Shown: positions 1-56,204 of the stretch, piece after piece
Position numbering within the stretch: position 1 is the first letter of the stretch
How the letters are laid out: each line of letters begins with the position of its first letter
IMG/VR virus record: IMGVR_UViG_3300007960_000028
Location: 1 to 56,204 of that record
DNA length: 56,204 nucleotides
Source of the DNA: a virus
Direction: 5' to 3' (one strand)
Position numbers and translations under genes: made by a program
The notes under the pieces: generated by a model
The model's database searches: none
Told to the model about the DNA's origin: nothing
Seen by the model: the letters and a program-made list of their open reading frames with translations, nothing else

Positions 1-499
1 AATCATCTATATCATCATAATTTATAACTACACGTGATATATCAGATATTAACTCAAACATATATGTTTTTGATGGATCTAATAATTGTATAACTTCTGA
101 ATATTTATTTTGAAATATACTTTTAGCTCTTTCCGTATATACAGAGTCAAATGTCTGTTGTGTAGCAAAATTCCATTTTCCATTGTAATTAAACAATGTT
201 AATAGAGTACCATCCATTTTCTCATATATTAATGTAGGAGTATCTTCCGAATTACTGTCTATATGTATAGATTGATCTTCTGTATAATTAAATATTTTCT
301 GAAATGGCATAGATACAACTAAACCATTTGAATCTAATACAGTTCCTCTTAAATTTAATGTATAATCATCCCAATATCTTTCAAAGACGGTTTTACGAGT
401 ATATTTGTATAATGATATATCATAAACGGGATGTTTAATCTGATTTATATATCCATTATCAATATATATCTTTAATTTATCTAATTCAAATTCATTCAT
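1..499 (-). CDS. rnlA: RNA ligase, RnlA type (C-terminal part outside window)
   Basis: The reading frame starts at an ATG ending at 499 and runs off the left edge without a stop, giving 166 codons of the N-terminal adenylylation domain. The nucleotidyltransferase motif I is EKMDGTLL, so Lys94 is the expected AMP-acceptor lysine (near residue 99 in T4 Rnl1). Before it is a 'LRGTVLD' segment followed by 'MPFQKIFNY', the usual Rnl1 pattern RG...PF.KFFN. After it comes 'TYMFELIS', typical of motif IIIa/IV. The family seals RNA ends, classically to repair tRNA anticodon loops cut by host defence nucleases. It lies downstream of promoter 530-561. The missing C-terminus prevents an Rnl1 subgroup call. 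Confidence 0.85.
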   Translation of the reverse strand, partial: MNEFELDKLKIYIDNGYINQIKHPVYDISLYKYTRKTVFERYWDDYTLNLRGTVLDSNGLVVSMPFQKIFNYTEDQSIHIDSNSEDTPTLIYEKMDGTLLTLFNYNGKWNFATQQTFDSVYTERAKSIFQNKYSEVIQLLDPSKTYMFELISDISRVVINYDDIDD

Positions 500-529
500 T
501 TATTTTTTTAATTAATTGAACTAACATTA

Positions 530-561
530 CAAACTTACGAAATTAATTTTACAATTCCAAA
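530..561 (-). promoter_or_regulatory. Bacteroidota-type promoter (P1) for the RNA ligase
   Basis: Read leftward, the site has TTTG at 561-558, a spacer of exactly 20 bases, and TAAGTTTG at 537-530. This matches the -33 TTTG and -7 TAnnTTTG elements of Bacteroidota housekeeping promoters. The ligase ATG lies 30 bases further on. Seven other sites in the window share the same elements and spacing. Confidence 0.85.
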
Positions 562-564
562 TTA

Positions 565-723
565 TTATTTATTTTTTAACAAATATAATAATTGGTTTGT
601 GATTTCTTCTCTTACAGTTTCATAATTATTATGATGAACAATCATTTTATTGAAAAATATGTTAGAATTACAATAATGAATTCTAATGCTATATTTAGTA
701 ATATGTAATTTTTTATTTTCCAT
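565..723 (-). CDS. Small hypothetical protein
   Basis: A 52-residue product from the ATG at 723 (MENKKLHITK), last gene of the leftward unit begun by promoter P2. The frame stays open upstream to 777, but that extension would lie inside the glycosyltransferase gene, so the shorter start is preferred (11-base overlap). It is rich in Ile, Asn and His and has no signal peptide or recognisable motif. It ends just before promoter P1. Function unknown. Confidence 0.5.
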   Translation of the reverse strand: MENKKLHITKYSIRIHYCNSNIFFNKMIVHHNNYETVREEITNQLLYLLKNK

Positions 724-1501
724 ATTTTTTATATATAAAATTATGAAATCCAGTATCTCTAATATAGATATTATCAAATAAACATTGTGTTACATCATCA
801 TTTAAATCAACTCTAACATTTGGATAGTTTAATTTATAATAATTATGACATATACATTGATCGCTTGTAGTAAGCATAGTTAAGAAGTCTTCTAATACAA
901 AATCAACTAATTTATATAATTCATCTTTTCTAGTTATATAAAATCCAGAGTTTAGATATTTATATCTTTTTTCTTTACCATCTATACCACTATCTCTATT
1001 AACTTGCTCTTGAAATAATTGAGTTCGTTTGTCGTGAAACATATTTACTTCTGAATTGAATAAAGTATTACAATTTAAACTTTCAAAATATTCTATTAAT
1101 TCATTAAAATCTCCATCTATAAGAACATCACCTGCATCCATACATATAACATAATCATACTTTGATAAATCATATGTAAGTAAAAAGTCTTTTAATAAAA
1201 AATATTTATTTATATTAACCCATTCTTTTTCGTCTTTTGCACTTACTATTTTATTATATTGATACCAATCACCTAATCCAGCATCAATACCCAATCTAAT
1301 CAAATCACCATAACCACGGTTAGAATATGTTAATTCTGCATCAGTAACTTTATCTACATAATTTGACCAAGTAAGGCATAATAAATTATCTGGTAATTTA
1401 TATTTTGTATCTTTACTTAGAATATACTCCTTTAAATCTAAATAAGTATCTTTATTTGTATATCCTAAACCATTACCATGATATGCAATAACATTTGTCA
1501 T
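713..1501 (-). CDS. Glycosyltransferase, procollagen-galactosyltransferase (PLOD)-like GT-A fold
   Basis: A 262-residue protein. The segment 'YVICMDAGDVLIDGD' around residues 117-131 carries a D-x-x-D (Asp122...Asp125) metal/nucleotide-sugar motif, and a later 'YLNSGFYI' matches the conserved lNSG loop of PLOD/GT25-like transferases. The start at 1501 gives an ATGA overlap with the upstream gene; an in-frame ATG at 1516 is the alternative. It is part of a unit with a GT2 enzyme, so it probably helps glycosylate a phage product or the host surface. Acceptor and donor cannot be read from sequence. No signal peptide is seen, so it should act in the cytoplasm. Confidence 0.75.
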   Translation of the reverse strand: MTNVIAYHGNGLGYTNKDTYLDLKEYILSKDTKYKLPDNLLCLTWSNYVDKVTDAELTYSNRGYGDLIRLGIDAGLGDWYQYNKIVSAKDEKEWVNINKYFLLKDFLLTYDLSKYDYVICMDAGDVLIDGDFNELIEYFESLNCNTLFNSEVNMFHDKRTQLFQEQVNRDSGIDGKEKRYKYLNSGFYITRKDELYKLVDFVLEDFLTMLTTSDQCICHNYYKLNYPNVRVDLNDDVTQCLFDNIYIRDTGFHNFIYKKYGK

Positions 1502-1725
1502 TTTAATAACTTCCATTTTTTATAATTTGAAAAAATATCTTTGTAATATATAATATCTAAATATGTGTCTTGTTCAATGTAAATATGATCTTCAAATAAT
1601 AGATAATCATCATAAGGTCTTCTATATATGAAATCAGATAATGCATGAACGAATGTTTCTAATTCGTAATCAGGCATATCGTCAATGAAAAAATATATTA
1701 GACACTCATTTATTTCCATATTCAT
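1498..1725 (-). CDS. Small protein of a recurrent 'DIF-NY-WKLL' family
   Basis: About 75 residues, acidic, ending in YKDIFSNYKKWKLLK. The same C-terminal pattern (Y.DIF..Y..WKL) recurs in the small proteins at 2710-2895 and 29755-29964 and in an untranslated-looking fragment at 21850-21957. In-frame ATGs at 1746, 1725 and 1719 are all possible; 1725 is chosen because it shortens the overlap with the upstream gene. No known domain recognised. Function unknown. Confidence 0.6.
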   Translation of the reverse strand: MNMEINECLIYFFIDDMPDYELETFVHALSDFIYRRPYDDYLLFEDHIYIEQDTYLDIIYYKDIFSNYKKWKLLK

Positions 1726-1906
1726 AATCAATATAAAATAGTTCACCTTCCGGTTTAGATAATGGGCTTATAGATGTGAAATCAAATGAAATAATTGGAG
1801 TTGAAATGATATTAAATAGAGATAAATCTCTATATATTACCTTTCCATCCCATTTAACATATTTAAGTTTTATATGTTGTCTAATATCGTATTGTATTAG
1901 TTTCAT
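1706..1906 (-). CDS. Small hypothetical protein
   Basis: A 66-residue protein with mixed beta-type composition. Its ATG overlaps the stop of the upstream GT2 gene in an ATGA arrangement, which supports translation and the chosen start. It contains no cysteine and no membrane segment. It lies between two glycosyltransferase genes and a WKLL-family gene. Function not recognised. Confidence 0.6.
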   Translation of the reverse strand: MKLIQYDIRQHIKLKYVKWDGKVIYRDLSLFNIISTPIISFDFTSISPLSKPEGELFYIDYEYGNK

Positions 1907-2640
1907 CTATCTATAACATCGGTTTTTGGTTGAGATTCCCACCATTGTCGTGTAACTTCAATATCATTTAATAGATGACCACATTCAATAGAAGTATCTA
2001 CAAATATTTTATATCCTAATTCCTTAACTCTTTCACAGAAAACTATATCTTCTGAATAAAACTTAATCTCTTTTTTAGAACCATACTCTGCAACTCTATA
2101 TTCAAACCAAGGTTTAGATAGTTTTTTAAATACATCCATCTTAATAAGCATACATCCAGTTGCAAGTGCATCACATTCCATTAATTCCCCATATGGTATA
2201 TGGTGTGGTAAAGCATAATCACCACTACCATCAGGATGTTTCCAAAATACAGCAGGTTTGTATGGATGGTATCTTTCAAAATACAATCCACCAACTATAT
2301 CTTTATCATGAGCTAATAGTTTTTCAATAGTATCTGGTGGAAAAGTCATATCAGTATCTAAAAACATAATATGAGTGCAACCTTGTTGCTCTGCTGCTTC
2401 ACATATATTATTTCTAGCTATTGATGTTATAGAACCTATAACAGATATACCTACGTGATTATCTGGTTTACGTAACATTTGATACGAATCAAAGAATTTC
2501 ATATGTATAAACGGAAATAACATAGGAAGACCAATACCTACTTTAGTACTTGTATTCTTTGGTATTTGATTTTTTTTATATAAATTATCATTTATATAGT
2601 TACTATAAAACTCTTGTGGATTATCATATGATTGTGACAT
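1903..2640 (-). CDS. Glycosyltransferase family 2-like protein
   Basis: A 245-residue protein. 'HIMFLDTDMTFPPDTI' around residues 90-105 supplies the DxD motif (Asp95, Asp97) of GT-A enzymes, after the 'SIARNNICEAA' helix common in phage and bacterial GT2 proteins. A later 'ATGCMLIKMDVF' and 'FYSEDIVFCERVKELGYKI' match the GT2 acceptor-side region with its conserved E-D base. It is the first gene after promoter P2 (37 bases from the -7 element to ATG), with a weak AAGG Shine-Dalgarno-like stretch. Predicted to transfer a sugar from a nucleotide donor; the acceptor is unknown. Confidence 0.85.
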   Translation of the reverse strand: MSQSYDNPQEFYSNYINDNLYKKNQIPKNTSTKVGIGLPMLFPFIHMKFFDSYQMLRKPDNHVGISVIGSITSIARNNICEAAEQQGCTHIMFLDTDMTFPPDTIEKLLAHDKDIVGGLYFERYHPYKPAVFWKHPDGSGDYALPHHIPYGELMECDALATGCMLIKMDVFKKLSKPWFEYRVAEYGSKKEIKFYSEDIVFCERVKELGYKIFVDTSIECGHLLNDIEVTRQWWESQPKTDVIDR

Positions 2641-2677
2641 ATTAACCTTAATATTAATTAATTAAAAATTATAATTA

Positions 2678-2709
2678 CAAATTTACAAAAAAGAATTCAT
2701 ATATACAAA
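2678..2709 (-). promoter_or_regulatory. Bacteroidota-type promoter (P2) for the 1903-2640 glycosyltransferase unit
   Basis: Leftward TTTG at 2709-2706, spacer of exactly 20, then TAAATTTG at 2685-2678. The spacer contains GAATTCTTTTTTG, closely like the spacers of P6, P7 and P8. It starts directly after the stop codon of the gene at 2710-2895. Confidence 0.85.
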
Positions 2710-2895
2710 TTAAATATTTAATAATTTCCATCTAACATAATCATTATATATATTTTTATAGTAAAAAGTTCGGAATAGAGTAACTTCGTTATAGAAAATT
2801 ACTCTATCCCACATATATTCCGTTATAAATGGATCACTTTGTTGAAAGTAAATCTTAAATTGAAAATATATATAATCCGATTGCAATTGGATCAT
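2710..2895 (-). CDS. Small protein of the 'WKLL' C-terminal family
   Basis: A 61-residue protein whose end, FYYKNIYNDYVRWKLLNI, aligns with the end of the protein at 1498-1725 (DIIYYKDIFSNYKKWKLLK). The shared part is an aromatic and basic tail of about 18 residues. The gene is divergent from the giant rightward gene at 2986. No TAnnTTTG promoter was seen upstream of it. Function unknown. Confidence 0.55.
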   Translation of the reverse strand: MIQLQSDYIYFQFKIYFQQSDPFITEYMWDRVIFYNEVTLFRTFYYKNIYNDYVRWKLLNI

Positions 2896-2912
2896 CTCAA
2901 ATATGAAACTTC

Positions 2913-2942
2913 ATAATAAATAGAGTTTTTTATATTTATTAT
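2913..2942. promoter_or_regulatory. Inverted repeat in the divergent intergenic region
   Basis: Perfect 10-base arms, ATAATAAATA at 2913-2922 and TATTTATTAT at 2933-2942, separated by 10 bases. It lies between the leftward gene at 2895 and the giant rightward gene at 2986. It could be an operator or an mRNA hairpin for the giant gene. AT-rich DNA makes chance dyads common, so this is tentative. Confidence 0.3.
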
Positions 2943-2956
2943 AGAGATTTTTATAT

Positions 2957-2964
2957 TATAAATA
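2957..2964 (+). promoter_or_regulatory. Possible T4-type late promoter box upstream of the giant gene
   Basis: TATAAATA, the T4 late-promoter consensus, ends 21 bases before the ATG at 2986. No TAnnTTTG element precedes this gene, so a different promoter class is plausible, and a clamp gene exists in the window. In DNA this AT-rich the octamer is expected often by chance, and the two paralogous leftward giants lack it. Confidence 0.25.
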
Positions 2965-2985
2965 TATTATTTTTTTGGGTAATAC

Positions 2986-5900
2986 ATGAGTTTAGCTATA
3001 TATAATTTATTACAACAAGGATATTTAAAATATTCATCTGATATAAATACAGATTTTTTTAATACAACGCATGACTTGGAATTAGTTTATGGTGAAAATG
3101 AAAATATGGAAGTTGGATTTTCTATTGAAAAAAATAACTATGTATCTAAAGTAGGGATTTTAACTTTTAATGTTCAAGAGATAGTACCAAAATTAAAAAG
3201 TATAAACTCAACAGAAGTTACAATAAATATACCGTTAAACTCATTAGTATATAAAAATAAAAATTTACCAAATGGCGTAAGTAATGTTTTATATATAGCA
3301 AAATACACAAAAAATATATCAAAAGAAACTCTATATACTGATTTAAATGGTATAATATCATCTATAGAAAATTCAAGTATAAATTTAGATACGTATGCGG
3401 TATATAATGATGAAATATTATGTGAATTAAATCATTTAGATGGTCAAATAAATAATAATTTATCAATAACAATTAATATAGAAGACTTAGATGTAACGAA
3501 AGATTTGCATTTAATAGTATTTAATGATTTTATAAAAAAATCAATAGATATTTCGGATAAAGAATTATTTGGTGATATGTCATCAATATATACAGAAATA
3601 TCGGTGGATGATAGTCAATATATATTTAATCTTACTTCTAGTTATTCTGCGTATAGCAATTGCAATAAATTATTTGCTTATGGTACTGATGAAAATCCGT
3701 ATCTTCATGTATATTCTTATGATAATGATACATATTTAACATCTAGTGTAACGATAGATTCAAAACCAACATCACCAATAAGTAAATTACAATTTACAAA
3801 GGATAGTTCAAAATTATTCGTATTAACAAAACAAGATCCTTATTATAAAATATACACTATATCTAACAACACATTAAATGATGGTCTTTCTATTGGAAAC
3901 GAACTACCTACACAAGAAGTAGCAGATATAGCAGTTACATCTAATGGTTCTTCTATATATTTAATGTCTGCTAATATAGGTACAGTTATACGAAGATATA
4001 CTTTAAGTGGAAACTCTTATACATTAACATCAACCAGAACTTTACTTGATAATGATGAAAATATATATAGATCTATGGAATTAAATGAAGATGATTCTGT
4101 TATTGCATTGGCATCTATTGATAATGGTTTAATATATAATATAGATAACGGTAATATATCCGACGTAAACACAACTTATATAGATACTAATATACAGATA
4201 TTTGAATGTTTTAAATTTAAATGGTCAACAACCAAAAAATATTTAGTTGTTAATGGTATTATGGCATATTATAATACAATATTAAATGGTAATGTTCATA
4301 TATTAAAAAAGGATGGTGATTCATATAAATACCTAACAACTATAACGGATGCATCGGATATGTATGATATAAAATCAATCGATTTTGATTTAGAAGATAC
4401 ATGTATGGTTTTAGGTGGAAATCAATTGCTAAATAGTGATTTTAGAACCGAGTATAGTACGGAAATTAGAAGTTTTAATATAGATAACGATGTATTTACA
4501 TTGCAAACCGATTACTTTAAAGATATAAATTCAGAATTTTTAGATATATTTAATGGTATAGGTGAAGTAACATCATGTGATGTATCTCCAAATCAAATAT
4601 ACATATCGGCAACATCAAAAACACAACCATATTTACATATATTTAGTTCTAGTGAAAAGTATATAGATTCTTATAATTTATTACAATCAAAAATAACTGC
4701 TAGTATTAGTGTGGATTTTGTTGAAGACTTTAAAACCACTATAAATACGATATATAGCTCTCATAGTTATGTGGATTATACATCAAGCAATATAAATGAT
4801 ATATTAGATACCAATCCTTCATTAGCTTATAGTAGATATAGAGTTACAAAGGATGATGATGTTTTACGTGTTGGTATGTATGCTGATATGAATTCTAATT
4901 TAGAACAAGATTATTCAAATAAAGTTGCACAATTACATTTTGATACTAGAAATTTAAATTTATTTGGGAATTTGGTATCTGCAAAACTATCATTTCATAT
5001 AGATAAAAACACAATACATAAAAGACCAAGAGGATTCTTAGATAATGTTTCAAATAAACTTATAGTAACTAAATTAATAAACAATACATCAAATTATCAA
5101 GCAGTTAGTAGTTCTATAACAAGCGAAATAGTATCTAGTGCTAGTTTAGATCCATATTTCTATTTTACAGGTAATAAAACAAATTATTATGACGCAATAG
5201 CTATAAGCACGGAATCCATTGAAAGTTCTTATATAGATATATCTAATATAAATCAGTTAGGGGTTACTAGTTTCTCCTTATTCATAGATAGTACATACAA
5301 ATCATCTAATTTTAGTAGTTCAGAATTAAATTCTAACGGAAATATAGTTTCATATAGTCTATATAAAGAATATGATACATTTAATACAGATTATAATACT
5401 ATAATATCATCTATTGTAGAAACAGATTTAAATAATGAAATAATAGTATCACAAGAAACATTCCCTACATTCTATACAGCAACATCTAAGGTATATTATC
5501 ATGATTCTGCTAGTCAAAATATAATAAATATAACGAATACATTAACATCTAGTATTATGCCGGGTTCTATGAGTAAAATGGCTGTATCACAAGATGGCCA
5601 ATGGTTAATATATGATAGTGGATTAATGAATCAAGAATTAACTAGAAGTATATATAATGAAAATAATACATATCATAAAAATATAAGCAGATCAAATTTA
5701 ACAGATAGAAAAGTATCTGACAGAACTAAACTATCGAATGATAATTTATATGTTTTATATGAAGGTTTTGCTAATCATGATAGTTATGTATGGAATTTAT
5801 CCAATTTAACACAATACAATCAAACTGATGGTAAAGTACCTGGATTTTCATTATACTCTATAAACGGAAATTCTCTTAGTTACTATACATTACCGACTTA

Positions 5901-8900
5901 TAGCGCATATTATTATAATGGCAATTTTAGTAATGATTCTTCTCAATTAGTTGTATTAAACAATCTTGATGTACCTATATTGTTTGATTTAGAAAATAAT
6001 ACATATGATAAATTATATATAAAGAGTAGAGAATATGGAATGTCACAAGAAAGTTCATATATAACAAATGGTTATTTCATAGATAATAGCAAAAACATAA
6101 TATTTGGTATGAGCAGTAAAGATAATCAAATGTTTAAAAAGAACTCAGCGTCAGCATCTAACTTTACAGTAGATGTACCTGTTAGTAGTTCTAATTTTAT
6201 ACATACATCTAATATATCAAATCATATATTAGTAGGTGATATATCTGGAAGTGAAAAACATGTTAAGTTATATAAACACAACTATAATAATGATACATTT
6301 GAGCTAATACCAAATCCAACTGAGATAATATCAGAATCTATATCTATATCATATAGAAATAATATACTTGCATTTGCACATAATAGTGTAGATAAAATTT
6401 ACATATATAGTCAATCAAATGATTCATTTACAAAATTAAATACACCTACATCATTACCATTAGGTAATATGAAAGATATACAATTATCCAACGATTCCAA
6501 ATATATGGTTGTTACTACTGATACTAGCCCATATATGTTTGTATATAAAAACACATCTAATATATATGAGTTAAAAGAACTAGACGTAACACCAACCACA
6601 GAAATAAGTTCATTTGGTATATCATCTGTTTTAAATATAGGTAATGGTGATTTTGATGTATTTCTACCATATATATACTCTGGTAGTGCAAATACATTAT
6701 ACACTTATAAACTTAACTCTATAACTGATAATGTTGAATTTGGATATACTGCTAGTACAGGTAATCGTATCACCAATCCACACAGTATAAATGATTCTTA
6801 TTATTGGAAAGATATAAAATGGTCTAATGATAATTCTTATTTTTATATGATAACTATGGAGAAAACCGTAGATGGAGATGAAACTAGAGGAGTTAGATAT
6901 TTTGAACCATCATATTATACTAATCCATATACCAAACAATCTGGCTATGCAATTAAAGAATTACGGGATAGAGTATCATATTATGCAACACCATCTAGTT
7001 ATAAAACATATGATAGTTATGATGTAGCTCTAAATCATTACCCAAACAAAATAAATTCGGCACATAAATTACCTGAGTATGTAGTTACTCGTAATTCCGG
7101 TTTAAACATGGATGTTACTATATATAATGATGAATTTAATTCATACGACGATACAACACAGTATCGTTATCTATCACGTACACATAGAATATATTATAAT
7201 TCTGCATCTGAAATTACGAATACTCAATCCGTAGAATATAAATTTTCATATGATGATAGGTATATATATGGAGTATCGGAGGTATCTCCTTATTTCACTA
7301 TTTATAATAGAAATTCTAAACCATATAATCCTGTTTATATATATTCAGAAAACCAATTAATAAGAGATTATAATTCCGATCCAAACCCTAAGTTGAATTT
7401 TTATAAATATTATCCAACCTCATCATTAGCGTCTATAGATGGTTATAAATTTACAAATACAAATAATGATTTTGTAGTTTATGGTATGGGTATATCGGAA
7501 ACATCAGATCCAATAGAAGCATTTAGTGTTAATACAAGTTCATATCATTATGAATTTACTAAAATAGATAATTATATAGATACTACACAATTACAAGGAA
7601 AAACTGTTATTAAATTATCATATACATCCGATGATAATAGATTACTGGCTCTATGTAATGATAAATCCAATATATTTTTATATTATTATACTTCATCTGA
7701 AACTGGTTATGTTTATAATCAAACTATAAATACTATACCGATTAAAAGCAGAGGAACCTATAACTTAGCTGATGCAAATATATCTTCTGATGGTTCATAC
7801 GCTGTATTATGTGCATATGGCAATACTAATACTATACATACATATCAAATAAACGATGAAAATGTTGTTACCGAATTAGATAATATATGTAATACCATAG
7901 ATAGAGTTACATCAGCTGACATCTCAATTACCGGTTCATTTATACCAAATACAAGATATAATGATTCATTTACGAATAAAACATCTGGTAAGGGAGTATT
8001 GGTTTTATCCGATATAAATGGTTGGTTAGAAAATAAATCTGTTTTATTACAAAGATACAGTAGTTCATTTACTACTGAAAGTTTCTCTTTAATAGCAACT
8101 TCAAGTTATAACCTATATCAATCAAACGTATTTGATTATAGATTTAATCCTATAAATAATTTACTAAATGAAAAGTTTTATTCTTTTTCATACGATAACA
8201 AATTATTATCTGTTGTCAGTTATAAAACTGATTGTGAAGGAAATCAATCTACAACTGATGTGGATATATTTGAATATATAGAAAATGAAAATAAATGGGA
8301 TATATATGAAAGTTATAAATCAGATACATCTAATATATTAAGTTTAGACTATAAACCAACATCAGTATCATATACAAAGTTCCATCCATCAATGCCTTTA
8401 TTGATATGTATAAGTTATGGTATAAATAAAGGTATATCTGTTTATAAATTTAAGTCGTATTTTGATCCACAAGATAACCCAACATCAGATGTACCTGGTA
8501 TTATGGAATTAGTATATAAAGGAATATTACCATCAGATTATAATGGAATATTAGTAAGTAATATAGTATTCTCAAATGATGGAAAATACATGATATTACA
8601 TTCATCTGTAGGTAAAATATATGGATACAAAATAACTTGGGAAAATAAAAGAACTCCTATTATAACAGAATTAGATAAAGGATATACTGAAGATGAGATA
8701 GATTTAGGATCAAAATACTCTGCATTTTATAATAGAGATATACTTAATGGAAATCAACAAGTTGCATCTTTTATAAATGATACAGAATTTGTTATGCCTA
8801 TATTACAAAGTGGATCATTCTATGATGGTGACTTTGATTATAACGGAACAAATATACCATTACAAGCATCATCAGTTAAAAACTATATATTTTATATAGA

Positions 8901-11900
8901 TGAAAATGATACAATACAATTAAAATATGAAACAGTTGAACCATATTTTATAAATGATACATTGCCTAGTTACTACAACAATCAATACTTATCTCAAAAT
9001 ATAAACAATGTGTCTTTAGTTGATATATTTAATACATCATTAAATAAAGATTATATATTTCATACTGCATTGTATCAACCAAATAGCGATTTACCTGATA
9101 TACAAGACGCATATCTAGTTTCTGGTTCAAGAATATTATATAGACATAAAGCATTTGAAAATTATCATATTATTGAATTTCCAAAAAGTAACTATATAAG
9201 TTTAGATTTAGAATATCAACCTGTAACAGAACCTACAATATCTATAAATGCAACTTCTTATGGTTATATAGAATATTCATCTTCAAATGTAAATGATATA
9301 TTTGATGCTACATCATCAATAGATTATTATATATATAGTCAATCAGAAACTATAAAATCAGGATTGTCATATGAAGGTGGTGTTTATACAGCTAATGTTG
9401 GTTATATATCATTCAATACATATACAGTAGCAAATAATGTATCTCCTACAAAAGTTAGACTTGTATTTGATATAAATGAAGATTCTTACTCATATAAACC
9501 AAAAACATTCCCTAACGGAGTTGATAACTACTTAAATCTAGTATTTTATAATTATCCATTTGCAATAGAAGATATTAAAGGTTTAATATCAACTATAAAT
9601 CAAGCACATAGATCAAGTTATATAACTTACATAGAAGAAAATAATTTATGGATTAGACCTATAGTAGTAAATACAAAGGATTTAGAATCAGATTCTTCTA
9701 GTAATATAGACACTCAATTTAGTTATCCAGATACAGAATTAAATTATACTGTTGGTGTAACAGATAATGGTAAATTCTACGTAGATATAGAAGATGATAC
9801 ATTAATAAATAAAAAAGGTCATACCAATATATTATTCTATATAGATCATCTATATAAACAACAAGATTTTGATAATCAAGTATTAACGGATAGGTCATTA
9901 TCTTATGGTTTAAAATATTATAATGGAAGTATAATAAATAAAACATATATAGAAAGACCAAAACATATTAAAACTGGATTGAATGAATCTGTTATAGTAA
10001 TACTATCAGAAGATCAATCTGTATATAGTTTTTATAGATCGTATGGTGGTGATATTCATACAAATGTATTTCAAAGTTTTATACCATCAATAAATGCTAA
10101 TTCAACTTATATACATTTAAGTGATTCATCTAGATACTTATCTGTATGCGATTACTTAGTATCAGCTAAAGTATTTTATAGAACTGATAATAGTTATAAA
10201 GAGATACCTATTATATATGCAAATATAGATAGACCCGTATATTGTCATATAAGTGATGATTCCAATTATTTACTAATAGTTCAAGAAACATATCCAAATA
10301 TAATATTAGGTATACAATCATATAGCGATAGAGTTGTTTTTAATTTTAAAGATGATAGAGTGGTTGAAAATTCTATAACTGGAGTAATAAATCCATATAA
10401 AGCCGTAGATATGAGGAATAATGTTATTGTTATAGGAACAAATAATGGAGTTTTAGTATATAAAAATTCATCTAAAGGATATTCAAAAGATATAATGACA
10501 TTCGTAACTACAAATTATAATAGTGCATCTAATATATCTATTACCAAATTATCAACTAATAACTATTTAGCTATTGTAGATGAAAATACAAATAGATTAT
10601 TTGTATTTTATATATCTGGATTTACAGTAACAGAAATATTTGATTATACGTTTAATGGTGCTGTAACCGATATACTATTTTTAGAAAACAATAAATATAT
10701 AGCAGTATCATCAGTTGAAGATCCATATATAACATTCTTCGAAATAAACGGATCCGATGTAAGTTTAAAGAATATAAAATTTGATATAGATATAAATGAA
10801 CCTATATACGCTATGTCTTTCTTAAAAAGTGCAAATAAATTATTATTGGGTGCAAAAGATAATAATTTTGAATTAGAAGTTTCTACTGGATATTCTATAA
10901 ATAGATTTAATGGTATAAATGATTTACCAACGGGATTAGGAACTGCAGTTGATTTTTCTCATAATGATAAATTTATGATTGTTTCTCATGAACAAAGTCC
11001 GTATATAACAGTATATTATGTTACTGATACAGAATATATTAAAATATCAAATGGTAACTTCGATATATTACCTAGTTCAACTGCTAGATGTGCAGCATTT
11101 TCAAGAGATAATAACTATCTTTTAGTTGGAACCGAAGCTGCTCCTTACTTACATATATATCAAGTAAACGATAATAATGAAAATACAACATTTACTTCAG
11201 TTTCATTACCATCAAATCCATTTACAAGTTTTATAATTAATATAGATTTTAGTTATAATGGAAATTATGTTATATTTGCAACATCTGAACAAGGTATATT
11301 AGGATATTCATATTCAAATGGTACATTAGGAACTGCTATGACAATCAATATACCGGTTACAGGTTATGTTTCCGAAACTCAATTTTCACCTAATGATAAT
11401 TTTGTTGGTGTAGCGATGGATAATAGTCCTTATGTTAGATTTTATAGTCATTCAAATGGAATACTAACAAAATTATCAGATCCACAAACAATTCCTACTG
11501 CAAAGGCAAGAGATATAGCATTTACAGAAGATGGAGTAAATGTATTTATAAACTTCCGGCAAAATCAAGGTATAATTGCTTACAAATATAATGGAACTAA
11601 ATTTGAATCTGATAATATACTATCCGAAACCATCGGTTCGGGTGTAGGTCAAGAAATGATATTATATAACGATAGAACTTTGATAACTGTTATAGAAGGA
11701 TCTTCTCCATATATCAAAACATATGTTCAAACTAATAATATATACGAACCATTATATCCAAATCCATTTACAGATATAACAGGAGATGCATTTGGTATAT
11801 CAAAATCAAATAATGGTAAGTTTATAGCAATAGCACATGATTCTGCTCCATATATAACAGTATATAAGGTAATATCCGATTCTTTACTTTTAAAATCATT

Positions 11901-13722
11901 TGATATAAAACCATATACATATACATTACCTGATGGAGATGTCAAATCAATAGCAATATCAAATGAAGATGATTATGTAGCTATAGCTAGTTCACAAGAA
12001 GATTATATAGCATTATATAATTCAATCGATGGCAATATAACTAGATTAAAATCACCTGATAGTCTGCCAACCGGACAAGCAACATCGATTGATTTTTCTA
12101 AGAACGATAAATATATAGCGATTGGTTATCAAACTAGCCCATATATAAACGTATATAAATTGAACAAATCAAATCACAATACAACTTTATTGAATATAAA
12201 TTATGCATATAACAATGAAATAAATACAGTTGCATTTGATGAAGGAAATAAATATTTAGCTATTGGTAATAATACAGCACCATATATTCATATATATGAG
12301 GTAAATAATATTATAGATCAATTCAATATTATACTAAACGAACCATCTACTTTACCAACGGGAATAGTAAATTCTATTGCATTTTCGGATAATAACAGTT
12401 ATATGGCAGTTGGTTATAATATACCTCCGTATTTATCAGTATATAGTGTAGATAGAAACACAAATTCATTTACAAAATTAGAAACTATAACTGAATTACC
12501 TATTGGTAATGCTATAGACGTGACATTTAGTTCTGGAAGTGAATATTTGTCTGTTACTCATGAAAACTCACCATTTGTAAGTCTTTATCAAGTTAATAGT
12601 ATAACAGATGAATTTACAAAAATAGAAGATCCAGATACTTTACCTATAAATCAAATAAAAAGTACTACATTTATATCTAATTATCTATATCTAAATAGTG
12701 ATGTTGCACCATATAATCATTTATATAAATTAAATGATTATGATAAACCAACTAATATAACAGATAGACTATCTATACCAAACGATCCATCTATAACAAG
12801 TGAAATATCTTCTGATGGTAATTATTTAGTAGTTGGAACAAATACTTCTCAAACATTAAAAGTATATAGTTTAGATTACTCGTATACCGACTTTAATAAT
12901 TTATTAATATATGAATTAAACGGTGATTTTATAAATCATCATAAAATATCATTTGATGTTGGGGATGATACATCTTTAGACTTCTTATTTGATACACCGG
13001 TATATAATAAAATACAAAATATAACACCATCATCTATTGGATATGTTTCATTTAATACAAGCGATTTAAATGATTTTATTAATAATAATATATCATATAC
13101 TTTAAATAAAGCATCCGATGGTAGTGTTAATTTTGAAAATTCAATAGGTAAAGTTGGTAATTCTTATGTTGGATCTATAGGTATGTTTTCAGTTGATATA
13201 ACTAAGTTTAAATCTGCTCAGTCCGTAAATTCTATGAATATCAAATTGGATATTACGCCTGAAAATACATCAACAACATCATCATACTATGCATCAACAG
13301 GAAATAATAAATATTATCTTTATGCTTACGTTGGTAACGTAGATTCTGATAATGTAAATACAGTTATATCTAATATACTATCTAATCCATCGTTATATAA
13401 AGTTGGTGAGATAGATTTAGACGATCAGTTTGTATATCAATCACAAGATTCAGTTGATTATAATGGAGTAAATTATTATGATAAATCTATATATATTGAT
13501 CTAGATAAATCAAAATTAACATATTCAAATAATGTAACTATATTTTCATTCCATCATTATATATTGGATAAAAATACATTTGCTGCTGAATTACCATTAG
13601 AATCTAATATAGATAGTTTATTTTCATTTACAATGACAGAATTTGATAGTATATCTATGGATTTATACTTGAATTTTGTTAGAGGAATATTACATCAATT
13701 GAATAAAAAAGATATAGTGTAG
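2986..13722 (+). CDS. Giant repetitive beta-propeller protein (3,578 residues), probable virion-surface protein
   Basis: The only convincing rightward gene in the window. A ~190-residue module with the signature G-Y-(I/L)-x-YSS...F(D/N)xT starts at about residue 10 and recurs near 595 and 2090; a more diverged copy lies near 3345. Between the copies are long runs of beta-propeller blades of about 45 residues, marked by '(S/A)PY(I/L)xxY' strands, 'LPxG' turns and 'FSxDxxY(L/M)' strands. The block at about 2310-3300 is the most regular. The N-terminus and blade style match the two leftward giants at 13754-21819. There is no signal peptide or membrane helix and almost no Cys. A structural or adhesion role is inferred from size and repeats, not from a recognised family. 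Its stop codon lies inside the terminator stem. Confidence 0.85.
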   Translation: MSLAIYNLLQQGYLKYSSDINTDFFNTTHDLELVYGENENMEVGFSIEKNNYVSKVGILTFNVQEIVPKLKSINSTEVTINIPLNSLVYKNKNLPNGVSNVLYIAKYTKNISKETLYTDLNGIISSIENSSINLDTYAVYNDEILCELNHLDGQINNNLSITINIEDLDVTKDLHLIVFNDFIKKSIDISDKELFGDMSSIYTEISVDDSQYIFNLTSSYSAYSNCNKLFAYGTDENPYLHVYSYDNDTYLTSSVTIDSKPTSPISKLQFTKDSSKLFVLTKQDPYYKIYTISNNTLNDGLSIGNELPTQEVADIAVTSNGSSIYLMSANIGTVIRRYTLSGNSYTLTSTRTLLDNDENIYRSMELNEDDSVIALASIDNGLIYNIDNGNISDVNTTYIDTNIQIFECFKFKWSTTKKYLVVNGIMAYYNTILNGNVHILKKDGDSYKYLTTITDASDMYDIKSIDFDLEDTCMVLGGNQLLNSDFRTEYSTEIRSFNIDNDVFTLQTDYFKDINSEFLDIFNGIGEVTSCDVSPNQIYISATSKTQPYLHIFSSSEKYIDSYNLLQSKITASISVDFVEDFKTTINTIYSSHSYVDYTSSNINDILDTNPSLAYSRYRVTKDDDVLRVGMYADMNSNLEQDYSNKVAQLHFDTRNLNLFGNLVSAKLSFHIDKNTIHKRPRGFLDNVSNKLIVTKLINNTSNYQAVSSSITSEIVSSASLDPYFYFTGNKTNYYDAIAISTESIESSYIDISNINQLGVTSFSLFIDSTYKSSNFSSSELNSNGNIVSYSLYKEYDTFNTDYNTIISSIVETDLNNEIIVSQETFPTFYTATSKVYYHDSASQNIINITNTLTSSIMPGSMSKMAVSQDGQWLIYDSGLMNQELTRSIYNENNTYHKNISRSNLTDRKVSDRTKLSNDNLYVLYEGFANHDSYVWNLSNLTQYNQTDGKVPGFSLYSINGNSLSYYTLPTYSAYYYNGNFSNDSSQLVVLNNLDVPILFDLENNTYDKLYIKSREYGMSQESSYITNGYFIDNSKNIIFGMSSKDNQMFKKNSASASNFTVDVPVSSSNFIHTSNISNHILVGDISGSEKHVKLYKHNYNNDTFELIPNPTEIISESISISYRNNILAFAHNSVDKIYIYSQSNDSFTKLNTPTSLPLGNMKDIQLSNDSKYMVVTTDTSPYMFVYKNTSNIYELKELDVTPTTEISSFGISSVLNIGNGDFDVFLPYIYSGSANTLYTYKLNSITDNVEFGYTASTGNRITNPHSINDSYYWKDIKWSNDNSYFYMITMEKTVDGDETRGVRYFEPSYYTNPYTKQSGYAIKELRDRVSYYATPSSYKTYDSYDVALNHYPNKINSAHKLPEYVVTRNSGLNMDVTIYNDEFNSYDDTTQYRYLSRTHRIYYNSASEITNTQSVEYKFSYDDRYIYGVSEVSPYFTIYNRNSKPYNPVYIYSENQLIRDYNSDPNPKLNFYKYYPTSSLASIDGYKFTNTNNDFVVYGMGISETSDPIEAFSVNTSSYHYEFTKIDNYIDTTQLQGKTVIKLSYTSDDNRLLALCNDKSNIFLYYYTSSETGYVYNQTINTIPIKSRGTYNLADANISSDGSYAVLCAYGNTNTIHTYQINDENVVTELDNICNTIDRVTSADISITGSFIPNTRYNDSFTNKTSGKGVLVLSDINGWLENKSVLLQRYSSSFTTESFSLIATSSYNLYQSNVFDYRFNPINNLLNEKFYSFSYDNKLLSVVSYKTDCEGNQSTTDVDIFEYIENENKWDIYESYKSDTSNILSLDYKPTSVSYTKFHPSMPLLICISYGINKGISVYKFKSYFDPQDNPTSDVPGIMELVYKGILPSDYNGILVSNIVFSNDGKYMILHSSVGKIYGYKITWENKRTPIITELDKGYTEDEIDLGSKYSAFYNRDILNGNQQVASFINDTEFVMPILQSGSFYDGDFDYNGTNIPLQASSVKNYIFYIDENDTIQLKYETVEPYFINDTLPSYYNNQYLSQNINNVSLVDIFNTSLNKDYIFHTALYQPNSDLPDIQDAYLVSGSRILYRHKAFENYHIIEFPKSNYISLDLEYQPVTEPTISINATSYGYIEYSSSNVNDIFDATSSIDYYIYSQSETIKSGLSYEGGVYTANVGYISFNTYTVANNVSPTKVRLVFDINEDSYSYKPKTFPNGVDNYLNLVFYNYPFAIEDIKGLISTINQAHRSSYITYIEENNLWIRPIVVNTKDLESDSSSNIDTQFSYPDTELNYTVGVTDNGKFYVDIEDDTLINKKGHTNILFYIDHLYKQQDFDNQVLTDRSLSYGLKYYNGSIINKTYIERPKHIKTGLNESVIVILSEDQSVYSFYRSYGGDIHTNVFQSFIPSINANSTYIHLSDSSRYLSVCDYLVSAKVFYRTDNSYKEIPIIYANIDRPVYCHISDDSNYLLIVQETYPNIILGIQSYSDRVVFNFKDDRVVENSITGVINPYKAVDMRNNVIVIGTNNGVLVYKNSSKGYSKDIMTFVTTNYNSASNISITKLSTNNYLAIVDENTNRLFVFYISGFTVTEIFDYTFNGAVTDILFLENNKYIAVSSVEDPYITFFEINGSDVSLKNIKFDIDINEPIYAMSFLKSANKLLLGAKDNNFELEVSTGYSINRFNGINDLPTGLGTAVDFSHNDKFMIVSHEQSPYITVYYVTDTEYIKISNGNFDILPSSTARCAAFSRDNNYLLVGTEAAPYLHIYQVNDNNENTTFTSVSLPSNPFTSFIINIDFSYNGNYVIFATSEQGILGYSYSNGTLGTAMTINIPVTGYVSETQFSPNDNFVGVAMDNSPYVRFYSHSNGILTKLSDPQTIPTAKARDIAFTEDGVNVFINFRQNQGIIAYKYNGTKFESDNILSETIGSGVGQEMILYNDRTLITVIEGSSPYIKTYVQTNNIYEPLYPNPFTDITGDAFGISKSNNGKFIAIAHDSAPYITVYKVISDSLLLKSFDIKPYTYTLPDGDVKSIAISNEDDYVAIASSQEDYIALYNSIDGNITRLKSPDSLPTGQATSIDFSKNDKYIAIGYQTSPYINVYKLNKSNHNTTLLNINYAYNNEINTVAFDEGNKYLAIGNNTAPYIHIYEVNNIIDQFNIILNEPSTLPTGIVNSIAFSDNNSYMAVGYNIPPYLSVYSVDRNTNSFTKLETITELPIGNAIDVTFSSGSEYLSVTHENSPFVSLYQVNSITDEFTKIEDPDTLPINQIKSTTFISNYLYLNSDVAPYNHLYKLNDYDKPTNITDRLSIPNDPSITSEISSDGNYLVVGTNTSQTLKVYSLDYSYTDFNNLLIYELNGDFINHHKISFDVGDDTSLDFLFDTPVYNKIQNITPSSIGYVSFNTSDLNDFINNNISYTLNKASDGSVNFENSIGKVGNSYVGSIGMFSVDITKFKSAQSVNSMNIKLDITPENTSTTSSYYASTGNNKYYLYAYVGNVDSDNVNTVISNILSNPSLYKVGEIDLDDQFVYQSQDSVDYNGVNYYDKSIYIDLDKSKLTYSNNVTIFSFHHYILDKNTFAAELPLESNIDSLFSFTMTEFDSISMDLYLNFVRGILHQLNKKDIV

Positions 13723-13746
13723 ATAATTACATCTACACTATATCTT
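13709..13746. terminator. Bidirectional terminator between converging giant genes
   Basis: A perfect 16-base stem (13709-13724 with 13731-13746) and a 6-base loop. It is flanked by an A-run on the left and TTATTAAATT on the right, so it can stop transcription from both sides. The stop codon of the rightward giant gene (13720-13722) is inside the stem, and the leftward gene stops at 13754. Confidence 0.85.
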
Positions 13747-13753
13747 ATTAAAT

Positions 13754-16700
13754 TCATCTAGATACACCCATTAATTCTACTAGATTTGCAACTGGATATT
13801 TAACATCTATTTCTAATTCTATATCTGGATTTAGTCTAAATGATGTTTTGTTTTGTGTTATCGATGGTGAACCGTAAATATGTACATATGGAAAGCTAAG
13901 ATTTCCAATTACTAAATAAGCATTATTATGTGAAATCGAAATAGATCTACTACCACTGGTTGGTAATGTATCTGGATTTGCTAATTTAGTAAAAGTATCA
14001 CCTGACTTTTTATATATTGTTAGATAAGGAGATATATTATGTCCTACAGTTAAATAAACGTCATCTGATGAAAATGATACTCCGTAACTGTCACCAATCG
14101 GTAAACTAGTTGGATTTGTTAATTTAGTAAAGGTATCTCCACTTCGCTTATATATAGTTATAAAAGGAGAACTAATATGTCCAACTGCTAAGTAATCTCC
14201 ATTAATTGAAAATGATACACTATAACCACTATTAGCAGGTAAACTAGTTGGATTTGTTAATTTAGTAAAGGTATCTCCCGATCTTTTATATATTGTAATA
14301 AACGGTGATGTATCATGTGCTATAGCCAAATAAGTATTATCCGATGAAAATGACACCCCACGCCCATTACCGGTTGGTAATGATGTTGGATCTGCTAATT
14401 TAGTAAAGGTATCTCCCGATCTTTTATATATTGTAATAAACGGTGATGTAAAATGAGCCGTTGCTAAATAAGTATTATCCGATGAAAATGTAACCGAATG
14501 AACCCTATTAACTGGTAATGATGTTGGATCTGCTAATTTAGTAAAGGTATCTCCGCTTCGCTTATATATAGTTATAAAAGGGGAACTAATATGTCCAAAT
14601 ACCAAATACACATCATCGGATGAAAATGTAACTGATTGAGCTTGATTTACAGGTAATGTATCTGGATTTGCTAATTTAGTAAAGGTATCTCCGGATCTTT
14701 TATATATAACTATATTTGGAGAATTACTATTAGCAATCGCTAAATAAGTATTATCTGATGAGAATGAAGATCCAAATACAAGTCCAGCTGGTAACGAGCT
14801 TGGATCTTCTAATTTAGTTAATCCTTGCTCAATATCATAACCTTCCACTTGATTAATAAAATCTTGTTTTTTAACAAATTGATCATTATAAACTAAAAAA
14901 TTATTAGTTTCTCCATAAGTTATATATTCATCAGGAACAATTATAGATGCAGTATAATAACCTATATTAGATGAACTAGCTACATTACTATCAGAAGATG
15001 TATTATAAGTATAGTATTTAGATAAATCAACTGTATTAACTAAATTTGATTGTGGTATTTGATAAGAAGAAGTAATTATATTATATGGATCATCCGATAA
15101 AACATCTCCGTTATATTTTACTATATATAATTTATTCTCAACTTCATCAGGTAAAACATTACTTCTTGATATTTGAGAATTTTGATTGAATTTGATGTTA
15201 ATAGATGCAGTATAAGTATAACTATTAGATTTATATACAGGAACATCAAAAGAAACAAATCCTACTTTACAAGTATATGTATTATCATCTAATTCAACAG
15301 ACGATATTAATTCACCGTAACTTCTACTATATTCTAATGAAGAAGATGCGTTATAAACCGACTCGGACAATGAAGATGAAAATGTTATAGTTCCTGTTGT
15401 TGATGGTTCTATTATTTTATTATATACGTGATTCGGTATAGATTGAGATATTACGGTATATTCTCCTATATCGGATGATGATAGGATTGTTTGGGTGTAG
15501 TTATCTTTTACTATATTAAATTTTTTAATTATATTCTTTGGATCACTAGATATATGTGCTGATGATAAGTAATTTTCATTAGATATATCCATACCATATA
15601 TAGTACCACCAAACACACCATCCATTTTACTATGATATTCAAAATTATCACCATTACGTTTATATATCAACACATCTTGTGTAGAGTTACTTCCATAAAA
15701 TAAATAATCACCGGTTGAATTAAAATGAATAGAATTATTATTTGATGATAATGGTTGTGTTGTTGGATTAGATATTAAACTAAAAGAGTCACCATTGCGT
15801 TTATATATAAGTAATAATGGTGATTGGCTTTGGGCTATAGCTAGATATGTATCGTCTGGTGAAAACTTTACCGATTTAACATATGATTGTGGTGCTGATG
15901 TTGGACTAGATAATAATGTAAGGGATGAGCCACTACGTTTATATATCATTAAATATGGGGAACCTAAACTACCCAAAGATAAGTATGTACCGTTATTAGA
16001 AAAGTTTAGGCATACACCTAAATTAGTAGGTAATTGACCTGGATTCGATGTTTTAGTGAACGTATCTCCACTCTTACTATACATACTTATATATGGTGTA
16101 TTTGCATGTGCCATAGCCACATAAGAATCATCATTTGTAAAATCAATTGATAAAACATTACCAGTAGGTAATTGGGTTGGATTTGATATTGATGAAAATA
16201 TATCACCGCTACGCTTGAATATTCTAATATATGGACTAATATTTACGGATCGTATTAAGTAATTAGTATTTGTTTTTGAAAAAGATATACCCCTTTCCGA
16301 ATCTTCTGATTGGAATTGAGTTGAAGGAGAAGATAATTTTGTAAATGTACCATCAAAGTTATTTTTATATATTTGTAATGCAAGATTAGAAGGATTACTG
16401 GAGTATTGGGTATTAAATGCTATATAAGCAGATCCAGATGATATAGACGTTCCAAGAGAATTAGGGGAACCCAAACTATCATTTACAATATCATCAACTA
16501 ATATTTGATTTTCCTTCTCATTAAAATCTTTCTTTTGATATAGGTGATCCACATAACCAATTAAATTAGTATATCCATATCTATTAACTACACTAGAACT
16601 AATATTGACAGTAAAACTACCACTATTAACTAATGTTCCAGATTGATAATTATCACTACCAGTAGTATAAGTATAATAATCAGTTAAATCTATCTCACCA

Positions 16701-17074
16701 ACAATCAATGATTGATGAGATGAACTTATAATACTATAAGCACTATCTGTATCTAAATTACCGCTGTAAGAAACTAATTTTATTTTATTTTCTACACCTT
16801 CTGGTAACGTTTTACTTCTAAAATTGATAGTTGAACCTGTTATAACATAGCTCAATATAGAATTAGTTAATACTTTTCTTTCACTTATACCTTTAGTATC
16901 TAATGATAGTAAACCTACATATGCTGTATAATTAGTTCCATCGTAAGTTAATGCTGTATTTACGATACTTTCTGTATTATAAGTTTTACTATAATTTATA
17001 GATTCTGTAACATCAAATATCGATTGTGATAATGATGATGAATATACTATATAACCTGATTTGTATAAATTCAT
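13754..17074 (-). CDS. Large module-plus-propeller protein (1,106 residues), paralogue of the two neighbouring giants
   Basis: Architecture: module copy 1 (about 1-190), seven diverged propeller blades (about 195-525), linker, module copy 2 (about 560-750), seven near-identical blades (about 755-1070), and a 35-residue tail beginning NKTSFRLNPDIELEIDV. Blades follow 'FTKLxNPxSLPxGxxxxVSFSSDxxYLAxxHxxSPFITIYKRSGDT'-like spacing of about 43 residues. Both propellers count to seven, the classic closed-propeller number. The tail is shared with the gene at 17092-21819, which lies 17 bases upstream and is probably co-transcribed. No signal peptide is seen. Likely a phage surface or fibre protein; ligand unknown. 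YVTN/WD40-like folds are the nearest known structural comparison, not a confirmed homology. Confidence 0.85.
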   Translation of the reverse strand: MNLYKSGYIVYSSSLSQSIFDVTESINYSKTYNTESIVNTALTYDGTNYTAYVGLLSLDTKGISERKVLTNSILSYVITGSTINFRSKTLPEGVENKIKLVSYSGNLDTDSAYSIISSSHQSLIVGEIDLTDYYTYTTGSDNYQSGTLVNSGSFTVNISSSVVNRYGYTNLIGYVDHLYQKKDFNEKENQILVDDIVNDSLGSPNSLGTSISSGSAYIAFNTQYSSNPSNLALQIYKNNFDGTFTKLSSPSTQFQSEDSERGISFSKTNTNYLIRSVNISPYIRIFKRSGDIFSSISNPTQLPTGNVLSIDFTNDDSYVAMAHANTPYISMYSKSGDTFTKTSNPGQLPTNLGVCLNFSNNGTYLSLGSLGSPYLMIYKRSGSSLTLLSSPTSAPQSYVKSVKFSPDDTYLAIAQSQSPLLLIYKRNGDSFSLISNPTTQPLSSNNNSIHFNSTGDYLFYGSNSTQDVLIYKRNGDNFEYHSKMDGVFGGTIYGMDISNENYLSSAHISSDPKNIIKKFNIVKDNYTQTILSSSDIGEYTVISQSIPNHVYNKIIEPSTTGTITFSSSLSESVYNASSSLEYSRSYGELISSVELDDNTYTCKVGFVSFDVPVYKSNSYTYTASINIKFNQNSQISRSNVLPDEVENKLYIVKYNGDVLSDDPYNIITSSYQIPQSNLVNTVDLSKYYTYNTSSDSNVASSSNIGYYTASIIVPDEYITYGETNNFLVYNDQFVKKQDFINQVEGYDIEQGLTKLEDPSSLPAGLVFGSSFSSDNTYLAIANSNSPNIVIYKRSGDTFTKLANPDTLPVNQAQSVTFSSDDVYLVFGHISSPFITIYKRSGDTFTKLADPTSLPVNRVHSVTFSSDNTYLATAHFTSPFITIYKRSGDTFTKLADPTSLPTGNGRGVSFSSDNTYLAIAHDTSPFITIYKRSGDTFTKLTNPTSLPANSGYSVSFSINGDYLAVGHISSPFITIYKRSGDTFTKLTNPTSLPIGDSYGVSFSSDDVYLTVGHNISPYLTIYKKSGDTFTKLANPDTLPTSGSRSISISHNNAYLVIGNLSFPYVHIYGSPSITQNKTSFRLNPDIELEIDVKYPVANLVELMGVSR
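13870..14822 (-). repeat. Seven tandem ~129-bp coding repeats (propeller 2 of gene 13754-17074)
   Basis: Seven consecutive copies each encode one blade. The DNA of the inner copies is close to identical over the stretch coding SPFITIYKRSGDTFTKL, and differs mainly in the loop after LP. The copies resemble the array at 20255-21215 more than the blades of the first propeller in the same gene, which suggests recombination between the two genes. Confidence 0.85.
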
Positions 17075-17091
17075 TTTTATTTTTTTCCTTA

Positions 17092-20000
17092 TTATTCAGT
17101 TTCTTCTATAGTTGCTAATGGAACACCATTATATTCTTTAATATTTGCTATGTTTATACCTGATAAACCTCCTAATTTACCTATAGGGTAAGTAACATCT
17201 ATTTCTAATTCTATATCTGGATTTAGTCTGAATGATGTTTTGTTTGATGTTATCGATGCTGCTTGATACATTTTAAATACTTTTCTAGGATTTTTCCAAT
17301 TGTAATATGGAACTATATGATTATTTGAAAATCTATTAAAATAATGAGCATTTTCATTACTATCTATTGGGTAGTTATCTAATAAAACCAAAGAATCATT
17401 TTGTATTTTAAATAATAAGTAATCTCTAGAAGTAGATATACCAAATAAATAGTCACTGTAAAACATAGCATTTTGGGATGGACTGGAATTAAAAAATCCT
17501 CTATTAGAAAAAATATAATATTCTAATTGATTTATCTCTAATGGATTATATGATACGATTTTATTTAGATATATACCTGCGTTATCTTGGGTTATAAAAT
17601 ATTCACCTGATGGGTTTATTTTAAATATTCCAGAATTATACTGATATATAACGAAATCACCGGTATTGTTTATTTGAGTAAATGTTTTATTTTCATTTAT
17701 ACCACTACCGCTATAATATAGCATTTCATTTGTTCCATAATTAAATATAAATAAGTAATCTAAATTATTATATTGTGTTGTTGGTAATAATGCTGGATTA
17801 CCACTTAACGTTATATTTGATGTATCTACTGATTGGAACGTTTCGCTTTGAGTATTAAAGTATTGTATTTTTATATATGGAGAAATATTTGAAGTTTGTA
17901 TAACATAATTTCCAACTACAACATCGGATGAAGCTCCAATTACAATATTTTCAAATCTATCAGCTATAAATCCAGTTGGATCTGGCATAACACTCATTGA
18001 TGGAATATCATCATGATATTTAAATAATTTCATAGGAGGAGTTCCATCACTACTAACAAAAAAGTGATTATCTGATAATTTATACATACCAAATCCACCC
18101 ATTTGAATATCAAAACTAGTAAGATTACCACCTCCTTGTGTAGCCGAATAAGTGTCGCTTCCTGTATTTATATTATACATATACCAATATGATCCTTGTG
18201 TACATACAAAAGTATAATCTCGTATAAATCTAATTCTATTTAGTGGTGCTATAGGTAGTGTAGTTGGATCTGCTAATTTAGTAAAATTACCATCTGTATT
18301 TTTAAGAACTTGTATATGTGGATTGTTTTTTAAAAGAGTAACAAAATAATCCGATTTTGGTGACATAGCATATTCTTCTATATTCCACATATCTTGTAAC
18401 ATATTTTCACTACCACTATTTAATAATACAGGTGAATTTATATTATCTACATTATATATAGTAATCGATGTAGATGCACTAGGAGCCATAGTATTAGAAT
18501 TTGGTAATCCTTGAATACAATATAATTTATTATTTTTATATATAAATGAGTTTGTTGGTTTTATTATACCATCAAAATTGGTTGTTATTAAATTATAAAC
18601 TCTTGAAGTTGTATTTCCAGTTGATACATATGCATCATATCTAGGAGAAGATCCACCAGTTGATATGTATTTTGTTCCATCACCAATAATAGTAGAATGA
18701 TTATACAAATTATTAGGAGTTTGATTTGCGGCTATTGAATTTGGTGCTGCTAATTTATAATAAATATTATTAGTAGGTGTATAATATGAAACTAAATATT
18801 TATCTACTGTAGAATTTTGACTTTTACATATCATATATAAATTATCTGGAGTGTATTTTACGGCACGTGCGGTTTCAGTTGGTTGTGTGTTAGGTACATT
18901 CAATTTAGTATATATTCTATTAACACCTTCACCACTACCACTATAGATATATAAATATGGTGAGTTGGTTTGTGCCATAACAAAATGAGAACCATTTGGT
19001 TTAACATCTATATCATAAATAGTAGAATTAGGTAATGTAGTTGGATTATTTAATTTAGTAAAAGTATTTGTAGTATAATCCATATGATACATAGCAAAAT
19101 TATTAGAATTCCAACTATAAGGAGAACAAAATACATATTCATCATCATTATAACTACATATATGATATACTCCCATATTAGACGGATTATACGTCATTCC
19201 ACTAGATACATTTGTATATATTCTATTAACTCCTTCACCACTACCAGAGAATATATATGTTCCAAATGACGTAGATCCCATTATAAAATGACTACCGCTA
19301 TTTAGAAATTTTACATTTGTAGAAATATAATTTACAGATATGGATCCGGATCCAAGATAAAATTGAACATTTTCCGTTATATCCGTATATGTACCATCAT
19401 CATTTTTATATAATAATTGACCCCAAGCATAATCGTCGGGATCTTCGTTTCCAAATGTATATATATAGTATCTTTCATCAGGAGTTATGTCGAATGCATT
19501 CGGTGTAGAATTTGGTTGCATATTATTTTGAGTTTCATATGTAAATTCATAATCCTGAACACCAGCATCAAAACTAAATCCACTAACTTGATTAATAAAA
19601 TCTTGTTTTTTAACAAATTGATCGTTATAAACTAAGAAATTATTAGTTTCTCCATAAGTTAAATATTCATCCGGAATAATTATAGAAGTAGTATAATAAC
19701 CTATATTAGATGAACTAGCAACGTTTGCATCCGATGATGTTGTAAATGTATAGTATCTAGATAAATCAACTGTATTAACTAAATTTGATTGTGGTATTTG
19801 ATAAGAAGAAGTTATTATATTATATGGATTATCATTTATAATATCACCATTATATTTTAATATATATAATTTATCTTCTACGCTACTTGGTAACACATTA
19901 CTTCTTGATATTTGTGCATTTTGATTGAATTTAATATTAATAGATGCAGTAAATGTTGTATTTGCTGTTTTATATTGAGGAACGTCAAAAGAAACAAAAC

Positions 20001-21819
20001 CTACTTTACCATAGTAATTTTCTGATTCTAATTCTACAGATGATACTAGTTCTCCAAAACTTCTACTATAAGTTAATGATGATGAAACATTATAAACAGA
20101 TTCCGATAATGGAGATGCAAATGTTATAGTTCCTGTCGTTGATGGTTCTACTATTTTCTTAAATGTATCTTCTGGTATAGATTGAGATATTACGGTATAT
20201 TCTCCTATATCGGATGATGATAGGATTGTTTGGGTGTAGTTACCTGCTATTTCTTGGGATTTGTAGATAGTTATAAAACGAGATGTATCATGTACTATAA
20301 CTAAGTATTTACCATCTGATGAAAATGAAACTCCATATCCAGCACTAGGAGTTAATGTATTTGGATTTGCTAATTTAGTAAAAGTATCTACTGATCTTTT
20401 ATATATTATTGTAAAAGGAGATCCGCCACCAGTAGTTACCAAATAATTACCATCTGATGAAAATGAAACTCCATTTCCAGCACTAGTAGGTAACGTATTT
20501 GGATTTGCTAATTTAGTAAAAGTATCTCCTGATCTTTTATATATAGTTATAAAAGGTGATGAATCATGTGCTATAGCTAAATAATTATCATCTGATGAAA
20601 ATGAAACTCCATTTCCATTACCAGTTGGTAACGTATTTGGATTTTCTAATTTAGTAAAAGTATCTCCTGATCTTTTATATATAGTTATAAAAGGAGATGT
20701 ATCATTTCCTACAGCTAAATAATCATCATTTGATGAAAATGAAACTCCACTCCCAAATCCAGAACTAGTAGGTAACGTATTTGGATTTTCTAATTTAGTA
20801 AAAGTATCTCCTGATCTTTTATATATTGTTATAAAAGGAGATTTATCATGTGTTATAGCTAAATAATTATTATCTGATGAAAATGAAACTTTATATCCTT
20901 CACCAGTTGGTAACGTATTTGGATTTTCTAATTTAGTAAAAGTATCTCCTGATCTTTTATATATAGTTATAAAAGGTGAATTACGATGAGCTACAGCTAA
21001 ATAATTATCATCTGAAGAAAATGAAACTCCATATCCCAAATTATTAGGTAATATATCAGGATCTGCTAATTTAGTAAAAGTATCTCCTGATCTTTTATAT
21101 ATTGTTAGATAAGGAGATAAATTATGTGATATAGCTAAATAAGTATCATCTGATGAAAATGAAACTCCATGTCCAGTACTAGGTGGTAACGTATTTGGAT
21201 TTTCTAATTTAGTTAATAAATTATTTTGTCCATCGGAACTTATTTGATATGATGTTTCCTTCTCATTAAAATCTTTCTTTTGATATAGATGATCTACATA
21301 AGCAACTAAATTAGTATATCCATATCTATTTAAAATACTAGAACTTATACTTAATGTAAAACTACCACTATTAATTAATGTCCCTTGTTGATAGTTATTA
21401 CTACCAGTAGTATAACCATAATAATCATCTAAATTTATTTCTGCAACTACATTTGATTGATGAGATGAACTTATAATACTATAAGCACTATCCGTATCTA
21501 AATTACCATTATAAGATACAAATTTTATTTTATTTTCTACACCTTCTGGTAAAGTTTTACTTCTAAAATTGATAGTTTCTTGTAAAACATTATAAGATAA
21601 ATCTATATTTAAAACAGCGGCTCTTTCACTTATACCTTTAGTATCTAATGATAATAAACCTACATAAGCAGTATAATCCGTACCAGCATACTCAAATGAA
21701 GTTATCATATTACCATATGGTAGTAATGTTTTATTATATTCTATAGATTCGGTAACATCAAACACAGATTGGGATAGTGATGATGAATAGTATATAAAAC
21801 CTGATTTGTATAGTTGCAT
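17092..21819 (-). CDS. Large module-plus-propeller protein (1,575 residues)
   Basis: Same plan as its downstream neighbour. Module copy 1 covers about residues 1-190 and is very similar to that of 13754-17074 (shared 'KKDFNEK', 'NRYGYTNL', 'NFRSKTLPEGVENKIK'). Seven near-identical blades follow (about 202-522), then the linker 'YTQTILSSSDIGEYTVISQS', module copy 2 (about 560-745), a much longer and more diverged propeller region (about 750-1520), and a tail with NKTSFRLNPDIELEIDV. The longer region has 'SGSGEGVNRIYT' in two places and room for more than one propeller. It ends in EETE after an extra 18 residues absent from the paralogue. No host-like promoter is visible upstream, unlike the replication and sugar genes. 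Confidence 0.85.
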   Translation of the reverse strand: MQLYKSGFIYYSSSLSQSVFDVTESIEYNKTLLPYGNMITSFEYAGTDYTAYVGLLSLDTKGISERAAVLNIDLSYNVLQETINFRSKTLPEGVENKIKFVSYNGNLDTDSAYSIISSSHQSNVVAEINLDDYYGYTTGSNNYQQGTLINSGSFTLSISSSILNRYGYTNLVAYVDHLYQKKDFNEKETSYQISSDGQNNLLTKLENPNTLPPSTGHGVSFSSDDTYLAISHNLSPYLTIYKRSGDTFTKLADPDILPNNLGYGVSFSSDDNYLAVAHRNSPFITIYKRSGDTFTKLENPNTLPTGEGYKVSFSSDNNYLAITHDKSPFITIYKRSGDTFTKLENPNTLPTSSGFGSGVSFSSNDDYLAVGNDTSPFITIYKRSGDTFTKLENPNTLPTGNGNGVSFSSDDNYLAIAHDSSPFITIYKRSGDTFTKLANPNTLPTSAGNGVSFSSDGNYLVTTGGGSPFTIIYKRSVDTFTKLANPNTLTPSAGYGVSFSSDGKYLVIVHDTSRFITIYKSQEIAGNYTQTILSSSDIGEYTVISQSIPEDTFKKIVEPSTTGTITFASPLSESVYNVSSSLTYSRSFGELVSSVELESENYYGKVGFVSFDVPQYKTANTTFTASINIKFNQNAQISRSNVLPSSVEDKLYILKYNGDIINDNPYNIITSSYQIPQSNLVNTVDLSRYYTFTTSSDANVASSSNIGYYTTSIIIPDEYLTYGETNNFLVYNDQFVKKQDFINQVSGFSFDAGVQDYEFTYETQNNMQPNSTPNAFDITPDERYYIYTFGNEDPDDYAWGQLLYKNDDGTYTDITENVQFYLGSGSISVNYISTNVKFLNSGSHFIMGSTSFGTYIFSGSGEGVNRIYTNVSSGMTYNPSNMGVYHICSYNDDEYVFCSPYSWNSNNFAMYHMDYTTNTFTKLNNPTTLPNSTIYDIDVKPNGSHFVMAQTNSPYLYIYSGSGEGVNRIYTKLNVPNTQPTETARAVKYTPDNLYMICKSQNSTVDKYLVSYYTPTNNIYYKLAAPNSIAANQTPNNLYNHSTIIGDGTKYISTGGSSPRYDAYVSTGNTTSRVYNLITTNFDGIIKPTNSFIYKNNKLYCIQGLPNSNTMAPSASTSITIYNVDNINSPVLLNSGSENMLQDMWNIEEYAMSPKSDYFVTLLKNNPHIQVLKNTDGNFTKLADPTTLPIAPLNRIRFIRDYTFVCTQGSYWYMYNINTGSDTYSATQGGGNLTSFDIQMGGFGMYKLSDNHFFVSSDGTPPMKLFKYHDDIPSMSVMPDPTGFIADRFENIVIGASSDVVVGNYVIQTSNISPYIKIQYFNTQSETFQSVDTSNITLSGNPALLPTTQYNNLDYLFIFNYGTNEMLYYSGSGINENKTFTQINNTGDFVIYQYNSGIFKINPSGEYFITQDNAGIYLNKIVSYNPLEINQLEYYIFSNRGFFNSSPSQNAMFYSDYLFGISTSRDYLLFKIQNDSLVLLDNYPIDSNENAHYFNRFSNNHIVPYYNWKNPRKVFKMYQAASITSNKTSFRLNPDIELEIDVTYPIGKLGGLSGINIANIKEYNGVPLATIEETE
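20255..21215 (-). repeat. Seven tandem ~129-bp coding repeats (propeller 1 of gene 17092-21819)
   Basis: Seven copies each encode a blade ending in FITIYKRSGDTFTKL. One copy carries a short insertion (extra residues before SGVSFSS), and the last two show more changes (for example SVDTFTK and TLTPSAG). Long identical DNA stretches make this a substrate for unequal recombination within the array or with 13870-14822. Confidence 0.85.
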
Positions 21820-21849
21820 TGTTTTTCTCTAAAAAATTAAAACTTCTCT

Positions 21850-21957
21850 TTAATAAATAGAGTTCAACTTCCATCTTTTATAATTTAAAAATATATCAGT
21901 ATAAAATGTAACTATATAGCCATGACTAATAGAATTTACATAACTAAATATTTTGTA
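21850..21957 (-). pseudogene. Remnant of a 'WKLL'-family small gene
   Basis: An open frame of 35 codons without ATG, GTG or TTG start encodes an end (TDIFLNYKRWKLN) that matches the C-terminal motif of the proteins at 1498-1725 and 2710-2895. It overlaps the end of the gene at 21936-22247 in another frame. It looks like the 3' end of a lost gene copy. Frameshift expression from the upstream gene is a less likely alternative. Confidence 0.45.
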
Positions 21958-22247
21958 TTATTAAAATTTCTAAAACTTAAAAATATATTAGCATTATCCG
22001 TTAGAAGACCGTCTTTTGTATAATTATTAAATATTCCATTATATATATCACTATCACATATAATAATATATAAATTATATTTTCTTTTATTTCTACTTAA
22101 ATCTTTTATTTTATCATATATATATCGTCTAACGGATTTGCTATTATCATAGGATTGATTACTATTATATTCGTATTCTTGATAGTATTTGGTTTTTCTT
22201 AAAAATAAAAATTTATTTTGTTGTTTATCTATAACTACTAAATCCAT
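21936..22247 (-). CDS. Hypothetical protein
   Basis: A 103-residue basic protein ('MDLVVIDKQQNKFLFLRKTK' start) with a predicted alternation of strand and helix and a central 'RRYIYDKIKDLSRNKRK' basic helix. It is the last gene of the small-gene run expressed from promoter P3. No known domain recognised. Confidence 0.6.
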   Translation of the reverse strand: MDLVVIDKQQNKFLFLRKTKYYQEYEYNSNQSYDNSKSVRRYIYDKIKDLSRNKRKYNLYIIICDSDIYNGIFNNYTKDGLLTDNANIFLSFRNFNNTKYLVM

Positions 22248-22249
22248 TT

Positions 22250-22450
22250 CTATCCAAATATTAGAGATTTCCCACTACCATTTATACTTTCGTTTTTATT
22301 TACTACTATAATCTCATTCATCCATCTCTGATCTACAAACGTATCTATACCATCTATTAAAACATGATAATTTCCTTGTTCATCTCGTTCTAATATATTT
22401 AATGTATGTTTAGTGGAATCTCCTGTTTTATACTGAAATACAGTTGACAT
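22250..22450 (-). CDS. Small hypothetical protein
   Basis: A 66-residue protein with 'HTLNILERDEQGNYHVLIDG', a beta-hairpin-like pattern. Its ATG overlaps the upstream stop by one base (TAATG), which supports coupled translation. No recognisable family. Confidence 0.6.
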   Translation of the reverse strand: MSTVFQYKTGDSTKHTLNILERDEQGNYHVLIDGIDTFVDQRWMNEIIVVNKNESINGSGKSLIFG

Positions 22451-22632
22451 TAATCTAACCTCATATAATGATTATCACATTCAAATAATAATTCTTGATT
22501 ATCTTTTCCAGTATGGAATGATCCATAATAATAACCATAATTATCATAAACTAATTTACTAAAACTTTTACTAACAATTTCATAAGTTTTATTTTTATCT
22601 ACTTTTGATTTGATATTAACAATTTTACTCAT
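22450..22632 (-). CDS. Small hypothetical protein
   Basis: A 60-residue Lys- and Tyr-rich protein, with 'YDNYGYYYGSFHTGKDNQ' in the middle. One-base overlap with the downstream gene. No motif or membrane segment. Function unknown. Confidence 0.6.
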   Translation of the reverse strand: MSKIVNIKSKVDKNKTYEIVSKSFSKLVYDNYGYYYGSFHTGKDNQELLFECDNHYMRLD

Positions 22633-22641
22633 AATAAACCT

Positions 22642-22842
22642 TTAGATTTTTATTTTAACATTATAACTTAATTCTACGCTATTTCCAATTTCTTGTTTTA
22701 AAGTATTTATATCAATATAAACATTTAAATTATGCTCTTTATTGATAACATACTGATATTTTTCTATTAATTCTACTAAATCATTTTCAAATGAAGCAGT
22801 ATATTCTTTAAGATGGTCATTTATTGTTTTATTTGTTCTCAA
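22642..22842 (-). CDS. Small hypothetical protein
   Basis: A 66-residue, largely helical protein ('DHLKEYTASFENDLVELIEK'). The ATG overlaps the stop of the upstream gene as ATGA. No recognised domain; possible small helical binding protein. Confidence 0.6.
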   Translation of the reverse strand: MRTNKTINDHLKEYTASFENDLVELIEKYQYVINKEHNLNVYIDINTLKQEIGNSVELSYNVKIKI

Positions 22843-23162
22843 TGTATATGATACCTCCTATCTATTGAACTAATTATTTCACTTCTAAGTCGCCTATACA
22901 AAGACATATCTCCATTACAATCGTTATATATCTGTGTCTTTAATTTATTTGCAGATTCTACAATAGATGGATCTAATTCTAAATTTGACATGTGAGATAC
23001 GCTACTTACAAATTCACATAGTATAATTTTATCTCTTAAATTAAAATTTACATCTTCATTTTTCATAAAACCAACATCATATATCATATTCATTGTATTA
23101 GAATCTTTCAATATATCTGGTTTAGTTTCTAAAATATCACTATCTTTATTTTTCTTTTTCAA
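22839..23162 (-). CDS. Hypothetical protein
   Basis: A 107-residue protein with a highly basic start (MKKKNKDSD) and a helical body. The C-terminal half, 'LYRRLRSEIISSIDRRYHIH', is Arg-rich. ATGA overlaps on both sides tie it to its neighbours. No known family recognised. Confidence 0.6.
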   Translation of the reverse strand: MKKKNKDSDILETKPDILKDSNTMNMIYDVGFMKNEDVNFNLRDKIILCEFVSSVSHMSNLELDPSIVESANKLKTQIYNDCNGDMSLYRRLRSEIISSIDRRYHIH

Positions 23163-23650
23163 ATTTCACCTTCCTTAACTATATCCCCAATATATAAATA
23201 GTAGCAATTTGCACATAAAAATTGTATATTATCTATCTCTTTATTAGTTTTATCGCTATCTAAATAGGTTAATAGCAACGGAACCCTATTATCTGTAATT
23301 CTAGGAGTATCGAATCCACAAGAATCACATCTATCAACTTTATAATTATTATCTATAAGCATATCTCTTAATTTAAAATCACTTATAGGCAATTTATTTT
23401 GATGTTTTACCAATATATTATCTAATGATAGTTTTTTATAAGATGTATAAACCACACCATCAGTATTTTTATCTTTTTTTACATTATTAGGATTATAATG
23501 TAATTCAAATAGAGTTTTGCCTGTTTCATCATCTATATATTCTTTTGCATATTTCTTATATGTATTAAATGATACATTTAAAAATCTAGCGGCTTCTTTA
23601 TTAGATTTTGTATTTGAAATAGCAAATAATATATCTTCTTTATAAATCAT
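23159..23650 (-). CDS. HTH plus HNH-like zinc-knuckle protein
   Basis: A 163-residue protein. Residues about 10-37 read as a helix-turn-helix ('KSNKEAARFLNVSFNTYKKY'). The C-terminal half has CxxCG (Cys108, Cys111), a 'VPLLLTYLDSDKTN' strand, and 'LCANCYYL' (Cys146, Cys149). This is the layout of phage HNH proteins, 'CxxCG...P.LLh.DHxdgd..N...NL..LCpNCH'. The key His positions are replaced (YLD instead of LDH, NCY instead of NCH), so nuclease activity is doubtful. A DNA-binding regulator derived from an HNH homing-type protein is more likely. It overlaps both neighbours by ATGA. Confidence 0.65.
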   Translation of the reverse strand: MIYKEDILFAISNTKSNKEAARFLNVSFNTYKKYAKEYIDDETGKTLFELHYNPNNVKKDKNTDGVVYTSYKKLSLDNILVKHQNKLPISDFKLRDMLIDNNYKVDRCDSCGFDTPRITDNRVPLLLTYLDSDKTNKEIDNIQFLCANCYYLYIGDIVKEGEI

Positions 23651-23883
23651 AATTTAATTTGACCATTAAACTTAATTAAATTAAATAAAAACTCTCTTAA
23701 TTCTTTATTGGTAAAGTATCTATCACATAATCTAATTGGAGTATCATCTACATTCTTTTGTATATAAAGTTCATATGCATTAAGATTGGTTTCAAAATCA
23801 TATATTTTTAGTTCTACTCTATATAAAGAATATACCTCTTTAAACTCTTTAATTAAAGTTTTGAGTATTTTTTTATGTTTCAT
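23647..23883 (-). CDS. Small hypothetical protein
   Basis: A 78-residue basic protein with an N-terminal Lys-rich helix and 'LYRVELKIYDFETNLNAYEL' strands. It could be a small alpha-beta protein. It overlaps the HTH/zinc gene by ATGA and is one base short of the upstream gene's stop. Function unknown. Confidence 0.6.
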   Translation of the reverse strand: MKHKKILKTLIKEFKEVYSLYRVELKIYDFETNLNAYELYIQKNVDDTPIRLCDRYFTNKELREFLFNLIKFNGQIKL

Positions 23884-23884
23884 T

Positions 23885-24316
23885 CTAAATCCTGCTTTTA
23901 ATATAATCTCTAATAAAATACTGCTTCAACCCATTAAAATAAACATTTATATTCATATTATCCAAATCTACCTCAACAACACCGGATATACTTCTATTGT
24001 ATTTACCGGAATATATAGTGTATTTACTATTGTATTTTAATAGATTATCTATTAAACAAAAATATCCAACTGGATCGGTATACATTCTAGTTTTAGATAC
24101 ACTATCAAATAAACTAAATTGAATAAATCTATTTGCTATTTCATATAGATCCATATTAATTTTATTATTCTTTATATGAACTAAAAATCGTTTTAAATCA
24201 TCTATAATATAGTTTTCATCTATAATATTTTTTCGTAACAAAGATATAGATTTATTATTTAATTTAAAAATAACATATTTATCTTTATTAGTAAGAATAT
24301 CTCCAACCTTTACCAT
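23885..24316 (-). CDS. Hypothetical protein
   Basis: A 143-residue protein that begins 'MVKVGDILTNKDKYVIFKL', a barrel-like start seen in small RNA- or ligand-binding folds, though no family is recognised. It overlaps the upstream gene by 29 bases. The codon use and AT content resemble the neighbours. Confidence 0.6.
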   Translation of the reverse strand: MVKVGDILTNKDKYVIFKLNNKSISLLRKNIIDENYIIDDLKRFLVHIKNNKINMDLYEIANRFIQFSLFDSVSKTRMYTDPVGYFCLIDNLLKYNSKYTIYSGKYNRSISGVVEVDLDNMNINVYFNGLKQYFIRDYIKSRI

Positions 24317-24653
24317 TTAGATAATTAACTATATTTTTGTTTTTCTTATTGTCTTTGTCATATTGAAATAATACATCTATATCATCACAATCATCTGTAT
24401 TGTTACAATATACATTATATATAATATCCACTATTTTTTTATGACCATTATCATCTGATTTAAAATAAACCATCTTATAATCATTTTTCCACATCTTATT
24501 ATATAACGTAGAAGATAATATTATATACTTTTGAATATCATCTCCATAATCAGAGCATATATTACGTATTTCTTTCTCTATCTCGGTATATGATAAAACA
24601 TATCCTTCCGTTCTTAAATTTAGAATATCTAATTCTATTTTATCTAAATCCAA
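24288..24653 (-). CDS. Hypothetical protein
   Basis: A 121-residue acidic protein with Asp-rich stretches ('YCNNTDDCDDIDVL'). The N-terminal half is helical. Its end overlaps the next gene by 29 bases. No known domain recognised. Confidence 0.6.
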   Translation of the reverse strand: MDLDKIELDILNLRTEGYVLSYTEIEKEIRNICSDYGDDIQKYIILSSTLYNKMWKNDYKMVYFKSDDNGHKKIVDIIYNVYCNNTDDCDDIDVLFQYDKDNKKNKNIVNYLNGKGWRYSY

Positions 24654-24663
24654 ACCAATTCCT

Positions 24664-24843
24664 CTATTTATAATCTGTTTGATAAAAACCTTTACCTTTA
24701 AATTGTGGATTAGAAACTTTAGATATTATAGGTTTCATAGTTCCTTTTTTACAGTTACATTTATAACCATCTTCTATCTTTTTCCTTTCTAATTTAGTTT
24801 CTAAAATACCACATACATCACATTTATATTCAAATAAAGGCAT
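24664..24843 (-). CDS. FmdB-type zinc-ribbon protein
   Basis: A 59-residue protein starting MPLFEYKCDVCG, the hallmark of FmdB-family putative regulatory proteins (MPxYEYxCxxCG). Cys8, Cys11, Cys29 and Cys31 can form a zinc site; the second pair is CxC rather than the usual CxxC. The ATG at 24843 is preferred over an upstream TTG at 24855 because a GGAG lies just before it and the family starts here. FmdB proteins are widespread but poorly understood; in a phage a regulatory or zinc-binding role is inferred. Confidence 0.75.
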   Translation of the reverse strand: MPLFEYKCDVCGILETKLERKKIEDGYKCNCKKGTMKPIISKVSNPQFKGKGFYQTDYK

Positions 24844-24857
24844 ATATATCTCCAATA

Positions 24858-25100
24858 TTATTTTTTATATTGTTCCATATCTAATTTACTCATCCATCTA
24901 TCATGAACAGTTTTAAAAAACTTTTGTTTATCTTCATCTGTCCAATTTGGATTTGTTACAACTTCATTATCAGAATTTATATATGATCCATCTAATGGAT
25001 TTACTATATTCAATTCATTTAATAAACTTTCAAATTCTTGAAAAAATTTATCTATTTCTACTTCTTGATATTTTTTTAAATCATAATCTTCGATGTTCAT
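24858..25100 (-). CDS. Small acidic hypothetical protein
   Basis: An 80-residue protein, first gene after promoter P3, with a clear AGGAG ahead of its ATG. It is acidic, helical and contains 'NPNWTDEDKQKFFKTVHDRW'. First position in a promoter-proximal unit of small unknown genes is typical of early phage proteins. No family recognised. Confidence 0.65.
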   Translation of the reverse strand: MNIEDYDLKKYQEVEIDKFFQEFESLLNELNIVNPLDGSYINSDNEVVTNPNWTDEDKQKFFKTVHDRWMSKLDMEQYKK

Positions 25101-25137
25101 CTGAACTCCTATATAAATATTGTTAAAATTTGTAATT

Positions 25138-25169
25138 CAAACTTACAAAACTTTTTTGACATTTCCAAA
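25138..25169 (-). promoter_or_regulatory. Bacteroidota-type promoter (P3) for the small-gene run
   Basis: Leftward TTTG at 25169-25166, exactly 20 bases, then TAAGTTTG at 25145-25138. The whole 32-base site differs from P4 at only two positions, so the two are recent duplicates. Confidence 0.88.
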
Positions 25170-25176
25170 TATTTTT

Positions 25177-26055
25177 TTAATTATCTTCATCTTCTATATC
25201 AAATATACCTTCTAATATAGAATGTGCAACTAATTTTTGGTATTCATCCGTAGATAACAATACAGCTTCTTCATAATTAGTCATAAAACCACATTCGCAT
25301 AAAACAGCAGGCATTAATGTACTTCTTAATACATAGAAATTTGCTTGCTTTATACCTCTATCTCTTCTTTTAGTAAATTCGATAAGTCTATCTTGTATAG
25401 TTTTAGCCATATTCCTAGAACCACTAGAATTTTTATCATAGAATGTATCTATACCATTAGCCATATTCCATTCATTACCATTTCCTGCAGCGTTACAATG
25501 GATAGATACATATCTACATCTATGTGTTTCTTTATGAATTTTATTTGCACGTCTAACTCTTTCTCCTAAAGAAACATCTTCATTTTCAGGAACTAATAAT
25601 ACACAATCAATATCATTGTCAATTAATAATTCATATAAGTATTTAGATATTTGTCTATTAACAACTCCTTCATATACACCAGGAGGAACTTTTGGTGATC
25701 TTTTTCCAGGAGTAACATATTTACCATCTATCATACCACCATGACCAGCATCAATTATCCAAATATACTTACTATTATTATTAATAAACTCATTAGGATT
25801 ATCTTCTATATCATAATCACCTTGTTTCTCATATAACTCATGTTTATCGGTTTGAGATACCAATAATTCAGAGTAAGTCTTTTGACCGACTATACCATCA
25901 ACTTTAAGTTTATTTATTTTTTGAAAATCTTTAACTGCTTGTTGTGTTTTTTTTCCAAAATGACCATCAACAGTTAAACCTGCATTAATAGATTTATTTA
26001 ATAACGTTTGTATCTGTGATACTTCATTACCAGTATCTTCTATTCTTAAATACAT
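25177..26055 (-). CDS. N-acetylmuramoyl-L-alanine amidase (Amidase_3) with N-terminal peptidoglycan-binding domain
   Basis: A 292-residue enzyme. Residues about 8-65 form a PG_binding_1 domain (DGHFGKKTQQAVKDFQ...VDGIVGQKTYSEL). Residues about 97-288 are an Amidase_3 domain with zinc ligands His105 (DAGHGG), Glu129 and His186 (SIHCNA), and catalytic Glu254 (CECGF). It cuts the bond between muramic acid and the stem peptide. No signal peptide is present, so release needs a holin, which was not identified, or the protein may be virion-borne. It follows 26060-26284 by four bases in the unit driven by P4. This is the best endolysin candidate. Confidence 0.92.
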   Translation of the reverse strand: MYLRIEDTGNEVSQIQTLLNKSINAGLTVDGHFGKKTQQAVKDFQKINKLKVDGIVGQKTYSELLVSQTDKHELYEKQGDYDIEDNPNEFINNNSKYIWIIDAGHGGMIDGKYVTPGKRSPKVPPGVYEGVVNRQISKYLYELLIDNDIDCVLLVPENEDVSLGERVRRANKIHKETHRCRYVSIHCNAAGNGNEWNMANGIDTFYDKNSSGSRNMAKTIQDRLIEFTKRRDRGIKQANFYVLRSTLMPAVLCECGFMTNYEEAVLLSTDEYQKLVAHSILEGIFDIEDEDN

Positions 26056-26059
26056 AAAT

Positions 26060-26284
26060 TTATCTCGTTAAATTATACAACATTTTACTTTGAAATAATG
26101 ATTCATAAGTAATAAATAAATATTCATCATCATTTTGTTCTGCTAAAAAAATATCTAAGCCGTATTTATCATCTTCGGTTGAATTGATAAGATTTGTATA
26201 TAAATCATATATACCTTCCAAATAACCTTTCTCTGATGATTTTAAACAAAAACAATCTTTGTCTAAATATATGAATTTTTCCAT
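26060..26284 (-). CDS. Small hypothetical protein upstream of the amidase
   Basis: A 74-residue acidic protein with a strong AGGAG before its ATG, directly after promoter P4. It has no membrane-spanning stretch, so it does not look like a holin. The end (YESLFQSKMLYNL) faintly recalls the WKLL family. Function unknown. Confidence 0.65.
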   Translation of the reverse strand: MEKFIYLDKDCFCLKSSEKGYLEGIYDLYTNLINSTEDDKYGLDIFLAEQNDDEYLFITYESLFQSKMLYNLTR

Positions 26285-26323
26285 AAAAAACTCCTTTTTA
26301 AATTAAGTTGAATTTCAATAATT

Positions 26324-26355
26324 CAAATTTACAAAACTTTTTTGACATTTTCAAA
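26324..26355 (-). promoter_or_regulatory. Bacteroidota-type promoter (P4) for the amidase unit
   Basis: Leftward TTTG at 26355-26352, exactly 20 bases, then TAAATTTG at 26331-26324. It is nearly identical to P3, including the spacer. The -7 element lies 39 bases before the ATG at 26284. Confidence 0.88.
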
Positions 26356-26382
26356 TTATATTTTTATTTTTTTATCGTTGAA

Positions 26383-26408
26383 ATCAAGAAAACTACAATT
26401 ATCTTGAT
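26383..26408 (-). terminator. Possible weak terminator after the ThyX unit
   Basis: Seven-base arms (ATCAAGA at 26383-26389, TCTTGAT at 26402-26408) with a 12-base loop lie between the stop at 26425 and promoter P4. There is no clean T-run directly after the stem, and an alternative pairing (CTACAA/TTGTAG) competes with it. Tentative. Confidence 0.3.
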
Positions 26409-26424
26409 GTTGTAGATGAATTGT

Positions 26425-26784
26425 TTAATTGATTTGTGAGTTAATTGATGTATTGGTAATGTTTTGTTTTAAAAACCAATTAGAATATAATTCATTGGAA
26501 AATCTAGAATTTAATTCTAATAAAACTTCAAGAAATAATTCAAAATCAACTATATCAATTAATTCCTCAATAGTAAGGAAATATTCATCTTGATTATTTA
26601 ATATAATTTTAACGTCACTATCGGATGTATTAATAATTCCTATGATGTTAGCATTTATATTTCCAAAATCAATATTATTCTTAAATTGTACATATACATC
26701 ATTAGTTTTATTGATAATTTGATTAAACTGTATTATATTAATACAAAAAGATCGTAATGTGTGTATTTTCAAATAGTTATTCAT
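26425..26784 (-). CDS. Hypothetical protein
   Basis: A 119-residue Asn/Ile-rich protein with a hydrophobic acidic middle ('TIEELIDIVDFELFLEVLLE'). Its ATG overlaps the ThyX stop by one base. No known domain recognised. Confidence 0.6.
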   Translation of the reverse strand: MNNYLKIHTLRSFCINIIQFNQIINKTNDVYVQFKNNIDFGNINANIIGIINTSDSDVKIILNNQDEYFLTIEELIDIVDFELFLEVLLELNSRFSNELYSNWFLKQNITNTSINSQIN

Positions 26785-27617
26785 TATTCATTATAACCTA
26801 ATTTTCTATAAAACTCTGAAATCTCTCGTTTACTTAATTTCTGCCCCATTTTCTGTATATCGGCTGCAATGTCATCTTTACTGATATTTCTATTAAATAA
26901 TATATGTCTTAATGTATCTAATTCCATAGATGACATATTAGATGAATTTAATCTATAATCTTCAAATGCTTCGCATGCAATAGGAACAATTGGTTTGATT
27001 AACTCATAAATAGCTTCAGCTAATACTCTAATTTCATATTGAGCATGACTATCCATTCTAAGTCTTAAATAATGAAATAAATTATGTAAATCTATTTTCC
27101 AATAAAACTCAGTATAATTAGATAAAGGTAAATTTATTCTTGCTATTTCTCTTGCTAAATCATCATCAAGATAATCATGATAAGCATTCATATCATTCTG
27201 AATTTGTGATTTCATTCTATCTTGTATTTCTTGTGCATTAGATAAAATTTCATCACTTGAACCTTGATTATTATTTGTTGATTGTTTAGTAATTCTATCT
27301 AAATCAGGTACATAACAATCATCAGTCATAATAGAATATCTTCCCGAGTACTCGTTAACATTTGCCGATCTATGTCTAATTTGCTGACGCATAACAAAGA
27401 TAGGACATTTAATATGAAACTTAAATTCTACCATTTCTAACGGTGTATTGTGATACATTCTCATTAAATACCTAATAAGACCCCTATCCTCATTAACAGT
27501 CTTAGTTCCCTTTCCGTATGATGTTCGTGCAGCGTCTACTATGGATGAATCATCTCCCATACTATCAACTAACCTAACAAATCCATGGTCTAAAACTTTT
27601 ATTTCATTATTATCCAT
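26784..27617 (-). CDS. thyX: Flavin-dependent thymidylate synthase ThyX
   Basis: A 277-residue protein with the ThyX signature RHRx7S at 81-91 (RHRSANVNEYS), followed by GRYS. The N-terminal 'DAARTSYGKGTK' and the C-terminal 'LRMDSHAQYEIR' are also typical, the latter carrying Arg and His residues at the dUMP/FAD site. It makes dTMP from dUMP using methylene-tetrahydrofolate, FAD and NADPH. It fits with the dUTPase and dNMP kinase in this window as a dTTP supply route for an AT-rich genome. One-base overlaps with both neighbours indicate translational coupling. The length is slightly above that of many ThyX proteins because of a helical insertion around residues 105-150. Confidence 0.95.
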   Translation of the reverse strand: MDNNEIKVLDHGFVRLVDSMGDDSSIVDAARTSYGKGTKTVNEDRGLIRYLMRMYHNTPLEMVEFKFHIKCPIFVMRQQIRHRSANVNEYSGRYSIMTDDCYVPDLDRITKQSTNNNQGSSDEILSNAQEIQDRMKSQIQNDMNAYHDYLDDDLAREIARINLPLSNYTEFYWKIDLHNLFHYLRLRMDSHAQYEIRVLAEAIYELIKPIVPIACEAFEDYRLNSSNMSSMELDTLRHILFNRNISKDDIAADIQKMGQKLSKREISEFYRKLGYNE

Positions 27618-27844
27618 TAAGATACCTTTTCATAAAAAATTAAAAATAATTGTTTAAAATATTGTAAATCTTGCGCATTTCTAGCGTATATTTTTGTTAT
27701 TGTATTGTATTCATCAATAGTTATAGTTACATTTAATATAACTATCTCAGAGATAAAATACCAACACATCCTATTTTCTATAGGAAGTTCTTTTCTTATC
27801 TCTGATAAAGTATAATCTTTTTTTAATCTGTAAGTAGATACCAT
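27617..27844 (-). CDS. Small hypothetical protein
   Basis: A 75-residue protein, overlapping both neighbours by one base. Alternating hydrophobic residues ('ISEIVILNVTITIDEYNTI') suggest beta strands. It sits in the ThyX unit. No family recognised. Confidence 0.6.
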   Translation of the reverse strand: MVSTYRLKKDYTLSEIRKELPIENRMCWYFISEIVILNVTITIDEYNTITKIYARNAQDLQYFKQLFLIFYEKVS

Positions 27845-28119
27845 TATAATAATTCTATATTAATATAGTTTATTTTTTCATTTTCATCATCACTATCTAA
27901 TAAATCATAAGTAACGTATATCTTACCATATAATTTCACTAATTCGTCTTTAACAATAGAAACGATATTAACTCTATTTTTAGAAATATCCAATATATCT
28001 TCATATATTGTTTCTTTATTATATGGTATTTTAAAATCGTTAAAAAATTGAATTAAAAAATACGGATTAGACGTATTGTATTCATATTTATTATCCGATA
28101 TTATTCTTAAAATCGTCAT
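27844..28119 (-). CDS. Hypothetical protein
   Basis: A 91-residue acidic protein with 'NPYFLIQFFNDFKIPYNKET' and an acidic end ('DLLDSDDENEKINYINIELL'). One-base overlap with the downstream gene. No known domain. Confidence 0.6.
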   Translation of the reverse strand: MTILRIISDNKYEYNTSNPYFLIQFFNDFKIPYNKETIYEDILDISKNRVNIVSIVKDELVKLYGKIYVTYDLLDSDDENEKINYINIELL

Positions 28120-28138
28120 TATTACATCCTATTTAAAT

Positions 28139-28594
28139 TTAAGAATCCCAACTATCCAAAACAAATGATAATTGTAGAAAATTATCCTTAGTTATATATT
28201 CAGCCGTAAACCCACCTACTGCATAATATCCACCATTATCATATGCTTCTTTAAGTAAATTATATGCTTTATGTTTTAAATCTCTAATATTAGGTATTCC
28301 ATCCACAGTATACCATTTCCAATCTAAAAAATTCATTACTTTTTCAACACGTTCCCAATCAAAGTTTTTTTCTATTTCTTCCCATTTTTCTTGAAAATGA
28401 TCGACTATATCAAACAAAGACATAATTTTTTCAAGTATTACGCCATTATATATTCTTTCTGCTACTTGCATAAGAGCAGTATAATCCTTTGTTGCTAAAC
28501 AATCTCTCTCTTGTGTTGTCAAAGGCATATCTGATAAATATTGAATTTCAATATAGTCTTGAACCGATTTTCCATCTTTAAATTTGTATTTCAT
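28139..28594 (-). CDS. Hypothetical helical protein
   Basis: A 151-residue protein rich in Trp and acidic residues ('FQEKWEEIEKNFDWERVEKV'). The ATG at 28594 overlaps the upstream stop as ATGA and has a GGAG seven bases before it. The upstream in-frame TTG at 28606 is less likely. The second half contains 'YYAVGGFTAEYI', common in small unknown phage proteins. Function unknown. Confidence 0.65.
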   Translation of the reverse strand: MKYKFKDGKSVQDYIEIQYLSDMPLTTQERDCLATKDYTALMQVAERIYNGVILEKIMSLFDIVDHFQEKWEEIEKNFDWERVEKVMNFLDWKWYTVDGIPNIRDLKHKAYNLLKEAYDNGGYYAVGGFTAEYITKDNFLQLSFVLDSWDS

Positions 28595-28911
28595 TTTTTT
28601 CTCCAAAATAAATAGTCATCTAATATATGTGTTAAATCTTCTATTTCATCCATAGAAAAATTATTTTCTAATTTTTCAATTAAACCATTTCCTTTAATTA
28701 GCTTAGAGTTAGTTATAACTTTAAGAGTGTGATAATCCAATCTAGTCAATATAGTTTCCGATCCATAACCAAAAATTAAATAATTCCAAAACGATATATT
28801 ATCAAATATAGACATATCAATCTTATCATCATTAAAGTCACGAGTTATATTTCTTATTTCGGAAGATAGTTCTTTAATTGTTAAATCTCTATTGATTTTA
28901 AACAAAGCCAT
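28591..28911 (-). CDS. Hypothetical protein
   Basis: A 106-residue protein, first after promoter P5, with AGGAG ahead of the ATG. Helical, acidic end with 'MDEIEDLTHILDDYLFW'. No recognised domain. Being promoter-proximal, it probably gets strong expression. Confidence 0.65.
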   Translation of the reverse strand: MALFKINRDLTIKELSSEIRNITRDFNDDKIDMSIFDNISFWNYLIFGYGSETILTRLDYHTLKVITNSKLIKGNGLIEKLENNFSMDEIEDLTHILDDYLFWRKK

Positions 28912-28944
28912 TTAATTCTCCTTAATTTGTAACTTTCATTTAAA

Positions 28945-28976
28945 CAAAGTTACAAAAAAGTTTTTAATTTTACAAA
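28945..28976 (-). promoter_or_regulatory. Bacteroidota-type promoter (P5) for the ThyX unit
   Basis: Leftward TTTG at 28976-28973, exactly 20 bases, then TAACTTTG at 28952-28945, with the ATG 33 bases on. The rest of the 28912-29074 gap holds nothing else I can support. Confidence 0.85.
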
Positions 28977-29074
28977 TTTTATTTTTAATTATTTTTAAAA
29001 AAGATTTATCGGAATTTTTGTTGTGTTTGATTTTAATATCTAATCCTTATTTTTTTAACATCATAATACAATCT

Positions 29075-29758
29075 TTAGTTGCCATTTAACCAGTTATATA
29101 ATTCATACGTAGCATAAACATCTCTCTGACAATATTCATATATTTCAGTTATATCTCCGCCACCTTTAATAAAAGGAACTAAACTATTTCCATTGATAAT
29201 ATTACTTTTTGGTGTATCTATATTTGCTTCATAACAAGCCTGCTCCAATGATGGAGTAATAACACTACCAAAGTTAGATGTAAATGTTAATTTTTGTTTT
29301 AAATCATATATAAAATCTAAATCCCAAGGTTTCTTACCTAATACTTGTAAATAAGAAGACATTTTTTTATATTTAATACCATTAACTAACATTCTTCTTA
29401 TAATAAACGGAATATCAAATTGTAATATATTATGACCTACTATAATATCTATATCACCCAATAATAAATTATTAAAATCATTTAATATAGTTTTTTCATC
29501 TTCTCCACATAAAGTACCACCTTCTAATTCACCATCACTATCTAATATATAAGATATACATAGTATTTTGGAAAATGATGGATATAATGAAGAAGAACTA
29601 TCCCATAATAAGTCATATCTATTTAATTCATCATTATATTCTTTTTTATTATCTAATTTATAATCACAAAAACGTTCCCATATATCTATTAGATTTTTGT
29701 CTTCTTTATATGAATTATATATAGGATATGTTTCTATATCAAAAAATAGTTTATTCAT
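29075..29758 (-). CDS. DnaQ/PolB-type 3'-5' exonuclease
   Basis: A 227-residue protein. The ExoI motif is FDIET (Asp7, Glu9), ExoII is 'IIVGHNILQFDIPFI', and ExoIII is 'YCQRDVYATYEL'. These are the catalytic acidic residues of the DEDD superfamily, here in the style of stand-alone PolB-like exonuclease domains. The phage polymerase at 51860-54634 has its own exonuclease motifs, so this is an extra enzyme, perhaps for recombination, repair or degrading host DNA. It overlaps the upstream small gene by ATGA and is expressed from P6. Confidence 0.88.
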   Translation of the reverse strand: MNKLFFDIETYPIYNSYKEDKNLIDIWERFCDYKLDNKKEYNDELNRYDLLWDSSSSLYPSFSKILCISYILDSDGELEGGTLCGEDEKTILNDFNNLLLGDIDIIVGHNILQFDIPFIIRRMLVNGIKYKKMSSYLQVLGKKPWDLDFIYDLKQKLTFTSNFGSVITPSLEQACYEANIDTPKSNIINGNSLVPFIKGGGDITEIYEYCQRDVYATYELYNWLNGN

Positions 29759-29964
29759 TTGTTACTCTTATTTAATTTGTATTTTTTAAAATCAGAGAAT
29801 ATATCTTCAAATGAATTTAAACAATATTCAAAAGTATATTCTCCACTACCACGTTCCATCCAAGTTGATAACGAACAAAACACGTAATCATCATCAGAAT
29901 ATATATCTGAAATTATGTATCTGTCGTCAATTAATAATTCTAAATATTCTTTAATATGTTTCAT
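29755..29964 (-). CDS. Small 'DIF-Y-WKL' family protein, possibly from a leaderless mRNA
   Basis: A 69-residue acidic protein ending FEDIFSDFKKYKLNKSNK, a looser version of the WKLL-family tail seen at 1498-1725 and 2710-2895. Only five bases separate the -7 element of P6 from its ATG, so the transcript should begin at or next to the start codon. Function unknown. Confidence 0.6.
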   Translation of the reverse strand: MKHIKEYLELLIDDRYIISDIYSDDDYVFCSLSTWMERGSGEYTFEYCLNSFEDIFSDFKKYKLNKSNK

Positions 29965-29969
29965 AATTA

Positions 29970-30001
29970 CAAACTTACAAAAAAGAATTTACATTTCCAA
30001 A
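29970..30001 (-). promoter_or_regulatory. Bacteroidota-type promoter (P6) for the exonuclease unit
   Basis: Leftward TTTG at 30001-29998, exactly 20 bases, then TAAGTTTG at 29977-29970. It lies directly behind terminator 30012-30034, forming a terminator-promoter cassette between two units. Confidence 0.88.
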
Positions 30002-30011
30002 TAAAAAAATA

Positions 30012-30034
30012 AAAAGTAGCTATATGCTACTTTT
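30012..30034 (-). terminator. Rho-independent terminator of the sugar operon
   Basis: Nine-base perfect stem (AAAAGTAGC at 30012-30020 with 30026-30034), five-base loop, and on the leftward strand a following TATTTTTTTATTT tract. It ends the unit whose last gene stops at 30064. Confidence 0.85.
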
Positions 30035-30063
30035 AAGATAATTATGAAATATAGATGCAAATT

Positions 30064-31935
30064 TTATTTTTTTACTATTATCAAATCTTTATTATAATCT
30101 GTCATAGATTTAATATCTATTTTCATATTATTTAATTGAAAACTTCCTATTTCACCGGAATCTTGTATTATTCTAGGTAACATAGTTATATAATCAAATT
30201 CCTGTTGTCCAAATGTAGTTACATCGATAGTTACGTTAATATCAGAACTATTAATTGTATTAAATTTAATAGATAGATCAAAATCAGTATTTTTATTTTC
30301 TTCTTTTATATAATCATCTACTATATCAGAATTTACATTTATATTATCAAACCAAGGTTCTAATAAATTTATCAATTCCTTTTGTTTATTCTTGTCAATT
30401 AAACTAATATTATTTATATTTAGTAATTTTTTATATCTAGGATATACTATTGGTTTCATATATTTATCGTGAGAAACAAACCTACCCCATTTTCTTATGA
30501 AATTTCTAGTAGATTTAACGTTCTGTTTTAACCATTCATCACTTTCTTTACCTACTGTTGTTAAATTTGGATTATATCTACTACCTCTACAAGTCATATG
30601 ATATACATATCCTTCCCAAGTTTGTATAAATTTTATACCATTTATATGGAATCTATCGAAAATATCCGAATTATGTAGTCCTATTAAACCGGTTCCACCT
30701 ATAAATGTATGTGATTTATTAACTTCCAAATCATATACATAAACTTCATCATCCCCTTCAAATCGTTCTATTTCTATAAAATCATCTCTAATTTTATCTT
30801 TACTTATAATCAATTTATATTTTTTAGTTATATTATCATAACTGACATCATAAAATAAATTATCAAATTTACATATATAATCAATCATGATTTTTTGTAT
30901 AGAATAATAATGATCGGTCTCTATTATAAGATCATCTTGAAATATCTCAAAAAATAACAAACTATTTTTTAATTCACCAAAAACATAATTTGGTTGCCAT
31001 ATATTATATGTAGTCAAATCATTCACTTTAATAGCATCACAATTAACATCTATCAGAGAATGATCCTCAGTAACAACTACTTCACCATGATTTGTTTTTA
31101 ACTTTACTAATCTATTTCTATTAGTTTTTTTTCTAAGAATATAATTTATATCATCCATACCAATACCACCACCTTTATGTGCAGACATTGTTTTTATATC
31201 GGTATTAGTATCTTTAAAATTTATTACCTCAACACCATCATCTCTCATATAAGAATGTGACGAATATTTATCCCATAAATCCTTTACTTTATATTGTATT
31301 CTATAACCTTCTTCACACACGTAAAGCAACGTATCTTCACCTATACTATCTTCTTTAGATTGAGGTCTATATAATGGGTCATGTCCTTTTATCTCTTGAA
31401 AATCAGATTTAACAAACGCCCAAGGAGCAAAAATACCTTCCGTAACCTTATCTTTATTATTTTTAACTAAATCCGAATGAAACTTTAAAAAAGACTTTTC
31501 ATCAAACTCTTCTGTTTCTATACCAAACCCTTGTAATACTTTTTCTGGTCCTGGTGGATGTAATGGTGGTTCTACTCTTGTTAATGATACTATAACACCT
31601 TTTTTTAGATGTTTTTCTATTGCATCTAATGCTCCTGGTGCTAAATACATGTCCGAGTGAAATATAATAGCATTTTCCTTAGTCGATACATCATTTAACA
31701 ATTCATCATAAAGCAGTGTATGACCCTTCCTCTCACCAGAATCATTTCTTATAGCCTTAAAATTACTATCTGTTTTCATTTTATCCAAACACCATTCCCA
31801 AGTTCCATCATTCGAATTATCATCAGCTACACATATCTCTACATCATGATTTCCTTGATTTTTTCTTATAGAATCATATGACCATTTTAAGTATTTTAAA
31901 TTATCTCTACTTGGTTGTATAAAAGAAATTTCCAC
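30064..31935 (-). CDS. Family 2 glycosyltransferase interrupted by an in-frame intein
   Basis: A 623-residue precursor. Residues 1-196 are a GT2 N-terminal part ('SFIQPSRDNLKYLKWSYDSI', 'ICVADDNSNDGTWEW', DxD-like HSDMYL near 93-98). Residues 197-422 are an intein. Residues 423-623 resume the GT2 ('SDIFDRFHINGIKFIQTW', 'YHMTCRGSRY') and add a ~100-residue C-terminal domain. Splicing gives a 397-residue enzyme and restores the motif KED-SDIF, where the conserved Glu-Asp acts as base/metal site in GT2 enzymes. It is last in the sugar operon, with a one-base TAATG overlap to the previous gene. Donor and acceptor unknown. Confidence 0.88.
   Translation of the reverse strand: MEISFIQPSRDNLKYLKWSYDSIRKNQGNHDVEICVADDNSNDGTWEWCLDKMKTDSNFKAIRNDSGERKGHTLLYDELLNDVSTKENAIIFHSDMYLAPGALDAIEKHLKKGVIVSLTRVEPPLHPPGPEKVLQGFGIETEEFDEKSFLKFHSDLVKNNKDKVTEGIFAPWAFVKSDFQEIKGHDPLYRPQSKEDSIGEDTLLYVCEEGYRIQYKVKDLWDKYSSHSYMRDDGVEVINFKDTNTDIKTMSAHKGGGIGMDDINYILRKKTNRNRLVKLKTNHGEVVVTEDHSLIDVNCDAIKVNDLTTYNIWQPNYVFGELKNSLLFFEIFQDDLIIETDHYYSIQKIMIDYICKFDNLFYDVSYDNITKKYKLIISKDKIRDDFIEIERFEGDDEVYVYDLEVNKSHTFIGGTGLIGLHNSDIFDRFHINGIKFIQTWEGYVYHMTCRGSRYNPNLTTVGKESDEWLKQNVKSTRNFIRKWGRFVSHDKYMKPIVYPRYKKLLNINNISLIDKNKQKELINLLEPWFDNINVNSDIVDDYIKEENKNTDFDLSIKFNTINSSDINVTIDVTTFGQQEFDYITMLPRIIQDSGEIGSFQLNNMKIDIKSMTDYNKDLIIVKK
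30670..31347 (-). other. Mini-intein (226 residues) in the GT2 gene
   Basis: Protein residues 197-422 of the host gene. Block A: SIGEDTLLYV, with Ser197 as first residue. Block B: 'GEVVVTEDHSLI', with the TxxH pair Thr289/His292. Block F: 'VYVYDLEVNKSHTFIGG', with His409. Block G: 'GLIGLHN' with penultimate His421, terminal Asn422, and +1 Ser423. All residues needed for splicing are present. The middle region (about 300-390) is too short for, and lacks, a LAGLIDADG endonuclease, so it is a mini-intein that cannot home by itself. Confidence 0.9.
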
Positions 31936-32876
31936 TAAACTATTTCCTGTATTATTTTATTAAATTTATCTAAAAATATTTTTTCTGTATAATTTTCATT
32001 GTATAATCGTTTCGTTTCATTAGAACAATGATTATAAAACTCTTTATCTTCTTTCAATTTCTTAGCTAAACTAACTGCCTTTTGCATATCACCCAAATCA
32101 ACGGATAAATCTGGATGTAATGTGCATTGTGTATCTACATAATTATATCCTATCGTAGGTATACCCAAATAACTAGCATTAAGAGAAAAAGTTCCAGCTG
32201 CAAAAGTTCTCATTAAGTGTATAGCATACTTACGTTTATTCAGTTCATTTATCCATTGTGTCCAATCCATATATGGTAAATAATTTATATAATCCCATCT
32301 ATCTTCTTCTTCTCGTTTTCTACCCATAGACGGGGCATACACTTTCTCTTGTATATTATGCGCAACTAGCAAAGAATCCATACCACTATACCATTGACAC
32401 ATAGTTCCGCCTATCATAACACCACTACGTTCTATATCCGTATCTACATCTTTTATAGTATCTTCTATCATTAATGATTGTAATGTAAATGTGGGTTTAT
32501 TAAATAGTCCTTTATAATATAATACATCGGACTCATTATGGCATAATATAGCATCAAATTTATTTATAGTATTTATATATTCTAATTGTAAATCTAATTT
32601 ATAATCTTGCCAAAAATTGTTCGGTCCTTCTTGCATAAATACTATTTTTTTACCCAATCTTCTAAGGTATGTTATTAAATTATTTTTAAATATAACATCT
32701 AAATTTTTTTTTGGCAATATACATATAACTATATCATGAGAAACAATATCTTTGTAAAACAATGGATAATGTATTGCATTTAAACTACATATCCATGATA
32801 AATCGGTTCTCATATTTTTATAATCTCTATTAACCGTGGAATAAAAGTTATTTTCTGATGTAAAAGCTATTTTCAT
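31935..32876 (-). CDS. GT-B-type glycosyltransferase
   Basis: A 313-residue protein starting 'MKIAFTSENNFYS'. The C-terminal half has 'MIGGTMCQWYSGMDSL', 'HLMRTFAAGTFSLNASYLGIPTIGYN' split over the donor-binding region, and an end 'NYTEKIFLDKFNKIIQ' like GT4 proteins. It lacks a clear E-x7-E, so the family is uncertain. It overlaps the previous gene by ATGA and the following GT2 by one base. Probably transfers a sugar in the pathway of this operon. Confidence 0.7.
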   Translation of the reverse strand: MKIAFTSENNFYSTVNRDYKNMRTDLSWICSLNAIHYPLFYKDIVSHDIVICILPKKNLDVIFKNNLITYLRRLGKKIVFMQEGPNNFWQDYKLDLQLEYINTINKFDAILCHNESDVLYYKGLFNKPTFTLQSLMIEDTIKDVDTDIERSGVMIGGTMCQWYSGMDSLLVAHNIQEKVYAPSMGRKREEEDRWDYINYLPYMDWTQWINELNKRKYAIHLMRTFAAGTFSLNASYLGIPTIGYNYVDTQCTLHPDLSVDLGDMQKAVSLAKKLKEDKEFYNHCSNETKRLYNENYTEKIFLDKFNKIIQEIV

Positions 32877-33850
32877 ATTAATTTCTCCTTACCATCAAAA
32901 AATATATATCTACAACCACGTATACAATTCTCTCTTATAGTTTTATATGGAGATAATGAAATCATTTCCGATGTTCCTCCTGATGAGGTTTCATTTACTC
33001 CACTCTGATATCCTATATTAAACTTTGCATGTTGTTTTATATATATTTGTTCTCTAATAGTTGGTTTTTCTTCTATATCAGCAAAATTTATTCTTTTACT
33101 ATAAAATTTTCCCCAAAACGTGTTTTCTAAATCAAAATCAGAATAATAAAATATTGGATATTCACCTATTCTTTCGGAATGCTTATATAATAACTTATCT
33201 TCTTCCCATCTACCTTTATATTTATCTAATCGAGCAGAAAATAATAAACACCCATAATCTACATCACCAATATATTTATTTATTATCGCATCACATTTAT
33301 AAATTTCTTCTTCAGTAAAGTATATTTTTGGTCTAGAATCTATATTTAAAATATCATCATCCGTAAATCCAAATCTCCTAAGAATTTGTTCAGCTAAAGG
33401 TTCATCTATAGATCTAATCATATCACCATCATGTATAGTACCTGTATATGAACGTTCATGATCCGTATATATTATATCAAACTCCCCAAAATTAAAAAAA
33501 TAATCTATATATGGATTATTATATATTATAGTGTTATAATTGTCTATTGCTGTTACGCTATCATTGTAATTCCATCTATTAATATAATCTCCAAAGAATT
33601 TTATTATATATTCTTTGCTTGGTAAAGCTATTTTTATATTTGGATATTTCGTTTTTAATGCTTCAAATATACCGCTGGTTATACCTAAATCACCTATACT
33701 ATAACACATTCTCATAAATGGAAACCAACCATCATAATTAGTTGGTAATGTATCTACTTTTCTAGATAATATATCATCATATTTATATCCTAAATAATCA
33801 ACTTCTCCAATATCAACTACCCTATCATTTATAACTTTCCATTGCCTCAT
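32873..33850 (-). CDS. Glycosyltransferase, GT9/heptosyltransferase-like
   Basis: A 325-residue protein. 'MCYSIGDLGITSGIFEALKT' near residue 48-67 resembles the N-terminal GD...T..ALk..yP loop of heptosyltransferase-type GT-B enzymes. The C-terminal part has 'SGVNETSSGGTSEMISLS', a donor-loop-like Gly/Ser-rich turn. The N-terminal 40 residues form a strand-rich extension. One-base overlap with the upstream GT gene. Assignment rests on motif shape and context only. Confidence 0.6.
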   Translation of the reverse strand: MRQWKVINDRVVDIGEVDYLGYKYDDILSRKVDTLPTNYDGWFPFMRMCYSIGDLGITSGIFEALKTKYPNIKIALPSKEYIIKFFGDYINRWNYNDSVTAIDNYNTIIYNNPYIDYFFNFGEFDIIYTDHERSYTGTIHDGDMIRSIDEPLAEQILRRFGFTDDDILNIDSRPKIYFTEEEIYKCDAIINKYIGDVDYGCLLFSARLDKYKGRWEEDKLLYKHSERIGEYPIFYYSDFDLENTFWGKFYSKRINFADIEEKPTIREQIYIKQHAKFNIGYQSGVNETSSGGTSEMISLSPYKTIRENCIRGCRYIFFDGKEKLI

Positions 33851-34614
33851 TATATACCTATATGTTTAGTTGCATAATCAATACCAATAGCATAAAAATA
33901 TTGTTTGGATCTATCCACATTATATTTGTTATGCAAAGAATGTTGTTTATAATTTACAGGAGATGGATTAAATTTATCCAAATAACAGATATCACCGGAA
34001 TATCTTATTATAGAATTTGTAAATTCTACTTCTTGATTTTTAATCTTTACATTTGGATTCATAATACTCAAATGCCCATTCCCATCATTATACCCATTTA
34101 TAGATACATCACTTAGAGTTTTAGAACTAGTTATACCAAATGCACCACCGGAGTGTTTCGCTATATTAAAACTTATAGGTGCAAATGCTATAAACTTATA
34201 ATCTGTACTTTCTAACTTTTTTATAGAATCCATATAATAACCACTAGATATCATTATATGATCGTCTTCCTGAAACATATAGTAATCATATTCAGTATTA
34301 AATTCTTTCCATATTTCACTGTATGCCGTAAATGGACTACCTGTATTTTTAAATTGTCTAGTTATTATCTTACCATTACCAATATTATTATTATCTATAG
34401 ATTTAATATATTCTTCTGATTTTTCAAATCGAAAATCCGGTATATGATTAACAATTATCAAATCCATATCCAAATCCATCGGATAAAATTTATATTCGTT
34501 TGGTATAACATATTCGGAAAATAATTTTAATGATATATCTCTATTTAAAGGAGATAATAAATTACTACGCCTTTTATTTGAAAAATAAGTTACTATTATC
34601 TTACAGCATTTCAT
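33850..34614 (-). CDS. Glycosyltransferase-like protein, GT-A fold
   Basis: A 254-residue protein. 'EYDYYMFQEDDHIMISSGYY' contains a Q-E-D-D metal-binding motif as in GT-A enzymes, after 'NTGSPFTAYSEIWKEF' and a typical N-terminal strand ('CCKIIVTYF'). A 'GGAFGIT' stretch precedes the acceptor side. It overlaps the SDR and the next GT gene by one base each. It is likely to add a sugar in the same pathway; the substrate is unknown. Confidence 0.7.
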   Translation of the reverse strand: MKCCKIIVTYFSNKRRSNLLSPLNRDISLKLFSEYVIPNEYKFYPMDLDMDLIIVNHIPDFRFEKSEEYIKSIDNNNIGNGKIITRQFKNTGSPFTAYSEIWKEFNTEYDYYMFQEDDHIMISSGYYMDSIKKLESTDYKFIAFAPISFNIAKHSGGAFGITSSKTLSDVSINGYNDGNGHLSIMNPNVKIKNQEVEFTNSIIRYSGDICYLDKFNPSPVNYKQHSLHNKYNVDRSKQYFYAIGIDYATKHIGI

Positions 34615-35249
34615 TATAGACCACCCGATACTCTTATTGATTGTCCGGTTATATATTTATTTTCATTTAAAAAATTTATAGTTTGATATAATTCAGATGA
34701 ATTACCATATCTATATAATGGTATAGTTCTTTTTAATTTTTCCAACATTTCTTCACCAATCGTATATGTCATACCACCATCAAAATATCCCAATTGAATC
34801 GAATTACATCTAATACCATACTTACTATTTTCTAATGCACATGTTTTTACAATACTATCTATAAAAGATTTACAAGCAGAATAAACTCCAGTACCATAAA
34901 CTGGATTAGTAGATAATATAGATGACGTTAATATTATATTACCTTGTATATTTTTAGATTTAAAATAATTTATAGATTCCGAAACTAAATTTAGTGTTCC
35001 TTTAATATTAATATCTATCATAGATTCAACATCATCATTCGATAATTTTGATAATATAGAATTAATATTAATACCAGATAAATTTACAATTGATTCTATA
35101 TTATAAGATTTATTATTTAAAAAATGGTTAATTTCATTTTTATTTTTTAAATTAACATCTTTACTAGATAAATAAATATATTCACTATTTTCATACTGCA
35201 ACATCCTTCCTAAACCACCGGATCCACCAAATACAATTACTTTATTCAT
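34614..35249 (-). CDS. Short-chain dehydrogenase/reductase
   Basis: A 211-residue SDR. The N-terminal 'MNKVIVFGGSGGLGR' is the Rossmann TGxxxGxG-type loop, 'NLSGIN' replaces the NNAG motif, and 'SSILS' plus 'YSACK' supply the catalytic Ser and Tyr-x-x-x-Lys (YxxxK read as YSACK). Chosen start 35249 gives a TAATG overlap with the dioxygenase gene; the frame extends to 35264 but without support. In context it should reduce or oxidise a sugar or sugar nucleotide using NAD(P). The length is at the short end of the family. Confidence 0.88.
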   Translation of the reverse strand: MNKVIVFGGSGGLGRMLQYENSEYIYLSSKDVNLKNKNEINHFLNNKSYNIESIVNLSGININSILSKLSNDDVESMIDINIKGTLNLVSESINYFKSKNIQGNIILTSSILSTNPVYGTGVYSACKSFIDSIVKTCALENSKYGIRCNSIQLGYFDGGMTYTIGEEMLEKLKRTIPLYRYGNSSELYQTINFLNENKYITGQSIRVSGGL

Positions 35250-36142
35250 TATTTTATCTCCCAATTTAATATATCCTTTTCATTTAAATTCTTTTCAGAG
35301 TATTTTCCATTGTAATAATCACTGAACATAGGAGAAACATAATGTTCACATCCTTCAAAATAATAATGAGTTGCTTGTGATTTCCTTGTTCTATTTAAAT
35401 CATTTATTTTATCACCACCATGAATTAAATGAGCAGCCCACAATAAAACTTTGCCTTTGGTGGTTATAAACCTTTCAACTTTATAATGCATAACATCCAC
35501 CAAATCCCTAATAAATTGCTCATATATAGCATAATTTTCAAATTGTTTTCCATATTCAGGAACATTCAGTCCTAAGTCTTTAAAATGGTACATTGGCATT
35601 TTATGGCTACTTGGAACATATAGTAACGTTCCATTATTTTCATCCATATCCTCTAATGCAGTCCAAGATCCTACCAACCATTTTTCTGGTATAGAACTGA
35701 AATGTATCGCATCCGAATGCAATGGTTGGTTGCTTCCTTTTGTAAAGTTTATAGTTTGAAATGGTATAGGGTTTCTTCCATATAGTAATTTTAAAGTATC
35801 TAATATTTTTGGATGCTTTGCCAATGACAGAACATTTTTACATGTTTTCCAAGCCTCAAATACTCTGGGAGATTCTTCGTTATAATGATAACCATCCTCC
35901 TGAGTCTTCAATTGTTCTGATTTTATTAATCCATCTATTTGATTATGTAATTCATTAATAAAAGATTCTTCTAATTCTAAATCTAATACTATATATCCAT
36001 TCTTATTATACTCACTACAAGTATAATATTCATCAGATGTTATTTCATCATTATTAATTTTATATTTCAATATATTTTCAAAAAACGGAGATTCAATCCA
36101 AGGTATAGATAACGCATTTGAATCAATTTTAAATTCTTTCAT
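35249..36142 (-). CDS. Phytanoyl-CoA dioxygenase (PhyH)-like 2-oxoglutarate/Fe(II) oxygenase
   Basis: A 297-residue protein. HxD iron ligands are His142 and Asp144 ('QPLHSDAIHF'), the distal His is His241 ('HLIHGGDKI'), and the nearby 'NRTRKSQATHYYFEG' supplies the 2-oxoglutarate-binding Arg. 'YVPSSHKMP' is also typical of PhyH proteins. The ATG at 36142 is preferred; an upstream ATG at 36160 would lengthen the overlap with the acyltransferase gene. It should hydroxylate a small molecule or sugar/lipid intermediate. A second member lies at 38872-39699; both share a KxPIPFxT segment just before the HxD. Confidence 0.85.
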   Translation of the reverse strand: MKEFKIDSNALSIPWIESPFFENILKYKINNDEITSDEYYTCSEYNKNGYIVLDLELEESFINELHNQIDGLIKSEQLKTQEDGYHYNEESPRVFEAWKTCKNVLSLAKHPKILDTLKLLYGRNPIPFQTINFTKGSNQPLHSDAIHFSSIPEKWLVGSWTALEDMDENNGTLLYVPSSHKMPMYHFKDLGLNVPEYGKQFENYAIYEQFIRDLVDVMHYKVERFITTKGKVLLWAAHLIHGGDKINDLNRTRKSQATHYYFEGCEHYVSPMFSDYYNGKYSEKNLNEKDILNWEIK

Positions 36143-36695
36143 TATAATTTTCCTTATCATGTATTAATTCTATTATTTTATCTTTATTTCTATATTTTAT
36201 CAATTTAGCTGGATTACCAACATAGATTGACCATGGTTCAAAATTAATTTGTTTATATACTGCACTATTAGCTCCTATTTTACATCCATCTGGAAATATA
36301 ATATTTGGAAATACCATAACATTTGATGCTAAACCGGAATGCATTTTAAATATTATATCACCGGAATATCTTTTATTTTTAAACCAGTATTCATTTACAG
36401 GACCATAATTGCCGGAATAGTCTTCTGTAGATGTAAATAATTGACAATGATACCCAATAGTAGTCCAATCTTCCATATATATTGTATTATATGAACCTCC
36501 TAAAATACTATGTGAGCATATTTGTATATAATTTCCTGTTTTTAATCCTGATGTAATTAATGTAAATGGATCTATTCTTACGTTATCTCCCAAAAAAACT
36601 TTTTTTGGATTAGTAAAAATAACATTATAACCTATTTTTACATTCTCACCACAAGCACCAAGCTCTTTTTTTATATCTTCATTCCAACCTATCAT
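36129..36695 (-). CDS. Hexapeptide-repeat (left-handed beta-helix) acyltransferase
   Basis: A 188-residue protein with imperfect hexapeptide turns ('CGENVKIGYNVIFTNPKKVF', 'IGANSAVYKQ', 'VGNPAKLIK'), the form of sugar O- or N-acetyltransferases such as WbbJ/NeuD-like enzymes. A His in 'QLFTSTEDYSG..' and 'KMHSGLASN' may serve catalysis. It directly follows the DegT aminotransferase (one-base overlap), which suggests acylation of an aminosugar made by that enzyme. Confidence 0.85.
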   Translation of the reverse strand: MIGWNEDIKKELGACGENVKIGYNVIFTNPKKVFLGDNVRIDPFTLITSGLKTGNYIQICSHSILGGSYNTIYMEDWTTIGYHCQLFTSTEDYSGNYGPVNEYWFKNKRYSGDIIFKMHSGLASNVMVFPNIIFPDGCKIGANSAVYKQINFEPWSIYVGNPAKLIKYRNKDKIIELIHDKENYNERI

Positions 36696-37897
36696 TACCA
36701 GCCTTTTTTAATTAAATCGACTATATATTGTCTGTCTTCGTCTGTTACCCACCAACCAACGGGTATATTTGTAATTTTATGTATAGTGTTTTCTAAGTTA
36801 TTTAAATCGGTTCTTCTATATTTTTCCAATGTAGAATGTTTATCATTTCTTTCATGAACTTGCGAACATGCAACACCATTTTCTTTCATATATCTATGAA
36901 AATCATCTCTACGTTCTACCAATATACTATAAATCCAATATGAAGAATCAAAACCGGTTTGCCTTTCTAATAAAGTTACACCATTTACATCTTTTAATTC
37001 ATTATCATAATACTTGCCATTTTCAATATGCTTATTTATCACATAATCTACTTCTTTTAGATTTTCATTTCCTATTGCCGCATTCACATCATTCATATGA
37101 AATTTAAATCCCCACTCTTGTATATCATTTTCACATCTAAAATCCTTTCTTTCTTTATCATCCCTATCAATACCATACCATCTCATTAATTTAGATCGTT
37201 TATATAAATCGGTATGTGGTAATATTAACATACCACCATCAACAGATGTTAAATGTTTGATAGCTTGAAAACTAAATGCAGAAATGTTACCATGTGTTCC
37301 TATTAATTTACCTTTATATCGTGAACCAAATGAATGGGCACAATCTTCTATTATAGCAGGACTAAATCCATATTTTAGTCTAAATCTATTCTGTATGTCC
37401 TTTAATCTATCTAGATCATTTGGATAACCTCCCCAATGAACTAACATGATGGCTTTTGTTTTGGAAGTTAATTTTTTTTCTAAATCATCCAAATTCATAT
37501 TTAATGTTTTTGGATCTATATCTACCCATTTTATATCAAGTCCATTAGCTAATATTGGAAAGTTTGTAGCAGTACACGTTAATGGAGATGATAAAATTTC
37601 ATCTCCAGGTTGTAACCCAGACCAAAATGACGAAGTATATGCACATCCATCATAAATGTCTTGATTATATTGTGGTTTCTTTAATAAATGAAGTGCTAAG
37701 TGTAATGCACTTGTTCCCGAATTTAATGTTATTAAATTGGTTTTAGTAGAATAACCTATATTAAAGTAATTTCTTAAATTATTCTCAAATTTATCTACAA
37801 CATCCCCTTGTCCTATAAATCCACTATTTAAAACCTTTTCGGATTCTATAGATGCATTTTTAGACATATAAACCTTAAATAATGGTATATTTCTCAT
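36695..37897 (-). CDS. DegT/DnrJ/EryC1/StrS-type sugar aminotransferase
   Basis: A 400-residue PLP enzyme. 'LNSGTSALHLALH' is the cofactor-phosphate loop, 'IIEDCAHSFGS' gives the PLP-pyridine Asp185, and 'FSFQAIKHLTSVDGG' carries the Schiff-base Lys214. 'GDEILSSPLTCTATNFPI' and the end region 'VERRDDFHRYMKENGV' fit the family. It transfers an amino group to a keto-sugar nucleotide. With the adjacent acyltransferase and SDR it suggests synthesis of an acylated amino-sugar. The gene is preceded by a 38-base gap with A/T runs and no promoter motif. Confidence 0.92.
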   Translation of the reverse strand: MRNIPLFKVYMSKNASIESEKVLNSGFIGQGDVVDKFENNLRNYFNIGYSTKTNLITLNSGTSALHLALHLLKKPQYNQDIYDGCAYTSSFWSGLQPGDEILSSPLTCTATNFPILANGLDIKWVDIDPKTLNMNLDDLEKKLTSKTKAIMLVHWGGYPNDLDRLKDIQNRFRLKYGFSPAIIEDCAHSFGSRYKGKLIGTHGNISAFSFQAIKHLTSVDGGMLILPHTDLYKRSKLMRWYGIDRDDKERKDFRCENDIQEWGFKFHMNDVNAAIGNENLKEVDYVINKHIENGKYYDNELKDVNGVTLLERQTGFDSSYWIYSILVERRDDFHRYMKENGVACSQVHERNDKHSTLEKYRRTDLNNLENTIHKITNIPVGWWVTDEDRQYIVDLIKKGW

Positions 37898-37935
37898 AAT
37901 AATATCTTAAAAAAATTTTTAAAAAAAATAAAAAA

Positions 37936-38286
37936 TTAAACTCCGTAATAAATATAGTAATTAATACCCTTACCTAACTCACCGGCTCTTTTATATTCCA
38001 TTTGAACTCCTCTACTTTCTTGTATTAATCTAGTTCCGTCGTATTCAAATAAATCTATTATAACAATCTCATCACAATGCTCTATCCAATACAAATCTTG
38101 CGTCATCCACCAATCACTATCAGTCTGTAATTCTTTAGGTAAATATTCCGCAATTGGATGTGAATGTGATATAGGAGAAAATACTATATTTCCTTCTTGC
38201 ATAAGTTTAGCGGATATTTCATTAGCAACTTTATATGAAACATCTGGATTCCAAGAATATGGAATTGATAAATATATCTTTTTCAT
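37936..38286 (-). CDS. DUF1937 / nucleoside 2-deoxyribosyltransferase-like protein
   Basis: A 116-residue protein starting 'MKKIYLSIPYS', followed by 'FSPISHSHPIA' and 'WWMTQDLYWIEHCDEIVIID'. This is the pattern of DUF1937 and related N-deoxyribosyltransferase-fold proteins (yLagPYs...SPi.HshPia). The fold binds nucleotides or nucleosides. Possible roles are nucleoside salvage or making a modified nucleotide. It overlaps the upstream gene by one base. Confidence 0.75.
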   Translation of the reverse strand: MKKIYLSIPYSWNPDVSYKVANEISAKLMQEGNIVFSPISHSHPIAEYLPKELQTDSDWWMTQDLYWIEHCDEIVIIDLFEYDGTRLIQESRGVQMEYKRAGELGKGINYYIYYGV

Positions 38287-38600
38287 TATTGCTCCTTATT
38301 TTCTGTATTAGACGGATTAGTTGTAGCTTCATTTAACATATTAAGAATATAATCTATTTCTTCCATAAATAAATCTTTAATTTCATTATCAGGCAATTCA
38401 GAATTAAATTTTAATTTCCCAATATAATCCAATAATGGAATTTTTAATAAGATATATGAATCACCAGCAGTAACCATATCTTTTTGTTTAAACTCTTCTA
38501 CATTATTAATAATATTTAATTCTTCATCAACAATACATGCGATACACAATCCATTTGGCATATCATTCGAAAGAGATTCTACATACTCTTGTATTTTCAT
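38286..38600 (-). CDS. Hypothetical protein
   Basis: A 104-residue acidic protein with strand-rich first half and a disordered Asn/Thr/Glu tail (TTNPSNTENKEQ). One-base overlaps with both neighbours. No known domain recognised. Confidence 0.6.
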   Translation of the reverse strand: MKIQEYVESLSNDMPNGLCIACIVDEELNIINNVEEFKQKDMVTAGDSYILLKIPLLDYIGKLKFNSELPDNEIKDLFMEEIDYILNMLNEATTNPSNTENKEQ

Positions 38601-38830
38601 TATTTTTTATCCTTTAAAATTTTATAATCTGTTTGGTAAACAATATTACCATTTAAAATATTTTGTACTCTAAAATAATTATCGCTATTATTGCTTAATT
38701 CTTTACACTTAATAATAGCTTCATCCACATTTACATAATCATCATAACCTGCAAATTTCCATAAATTAAATATAGTTTTTATATTAAAATTTTTACTACG
38801 TGGATGTTTCATTTCTTGTATTCGAAACAT
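38600..38830 (-). CDS. Small hypothetical protein
   Basis: A 76-residue protein, first gene after promoter P7. It is basic at both ends and contains 'NVDEAIIKCKELSNNSDNYF'. It resembles small phage proteins with a DUF-like KTIFxLWKFAGY segment but I cannot name a family. Confidence 0.6.
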   Translation of the reverse strand: MFRIQEMKHPRSKNFNIKTIFNLWKFAGYDDYVNVDEAIIKCKELSNNSDNYFRVQNILNGNIVYQTDYKILKDKK

Positions 38831-38852
38831 AAATTACCTTAATTAATAATTA

Positions 38853-38884
38853 CAAATCTAAGAAAAAGAATTTATATTTCCAAA
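38853..38884 (-). promoter_or_regulatory. Bacteroidota-type promoter (P7) for the sugar operon
   Basis: Leftward TTTG at 38884-38881, exactly 20 bases, then TAGATTTG at 38860-38853. The -33 part overlaps the last codons of the gene at 38872-39699. From here to the terminator at 30012 there are eleven leftward genes and no other promoter of this class. Confidence 0.85.
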
Positions 38885-39699
38885 TTAATTTTAAAAATAT
38901 TATTATTTAAAATATCCGATTTTACAGGACTATACATAAAATCTACACCTTCAAAGGTATATATATTATATTGTGAAAATCTACTACTATCCTTATTAAC
39001 TATACGTCTTTCACCATGATATAATGATGGTGACATAATCAATGCAGATACATTCTTTGTCTTAAATGGTTTAACTAAAAACGAATTAAATCTAACTATA
39101 TCAGTTATATACTTATTATACAATCTAAGTCGTTCTATAGAATCTTCCATATAAGGTATGTTAAAGTCTTCAAATGTATATCTATTTAATAAATGAGATT
39201 TTGGTGAGAATTTAACAGTAGAATTAGATAAATCAGTTGTTTCTAACGCTACAAATACTTTACATATATATCTACTAGGAAATGTATCTATATGTAGTAG
39301 TTGATTATGCATAGAACTCATTTCCCCTACGAACGAGTTCATCGTATGAAATGGTATAGGTTTTTTATTAAATAATACCTTTAATTTATCCAATATAGTT
39401 GCATTATACAATAACTCACTAGACAATTCATTTTCTTTATGAAAATCATATATTACGTTCTTATAATTATAAGAATAATATTTGGATTTAAAAGATACAT
39501 CTCCTTTTAATATAGATATTTGCATTTGATTTTCTAATTCAGATATAAATTCATCTGATATATCTAAATCTATTTTTAAAAATCCAAACTTATTAAAAAA
39601 CAATATATCTTTTAAGTTTAATGGATCTATACTATCTTTATATTCATATAAATACATAGATAAATTTGGCATTTCAGATAAAGGCAATGGAAAATTCAT
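38872..39699 (-). CDS. Second PhyH-like 2-oxoglutarate/Fe(II) oxygenase
   Basis: A 275-residue paralogue of 35249-36142. HxD iron ligands are His136 and Asp138 ('LLHIDTFP'), distal His228 ('LYHGERR') and Arg240 follows ('SRFSQYNIYTFEG'). 'FSPKSHLLNRY' matches the PhyH 'PxSH' segment. It is more diverged but keeps all metal and co-substrate residues. It lies between a GT2 gene and promoter P7, outside the P7 unit. Confidence 0.8.
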   Translation of the reverse strand: MNFPLPLSEMPNLSMYLYEYKDSIDPLNLKDILFFNKFGFLKIDLDISDEFISELENQMQISILKGDVSFKSKYYSYNYKNVIYDFHKENELSSELLYNATILDKLKVLFNKKPIPFHTMNSFVGEMSSMHNQLLHIDTFPSRYICKVFVALETTDLSNSTVKFSPKSHLLNRYTFEDFNIPYMEDSIERLRLYNKYITDIVRFNSFLVKPFKTKNVSALIMSPSLYHGERRIVNKDSSRFSQYNIYTFEGVDFMYSPVKSDILNNNIFKINLEI

Positions 39700-39704
39700 T
39701 TTAA

Positions 39705-40334
39705 TTAAATATTATTATATAAATTATTTTGTTTTATTTGTTTTTCAAAGTCTTTTATATGGATTAAATCATAACCGGCTTCGGTTGGTAATTTAGAATA
39801 TTTTTTATATCCAACTATAGTTTCATGAACTTTTCCTTGCCATTTTATCTCTGATTTATTCTTGTATAATCTAGCTTGATAGTCTGGATAATTAATATAT
39901 CCATTTATATCAATAACCCATCTCATTCTTTGTATGTATTCTTCGGTTATACCATTTACTAGATTTATTCTAGGTAAATAAAATAAATCTATATCAGAAT
40001 AATTAGCTAAAAACTCTTTTATTATACTAGGAAAATATTCACTTATATATTCATCCGAATCTATATTAAATATATAATCACCGGTACATTTAGAATTTAA
40101 AAAGTTTTTTTGATATGCAAAATTTCTATTTAGTGGATTAGAATATACTTTAAACCTATTTGGATTATTAGCTAAACAATCATTACATAGATTTATAATA
40201 TCAATAGATGTGTTTCCTTGATCTTGAACTACAACTATCTCATCATTAGCTTCTATTGTATTTAATAATAAATTAACTAATCTACTAAATTCTTTATATT
40301 CATTGCATACTAAAATAGCATATGAAATCTTCAT
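39705..40334 (-). CDS. Family 2 glycosyltransferase (WaaE/KdtX-like)
   Basis: A 209-residue protein starting MKISYAILVCNEY. 'DYIFNIDSDEYI' carries the DxD motif, 'NFAYQKNFL' precedes it, and 'YPDYQARLYKNKSEIKWQGK' with 'VHETI' is the hallmark of the WaaE-like GT2 group. The start at 40334 is chosen because an upstream extension to 40373 would run through the terminator hairpin at 40365-40383. Likely sugar transferase acting on LPS-like or phage glycans. Confidence 0.88.
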   Translation of the reverse strand: MKISYAILVCNEYKEFSRLVNLLLNTIEANDEIVVVQDQGNTSIDIINLCNDCLANNPNRFKVYSNPLNRNFAYQKNFLNSKCTGDYIFNIDSDEYISEYFPSIIKEFLANYSDIDLFYLPRINLVNGITEEYIQRMRWVIDINGYINYPDYQARLYKNKSEIKWQGKVHETIVGYKKYSKLPTEAGYDLIHIKDFEKQIKQNNLYNNI

Positions 40335-40364
40335 TATTAACCTATAATATCTTTTACAAAAAGA

Positions 40365-40383
40365 CAATAGCATATAGCTATTG
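40365..40383 (-). terminator. Terminator after the replication/glycosyltransferase unit
   Basis: A perfect 7-base stem (CAATAGC with GCTATTG) and 5-base loop, followed leftward by TCTTTTTG. It comes 150 bases after the stop of gene 40532-41395 and just after a gene remnant. Confidence 0.7.
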
Positions 40384-40389
40384 TAAGTA

Positions 40390-40524
40390 TTAACCTAAAG
40401 AAATAGCATGAAAACATATCATATGAATATGAATAACTGCATTTGCACCACCTGCGGTAATTAGTATTGATATTGTTTCGCCTGGTGCGAGTTCTATTTC
40501 TAAATCTTTTAATGATATAAAGTA
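40390..40524 (-). pseudogene. Remnant of a C-terminal coding end
   Basis: An open frame of 44 codons plus stop with no start codon. The product end, 'LAPGETISILITAGGANAV' followed by IHIHM, reads like a globular C-terminus, and its base composition is richer in G and C than the surroundings. The frame is closed upstream by a TAA in the A-rich end of gene 40532-41395 and cannot be joined to it by a simple frameshift. It is probably the tail of a gene lost by recombination. Confidence 0.5.
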
Positions 40525-40531
40525 TTATTTT

Positions 40532-41395
40532 TTATTTTTTCTTTTTGATATTTTTCATAAAGTTTTTATTTGATAATAGATTTTTTTGTTTATCTATATG
40601 TTTTTGTCTATCGTAGATTTCATTTTGAAGTTGTCTTTCTTCATTTGTAATTCCACTATATACGGTCTTTCTATTACCAAACTCATAATCTTCATAATAA
40701 TCTTCTAATAGGGCTTGTGTTTCCCCTTCTAATTGAGATATTATCTTTTCGTTATACTCTATATCAAACTCTACATATTCTTTTTTATTAGATGGTATAC
40801 CTTCGTATTTTAATCCTTTGTATTTATGCTCATCTAAAAATCTACGTTGTTCATCAGATAATTCCATATATTCAAATTTATCTATTGTCATAGGATTATT
40901 TTCTTCAATACCTAGACCATATAAAAATCGTCTTTGTTGATCTTCTGGAAAATTATAATCTACAACTTGATAATAAGCAAATTGAGTTATAGTCATTTGT
41001 CTGTATGCCTTTGGATGCTCTTGAACTAACTTTTTTAAAACTCGATCATAAAATCTTTTAGATGATAATTCCATCTTTAATGTTGGTATATCTACACCTA
41101 TGGTTTTTTGACCATAATACAGATATTTTAATCCATATTGTTCAACTAAATCATCTAATGTACCAATATCAAATATATCTAAATTTAAGGCATGAACATA
41201 TCCTTCGTAATTTTTATTTAAAATTAAAAGTATATATTCTTTTGGAACATCCCAACCTTTAATTTTATATTCTTTACTATCAGGGGTATAGTTACCTATA
41301 ATAACCATACCCTTCTGTAGTCTATCGTGAGTAATAGGAACTCTTCTTAGAATCCTATTACGATGTTGCATATTTTTAGAATATCTTTCATCCAT
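40532..41395 (-). CDS. Hypothetical protein of the glycosyltransferase neighbourhood
   Basis: A 287-residue charged protein ending in a Lys run. It contains 'IKGWDVPKEYILLILNKNYE' and 'YVHALNLDIFDIGTL', found in many unknown phage proteins, and a Gln/Glu-rich helical C-terminus. It overlaps the upstream GT4 gene by 8 bases and is the last intact gene before terminator 40365. No enzyme motif seen; a virion or scaffold role cannot be excluded. Confidence 0.65.
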   Translation of the reverse strand: MDERYSKNMQHRNRILRRVPITHDRLQKGMVIIGNYTPDSKEYKIKGWDVPKEYILLILNKNYEGYVHALNLDIFDIGTLDDLVEQYGLKYLYYGQKTIGVDIPTLKMELSSKRFYDRVLKKLVQEHPKAYRQMTITQFAYYQVVDYNFPEDQQRRFLYGLGIEENNPMTIDKFEYMELSDEQRRFLDEHKYKGLKYEGIPSNKKEYVEFDIEYNEKIISQLEGETQALLEDYYEDYEFGNRKTVYSGITNEERQLQNEIYDRQKHIDKQKNLLSNKNFMKNIKKKK

Positions 41396-42701
41396 TGGAT
41401 TGTAACTTCGGTAAATCTATTTTTTTAAGTTTAGGTAATTCTAATTTAACTTCTGATGGAAATTCTGGTATATATCTATCTAAAATATTTTCAAATTTAG
41501 ATGTCATTTTTTCTAAACTAAAATTATTTCTAAGTCTTCCCATTGCATTTTTAGCATTCTTAGTTAAATTCAATTGTTTTGGTTGATCATAGTGCAAATA
41601 TAATACCTTTGCAACATGTTCATAATCACATTCAAACCAAGAAGATTCTGGTATAAGAACATCTTCCCATACAGCAGAAGAATGTATCTTTTCTAATTTA
41701 CCAGGTACTAAATGATGATCCGTTTTATTTAAAAACTCTAACTGACCAGACCAACCAGATGCAATTACAGGTTTTCCTATAGTTGCAAATTCTAACATAG
41801 GTCTACCATAACCTTCGCCTTTTGTTAAATTAACCATAGCACCTATTTTAGAATGATTATATAACGAGTTCATTTCTTCTTTTGATAAATCACCGTGTAA
41901 TAAATATATATTTGGTAATTTACTAATATCAGGATACATTCTTTGTATTTTGTTTATCTTATCAATAACCATATCTCTATCAGTAATAGATAATGTACCA
42001 ACCGATGTTTTTAAAATTAATGCAGGTTTTTTCTTTTCATAATTATAAAATGCATCAAAGAAAGTTTTAATTAACATTCCTGTATTTTTTCTATCTTGAC
42101 CCAAATCTCCATTTAACCAATGACCAACATATAAATAAGCAAAATCTTCTTCAATAGAATCTAAATATTTCTTTATAGATTTACTTATTTTTGTCGTTTT
42201 TTTAAAAACTTCTGTATCTACACCTTCAATTAAAACTTCACAAGGAACATTTAATTTTAACATTCCAGTTACATTACCATTATTATCATTTATATTATAT
42301 TGAGAATACTCAAATACATTCTTACTATGAGTAGATGGAACTAAAACCAAATTCATTCTATTACATCCCTCTATCCATTTGGCAGATGCAATTGTAGTTT
42401 CGATACCTGCAGTTATACCTATATTATATTTACCAATAGGATTAAATGCAGTTGGAACCGTAACTTGCATAAATATATCTGGTTTTTCTTCTATCTTATT
42501 AATTATTCTATCAATAACCATTTTATCTTTTGGATCATTAGGATCCAATCCACCTAATGGAGTTGATCCCCATTTTGTAGATATTACTTTAATATCATAT
42601 TTATCCATCTCTATAAGAGAACGAACCAAATCCCTAGCATGATGACCATATCCTGATAGAGTATCTACCGGTCCTTCAAAATATAATTTTAATTTATTCA
42701 T
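41388..42701 (-). CDS. Family 4 glycosyltransferase (GT-B fold)
   Basis: A 437-residue protein. 'DTLSGYGHHARDLVRSL' is the N-terminal Gly-rich acceptor loop. The C-terminal donor domain has 'LTKGEGYGRPMLEFATIGKP', the E-x7-E motif (Glu-Gly-...-Glu) of GT4, and 'VIASGWSG'. It overlaps the upstream small gene by ATGA. Predicted to add a hexose from a nucleotide donor to a phage or host acceptor. Full family length. Confidence 0.9.
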   Translation of the reverse strand: MNKLKLYFEGPVDTLSGYGHHARDLVRSLIEMDKYDIKVISTKWGSTPLGGLDPNDPKDKMVIDRIINKIEEKPDIFMQVTVPTAFNPIGKYNIGITAGIETTIASAKWIEGCNRMNLVLVPSTHSKNVFEYSQYNINDNNGNVTGMLKLNVPCEVLIEGVDTEVFKKTTKISKSIKKYLDSIEEDFAYLYVGHWLNGDLGQDRKNTGMLIKTFFDAFYNYEKKKPALILKTSVGTLSITDRDMVIDKINKIQRMYPDISKLPNIYLLHGDLSKEEMNSLYNHSKIGAMVNLTKGEGYGRPMLEFATIGKPVIASGWSGQLEFLNKTDHHLVPGKLEKIHSSAVWEDVLIPESSWFECDYEHVAKVLYLHYDQPKQLNLTKNAKNAMGRLRNNFSLEKMTSKFENILDRYIPEFPSEVKLELPKLKKIDLPKLQSNG

Positions 42702-43078
42702 TTAAACTCCTTTAAAATACCATTAGGTATATCTTTTCTTTCACTATAAGTTCTTATTTTATCTATTTCCGATATTTCATTATTATCAGAATCCATTATT
42801 AACCAATATATTTTATTTTTTCCAAACTCTAACTCAAACTTTCTATTTTCAGTTGAAAACTTATATAGAATAGTTCCGGTTTCAGTTGGAGATATACTAT
42901 GTGTTAATATTAAATCATATAAACAATCATCTAATTTATTTATGAATCCATCTATACAACTAATAGATTTCCTACAAGGAGGAGGAGAACCCATAGAATC
43001 AAAATTATATCCTAATTCTTTTAATCTATTTATTTTTTTTAGTAATATATTTTTTTCTATGTTATTTTGATGTATCAT
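42698..43078 (-). CDS. Hypothetical protein
   Basis: A 126-residue protein with helical first third ('NNIEKNILLKKINRLKELGY') and 'GSPPPCRKSISC' in the middle. It overlaps the split glycosyltransferase's C-terminal half by 17 bases and the following GT4 by ATGA. No family recognised. Confidence 0.6.
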   Translation of the reverse strand: MIHQNNIEKNILLKKINRLKELGYNFDSMGSPPPCRKSISCIDGFINKLDDCLYDLILTHSISPTETGTILYKFSTENRKFELEFGKNKIYWLIMDSDNNEISEIDKIRTYSERKDIPNGILKEFK

Positions 43079-44009
43079 AATTTATTTCTGATGATTTTTT
43101 ATCTAATCTGTTATACTCTACCTTTTCAAAAGAAAATTTATCTGCTGATTTTATAAATTTAGTATAATCTTTATACAATGTATCTATACATTTTATCATT
43201 CTATTACACATATTTTTAGAAGACATACCTGTTCTTTCATCCAAACAATATTCTCTTCCTAATAAACCAAGTCTATTTCTTTCTTCAACTGGCATATCGT
43301 ATATAGATTTAATTGCGTCCGCAACTTCATTTACAGAACAATAATCTTCGTATATATATGGTGTTGGTGGAGATCCAACTAACGTTCTTATCTTAGGAAA
43401 TAACGCAATACACCATTCTCCATGTTTAGTGTATTTTCCGTCTGCATTAGTTTGCCACTCAGAAGTATAGTCGCTAGGATCTACTAACTCACCATCTTCT
43501 TTTACAAATCCCATTTGGTCTTGAATACCACCAGTAACATTTCCTATAATCATAGTTCCTGCCATAAGAGATTCGTGAGAAGATAATCCCCAACCCTCTG
43601 CATATGATATATTTATAGTTGCAGATGCTAAATTATACATATAATTCATAGTTTTAGTATCTACTTTCTTTGGAGAAAATGCTACTTTATATTCTGGACA
43701 TATAGCATCAATAACTGCAGGTAAATCTGTACCATTATTATCTACGGGATCCGTATGTAACATAAGAACACATTTCAATGCTTCTTCTTTTGGTAACATA
43801 TCACAAAACAATTTAAATGCTAATATAACATCTGATGGTCTTTTTCTTCTGATGTTTCTGTTAGTCCAAAAAATAAAAAATTCACCACCAGTTTTAGATT
43901 TATAATCCGATACAAACTTATCGTATTCTGGATCATCAGTAATTGGATAGAATAATTCTTCATTTATTCCGTGAGGAACATATGATAAAAATCTATTATA
44001 ACTTAACAT
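43062..44009 (-). CDS. Glycosyltransferase family 4, C-terminal (donor) half of a split enzyme
   Basis: A 315-residue protein beginning in mid-domain: 'FLSYVPHGINEELFYPI', normally found about halfway through a GT4. 'FIFWTNRNIRRKRP' and 'ISYAEGWGLSSHESLMAG' give the donor site and E-x7-E motif. The N-terminal half is the preceding gene 44019-44636, in the same frame, separated only by TAA-TAG-GTA-AAT before this ATG. The two products probably work as a heterodimer. Alternatively the pair is a decayed gene; the good conservation of both halves argues against that. Confidence 0.85.
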   Translation of the reverse strand: MLSYNRFLSYVPHGINEELFYPITDDPEYDKFVSDYKSKTGGEFFIFWTNRNIRRKRPSDVILAFKLFCDMLPKEEALKCVLMLHTDPVDNNGTDLPAVIDAICPEYKVAFSPKKVDTKTMNYMYNLASATINISYAEGWGLSSHESLMAGTMIIGNVTGGIQDQMGFVKEDGELVDPSDYTSEWQTNADGKYTKHGEWCIALFPKIRTLVGSPPTPYIYEDYCSVNEVADAIKSIYDMPVEERNRLGLLGREYCLDERTGMSSKNMCNRMIKCIDTLYKDYTKFIKSADKFSFEKVEYNRLDKKSSEINYDTSK

Positions 44010-44018
44010 ATTTACCTA

Positions 44019-44636
44019 TTATTTATGTTCAATAACTCTAAATTGCTCATCTCTAAGCACATCTTTATTTAATCCAAACGTTTGTTTAGATATACCCATT
44101 AATAAATCACAAGTTTTATATGCACTCTTATTCCACATAGGAGAAGGAGCATCGTCCCATATATTATAATATATAATAGGAATACCTTTTGATCTTAATT
44201 CATATTCCATCATATATAACCAACCCCATTGTCTTGGATCGGTAAAGTGGAATATCATATCTGGATTTTCATAATTTATTACTTCTAATATAATATCTCT
44301 ATTACCATATCCATTAGTACAATATATATTTAAATATGCATCTTCAACACCAGTTTCTTTTTGAGCAGAATCATTTAATATTATCTTCTTATTTTGCTCT
44401 GGGTGTTTTAATGCTGCTCCTATTTGAGTCCAATTGTATCTGTGAAGAGTACCCATAACAATCTCTTTACTTTGGGTAGCAACTCCACTAAAAAATCTAA
44501 TGTCATCTGATAATAATAATATTTTTTTTCGTTCATTAGCAGGTAACACTTTATTACCATTTCTATCGTCACCTGCTCTGAACTTTATAAAATCTTCAGT
44601 CGATTGGACTGGTTTTAATTTTGGTAATTCAATCAT
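44019..44636 (-). CDS. Glycosyltransferase family 4, N-terminal half of a split enzyme
   Basis: A 205-residue protein: 'KKILLLSDDIRFFSGVATQS' is the N-terminal GT-B strand with its Gly loop, then 'DMIFHFTDPRQWGWLYMMEY' and 'CDLLMGISKQTF'. It lacks any donor-binding domain, which is encoded in the next gene in the same frame after two stop codons. One-base overlap with the proline-rich gene upstream. Confidence 0.85.
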   Translation of the reverse strand: MIELPKLKPVQSTEDFIKFRAGDDRNGNKVLPANERKKILLLSDDIRFFSGVATQSKEIVMGTLHRYNWTQIGAALKHPEQNKKIILNDSAQKETGVEDAYLNIYCTNGYGNRDIILEVINYENPDMIFHFTDPRQWGWLYMMEYELRSKGIPIIYYNIWDDAPSPMWNKSAYKTCDLLMGISKQTFGLNKDVLRDEQFRVIEHK

Positions 44637-44863
44637 TAGTTACCTTTTGATTTTTTTCTAATAATTTTAGTAGTTTTTTCAGTATTAGTAGTTTCTGTTT
44701 CTTTTTCAATTTGAGTTGATTTAGGTTCTTCTACTTGTTTAACACTAGTACTAACTTTTGGTTCTTCTACTGGAACCGTTTGTGTTTTAGGTTGCTCTAC
44801 TGGAACTACACCTGTTTTAGATTGTTCTTTTGGTTGTTCTACTTGAACTACTCCTGTTGCCAT
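44636..44863 (-). CDS. Small Pro/Glu/Lys repeat protein
   Basis: A 75-residue low-complexity protein made of imperfect V-(E)-(Q/E)-P-K repeats ('VEQPKEQSKTGVVPVEQPK...VEEPK...VEEPK') and a basic tail IIRKKSKGN. The composition predicts an extended, disordered chain such as a linker or tether. It precedes the split glycosyltransferase with a one-base overlap. Function unknown. Confidence 0.6.
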   Translation of the reverse strand: MATGVVQVEQPKEQSKTGVVPVEQPKTQTVPVEEPKVSTSVKQVEEPKSTQIEKETETTNTEKTTKIIRKKSKGN

Positions 44864-44920
44864 AATATGCCCTTTAAAAGTGAAAAATTTATAATAAATA
44901 TAATTAAATTAAACGTAAAT

Positions 44921-45886
44921 TCATTTTCTAAGTTTTTCGTCACAATATAAGTTATCATTATAAGCACAATACGTACAATTAAAATTATTTCTTCCTTTTA
45001 ATTTATCATATTCTTTTTCTATAATATATTTCCCATCTGTTGAAAAACATTCTAATAAAAAATTATTTAATAACTTATTAGCTTTGTTTATACTAACTTT
45101 ACCATCCGGAACTTCTACTCGTTGCAAATAACTAACTTTTATTTCAAAATCATAATCATCTGGATTTGGAACTTCTTTTTTTAATATATAAAAAACGACA
45201 TCTACATCATCTATATCTATATTATTTTTTTTAGAAAAATATATTTTATAAAATAATAATTGTGCACGTATAACATCATCTTTTTTCTTAAAATCATTCC
45301 AAGATTTTTTAGATGTTTTTAAATCTATAATTAAATATTTTTTTGTTACTTTATCTTGTAAAACTATATCTAATTTTTGTAAGAATCCAACATTATATTC
45401 ATCTAATACCGTATATATTGGATATTCTATACCTATTAATTTATATTTTTTAGTAGAAAAATATTTAGTTCTATTAGTTCGTAACCATTCCAAACATTTT
45501 ACACCTGCATCATAATATTCCACCATATCATCATATGTTATGTCCATATTATTATTTTCATTCTTTTGATTTTCTTCATATATTTCTATCATATATTCTT
45601 TTAAAATAGAACTTAAATCTAATGCATTAGCTTCTGAAACTGATACATTAAATATATAATGCAAATACATCTGAACTGTTTGGTGTAATGCCGTTCCATA
45701 TAATAAATGAATATTATATTTATCTAATTTAATTTTATCTATATATTTTAATTTCCAAGAATGAGGACATGAATTATGCATCTTGATTTGACTAAATGAT
45801 ATAAGAGGTATATCCCAATTTATCTCAAAATCTTCTTTTGTAACTATATCATTAAAGTTTGGAATTAATTTTTTTATAAAACTCAT
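44921..45886 (-). CDS. RecB/Cas4-like PD-(D/E)XK exonuclease with predicted Fe-S site
   Basis: A 321-residue protein. 'SQIKMHNSCPHSWKLKY' (Cys40), 'GTALHQTVQ' (His68), 'GFLQKLDIVL' (Asp173) and 'YLIIDLKTSKK' (Asp188, Lys190) are the AddB/Cas4-style nuclease motifs. A C-terminal cluster 'NCTYCAYNDNLYC' (Cys304, Cys307, Cys315) with Cys40 could bind a 4Fe-4S cluster. It probably processes DNA ends for recombination-dependent replication. It overlaps the small gene 45852-46010. Confidence 0.88.
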   Translation of the reverse strand: MSFIKKLIPNFNDIVTKEDFEINWDIPLISFSQIKMHNSCPHSWKLKYIDKIKLDKYNIHLLYGTALHQTVQMYLHYIFNVSVSEANALDLSSILKEYMIEIYEENQKNENNNMDITYDDMVEYYDAGVKCLEWLRTNRTKYFSTKKYKLIGIEYPIYTVLDEYNVGFLQKLDIVLQDKVTKKYLIIDLKTSKKSWNDFKKKDDVIRAQLLFYKIYFSKKNNIDIDDVDVVFYILKKEVPNPDDYDFEIKVSYLQRVEVPDGKVSINKANKLLNNFLLECFSTDGKYIIEKEYDKLKGRNNFNCTYCAYNDNLYCDEKLRK

Positions 45887-46010
45887 AAGCTGAATTGAAA
45901 TCTTTAAATTTTTTAAAATTGACTACTATATCATCATCATATACATCCATTATCCACATTTTATCTATTTTACTAAATTTTGGAAATGAATATCTTATTA
46001 ACTTTGCCAT
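45852..46010 (-). CDS. Small hypothetical protein between kinase and nuclease
   Basis: A 52-residue open frame with ATG at 46010, starting 'MAKLIRYSFPKFSKIDKMW' and followed by 'DVYDDDIVVNFKKFKDF'. It overlaps the end of the dNMP kinase gene by 13 bases and the start of the nuclease gene by 35 bases, and fills what would otherwise be a 111-base gap. Composition is like neighbouring genes and the frame spans the gap exactly. No known domain. Confidence 0.5.
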   Translation of the reverse strand: MAKLIRYSFPKFSKIDKMWIMDVYDDDIVVNFKKFKDFNSAYEFYKKINSKL

Positions 46011-46552
46011 TCAGAAATAATCTCCTTAACTTTTAACCTTAACGTATCCATATCAGAATCATTATTTATTACATAATCAAAATCATCATATGAATTATCT
46101 AAATCAATCTCTGATTGGTGTTCGTCATTTGGTTTTTCATAACCAATATAAGAAGCATCGACTCTTATTATAACACCACCACGTTCTTTTATAGATTGCA
46201 ATTCATCTTTAAATCTAACATCGGATATTATCCAATTATTATATCTTTGAAATTGAGAAAATAAAGATTTTACCCATACATCTTTTGTAAAATTATCTCT
46301 AAATACCTCTGTTCCAACTTTTTGTAACATATACCTAACACTCATATCCCAATCGGTTAAAAAATTATTTTTATTTTCGTCTTTTAAAAAATACTCTACC
46401 GGTAATCCTGTTAGTATAGAGCATATATGTTTTAAATTATATGCAAACGATTTTATTTCAAAATTTTCATTTAATTCTTGTTGTAATATAATAGAAACAG
46501 TATCTTTACCAGATCTCTTTTTTCCTGACAATCCTATTAAATTATATTTCAT
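45998..46552 (-). CDS. Deoxynucleoside monophosphate kinase (T4 gp1-like)
   Basis: A 184-residue P-loop kinase: 'LSGKKRSGKDTVS' (Walker A 10-18) closely matches T4 gp1 'LSGVKRSGKDT'. 'MLQKVGTEVFRDNF' and 'WIISDVRFKDE' are the substrate and lid regions of the same family, and 'NDEHQSE' follows as in gp1. It phosphorylates dNMPs for phage replication, working with ThyX and dUTPase. It overlaps the gp62-like gene by ATGA. Confidence 0.88.
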   Translation of the reverse strand: MKYNLIGLSGKKRSGKDTVSIILQQELNENFEIKSFAYNLKHICSILTGLPVEYFLKDENKNNFLTDWDMSVRYMLQKVGTEVFRDNFTKDVWVKSLFSQFQRYNNWIISDVRFKDELQSIKERGGVIIRVDASYIGYEKPNDEHQSEIDLDNSYDDFDYVINNDSDMDTLRLKVKEIISEWQS

Positions 46553-47001
46553 TTCTTAAATTCCTTGATTACTTTATTTATTTCTTTATGGTCTACATTA
46601 GAATATGCCATTATATTATATAACTCATATTCAATATCTTTAGAATTTACTATTATATTGTAATAGTCAATTGCGACCAAATCAGAACATTTATAATATT
46701 TTTTTATCCAATTAACAACTTTACCTTTTACAGAATCATTCTTTGTTTTAGATTTAATATATTTTATATATCCAACTTTTTTTGGAAGTAAGTTTTGTAA
46801 TACTCTATATTTAGATTCATTATCCATATATAAATCTGTACCTAAACAGATGTTATTTATTATAGGTAAATAAGATATATCCATAGATAATATCCTATTT
46901 ACCATATAAAAAGGAAAGGATGACATCTCTAATGAATCTATATCACTATAAGGAGTTTTATTACTCGTTAGATGTTGTATCGCTTTGCTTGGTTCCACCA
47001 T
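46549..47001 (-). CDS. Clamp-loader small subunit (gp62-like)
   Basis: A 150-residue protein. 'SSFPFYMVNRILSMD' followed by 'PIINNICLG' is the pattern FxPfxvNRxLS...p..N of T4-type gp62 proteins. 'NLLPKKVGYIKYIK' then matches their lysine-rich 'Ll..vpKrk.ygKW' region. In T4, one gp62 joins four gp44 to load the clamp. Position next to a gp44-like gene supports this. It overlaps the zinc-ribbon gene by 41 bases. Confidence 0.72.
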   Translation of the reverse strand: MVEPSKAIQHLTSNKTPYSDIDSLEMSSFPFYMVNRILSMDISYLPIINNICLGTDLYMDNESKYRVLQNLLPKKVGYIKYIKSKTKNDSVKGKVVNWIKKYYKCSDLVAIDYYNIIVNSKDIEYELYNIMAYSNVDHKEINKVIKEFKK

Positions 47002-47242
47002 ATAATCCAGGTATATTAGGTAAAAAATCTTCAGCTACTTGACCGCAATCTGCACACGTATATACTTGAATTGGAACAACCATATCAGTATCCATTCCGG
47101 TTTGTATTTTAGATGCTTTTCTAAGCATAAATCTAACATCAAACACTTTACTACCACACGATTTACAATTATATGGTGTAGTTTGATCTATTGTTACTGT
47201 TGGTGGTTGTTTTCCTAAACTACCATTTTGATTAGTTAACAT
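46961..47242 (-). CDS. Zinc-ribbon protein between clamp-loader genes
   Basis: A 93-residue protein with two CxxC pairs (Cys26/Cys29 in 'CKSCG' and Cys63/Cys66 in 'CADCG'), a classic zinc ribbon. The flanks are disordered (Gln/Thr/Asn-rich). It starts two bases after the clamp-loader ATPase gene, so the three are probably made together. A nucleic-acid or replication-complex binding role is inferred only from context. Confidence 0.72.
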   Translation of the reverse strand: MLTNQNGSLGKQPPTVTIDQTTPYNCKSCGSKVFDVRFMLRKASKIQTGMDTDMVVPIQVYTCADCGQVAEDFLPNIPGLYGGTKQSDTTSNE

Positions 47243-47243
47243 A

Positions 47244-48197
47244 TTATTCCTGCGTTAAAAATGAACAAAACATACTCATTACGTTAATTTCTTTATCAAT
47301 AACATAGTAATCTTGATATTGATATTGATTTAAAATTATAATATTAGTAGATAAATCACCTTGTATATTATCTATATTGGTATATAAATATTTATATAAA
47401 ACCTCAAAATTAGTAATTCTAAGATCGGTTATTATCTGCCTAATCTCTTTTATTTTATCATTAGGTTTCTTTTTAGAGTTCATAATGGATATAATATCAT
47501 CAAATTCACTTTTTCTTTTAATTTCTGATTTTGATGGTAAATATTTTCCATTGATACATTTAGACCATATAGAAGTTATTGTAGAACGTATATCTGGATA
47601 TTTTTCATTTATTATACCTACAATACTATGTAATGTAGATTCATCGTTTATATCATACTCTATATTTTCAGAGTCTAATATATAGATGATTCTATTCATT
47701 ATATCTTCTTTTGGTGTATCATCTATATCGTAGCTAACAAATCTAGATTTAATAGATTGTAATATTTTTTCAGAGTGGTTGCAAGTTAATATAAATCTAA
47801 CATTATCACTATATAATTCTATAATATAATTTAAAGTTTCTTGATTTTTAATAGGTATACTATGAAATTCTTCTAATAATATTATTTTATATTTTCCTTG
47901 TGGTGCAGAATTACAGAATGGTAATATTCTATCTCTAATTCTATCTAATCCACCTTTCTGCATCTCATCTGCAGCATTGATTTGCATATAATCTTTGCAT
48001 TTCAATTCATTTATAACCATTTTAGCTAATGTGGTTTTCCCTATACCAGGAGAACCACACAATAGCATATTAGGTATATCTTCTCTTTCTATTATATTAG
48101 ATATAACTTCTCTAAATTCTTCACTACAAATATAATCTTTTAATTCTCTTGGTCTGTATTTTTCAGCCCATATAGTTGTATTTTCTCTATATTGCAT
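47244..48197 (-). CDS. Clamp-loader large subunit, AAA+ ATPase (gp44/RFC-small-like)
   Basis: A 317-residue protein with the RFC box 'WAEKYRPREL' (10-19), Walker A 'GSPGIGKTTLAK' (48-59), sensor-1 'FILTCNHSEK' and the SRC-like 'SIKSRF' arginine finger. The Walker B is 'ILLEEFH', with Glu in place of the usual Asp. It hydrolyses ATP to open and load the phage clamp on primed DNA. It overlaps the HTH-phosphoesterase gene by one base. Confidence 0.93.
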   Translation of the reverse strand: MQYRENTTIWAEKYRPRELKDYICSEEFREVISNIIEREDIPNMLLCGSPGIGKTTLAKMVINELKCKDYMQINAADEMQKGGLDRIRDRILPFCNSAPQGKYKIILLEEFHSIPIKNQETLNYIIELYSDNVRFILTCNHSEKILQSIKSRFVSYDIDDTPKEDIMNRIIYILDSENIEYDINDESTLHSIVGIINEKYPDIRSTITSIWSKCINGKYLPSKSEIKRKSEFDDIISIMNSKKKPNDKIKEIRQIITDLRITNFEVLYKYLYTNIDNIQGDLSTNIIILNQYQYQDYYVIDKEINVMSMFCSFLTQE

Positions 48198-49588
48198 TAT
48201 TCTAAAATAATTGGGTTATACATAGTTCTTCCACGTAAGCTATCTATTACAAATAGATTTTGTGATGGTTTTTCAAATTCAGCCTTTATACTTATAGCAT
48301 AAGGATTCCATCCAATAAGAGAACCATTAATAATAAATGATTTTCCTAATAGAGATTGATGAAAATGACCAAATACATCCAATGAAACATTTCTAATTGA
48401 TTTATTCCAATTATTTATAGCTTTATTGATAGGTATAGTTGGACCACCTACACCACCACCATATCTAATAAAGTGACCATGATGGAATCTAGTAATTGTT
48501 CCATAAATATCTAATATAGTGTGAATACCATATTGTTGATGAAATTTTATAAACTTATTATTAGAAAATTTATCTCCTAATACATGATACATATATTGCT
48601 CCAATGAATTTCCTAATTCGGTAGATATTCTCTGTTGTTTTGTCATTCTACCATGATTTCCACTAGAAGTAACTATTTCAATAGGTAACTGTGTTTTATC
48701 AGATATAAATTCTATTGCACCTGCAAGTTTATTTTGAACATGTATAATTGCATCCGTTGGAAGTAAAGAGTTTGATTCTGCTAATTCATCATGTATATTA
48801 CCAGTAATAAAATCTCCACCTAAATGAATTATAATTTTCTTAGATTTATATGGTTCTTTTATAGTATCTATAATTCTAGCGGAATCATTTAATAATTGAT
48901 TTATTCTTCTTTCAGCAATTTCTAAATTAAATTCATTCAAATCATTTACAGCATGACGTTTTACAACTTCCTCTATATGCCAATCAGACCATTGAAGAAC
49001 TATTGCTGATTCTCTACCTTTTATTATAGATGGTGTAGTCTTAATTACTTTCGGAGAATACGAACTTTCTAATTGTCTTTTAATTTTAGACTCTTCTCTG
49101 AAATTGTCTATTTCATCTAATAACTTTTTATTTTTTGTTTTTAAAATATTATTTTCTTTCTCTATCTTTTTAAGTTTTAACTCATCATCTACACTATATT
49201 CTTTAGTTTTATCTTGAAATACTTCATCTATTACTAAATCTAAATCTGGTTCTGAGTCATATACATTTACATCCGAAATTTCTTGTTTTTTTGTAATATA
49301 TTTATCATACCACACACTAACAGTAATATGTTGTATTCCATATTTAGATGCTACCTTATAGATCATATCTGGATTTTTAATTTCAGATAATACTTTCTTT
49401 TTAAATTCCTTAGTATATCTTACATGTTCTCTATTGGAATTTAATAATCCATTTTTAAATTGAGTATGCCAATTTTTAATGGTGTGATCCCCACCAATAC
49501 CATACTTTCTATTTAAATCACTTATAGAACTTCCATTCATAAGCTCAGCAACAACTTTTCTTTTAAATTTGTTACTATATTTTTTCAT
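48197..49588 (-). CDS. Double-HTH, coiled-coil, calcineurin-like metallophosphoesterase fusion
   Basis: A 463-residue protein. Two transposase-type HTH units lie at about 1-50 ('SNKFKRKVVAELMNGSSISD', 'KYGIGGDHTIKNWH') and 55-100 ('KEFKKKVLSEI...KVASKYGIQHITVSVWYDKY'). A charged coiled-coil segment (about 135-175) links them to a phosphoesterase: D202-W-H204, G258-D259, G310-N311-H312, His369/370/372, and GHFH 407-410, so all metal ligands are present. Mre11-type nucleases have this fold, but here GNHD is GNHG. Located between clamp and clamp-loader genes, it is a candidate DNA-targeted nuclease or phosphatase of replication. No transposase catalytic domain exists. Confidence 0.85.
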   Translation of the reverse strand: MKKYSNKFKRKVVAELMNGSSISDLNRKYGIGGDHTIKNWHTQFKNGLLNSNREHVRYTKEFKKKVLSEIKNPDMIYKVASKYGIQHITVSVWYDKYITKKQEISDVNVYDSEPDLDLVIDEVFQDKTKEYSVDDELKLKKIEKENNILKTKNKKLLDEIDNFREESKIKRQLESSYSPKVIKTTPSIIKGRESAIVLQWSDWHIEEVVKRHAVNDLNEFNLEIAERRINQLLNDSARIIDTIKEPYKSKKIIIHLGGDFITGNIHDELAESNSLLPTDAIIHVQNKLAGAIEFISDKTQLPIEIVTSSGNHGRMTKQQRISTELGNSLEQYMYHVLGDKFSNNKFIKFHQQYGIHTILDIYGTITRFHHGHFIRYGGGVGGPTIPINKAINNWNKSIRNVSLDVFGHFHQSLLGKSFIINGSLIGWNPYAISIKAEFEKPSQNLFVIDSLRGRTMYNPIILE

Positions 49589-49599
49589 ATAAAACCTTT

Positions 49600-50406
49600 T
49601 TATTTTTTAATATATGGTAATAAGATATATTTTGAATGTATATCTTCACTTTTAAAATCAAAGAATATAGCTGATGCTGGAACATTATCGTTTTTATATG
49701 CAACTATATGACTTACATTCATATCATTAGCTATAGATTTATTAGTTTCTATAATTTTTAAGAAATATAATGCATTAAATTCATTATCATCATTATTTTT
49801 TCTTCTCTTATCAAATAAATCAACATATTCATTATTTAATACCAATTCAACTTCACCGATATAATTATCAGAGTTGAATTTGATTATATTCTTATCTTCT
49901 GTTTCATTATTTAATATACTAATAGTGTCTGGTTTAAAAATACCATATAATTTTGATATTTGAATTATAAACTCATTATCCATAGGTATAGTTAATGTAG
50001 GCTCAGGTATAGAATTCAATGGTCTCTCTTTTAAATTATCATTTATCTTATCGGATTTTACACCTAAAGTAAATTTAATTTTTCTTTTCGAATCCTTTAC
50101 TATAAGCATATATGGATTGTTAGTTATATTATTATATTCTAATTCAAAACTAAACTCATCATCCATTATAGCTATAGTTTTTCTTATATCTTGTAGATTT
50201 TGTAATATCAATTTACCACTAAACCCATCAATAATACCGTGATTATATGTGGTATCTATTTTAAAACTGGTATCTACAATACCTCTCACTAATATATTTG
50301 CTGAGTTTTCATTTACGGTCAACTCACAAACATTATGCTCATCATTTATCTTCCCCAATAGGAATGTATCTAAATACTTAATAAATGAATCTCTATTTAC
50401 GGACAT
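49600..50406 (-). CDS. DNA polymerase sliding clamp (gp45-like)
   Basis: A 268-residue strand-rich protein, length close to T4 gp45 (228) and PCNA (about 260). Two similar halves are suggested, and 'VELVLNNEYVDLFDKRR' and 'HIVAYKNDNVPASAIFFDF' fit clamp beta strands. No short diagnostic motif exists in this family, so the call rests on length, fold pattern and its position: first gene of the unit (P8), followed by gp44- and gp62-like genes, with a DNA polymerase gene next upstream. That matches the T4 order 45-44-62. Confidence 0.72.
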   Translation of the reverse strand: MSVNRDSFIKYLDTFLLGKINDEHNVCELTVNENSANILVRGIVDTSFKIDTTYNHGIIDGFSGKLILQNLQDIRKTIAIMDDEFSFELEYNNITNNPYMLIVKDSKRKIKFTLGVKSDKINDNLKERPLNSIPEPTLTIPMDNEFIIQISKLYGIFKPDTISILNNETEDKNIIKFNSDNYIGEVELVLNNEYVDLFDKRRKNNDDNEFNALYFLKIIETNKSIANDMNVSHIVAYKNDNVPASAIFFDFKSEDIHSKYILLPYIKK

Positions 50407-50442
50407 ACATCCTCCAATATTGATAATAATTTATTTATTTTA

Positions 50443-50474
50443 CAAATTTAAAAAAAAGAATTTAATTTTCCAAA
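50443..50474 (-). promoter_or_regulatory. Bacteroidota-type promoter (P8) for the clamp/clamp-loader unit
   Basis: Leftward TTTG at 50474-50471, exactly 20 bases, then TAAATTTG at 50450-50443. The site starts seven bases after the methyltransferase stop codon. The ATG lies 36 bases on. Confidence 0.87.
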
Positions 50475-50480
50475 TAAAAA

Positions 50481-51842
50481 TTAATAAAAATCAGAATAAT
50501 CTACTATTGGTTTTATTTTTTTATTATTTTTATTAGTAGATTTTTTATTTATATAAAGTTTATAGGATGATATTCTATCATTTGATATTTTGTAATACTC
50601 TTTATCTTGTTCCATACCTATAAATCGAAATCCTTCTATCATAGAAGCTATTCCCGTACTACCACTACCCATAAATGGATCTAAAATAATACCATTTGGT
50701 GGAGTAACTAATCTAACCAAATACTTCATCAATTCAATTGGTTTGACAGTTACGTGATTGTTATTATCGGTTCCAGTGTTCCTTTCTTTCTTAGATACCT
50801 TTGCACAATAAAAAAATCTAGATGCAGATCCTTCATCGCCAATTGTTTCTGATAGTGGGTAATTTACATCAAATTTACCATATATTCCATTAGGACTACC
50901 ATTTGTATGCCGTGTATGATTATCATTCATAATTCCTGATTTAGTGTATGGAAATAATTCTTCTACCTCATCAGATCCATCATGTATAATATTTGATGGA
51001 AATCTTCCTTTATTATAATCAACTTTATCGGTAGAACCATACTTTCCAAATATATCACTATCAACTTTTCTACCATTATTACGGGCACCACTTATACCAA
51101 CTCTACATTTACCAATATTTATACCACCAACTCCCCATTTAATTACATTTTCTGCTATTGTATTTTCTGAAATTGGTTTTTGTGCTAATATTATGGGTTC
51201 CATTGCAGGTTTTAATTGAGTATTCCAATCATAATATAATTTAGCAAGTTCGGTTGCTAGTTCAGTTTCCATTAAACTATGTGGTTTTTTCGAATATCCC
51301 CATTTATGACTATCTATCGCAGTTTCATTTATAGTTTTGTGTTTATTTGGGTCTCTATTACAACCATCATAGGTTGATATTTTTTTACCAATCACCTTTC
51401 TTTCGGCATTATAGTATTTATCTATGGATTTATCTATAGACAATCCCTTTGGCATACCCGAACCATAAATCCAAGCTATAGTATCTTTTATATAAAATCC
51501 TGAGAATCTTATAGCCATAGACATCCAATCTTGTGTTCGTGTACCAGAAAATACTAGTATATGGCCACCTGGTTTTAATACTCTATATATTTCTTTCCAA
51601 AATATAGGTTGTGGTACAAACGAATCCCATTCTTTACCCATAAATCCACCACCACTAACATTATAATACCCATCTTTTAACCAAGAAACCATAACATCTT
51701 GTATGTTAGGTGGAGTTCCTAGTCCATACGGAGGATCGGTTACTATAGAATCAATGGAGTTATCTTCTATATCACGTAATAAATCTATATTATTACCAAT
51801 AAATAACTCATATTTATTTTCACTAAATAAATTACTATCCAT
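50481..51842 (-). CDS. DNA methyltransferase (N6-adenine or N4-cytosine, beta class) with clamp-docking-like tail
   Basis: A 453-residue enzyme. 'DSIVTDPPYGLG' (DPPY 36-39) is motif IV, and 'ILDPFMGSGSTG' (388-397) is the SAM-binding motif I; the order IV then I marks the beta class. 'YRVLKPGGHILVFSG' and 'TVKPIELMKYLVRL' are also typical. No restriction partner is seen. The C-terminus is ...PIVDYSDFY, the same as the DNA polymerase end. It may modify phage DNA as it is replicated, protecting it against host restriction. Confidence 0.92.
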   Translation of the reverse strand: MDSNLFSENKYELFIGNNIDLLRDIEDNSIDSIVTDPPYGLGTPPNIQDVMVSWLKDGYYNVSGGGFMGKEWDSFVPQPIFWKEIYRVLKPGGHILVFSGTRTQDWMSMAIRFSGFYIKDTIAWIYGSGMPKGLSIDKSIDKYYNAERKVIGKKISTYDGCNRDPNKHKTINETAIDSHKWGYSKKPHSLMETELATELAKLYYDWNTQLKPAMEPIILAQKPISENTIAENVIKWGVGGINIGKCRVGISGARNNGRKVDSDIFGKYGSTDKVDYNKGRFPSNIIHDGSDEVEELFPYTKSGIMNDNHTRHTNGSPNGIYGKFDVNYPLSETIGDEGSASRFFYCAKVSKKERNTGTDNNNHVTVKPIELMKYLVRLVTPPNGIILDPFMGSGSTGIASMIEGFRFIGMEQDKEYYKISNDRISSYKLYINKKSTNKNNKKIKPIVDYSDFY

Positions 51843-51859
51843 TTTACCTTAAATTTAAA

Positions 51860-54634
51860 TTAATAAAAATCAGAATAATCAATTGTTTTTGATGGCATAG
51901 TCCATCCTATTGCATCATATATAGATTTTAATTTATTAGATAATTCACTATCATATATTTTATTAATATCTATATATTGTTTCATAAAATCTATAATTTC
52001 TTCGTATGGTTCTTCAACGGGATAACCCAATACATCTATATTAAATGGATTATGTTTCAAATAAACATATTTAATTTTATCACCTTGTTTTATTTTTCTA
52101 TATTTAAAACTAGCATTATAAAAACTCAATAATCTATTATAATATATAGCAGATTTTACCGCTACCGGTGTTCCTTTTTTAACTTGATGTATATATCTAT
52201 AGTTATCATCATCATATTCATTCATCTTTTTAATAGATGATATTTTAGATATATACTCATAATCATCTGGTCCGATTGTTTTTAATAAACCAGATACCAA
52301 TTCATTTGATTTTTCTTTATCATAATCAATCAATATAAGTTCCATTAATGTCTTTAAGTGAGTTCTAAATTTAACAGGAAATGATGATCTAACAACATCT
52401 ATACCTTTAAAATCCAATGGATCTTTTAAATTTCGTTTACCTTCACTATCAATTACATATTGAGCATATCTTTTTTTACCTAACCATAACCCACGTCTAG
52501 TTATCTTTTCTCTGTTAAATTTTAATCTGTTATTGTCAGAATTCAAATATATTTTAGAAAATGCTTCTAGTGATTCATTAATATTATCACAATACTCGGC
52601 TGCTATATTTGATAATATATCTATTTCTTCATTTGTTGGATTATTTAAATCTTTTATATGAGAATAATCATTTGGATGGAATGGTACATAACTAGAATCG
52701 GTATCGTTGTATATTACAACGTCCTCAAATCTTTCATTATTATTTATAGAATATAATTTATTAAATATGAATGATGCATATTTAATTACATCTCTACCGG
52801 TAGCAGTAACGGCTCCTGCATTTTCTAAATCATAAAATCTAAAACTCTCTAAACCTAAAACACCATATATAGAGTTAAGTAAGATTTTTTGTACTAATTG
52901 TAGTTTATCATAATATACAGATGCGTCTGGATCGTTATCTTTTATAGCTTGTTTTAATTTAGATTTATATTCTAATCTTTTATTAAACCAATCAGATAAT
53001 ATTGTTGGTATCAATCCTTTAATATCGGTTCTATACATTAAACCATTAGATGCAATTGTATATTTATTTTCTTCTATAAATTCTATAAATTCTTGTTTTG
53101 TTAGATTAAATCGTTCTTTCTGTAAGTTTTCAACAATCAATATAGCATCATCATCTATATAATTAAAATTACCAGAAAATAAAGAAAAATCTATTTCTCC
53201 ATCATGAAGAGAATTTATATAATTCATCATACCAACATCTTCCCAATTCAATATTCTACCTATTTTAGTTTCAGGTGAAATATTTAATGTTATAATGATA
53301 GACGGATATAATGATTGTAAATCGATAGAAAAGAAATATTCATATATACTTGGTTCAGGTAATCTAACATACGCACCCTCAAATGCAAGTTTTACTTCAC
53401 AACCCTCACCAAATGATTTATCTAATTCATTTTTTAAATAAAATACACCATTATTATAGTCTATATATTCATATATATCCTTAGTTGATTTTGTTCGGAA
53501 TACTCTTACTAAACCCTTTGTTGGGATACGTTCTCTATCACAATCAACATCAACCGATAAAGTATTTATACCAGAATAATGTACCATATTAGATGTCATA
53601 TTTATCTTTTTAGACTTATTTGGTGCTAATGTATTATTCTTATCCATATAACTCATTATAGCACCTTCTATAACCGCAGATGAGTGTATAAACTGTTGAT
53701 ATGGTATATGTGATACGTGACAAATTCTTCTAGTTAAATTTATAAAATCTACTTTTTTATCTAACTCGGTTATTAGCTTAACATCGACTAAGTTGTATTC
53801 TATAAATTTATTTATATCTGTTTTAAATAAAGTATCTAAACTACCTTCATATTTTATTTTACCATGACCCAATTCTTCATTAGCAACATAATCCAAAGCA
53901 TAACTAGATAATTCAGAATAAGTATAATTTTTATATAATTTCATATAGTCTAAAGATGCTACTCCAGCTATATCAACCATTTTATTTTTTTCGCTATACT
54001 TTACTATTTCAATTGGACTTAATTTTTTTACCCATTTATTACCTAATACACGGTTTATCCTAAAATATAAATATCTATTATCAAAGCTATCACTATTCCA
54101 ACCAACAACAATATGTGGTGATATAGATTTAAAATCATTTATATATTGTTTTAATAGATCAACCTCTGATTTAAAAGATATAACCGTAACATTACTATCA
54201 GCATTGTAATTTGGAACTTCGTCTGATAAAACATATACATAATATTTATCTTCTGTATGGTCATACATAGCTATAGAAGTTATAGTATTTTTTGCTTCTT
54301 CTTCTTTTAGTTCATTAGATTCCATCTCAACCTCAATATCGATAATAACTATCTTGATATTTTCGGATATAGAATCTGAATCGTTGTAATACTTTATTAG
54401 TTGCTCTATTTCAGGAGATAAGTCTATCTGTAAATAATCATTTGGATTTCCATTATACCCATCTACATTTACTACAGGATAATTATCAAACAGATATTTA
54501 TGACTACCTTTTATAGTATCATTTTTTGCTAATTTATAATAATCTTGTTGTCTTGTAAAATTAGTATATCCAAAATTATCATCCCACAAATGAACTGTAT
54601 TTTTGGATCTATCAAAATATATAGATTGATACAT
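51860..54634 (-). CDS. Family B DNA polymerase (T4 gp43-like)
   Basis: A 924-residue replicative polymerase. The proofreading exonuclease has ExoI IIDIEVE (Asp99, Glu101), ExoII 'VVGWNSDSFDNRYL' and ExoIII 'YNLVDVKL' (Tyr280, Asp284). The polymerase has motif A 'SIDLQSLYPSII' (Asp438), motif B 'KILLNSIYG' (583-591), motif C 'YNDTDS' (642-647) and KKRY at 720-723. The length is close to T4 gp43 (898). The end TIDYSDFY is a likely clamp-docking peptide. No intein is present at the usual sites. It follows dUTPase after a terminator, so it needs read-through or an unseen promoter. Confidence 0.97.
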   Translation of the reverse strand: MYQSIYFDRSKNTVHLWDDNFGYTNFTRQQDYYKLAKNDTIKGSHKYLFDNYPVVNVDGYNGNPNDYLQIDLSPEIEQLIKYYNDSDSISENIKIVIIDIEVEMESNELKEEEAKNTITSIAMYDHTEDKYYVYVLSDEVPNYNADSNVTVISFKSEVDLLKQYINDFKSISPHIVVGWNSDSFDNRYLYFRINRVLGNKWVKKLSPIEIVKYSEKNKMVDIAGVASLDYMKLYKNYTYSELSSYALDYVANEELGHGKIKYEGSLDTLFKTDINKFIEYNLVDVKLITELDKKVDFINLTRRICHVSHIPYQQFIHSSAVIEGAIMSYMDKNNTLAPNKSKKINMTSNMVHYSGINTLSVDVDCDRERIPTKGLVRVFRTKSTKDIYEYIDYNNGVFYLKNELDKSFGEGCEVKLAFEGAYVRLPEPSIYEYFFSIDLQSLYPSIIITLNISPETKIGRILNWEDVGMMNYINSLHDGEIDFSLFSGNFNYIDDDAILIVENLQKERFNLTKQEFIEFIEENKYTIASNGLMYRTDIKGLIPTILSDWFNKRLEYKSKLKQAIKDNDPDASVYYDKLQLVQKILLNSIYGVLGLESFRFYDLENAGAVTATGRDVIKYASFIFNKLYSINNNERFEDVVIYNDTDSSYVPFHPNDYSHIKDLNNPTNEEIDILSNIAAEYCDNINESLEAFSKIYLNSDNNRLKFNREKITRRGLWLGKKRYAQYVIDSEGKRNLKDPLDFKGIDVVRSSFPVKFRTHLKTLMELILIDYDKEKSNELVSGLLKTIGPDDYEYISKISSIKKMNEYDDDNYRYIHQVKKGTPVAVKSAIYYNRLLSFYNASFKYRKIKQGDKIKYVYLKHNPFNIDVLGYPVEEPYEEIIDFMKQYIDINKIYDSELSNKLKSIYDAIGWTMPSKTIDYSDFY

Positions 54635-54668
54635 TTAATTTAAAAATAATATTAAAAAATAAAAAATT

Positions 54669-54688
54669 AAGTGGGGATAACCCCACTT
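54669..54688 (-). terminator. Terminator between dUTPase and DNA polymerase
   Basis: An 8-base stem (AAGTGGGG with CCCCACTT) with loop ATAA; leftward it is followed by AATTTTTTATTTTTT. The G-C rich stem stands out in this AT-rich DNA. Confidence 0.85.
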
Positions 54689-54693
54689 TAAAA

Positions 54694-55164
54694 TTATTTA
54701 CCAGTAGATCCAAATCCATCAGTACCACGATCAGTTGGAGTTAATTCTGATTCATGTTCTACTTCATCCATAGTAATTTTATGAGTTGGCTCTATAATAA
54801 TTTGACCTATTCTATCACCAATATCATACACTTTATATTTATATGTCAGTAGCCCAAAAAGATTTTTTAATGTTTTTTTAGGAGCAACTTTTTTAAATAT
54901 AAGTTTTAATTCTCCACGATAATTACTATCCAATATACCAACTGAGTTTGCTAATGTAAGGTTGGTTTTATACACCGAACTTCTAGGGTAAATTTTCATT
55001 ACCGAATTATTTGGTATTTGAAAATATAATCCAGTTCCATATACTATATAATCGCCCTTATCTTCTTTTGATATAGCAACTACATCCATTCCTGCATCAT
55101 GTTCGTGTGCTTTTATTGGTAATGTAGCATTTGGTTCTCTATATATTTTTACATTAAACTTCAT
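54694..55164 (-). CDS. dut: dUTP pyrophosphatase (trimeric dUTPase)
   Basis: A 156-residue enzyme with all five family motifs: I 'HDAGMDVVAI' (22-31), II 'PRSS' (60-63), III 'GILDSNYRGEL' (76-86), IV 'GDRIGQ' (116-121) and V 'RGTDGFGSTGK' (146-156). It converts dUTP to dUMP, which feeds ThyX and keeps uracil out of phage DNA. A loop insertion around 92-110 ('VAPKKTLKNLFGLLTYKY') is longer than in bacterial enzymes. Confidence 0.96.
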   Translation of the reverse strand: MKFNVKIYREPNATLPIKAHEHDAGMDVVAISKEDKGDYIVYGTGLYFQIPNNSVMKIYPRSSVYKTNLTLANSVGILDSNYRGELKLIFKKVAPKKTLKNLFGLLTYKYKVYDIGDRIGQIIIEPTHKITMDEVEHESELTPTDRGTDGFGSTGK

Positions 55165-55176
55165 AATAAATCCATA

Positions 55177-55377
55177 TTATTTAATTAAAAAACTAACATC
55201 ATCTTTAGATAAGTTATTTATTTCTTTTGGATCCATATATTGTATTATAGATCCTATAACTTTATTTGTTTCTTTATCTATTATAAAATTCATAGTTTTT
55301 GTATCAGTAATGTCTTTTGTAGAATTACTAACCTGAATGCCTTCTATAACACCTAAAATTTCATATACAATTTCCAT
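55177..55377 (-). CDS. Small hypothetical protein
   Basis: A 66-residue protein upstream of dUTPase with 12 bases between them. It has hydrophobic strands ('MEIVYEILGVIEGIQVSN') and 'NFIIDKETNKVIGSIIQY'. No family recognised. Terminator 55396-55422 lies just upstream, and no host-like promoter is visible. Confidence 0.6.
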   Translation of the reverse strand: MEIVYEILGVIEGIQVSNSTKDITDTKTMNFIIDKETNKVIGSIIQYMDPKEINNLSKDDVSFLIK

Positions 55378-55395
55378 AACAACCTTGTAAAATAT

Positions 55396-55422
55396 GAGTG
55401 TGGTCTAAGGCAGACCACACTC
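55396..55422 (-). terminator. Terminator after the right-edge gene
   Basis: An 11-base perfect stem (55396-55406 with 55412-55422) and a 5-base loop AAGGC, ten bases after the stop codon of the upstream leftward gene. The run after it is ATATTTTAC, a modest T-tract. Confidence 0.8.
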
Positions 55423-55432
55423 TAATACTAAC

Positions 55433-56204
55433 TTAAATTTTAGTAAATTTAAAAACTTTAACAAAACCATTGAAATCAATAGTAATTAAAAAATAAACTC
55501 CACTAGACATATTAGATATATCTATATTATCAGTTATACCTGTTCCACTTTCATTATATACGACATTACCAGTATAATTAGATATATATACATGTGAATA
55601 TATTTTACTGTTATCTAAATATAAATTATCATCTGTAATATTTATAATTTCTATTCCATCTACATAGTAATCAGATTCATCTTCTACATCTAACGGAATA
55701 TCTTTGATTAATACAGTTAATATCTCTATAATAGTAGGCTCTACATTAGATAAACTATCTATTTTCAAATTTAATTCTTTAACTAATAACTCTAAACTAT
55801 CTTGTTTACAGTCTTCGATAATATACACTAAATCAGTTTCTTCTATTAATGTGGTATATTCATCAGTAGTTACAAATTTAAATTGTAATGTAGAATCTTT
55901 ATCTTTAACCACATAAGAATATGGTGACGTTATTGTCCATTTATTATTTAATTTTGTATATTCTGTTTCAGAATTTATTTTGATATAGGTATCAACATAT
56001 TTAAAGTGTTTAGAATAAGACCAAGTAATATCAATTTTATCCATTACTTTATATTCAGATCCTACTGGTCCTACTTCAAACCATTTATCTTCACTTATAA
56101 TTACAACATCACCCAAAAAACCCATTTCAGTATAAAACTCGATAGAAACAATTTCATCTGTATTTAACTGTGAAGTATAAGTATATGATTTTGAATCAAA
56201 TGGT
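55433..56204 (-). CDS. C-terminal part of a large beta-rich protein with a type IX secretion sorting-like end (5' end outside window)
   Basis: The frame is open to the right edge without a stop (at least 256 codons); an ATG at 56125 is internal, since the frame continues through PFDSKSYTYTSQ. The first part is strand-rich and the middle is an acidic helical linker. The last ~75 residues ('HVYISNYTGNVVYNESGTG', then 'IDISNMSSGVYFLITIDFNG' and FKFTKI) match the Por/T9SS C-terminal sorting pattern: iyn..G..v...., iDls.l.sGvYf..i, and kkfxK. Such domains direct export across the outer membrane in Bacteroidota. In a phage it may instead be a virion domain sharing the fold. Confidence 0.65.
   Translation of the reverse strand, partial: PFDSKSYTYTSQLNTDEIVSIEFYTEMGFLGDVVIISEDKWFEVGPVGSEYKVMDKIDITWSYSKHFKYVDTYIKINSETEYTKLNNKWTITSPYSYVVKDKDSTLQFKFVTTDEYTTLIEETDLVYIIEDCKQDSLELLVKELNLKIDSLSNVEPTIIEILTVLIKDIPLDVEDESDYYVDGIEIINITDDNLYLDNSKIYSHVYISNYTGNVVYNESGTGITDNIDISNMSSGVYFLITIDFNGFVKVFKFTKI

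What the first reader, a model, noticed from the sequence alone, without database searches (positions are those of the whole stretch)
50478..51880. DNA polymerase and DNA methyltransferase end in the same peptide
PolB ends TIDYSDFY and the methyltransferase ends PIVDYSDFY. The DNA identity covers 24 bases (50478-50501 and 51857-51880), including the stop codon and bases after it. In T4, the C-terminus of gp43 docks on the clamp, and acidic-aromatic tails serve this role in other clamp clients. A methylase bound to the clamp would methylate DNA at the fork. I know of no such phage system, so this is the most testable new link in the window.
Basis: partly seen in the sequence, partly recalled or inferred. 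Interest (0 to 1): 0.65.

Follow-up and report, generated by a model that had tools for sequence, protein, structure and literature searches.

The report
Phage DNA methylase copies polymerase's clamp tail
In this T4-like phage the DNA methylase ends in the same six amino acids as the phage's DNA polymerase, almost certainly a hook for the ring-shaped sliding clamp, and related phages show the same trick on several kinds of DNA-modifying enzyme, which suggests that phages mark their DNA as they copy it.

Summary
PolB (51860-54634) and a phrog_67-type N6/N4 methyltransferase (50481-51842) both end DYSDFY, with 24 identical bases. No other pair of the 58 minus-strand ORFs compared shares more than two C-terminal residues. 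The tail reading is well supported by comparison. ORF 49600-50406 is a gp45-type sliding clamp by profile search and fold. PolB relatives end in the aromatic clamp-docking motif (KVP40 TLESFFG, T4 SLDFLFG). In other phages methylase tails track the tail of that phage's own polymerase (QPATYW/QPAVYW, NIAKFFN/NLSKFFN, KATLDGFF/KATLDGFF); the true pairing is the best of 362,880 possible pairings. Matched tails elsewhere often use different codons, so they are not simple DNA repeats. An unbiased scan of 3,941 ORFs in 283 PolB loci mostly returned DNA-modification enzymes of unrelated folds: methylases, TET/JBP dioxygenases, a TET-associated glycosyltransferase, Mom. Many family relatives in other viral contigs end in the bacterial beta-clamp motif QLxLF (11/67 versus 1/565 control ORFs). 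Precedents exist in T4: interchangeable gp43/gp55/gp33 tails, and alpha-glucosyltransferase binding gp45. I therefore call this a new, apparently widespread variant of a known kind. Physical binding and methylation at the fork are inferred, not shown.

The parts
51860..54634 (-). DNA polymerase, family B, gp43 type (924 aa), ending TIDYSDFY
   Evidence: PF00136 E 1.6e-38, PF03104 1.9e-16, phrog_262 E 4e-172
51863..51880 (-). DYSDFY codons at the PolB C-terminus, the putative clamp-docking tail
   Evidence: aligned with KVP40 TLESFFG, Mel-JY01 NLSKFFNFK and TLEDFFS tails
50481..51842 (-). DNA methyltransferase, N6/N4, phrog_67 type (453 aa), motifs DPPY (from residue 36) and FMGSGSTG (about 390) intact, ending PIVDYSDFY
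   Evidence: PF01555 E 1.4e-34, phrog_67 E 2e-68; motifs read from the sequence
50484..50501 (-). DYSDFY codons at the methyltransferase C-terminus
50484..50522 (-). predicted flexible end of the methyltransferase (residues 441-453, pLDDT < 50), after the last helix 414-440
   Evidence: AlphaFold2 model
51857..51880 (-). copy 1 of the 24-base direct repeat (PolB tail, stop, 3 bases)
50478..50501 (-). copy 2 of the 24-base direct repeat (methyltransferase tail, stop, 3 bases)
49600..50406 (-). sliding clamp, gp45/PCNA type (268 aa), the presumed docking partner
   Evidence: no Pfam/PHROG hit; iterated profile finds it (E 1.5e-32) together with annotated KVP40 gp45; AF2 pLDDT 81, Foldseek to PCNA/9-1-1 clamps prob 1.00
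47244..48197 (-). clamp loader large subunit (gp44 type)
   Evidence: phrog_168 E 7e-63
46549..47001 (-). clamp loader small subunit (gp62 type)
   Evidence: phrog_225 E 2e-9

Best explanation
DYSDFY is a C-terminal sliding-clamp docking peptide (hydrophobic-x-x-aromatic-aromatic, here Y-S-D-F-Y) carried by both the polymerase and the methyltransferase of this T4-like phage. The methyltransferase core is joined by a short flexible end to the peptide, which would sit in the same hydrophobic pocket of the phage's own gp45-type clamp as the polymerase tail. Clamps left behind the fork would hold the enzyme on newly made DNA, so that phage DNA is methylated soon after synthesis, probably against host restriction. 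This is one case of a wider pattern in which phage DNA-modification enzymes wear the tail that fits the clamp they use: the phage's own gp45 where there is one, apparently the host beta clamp otherwise. Shown: the sequence identity, the clamp identification, the covariation of tails across phages, and the concentration of matching tails in DNA-modification enzymes. Inferred: physical binding, fork coupling, protective purpose.
For: Clamp. PolB tails of relatives are the aromatic clamp motif, as in T4 gp43 ASLDFLFG and gp55 PSLDFLYEAND; T4 gp43/gp55/gp33 tails bind gp45 and are freely interchangeable (PMC2988020). Same-phage PolB/methylase tails match in other lineages: QPAVYW/QPATYW, SLEAFFG/TLEGFYD, NLSKFFN/NIAKFFN in cultured Mel-JY01 (genes about 110 kb apart), NASEWFAF/NAEKFFEF, KATLDGFF/KATLDGFF. 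Exact permutation test over 9 lineages, weak and failed pairs included: p = 2.8e-6; 11 pairs: p = 5e-6. Unbiased scan of 3,941 ORFs: top matches are mostly methylases, TET/JBP, TET-associated glycosyltransferase, Mom; TET tails 7/7, TAGT 2/2, phrog_67 5/11, against 0.6% of 3,357 background ORFs. Matched residues often use different codons, e.g. 0/5 the same in L325. QLxLF in 11/67 phage methylases versus 1/565. The methylase tail is predicted flexible. The nearest relative (PolB 64%) keeps a decayed methylase at the same place whose shifted last frame reads EEYNLSNFY*, beside PolB NCNDFY.
Against: No binding was measured or modelled; only single chains could be predicted. Many methylases of the family have no such tail. 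In PolB-bearing contigs L204/L205, the SPPY/EPIFVF methylase-like group and the C5-methylase of phage Melnitz lack it; L016 and L041 pairs are weak. T4 alpha-GT binds gp45 without an SLDFL-like end, and PMC13216743 found clamp binding not to be the main determinant of alpha-glucosylation. Related phages are not independent, and the family statistics include the members that pointed to the families.
Confidence: 0.85

Rival explanations
1. The 24-base repeats are a recombination scar or cassette boundary: the methylase gene was inserted just after polB with a duplication of polB's 3' end, and the shared peptide is a by-product without function on the methylase.
For: The repeats flank the methylase gene exactly and recombination between them would excise it cleanly. 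All six codons, the stop and three more bases are identical (P 0.003 given the peptide). The closest relative has lost most of the gene.
Against: Matching tails occur on methylases far from polB (about 7 kb in L177, about 110 kb in Mel-JY01) and with different codons. TET, TAGT and Mom genes show the same. The relative's remnant has a similar but not DNA-identical tail.
Confidence: 0.1
2. The shared tail is some other common C-terminal signal (protease degron, localisation or packaging signal) used by both enzymes, not a clamp motif.
For: Short C-terminal peptides can serve many roles; binding is untested.
Against: Tails follow each phage's polymerase tail and, in other viral contigs, the known bacterial beta-clamp motif QLxLF. 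The polymerase tail's role in clamp docking is established in T4/RB69 (PMC2988020).
Confidence: 0.04
3. Chance resemblance of two aromatic, AT-rich C-termini.
For: The genome is 26% GC; D, Y and F are encoded by AT-rich codons.
Against: Expected 1e-4 six-residue matches in the window; repeated in other lineages with p 2.8e-6.
Confidence: 0.01

Closest known systems
T4 gp43/gp55/gp33 C-terminal gp45-binding motif (SLDFL[FY])
   Same: The same extreme C-terminal aromatic/acidic peptide is shared by the polymerase and other clients of one phage clamp (PMC2988020)
   Different: Known clients are the polymerase and late-transcription factors; here the client is a DNA methyltransferase and the residues are DYSDFY
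T4 alpha-glucosyltransferase binding to gp45 (Sommer 2004, confirmed by pull-down in PMC13216743)
   Same: A phage DNA-modification enzyme that associates with the sliding clamp
   Different: T4 alpha-GT ends FCFKEQFDIITK, not like gp43; its chemistry differs; the in vivo weight of its clamp binding is disputed
Mammalian DNMT1 with a PCNA-interacting motif (mentioned in PMC9690074)
   Same: Maintenance methylation coupled to replication through a clamp motif
   Different: Eukaryotic C5-cytosine methylase; the motif is not an extreme C-terminal copy of the polymerase tail (own knowledge)
Bacterial beta-clamp motif QL[SD]LF
   Same: Found at the C-terminus of many relatives of this methylase family
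   Different: Binds the host DnaN ring (own knowledge); the window phage has its own gp45-type clamp and the aromatic motif

Membership tests
gp45-type clamp clients with a C-terminal docking tail | C-terminal hydrophobic-x-x-aromatic-aromatic peptide like that of the phage's own polymerase | tested here: met
   identical DYSDFY
gp45-type clamp clients with a C-terminal docking tail | The phage encodes a gp45-type clamp and loader | tested here: met
gp45-type clamp clients with a C-terminal docking tail | Flexible connection between the enzyme core and the tail | tested here: met
   residues 441-453 pLDDT < 50; prediction only
gp45-type clamp clients with a C-terminal docking tail | Physical, tail-dependent binding to the clamp | not testable with these tools
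   the structure tool folds single chains only
phrog_67 / N6_N4 DNA methyltransferases | Catalytic domain with DPPY and FxGxG motifs | tested here: met
   PF01555 E 1.4e-34, phrog_67 E 2e-68
phrog_67 / N6_N4 DNA methyltransferases | Methylates DNA at a defined site | not testable with these tools
   no methylome
gp43 family B polymerases | Exonuclease and PolB domains over the whole length | tested here: met
gp45 sliding clamps | PCNA-like fold and link to annotated gp45 | tested here: met
   iterated profile search that also finds KVP40 gp45; Foldseek prob 1.00

The most novel reading that the evidence does not exclude
Phage DNA-modification enzymes of unrelated folds (methylases, TET/JBP dioxygenases, TET-associated glycosyltransferases, Mom, perhaps others) have repeatedly acquired C-terminal tails that imitate the same phage's polymerase tail (or the host beta-clamp motif). 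Clamp-coupled DNA modification would then be a general design in phages, and a polymerase-like tail would predict new modification enzymes among unknown proteins.
Probability: 0.6. Interest if true: 0.8.

Novelty: new variant of a known kind. Interest (0 to 1): 0.7.

Why it matters
It bears directly on how phages modify their own DNA quickly and completely while leaving little unmodified DNA for host restriction, an open question for hypermodified phages. It gives a cheap sequence test: an ORF that ends like the phage's own polymerase is probably a clamp client, most often a DNA-modification enzyme. It makes tail-deletion experiments obvious and simple.

Tried and rejected
Direct viral-contig searches with the window PolB and clamp loader found no confirmed relatives; a PolB alignment was needed. 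The clamp ORF had no convincing hit in Pfam, PHROGs, the phage collection or PDB by sequence until an iterated profile and a fold search were used. No further DFY-ending gene was found in the window (the count of that DNA pattern there is at chance level) or, apart from the methylase remnant, in the 93-kb sister contig. Full-text searches found no paper on prokaryotic DNA methylases with clamp motifs, within an open-licence library only. The idea that the repeat is merely a cassette scar was kept as a rival but does not explain the other phages.

Full report
OBSERVATION. PolB (51860-54634, minus) ends SKTIDYSDFY* and the methyltransferase (50481-51842, minus) ends KPIVDYSDFY*. The 24 identical bases at 50478-50501 and 51857-51880 occur nowhere else in the window even with 3 mismatches (0.02 expected). 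Among 58 minus-strand ORFs only this pair shares more than two terminal residues; 1e-4 such six-residue pairs are expected. Because the genome is AT-rich (26% GC), identical codons are unremarkable given the peptide (P 0.11), but with the stop and the next three bases P is 0.003, so a recent DNA copy or conversion of the tail is possible.

THE PLAYERS. PolB belongs to the gp43 family (phrog_262, E 4e-172). The methyltransferase is N6/N4, phrog_67 type, with DPPY and FMGSGSTG motifs intact. Genes 47244-48197 and 46549-47001 are clamp loader subunits. ORF 49600-50406 had no family hit, but an iterated profile started from the syntenic ORF of Microcystis phage Mel-JY01 recovers both annotated KVP40 gp45 (E 7e-27) and the window ORF (E 1.5e-32). 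Its AlphaFold2 model (pLDDT 81) matches PCNA and 9-1-1 clamps with Foldseek probability 1.00. The window therefore holds a T4-type polymerase, clamp and loader with a methylase gene between polymerase and clamp.

WHAT THE TAIL IS. Aligned PolBs end TLESFFG (KVP40), NLSKFFNFK (Mel-JY01), TLEDFFS (cyanophage-like), QPAVYW (L090), against the window's IDYSDFY. T4 gp43 ends ASLDFLFG and T4 gp55 ends PSLDFLYEAND. In T4 these tails, shared by gp43, gp55 and gp33, bind gp45 and can be freely interchanged; the RB69 polymerase tail has been crystallised on its clamp (PMC2988020). An identical tail on a second protein of a T4-like phage is thus, by precedent, the mark of a second clamp client. The methylase tail is predicted to be flexible beyond its last helix.

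COVARIATION. Where a contig or genome holds both a PolB and a methylase of this family, tails resemble each other though their sequence differs between lineages: QPAVYW/QPATYW (L177), ASLEAFFG/STLEGFYD (L065), TAEKFFSF/NVKKFFKWK and KSKEFFDY (L102, two methylases), RTAEKFFSF/NANKFF (L098/L231), NASEWFAF/NAEKFFEF (L110), NLSKFFNFK/NIAKFFNMDKKEN (cultured Mel-JY01, genes about 110 kb apart), TLEDFFS/APLMEFFS (L086/L050, weaker). The true pairing scores best of all 362,880 permutations of nine lineages, with weak and failed pairs kept in (p 2.8e-6); eleven pairs gave p 5e-6. In several pairs identical residues use different codons (L325 0 of 5 the same, L150 4 of 8), so the match is at the peptide level.

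THE NEAREST RELATIVE. L096 (PolB 64% identical) has the same gene order. Its PolB ends NCNDFY, and between PolB and clamp lies an internally deleted methylase remnant. In a shifted frame the remnant's last codons read EEYNLSNFY*, stopping just upstream of the clamp's ribosome-binding site. In that 93-kb contig these are the only two NFY/DFY stops with more than 13 open codons upstream. The frame shift makes this suggestive only.

UNBIASED SCAN. In 283 loci with a PolB C-terminus, 3,941 ORFs were scored against the tail of the PolB in the same locus. The best matches, annotated afterwards, are mostly DNA-modification enzymes: phrog_67 and permuted N6/N4 methylases, TET/JBP dioxygenases (PF12851), a TET-associated glycosyltransferase (PF20691), a Mom protein (PF25680) and QueC/asparagine-synthase-like proteins. 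Two strong matches have no known family (L151 228 aa GTLEDFFA; L168 501 aa TFNSLFD). Profiles built without the last 20 residues (the phrog_67 profile kept them) gave match rates of 7/7 (TET), 2/2 (TAGT), 3/5 (QueC-like), 10/31 (permuted methylases), 5/11 (phrog_67) and 1/14 (Mom), against 0.6% of 3,357 other ORFs. The families were picked through members that matched, and many phages are related, so the rates are upper estimates. In cultured phage Melnitz the TET protein (GNLNDFLGE) is the best match to PolB (TLEDFFG) among the 55 other CDS checked in 50 kb; its C5 methylase is not a match.

OTHER CONTIGS. Relatives of the window methylase in other viral contigs frequently end in QLSLF, QLNLF or QLTLF, the bacterial beta-clamp motif: 11 of 67 against 1 of 565 control ORFs (p 1e-10). 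Most of those contigs show no PolB of this type, but many are fragments. Bacterial and prophage members are mixed: some end QLDLF, QRDLF or DLPLF and many have no tail.

PRECEDENT AND LIMITS. T4 alpha-glucosyltransferase pulls down gp45 while beta-glucosyltransferase does not, but expression and activity differences, not clamp binding, were judged to explain most of the alpha share (PMC13216743); the T4 enzyme's end does not resemble gp43. So the idea of a DNA-modification enzyme on the clamp is known. I found no report (open-licence library) of methylases or TET enzymes that carry the polymerase's own tail, nor of the general pattern. Binding, fork coupling and the protective purpose are inferred. 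The window is a 56-kb record of an uncultivated phage, so other clients may lie outside it.

VERDICT. Observation confirmed; the clamp-docking reading is probable (0.85); coupling of methylation to replication follows plausibly but is untested.

Noticed in passing
L096:12803-13141: Decaying methylase gene between PolB and clamp in the closest relative: internal deletion of most of the gene and a frameshift near the end.
   Followed up: partly
L003-L082 (methylase C-termini): Many phage methylases of this family end in bacterial beta-clamp motifs (QLSLF, QLNLF, QLTLF), others in YDIFDFL-like ends that may be another clamp motif.
   Followed up: partly
L151:3314-3997; L168:6748-8250: Proteins of unknown family whose C-termini copy the same contig's polymerase tail (GTLEDFFA; TFNSLFD): candidate new clamp clients or DNA-modification enzymes.
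   Followed up: partly
L238-L242, L247-L259: Several methylase-like proteins of about 350-560 aa with SPPY and a terminal EPIFVFxKP-like end lie in PolB-bearing contigs, some contigs holding two to four of them, none with a polymerase-like tail.
   Followed up: no
L101:7302-8828: A 509-aa protein gives a weak match (E 1.4e-11) to the clamp profile in a contig that also has a normal clamp: a possible second, enlarged clamp.
   Followed up: no
window 48197-49588: Protein joining a transposase-type HTH N-terminus to a phage exonuclease domain (phrog_284), between clamp and clamp loader; a similar protein sits at the same place in L096.
   Followed up: no
window 2986-13722: A 3,578-aa ORF on the plus strand, while nearly all other long ORFs in the window are on the minus strand.
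   Followed up: no
L111:6422-6952: GNAT acetyltransferase-like protein ending IKTEQFFKY in a locus whose PolB ends KAAEQFFSFG: another possible tail-sharing protein.
   Followed up: no
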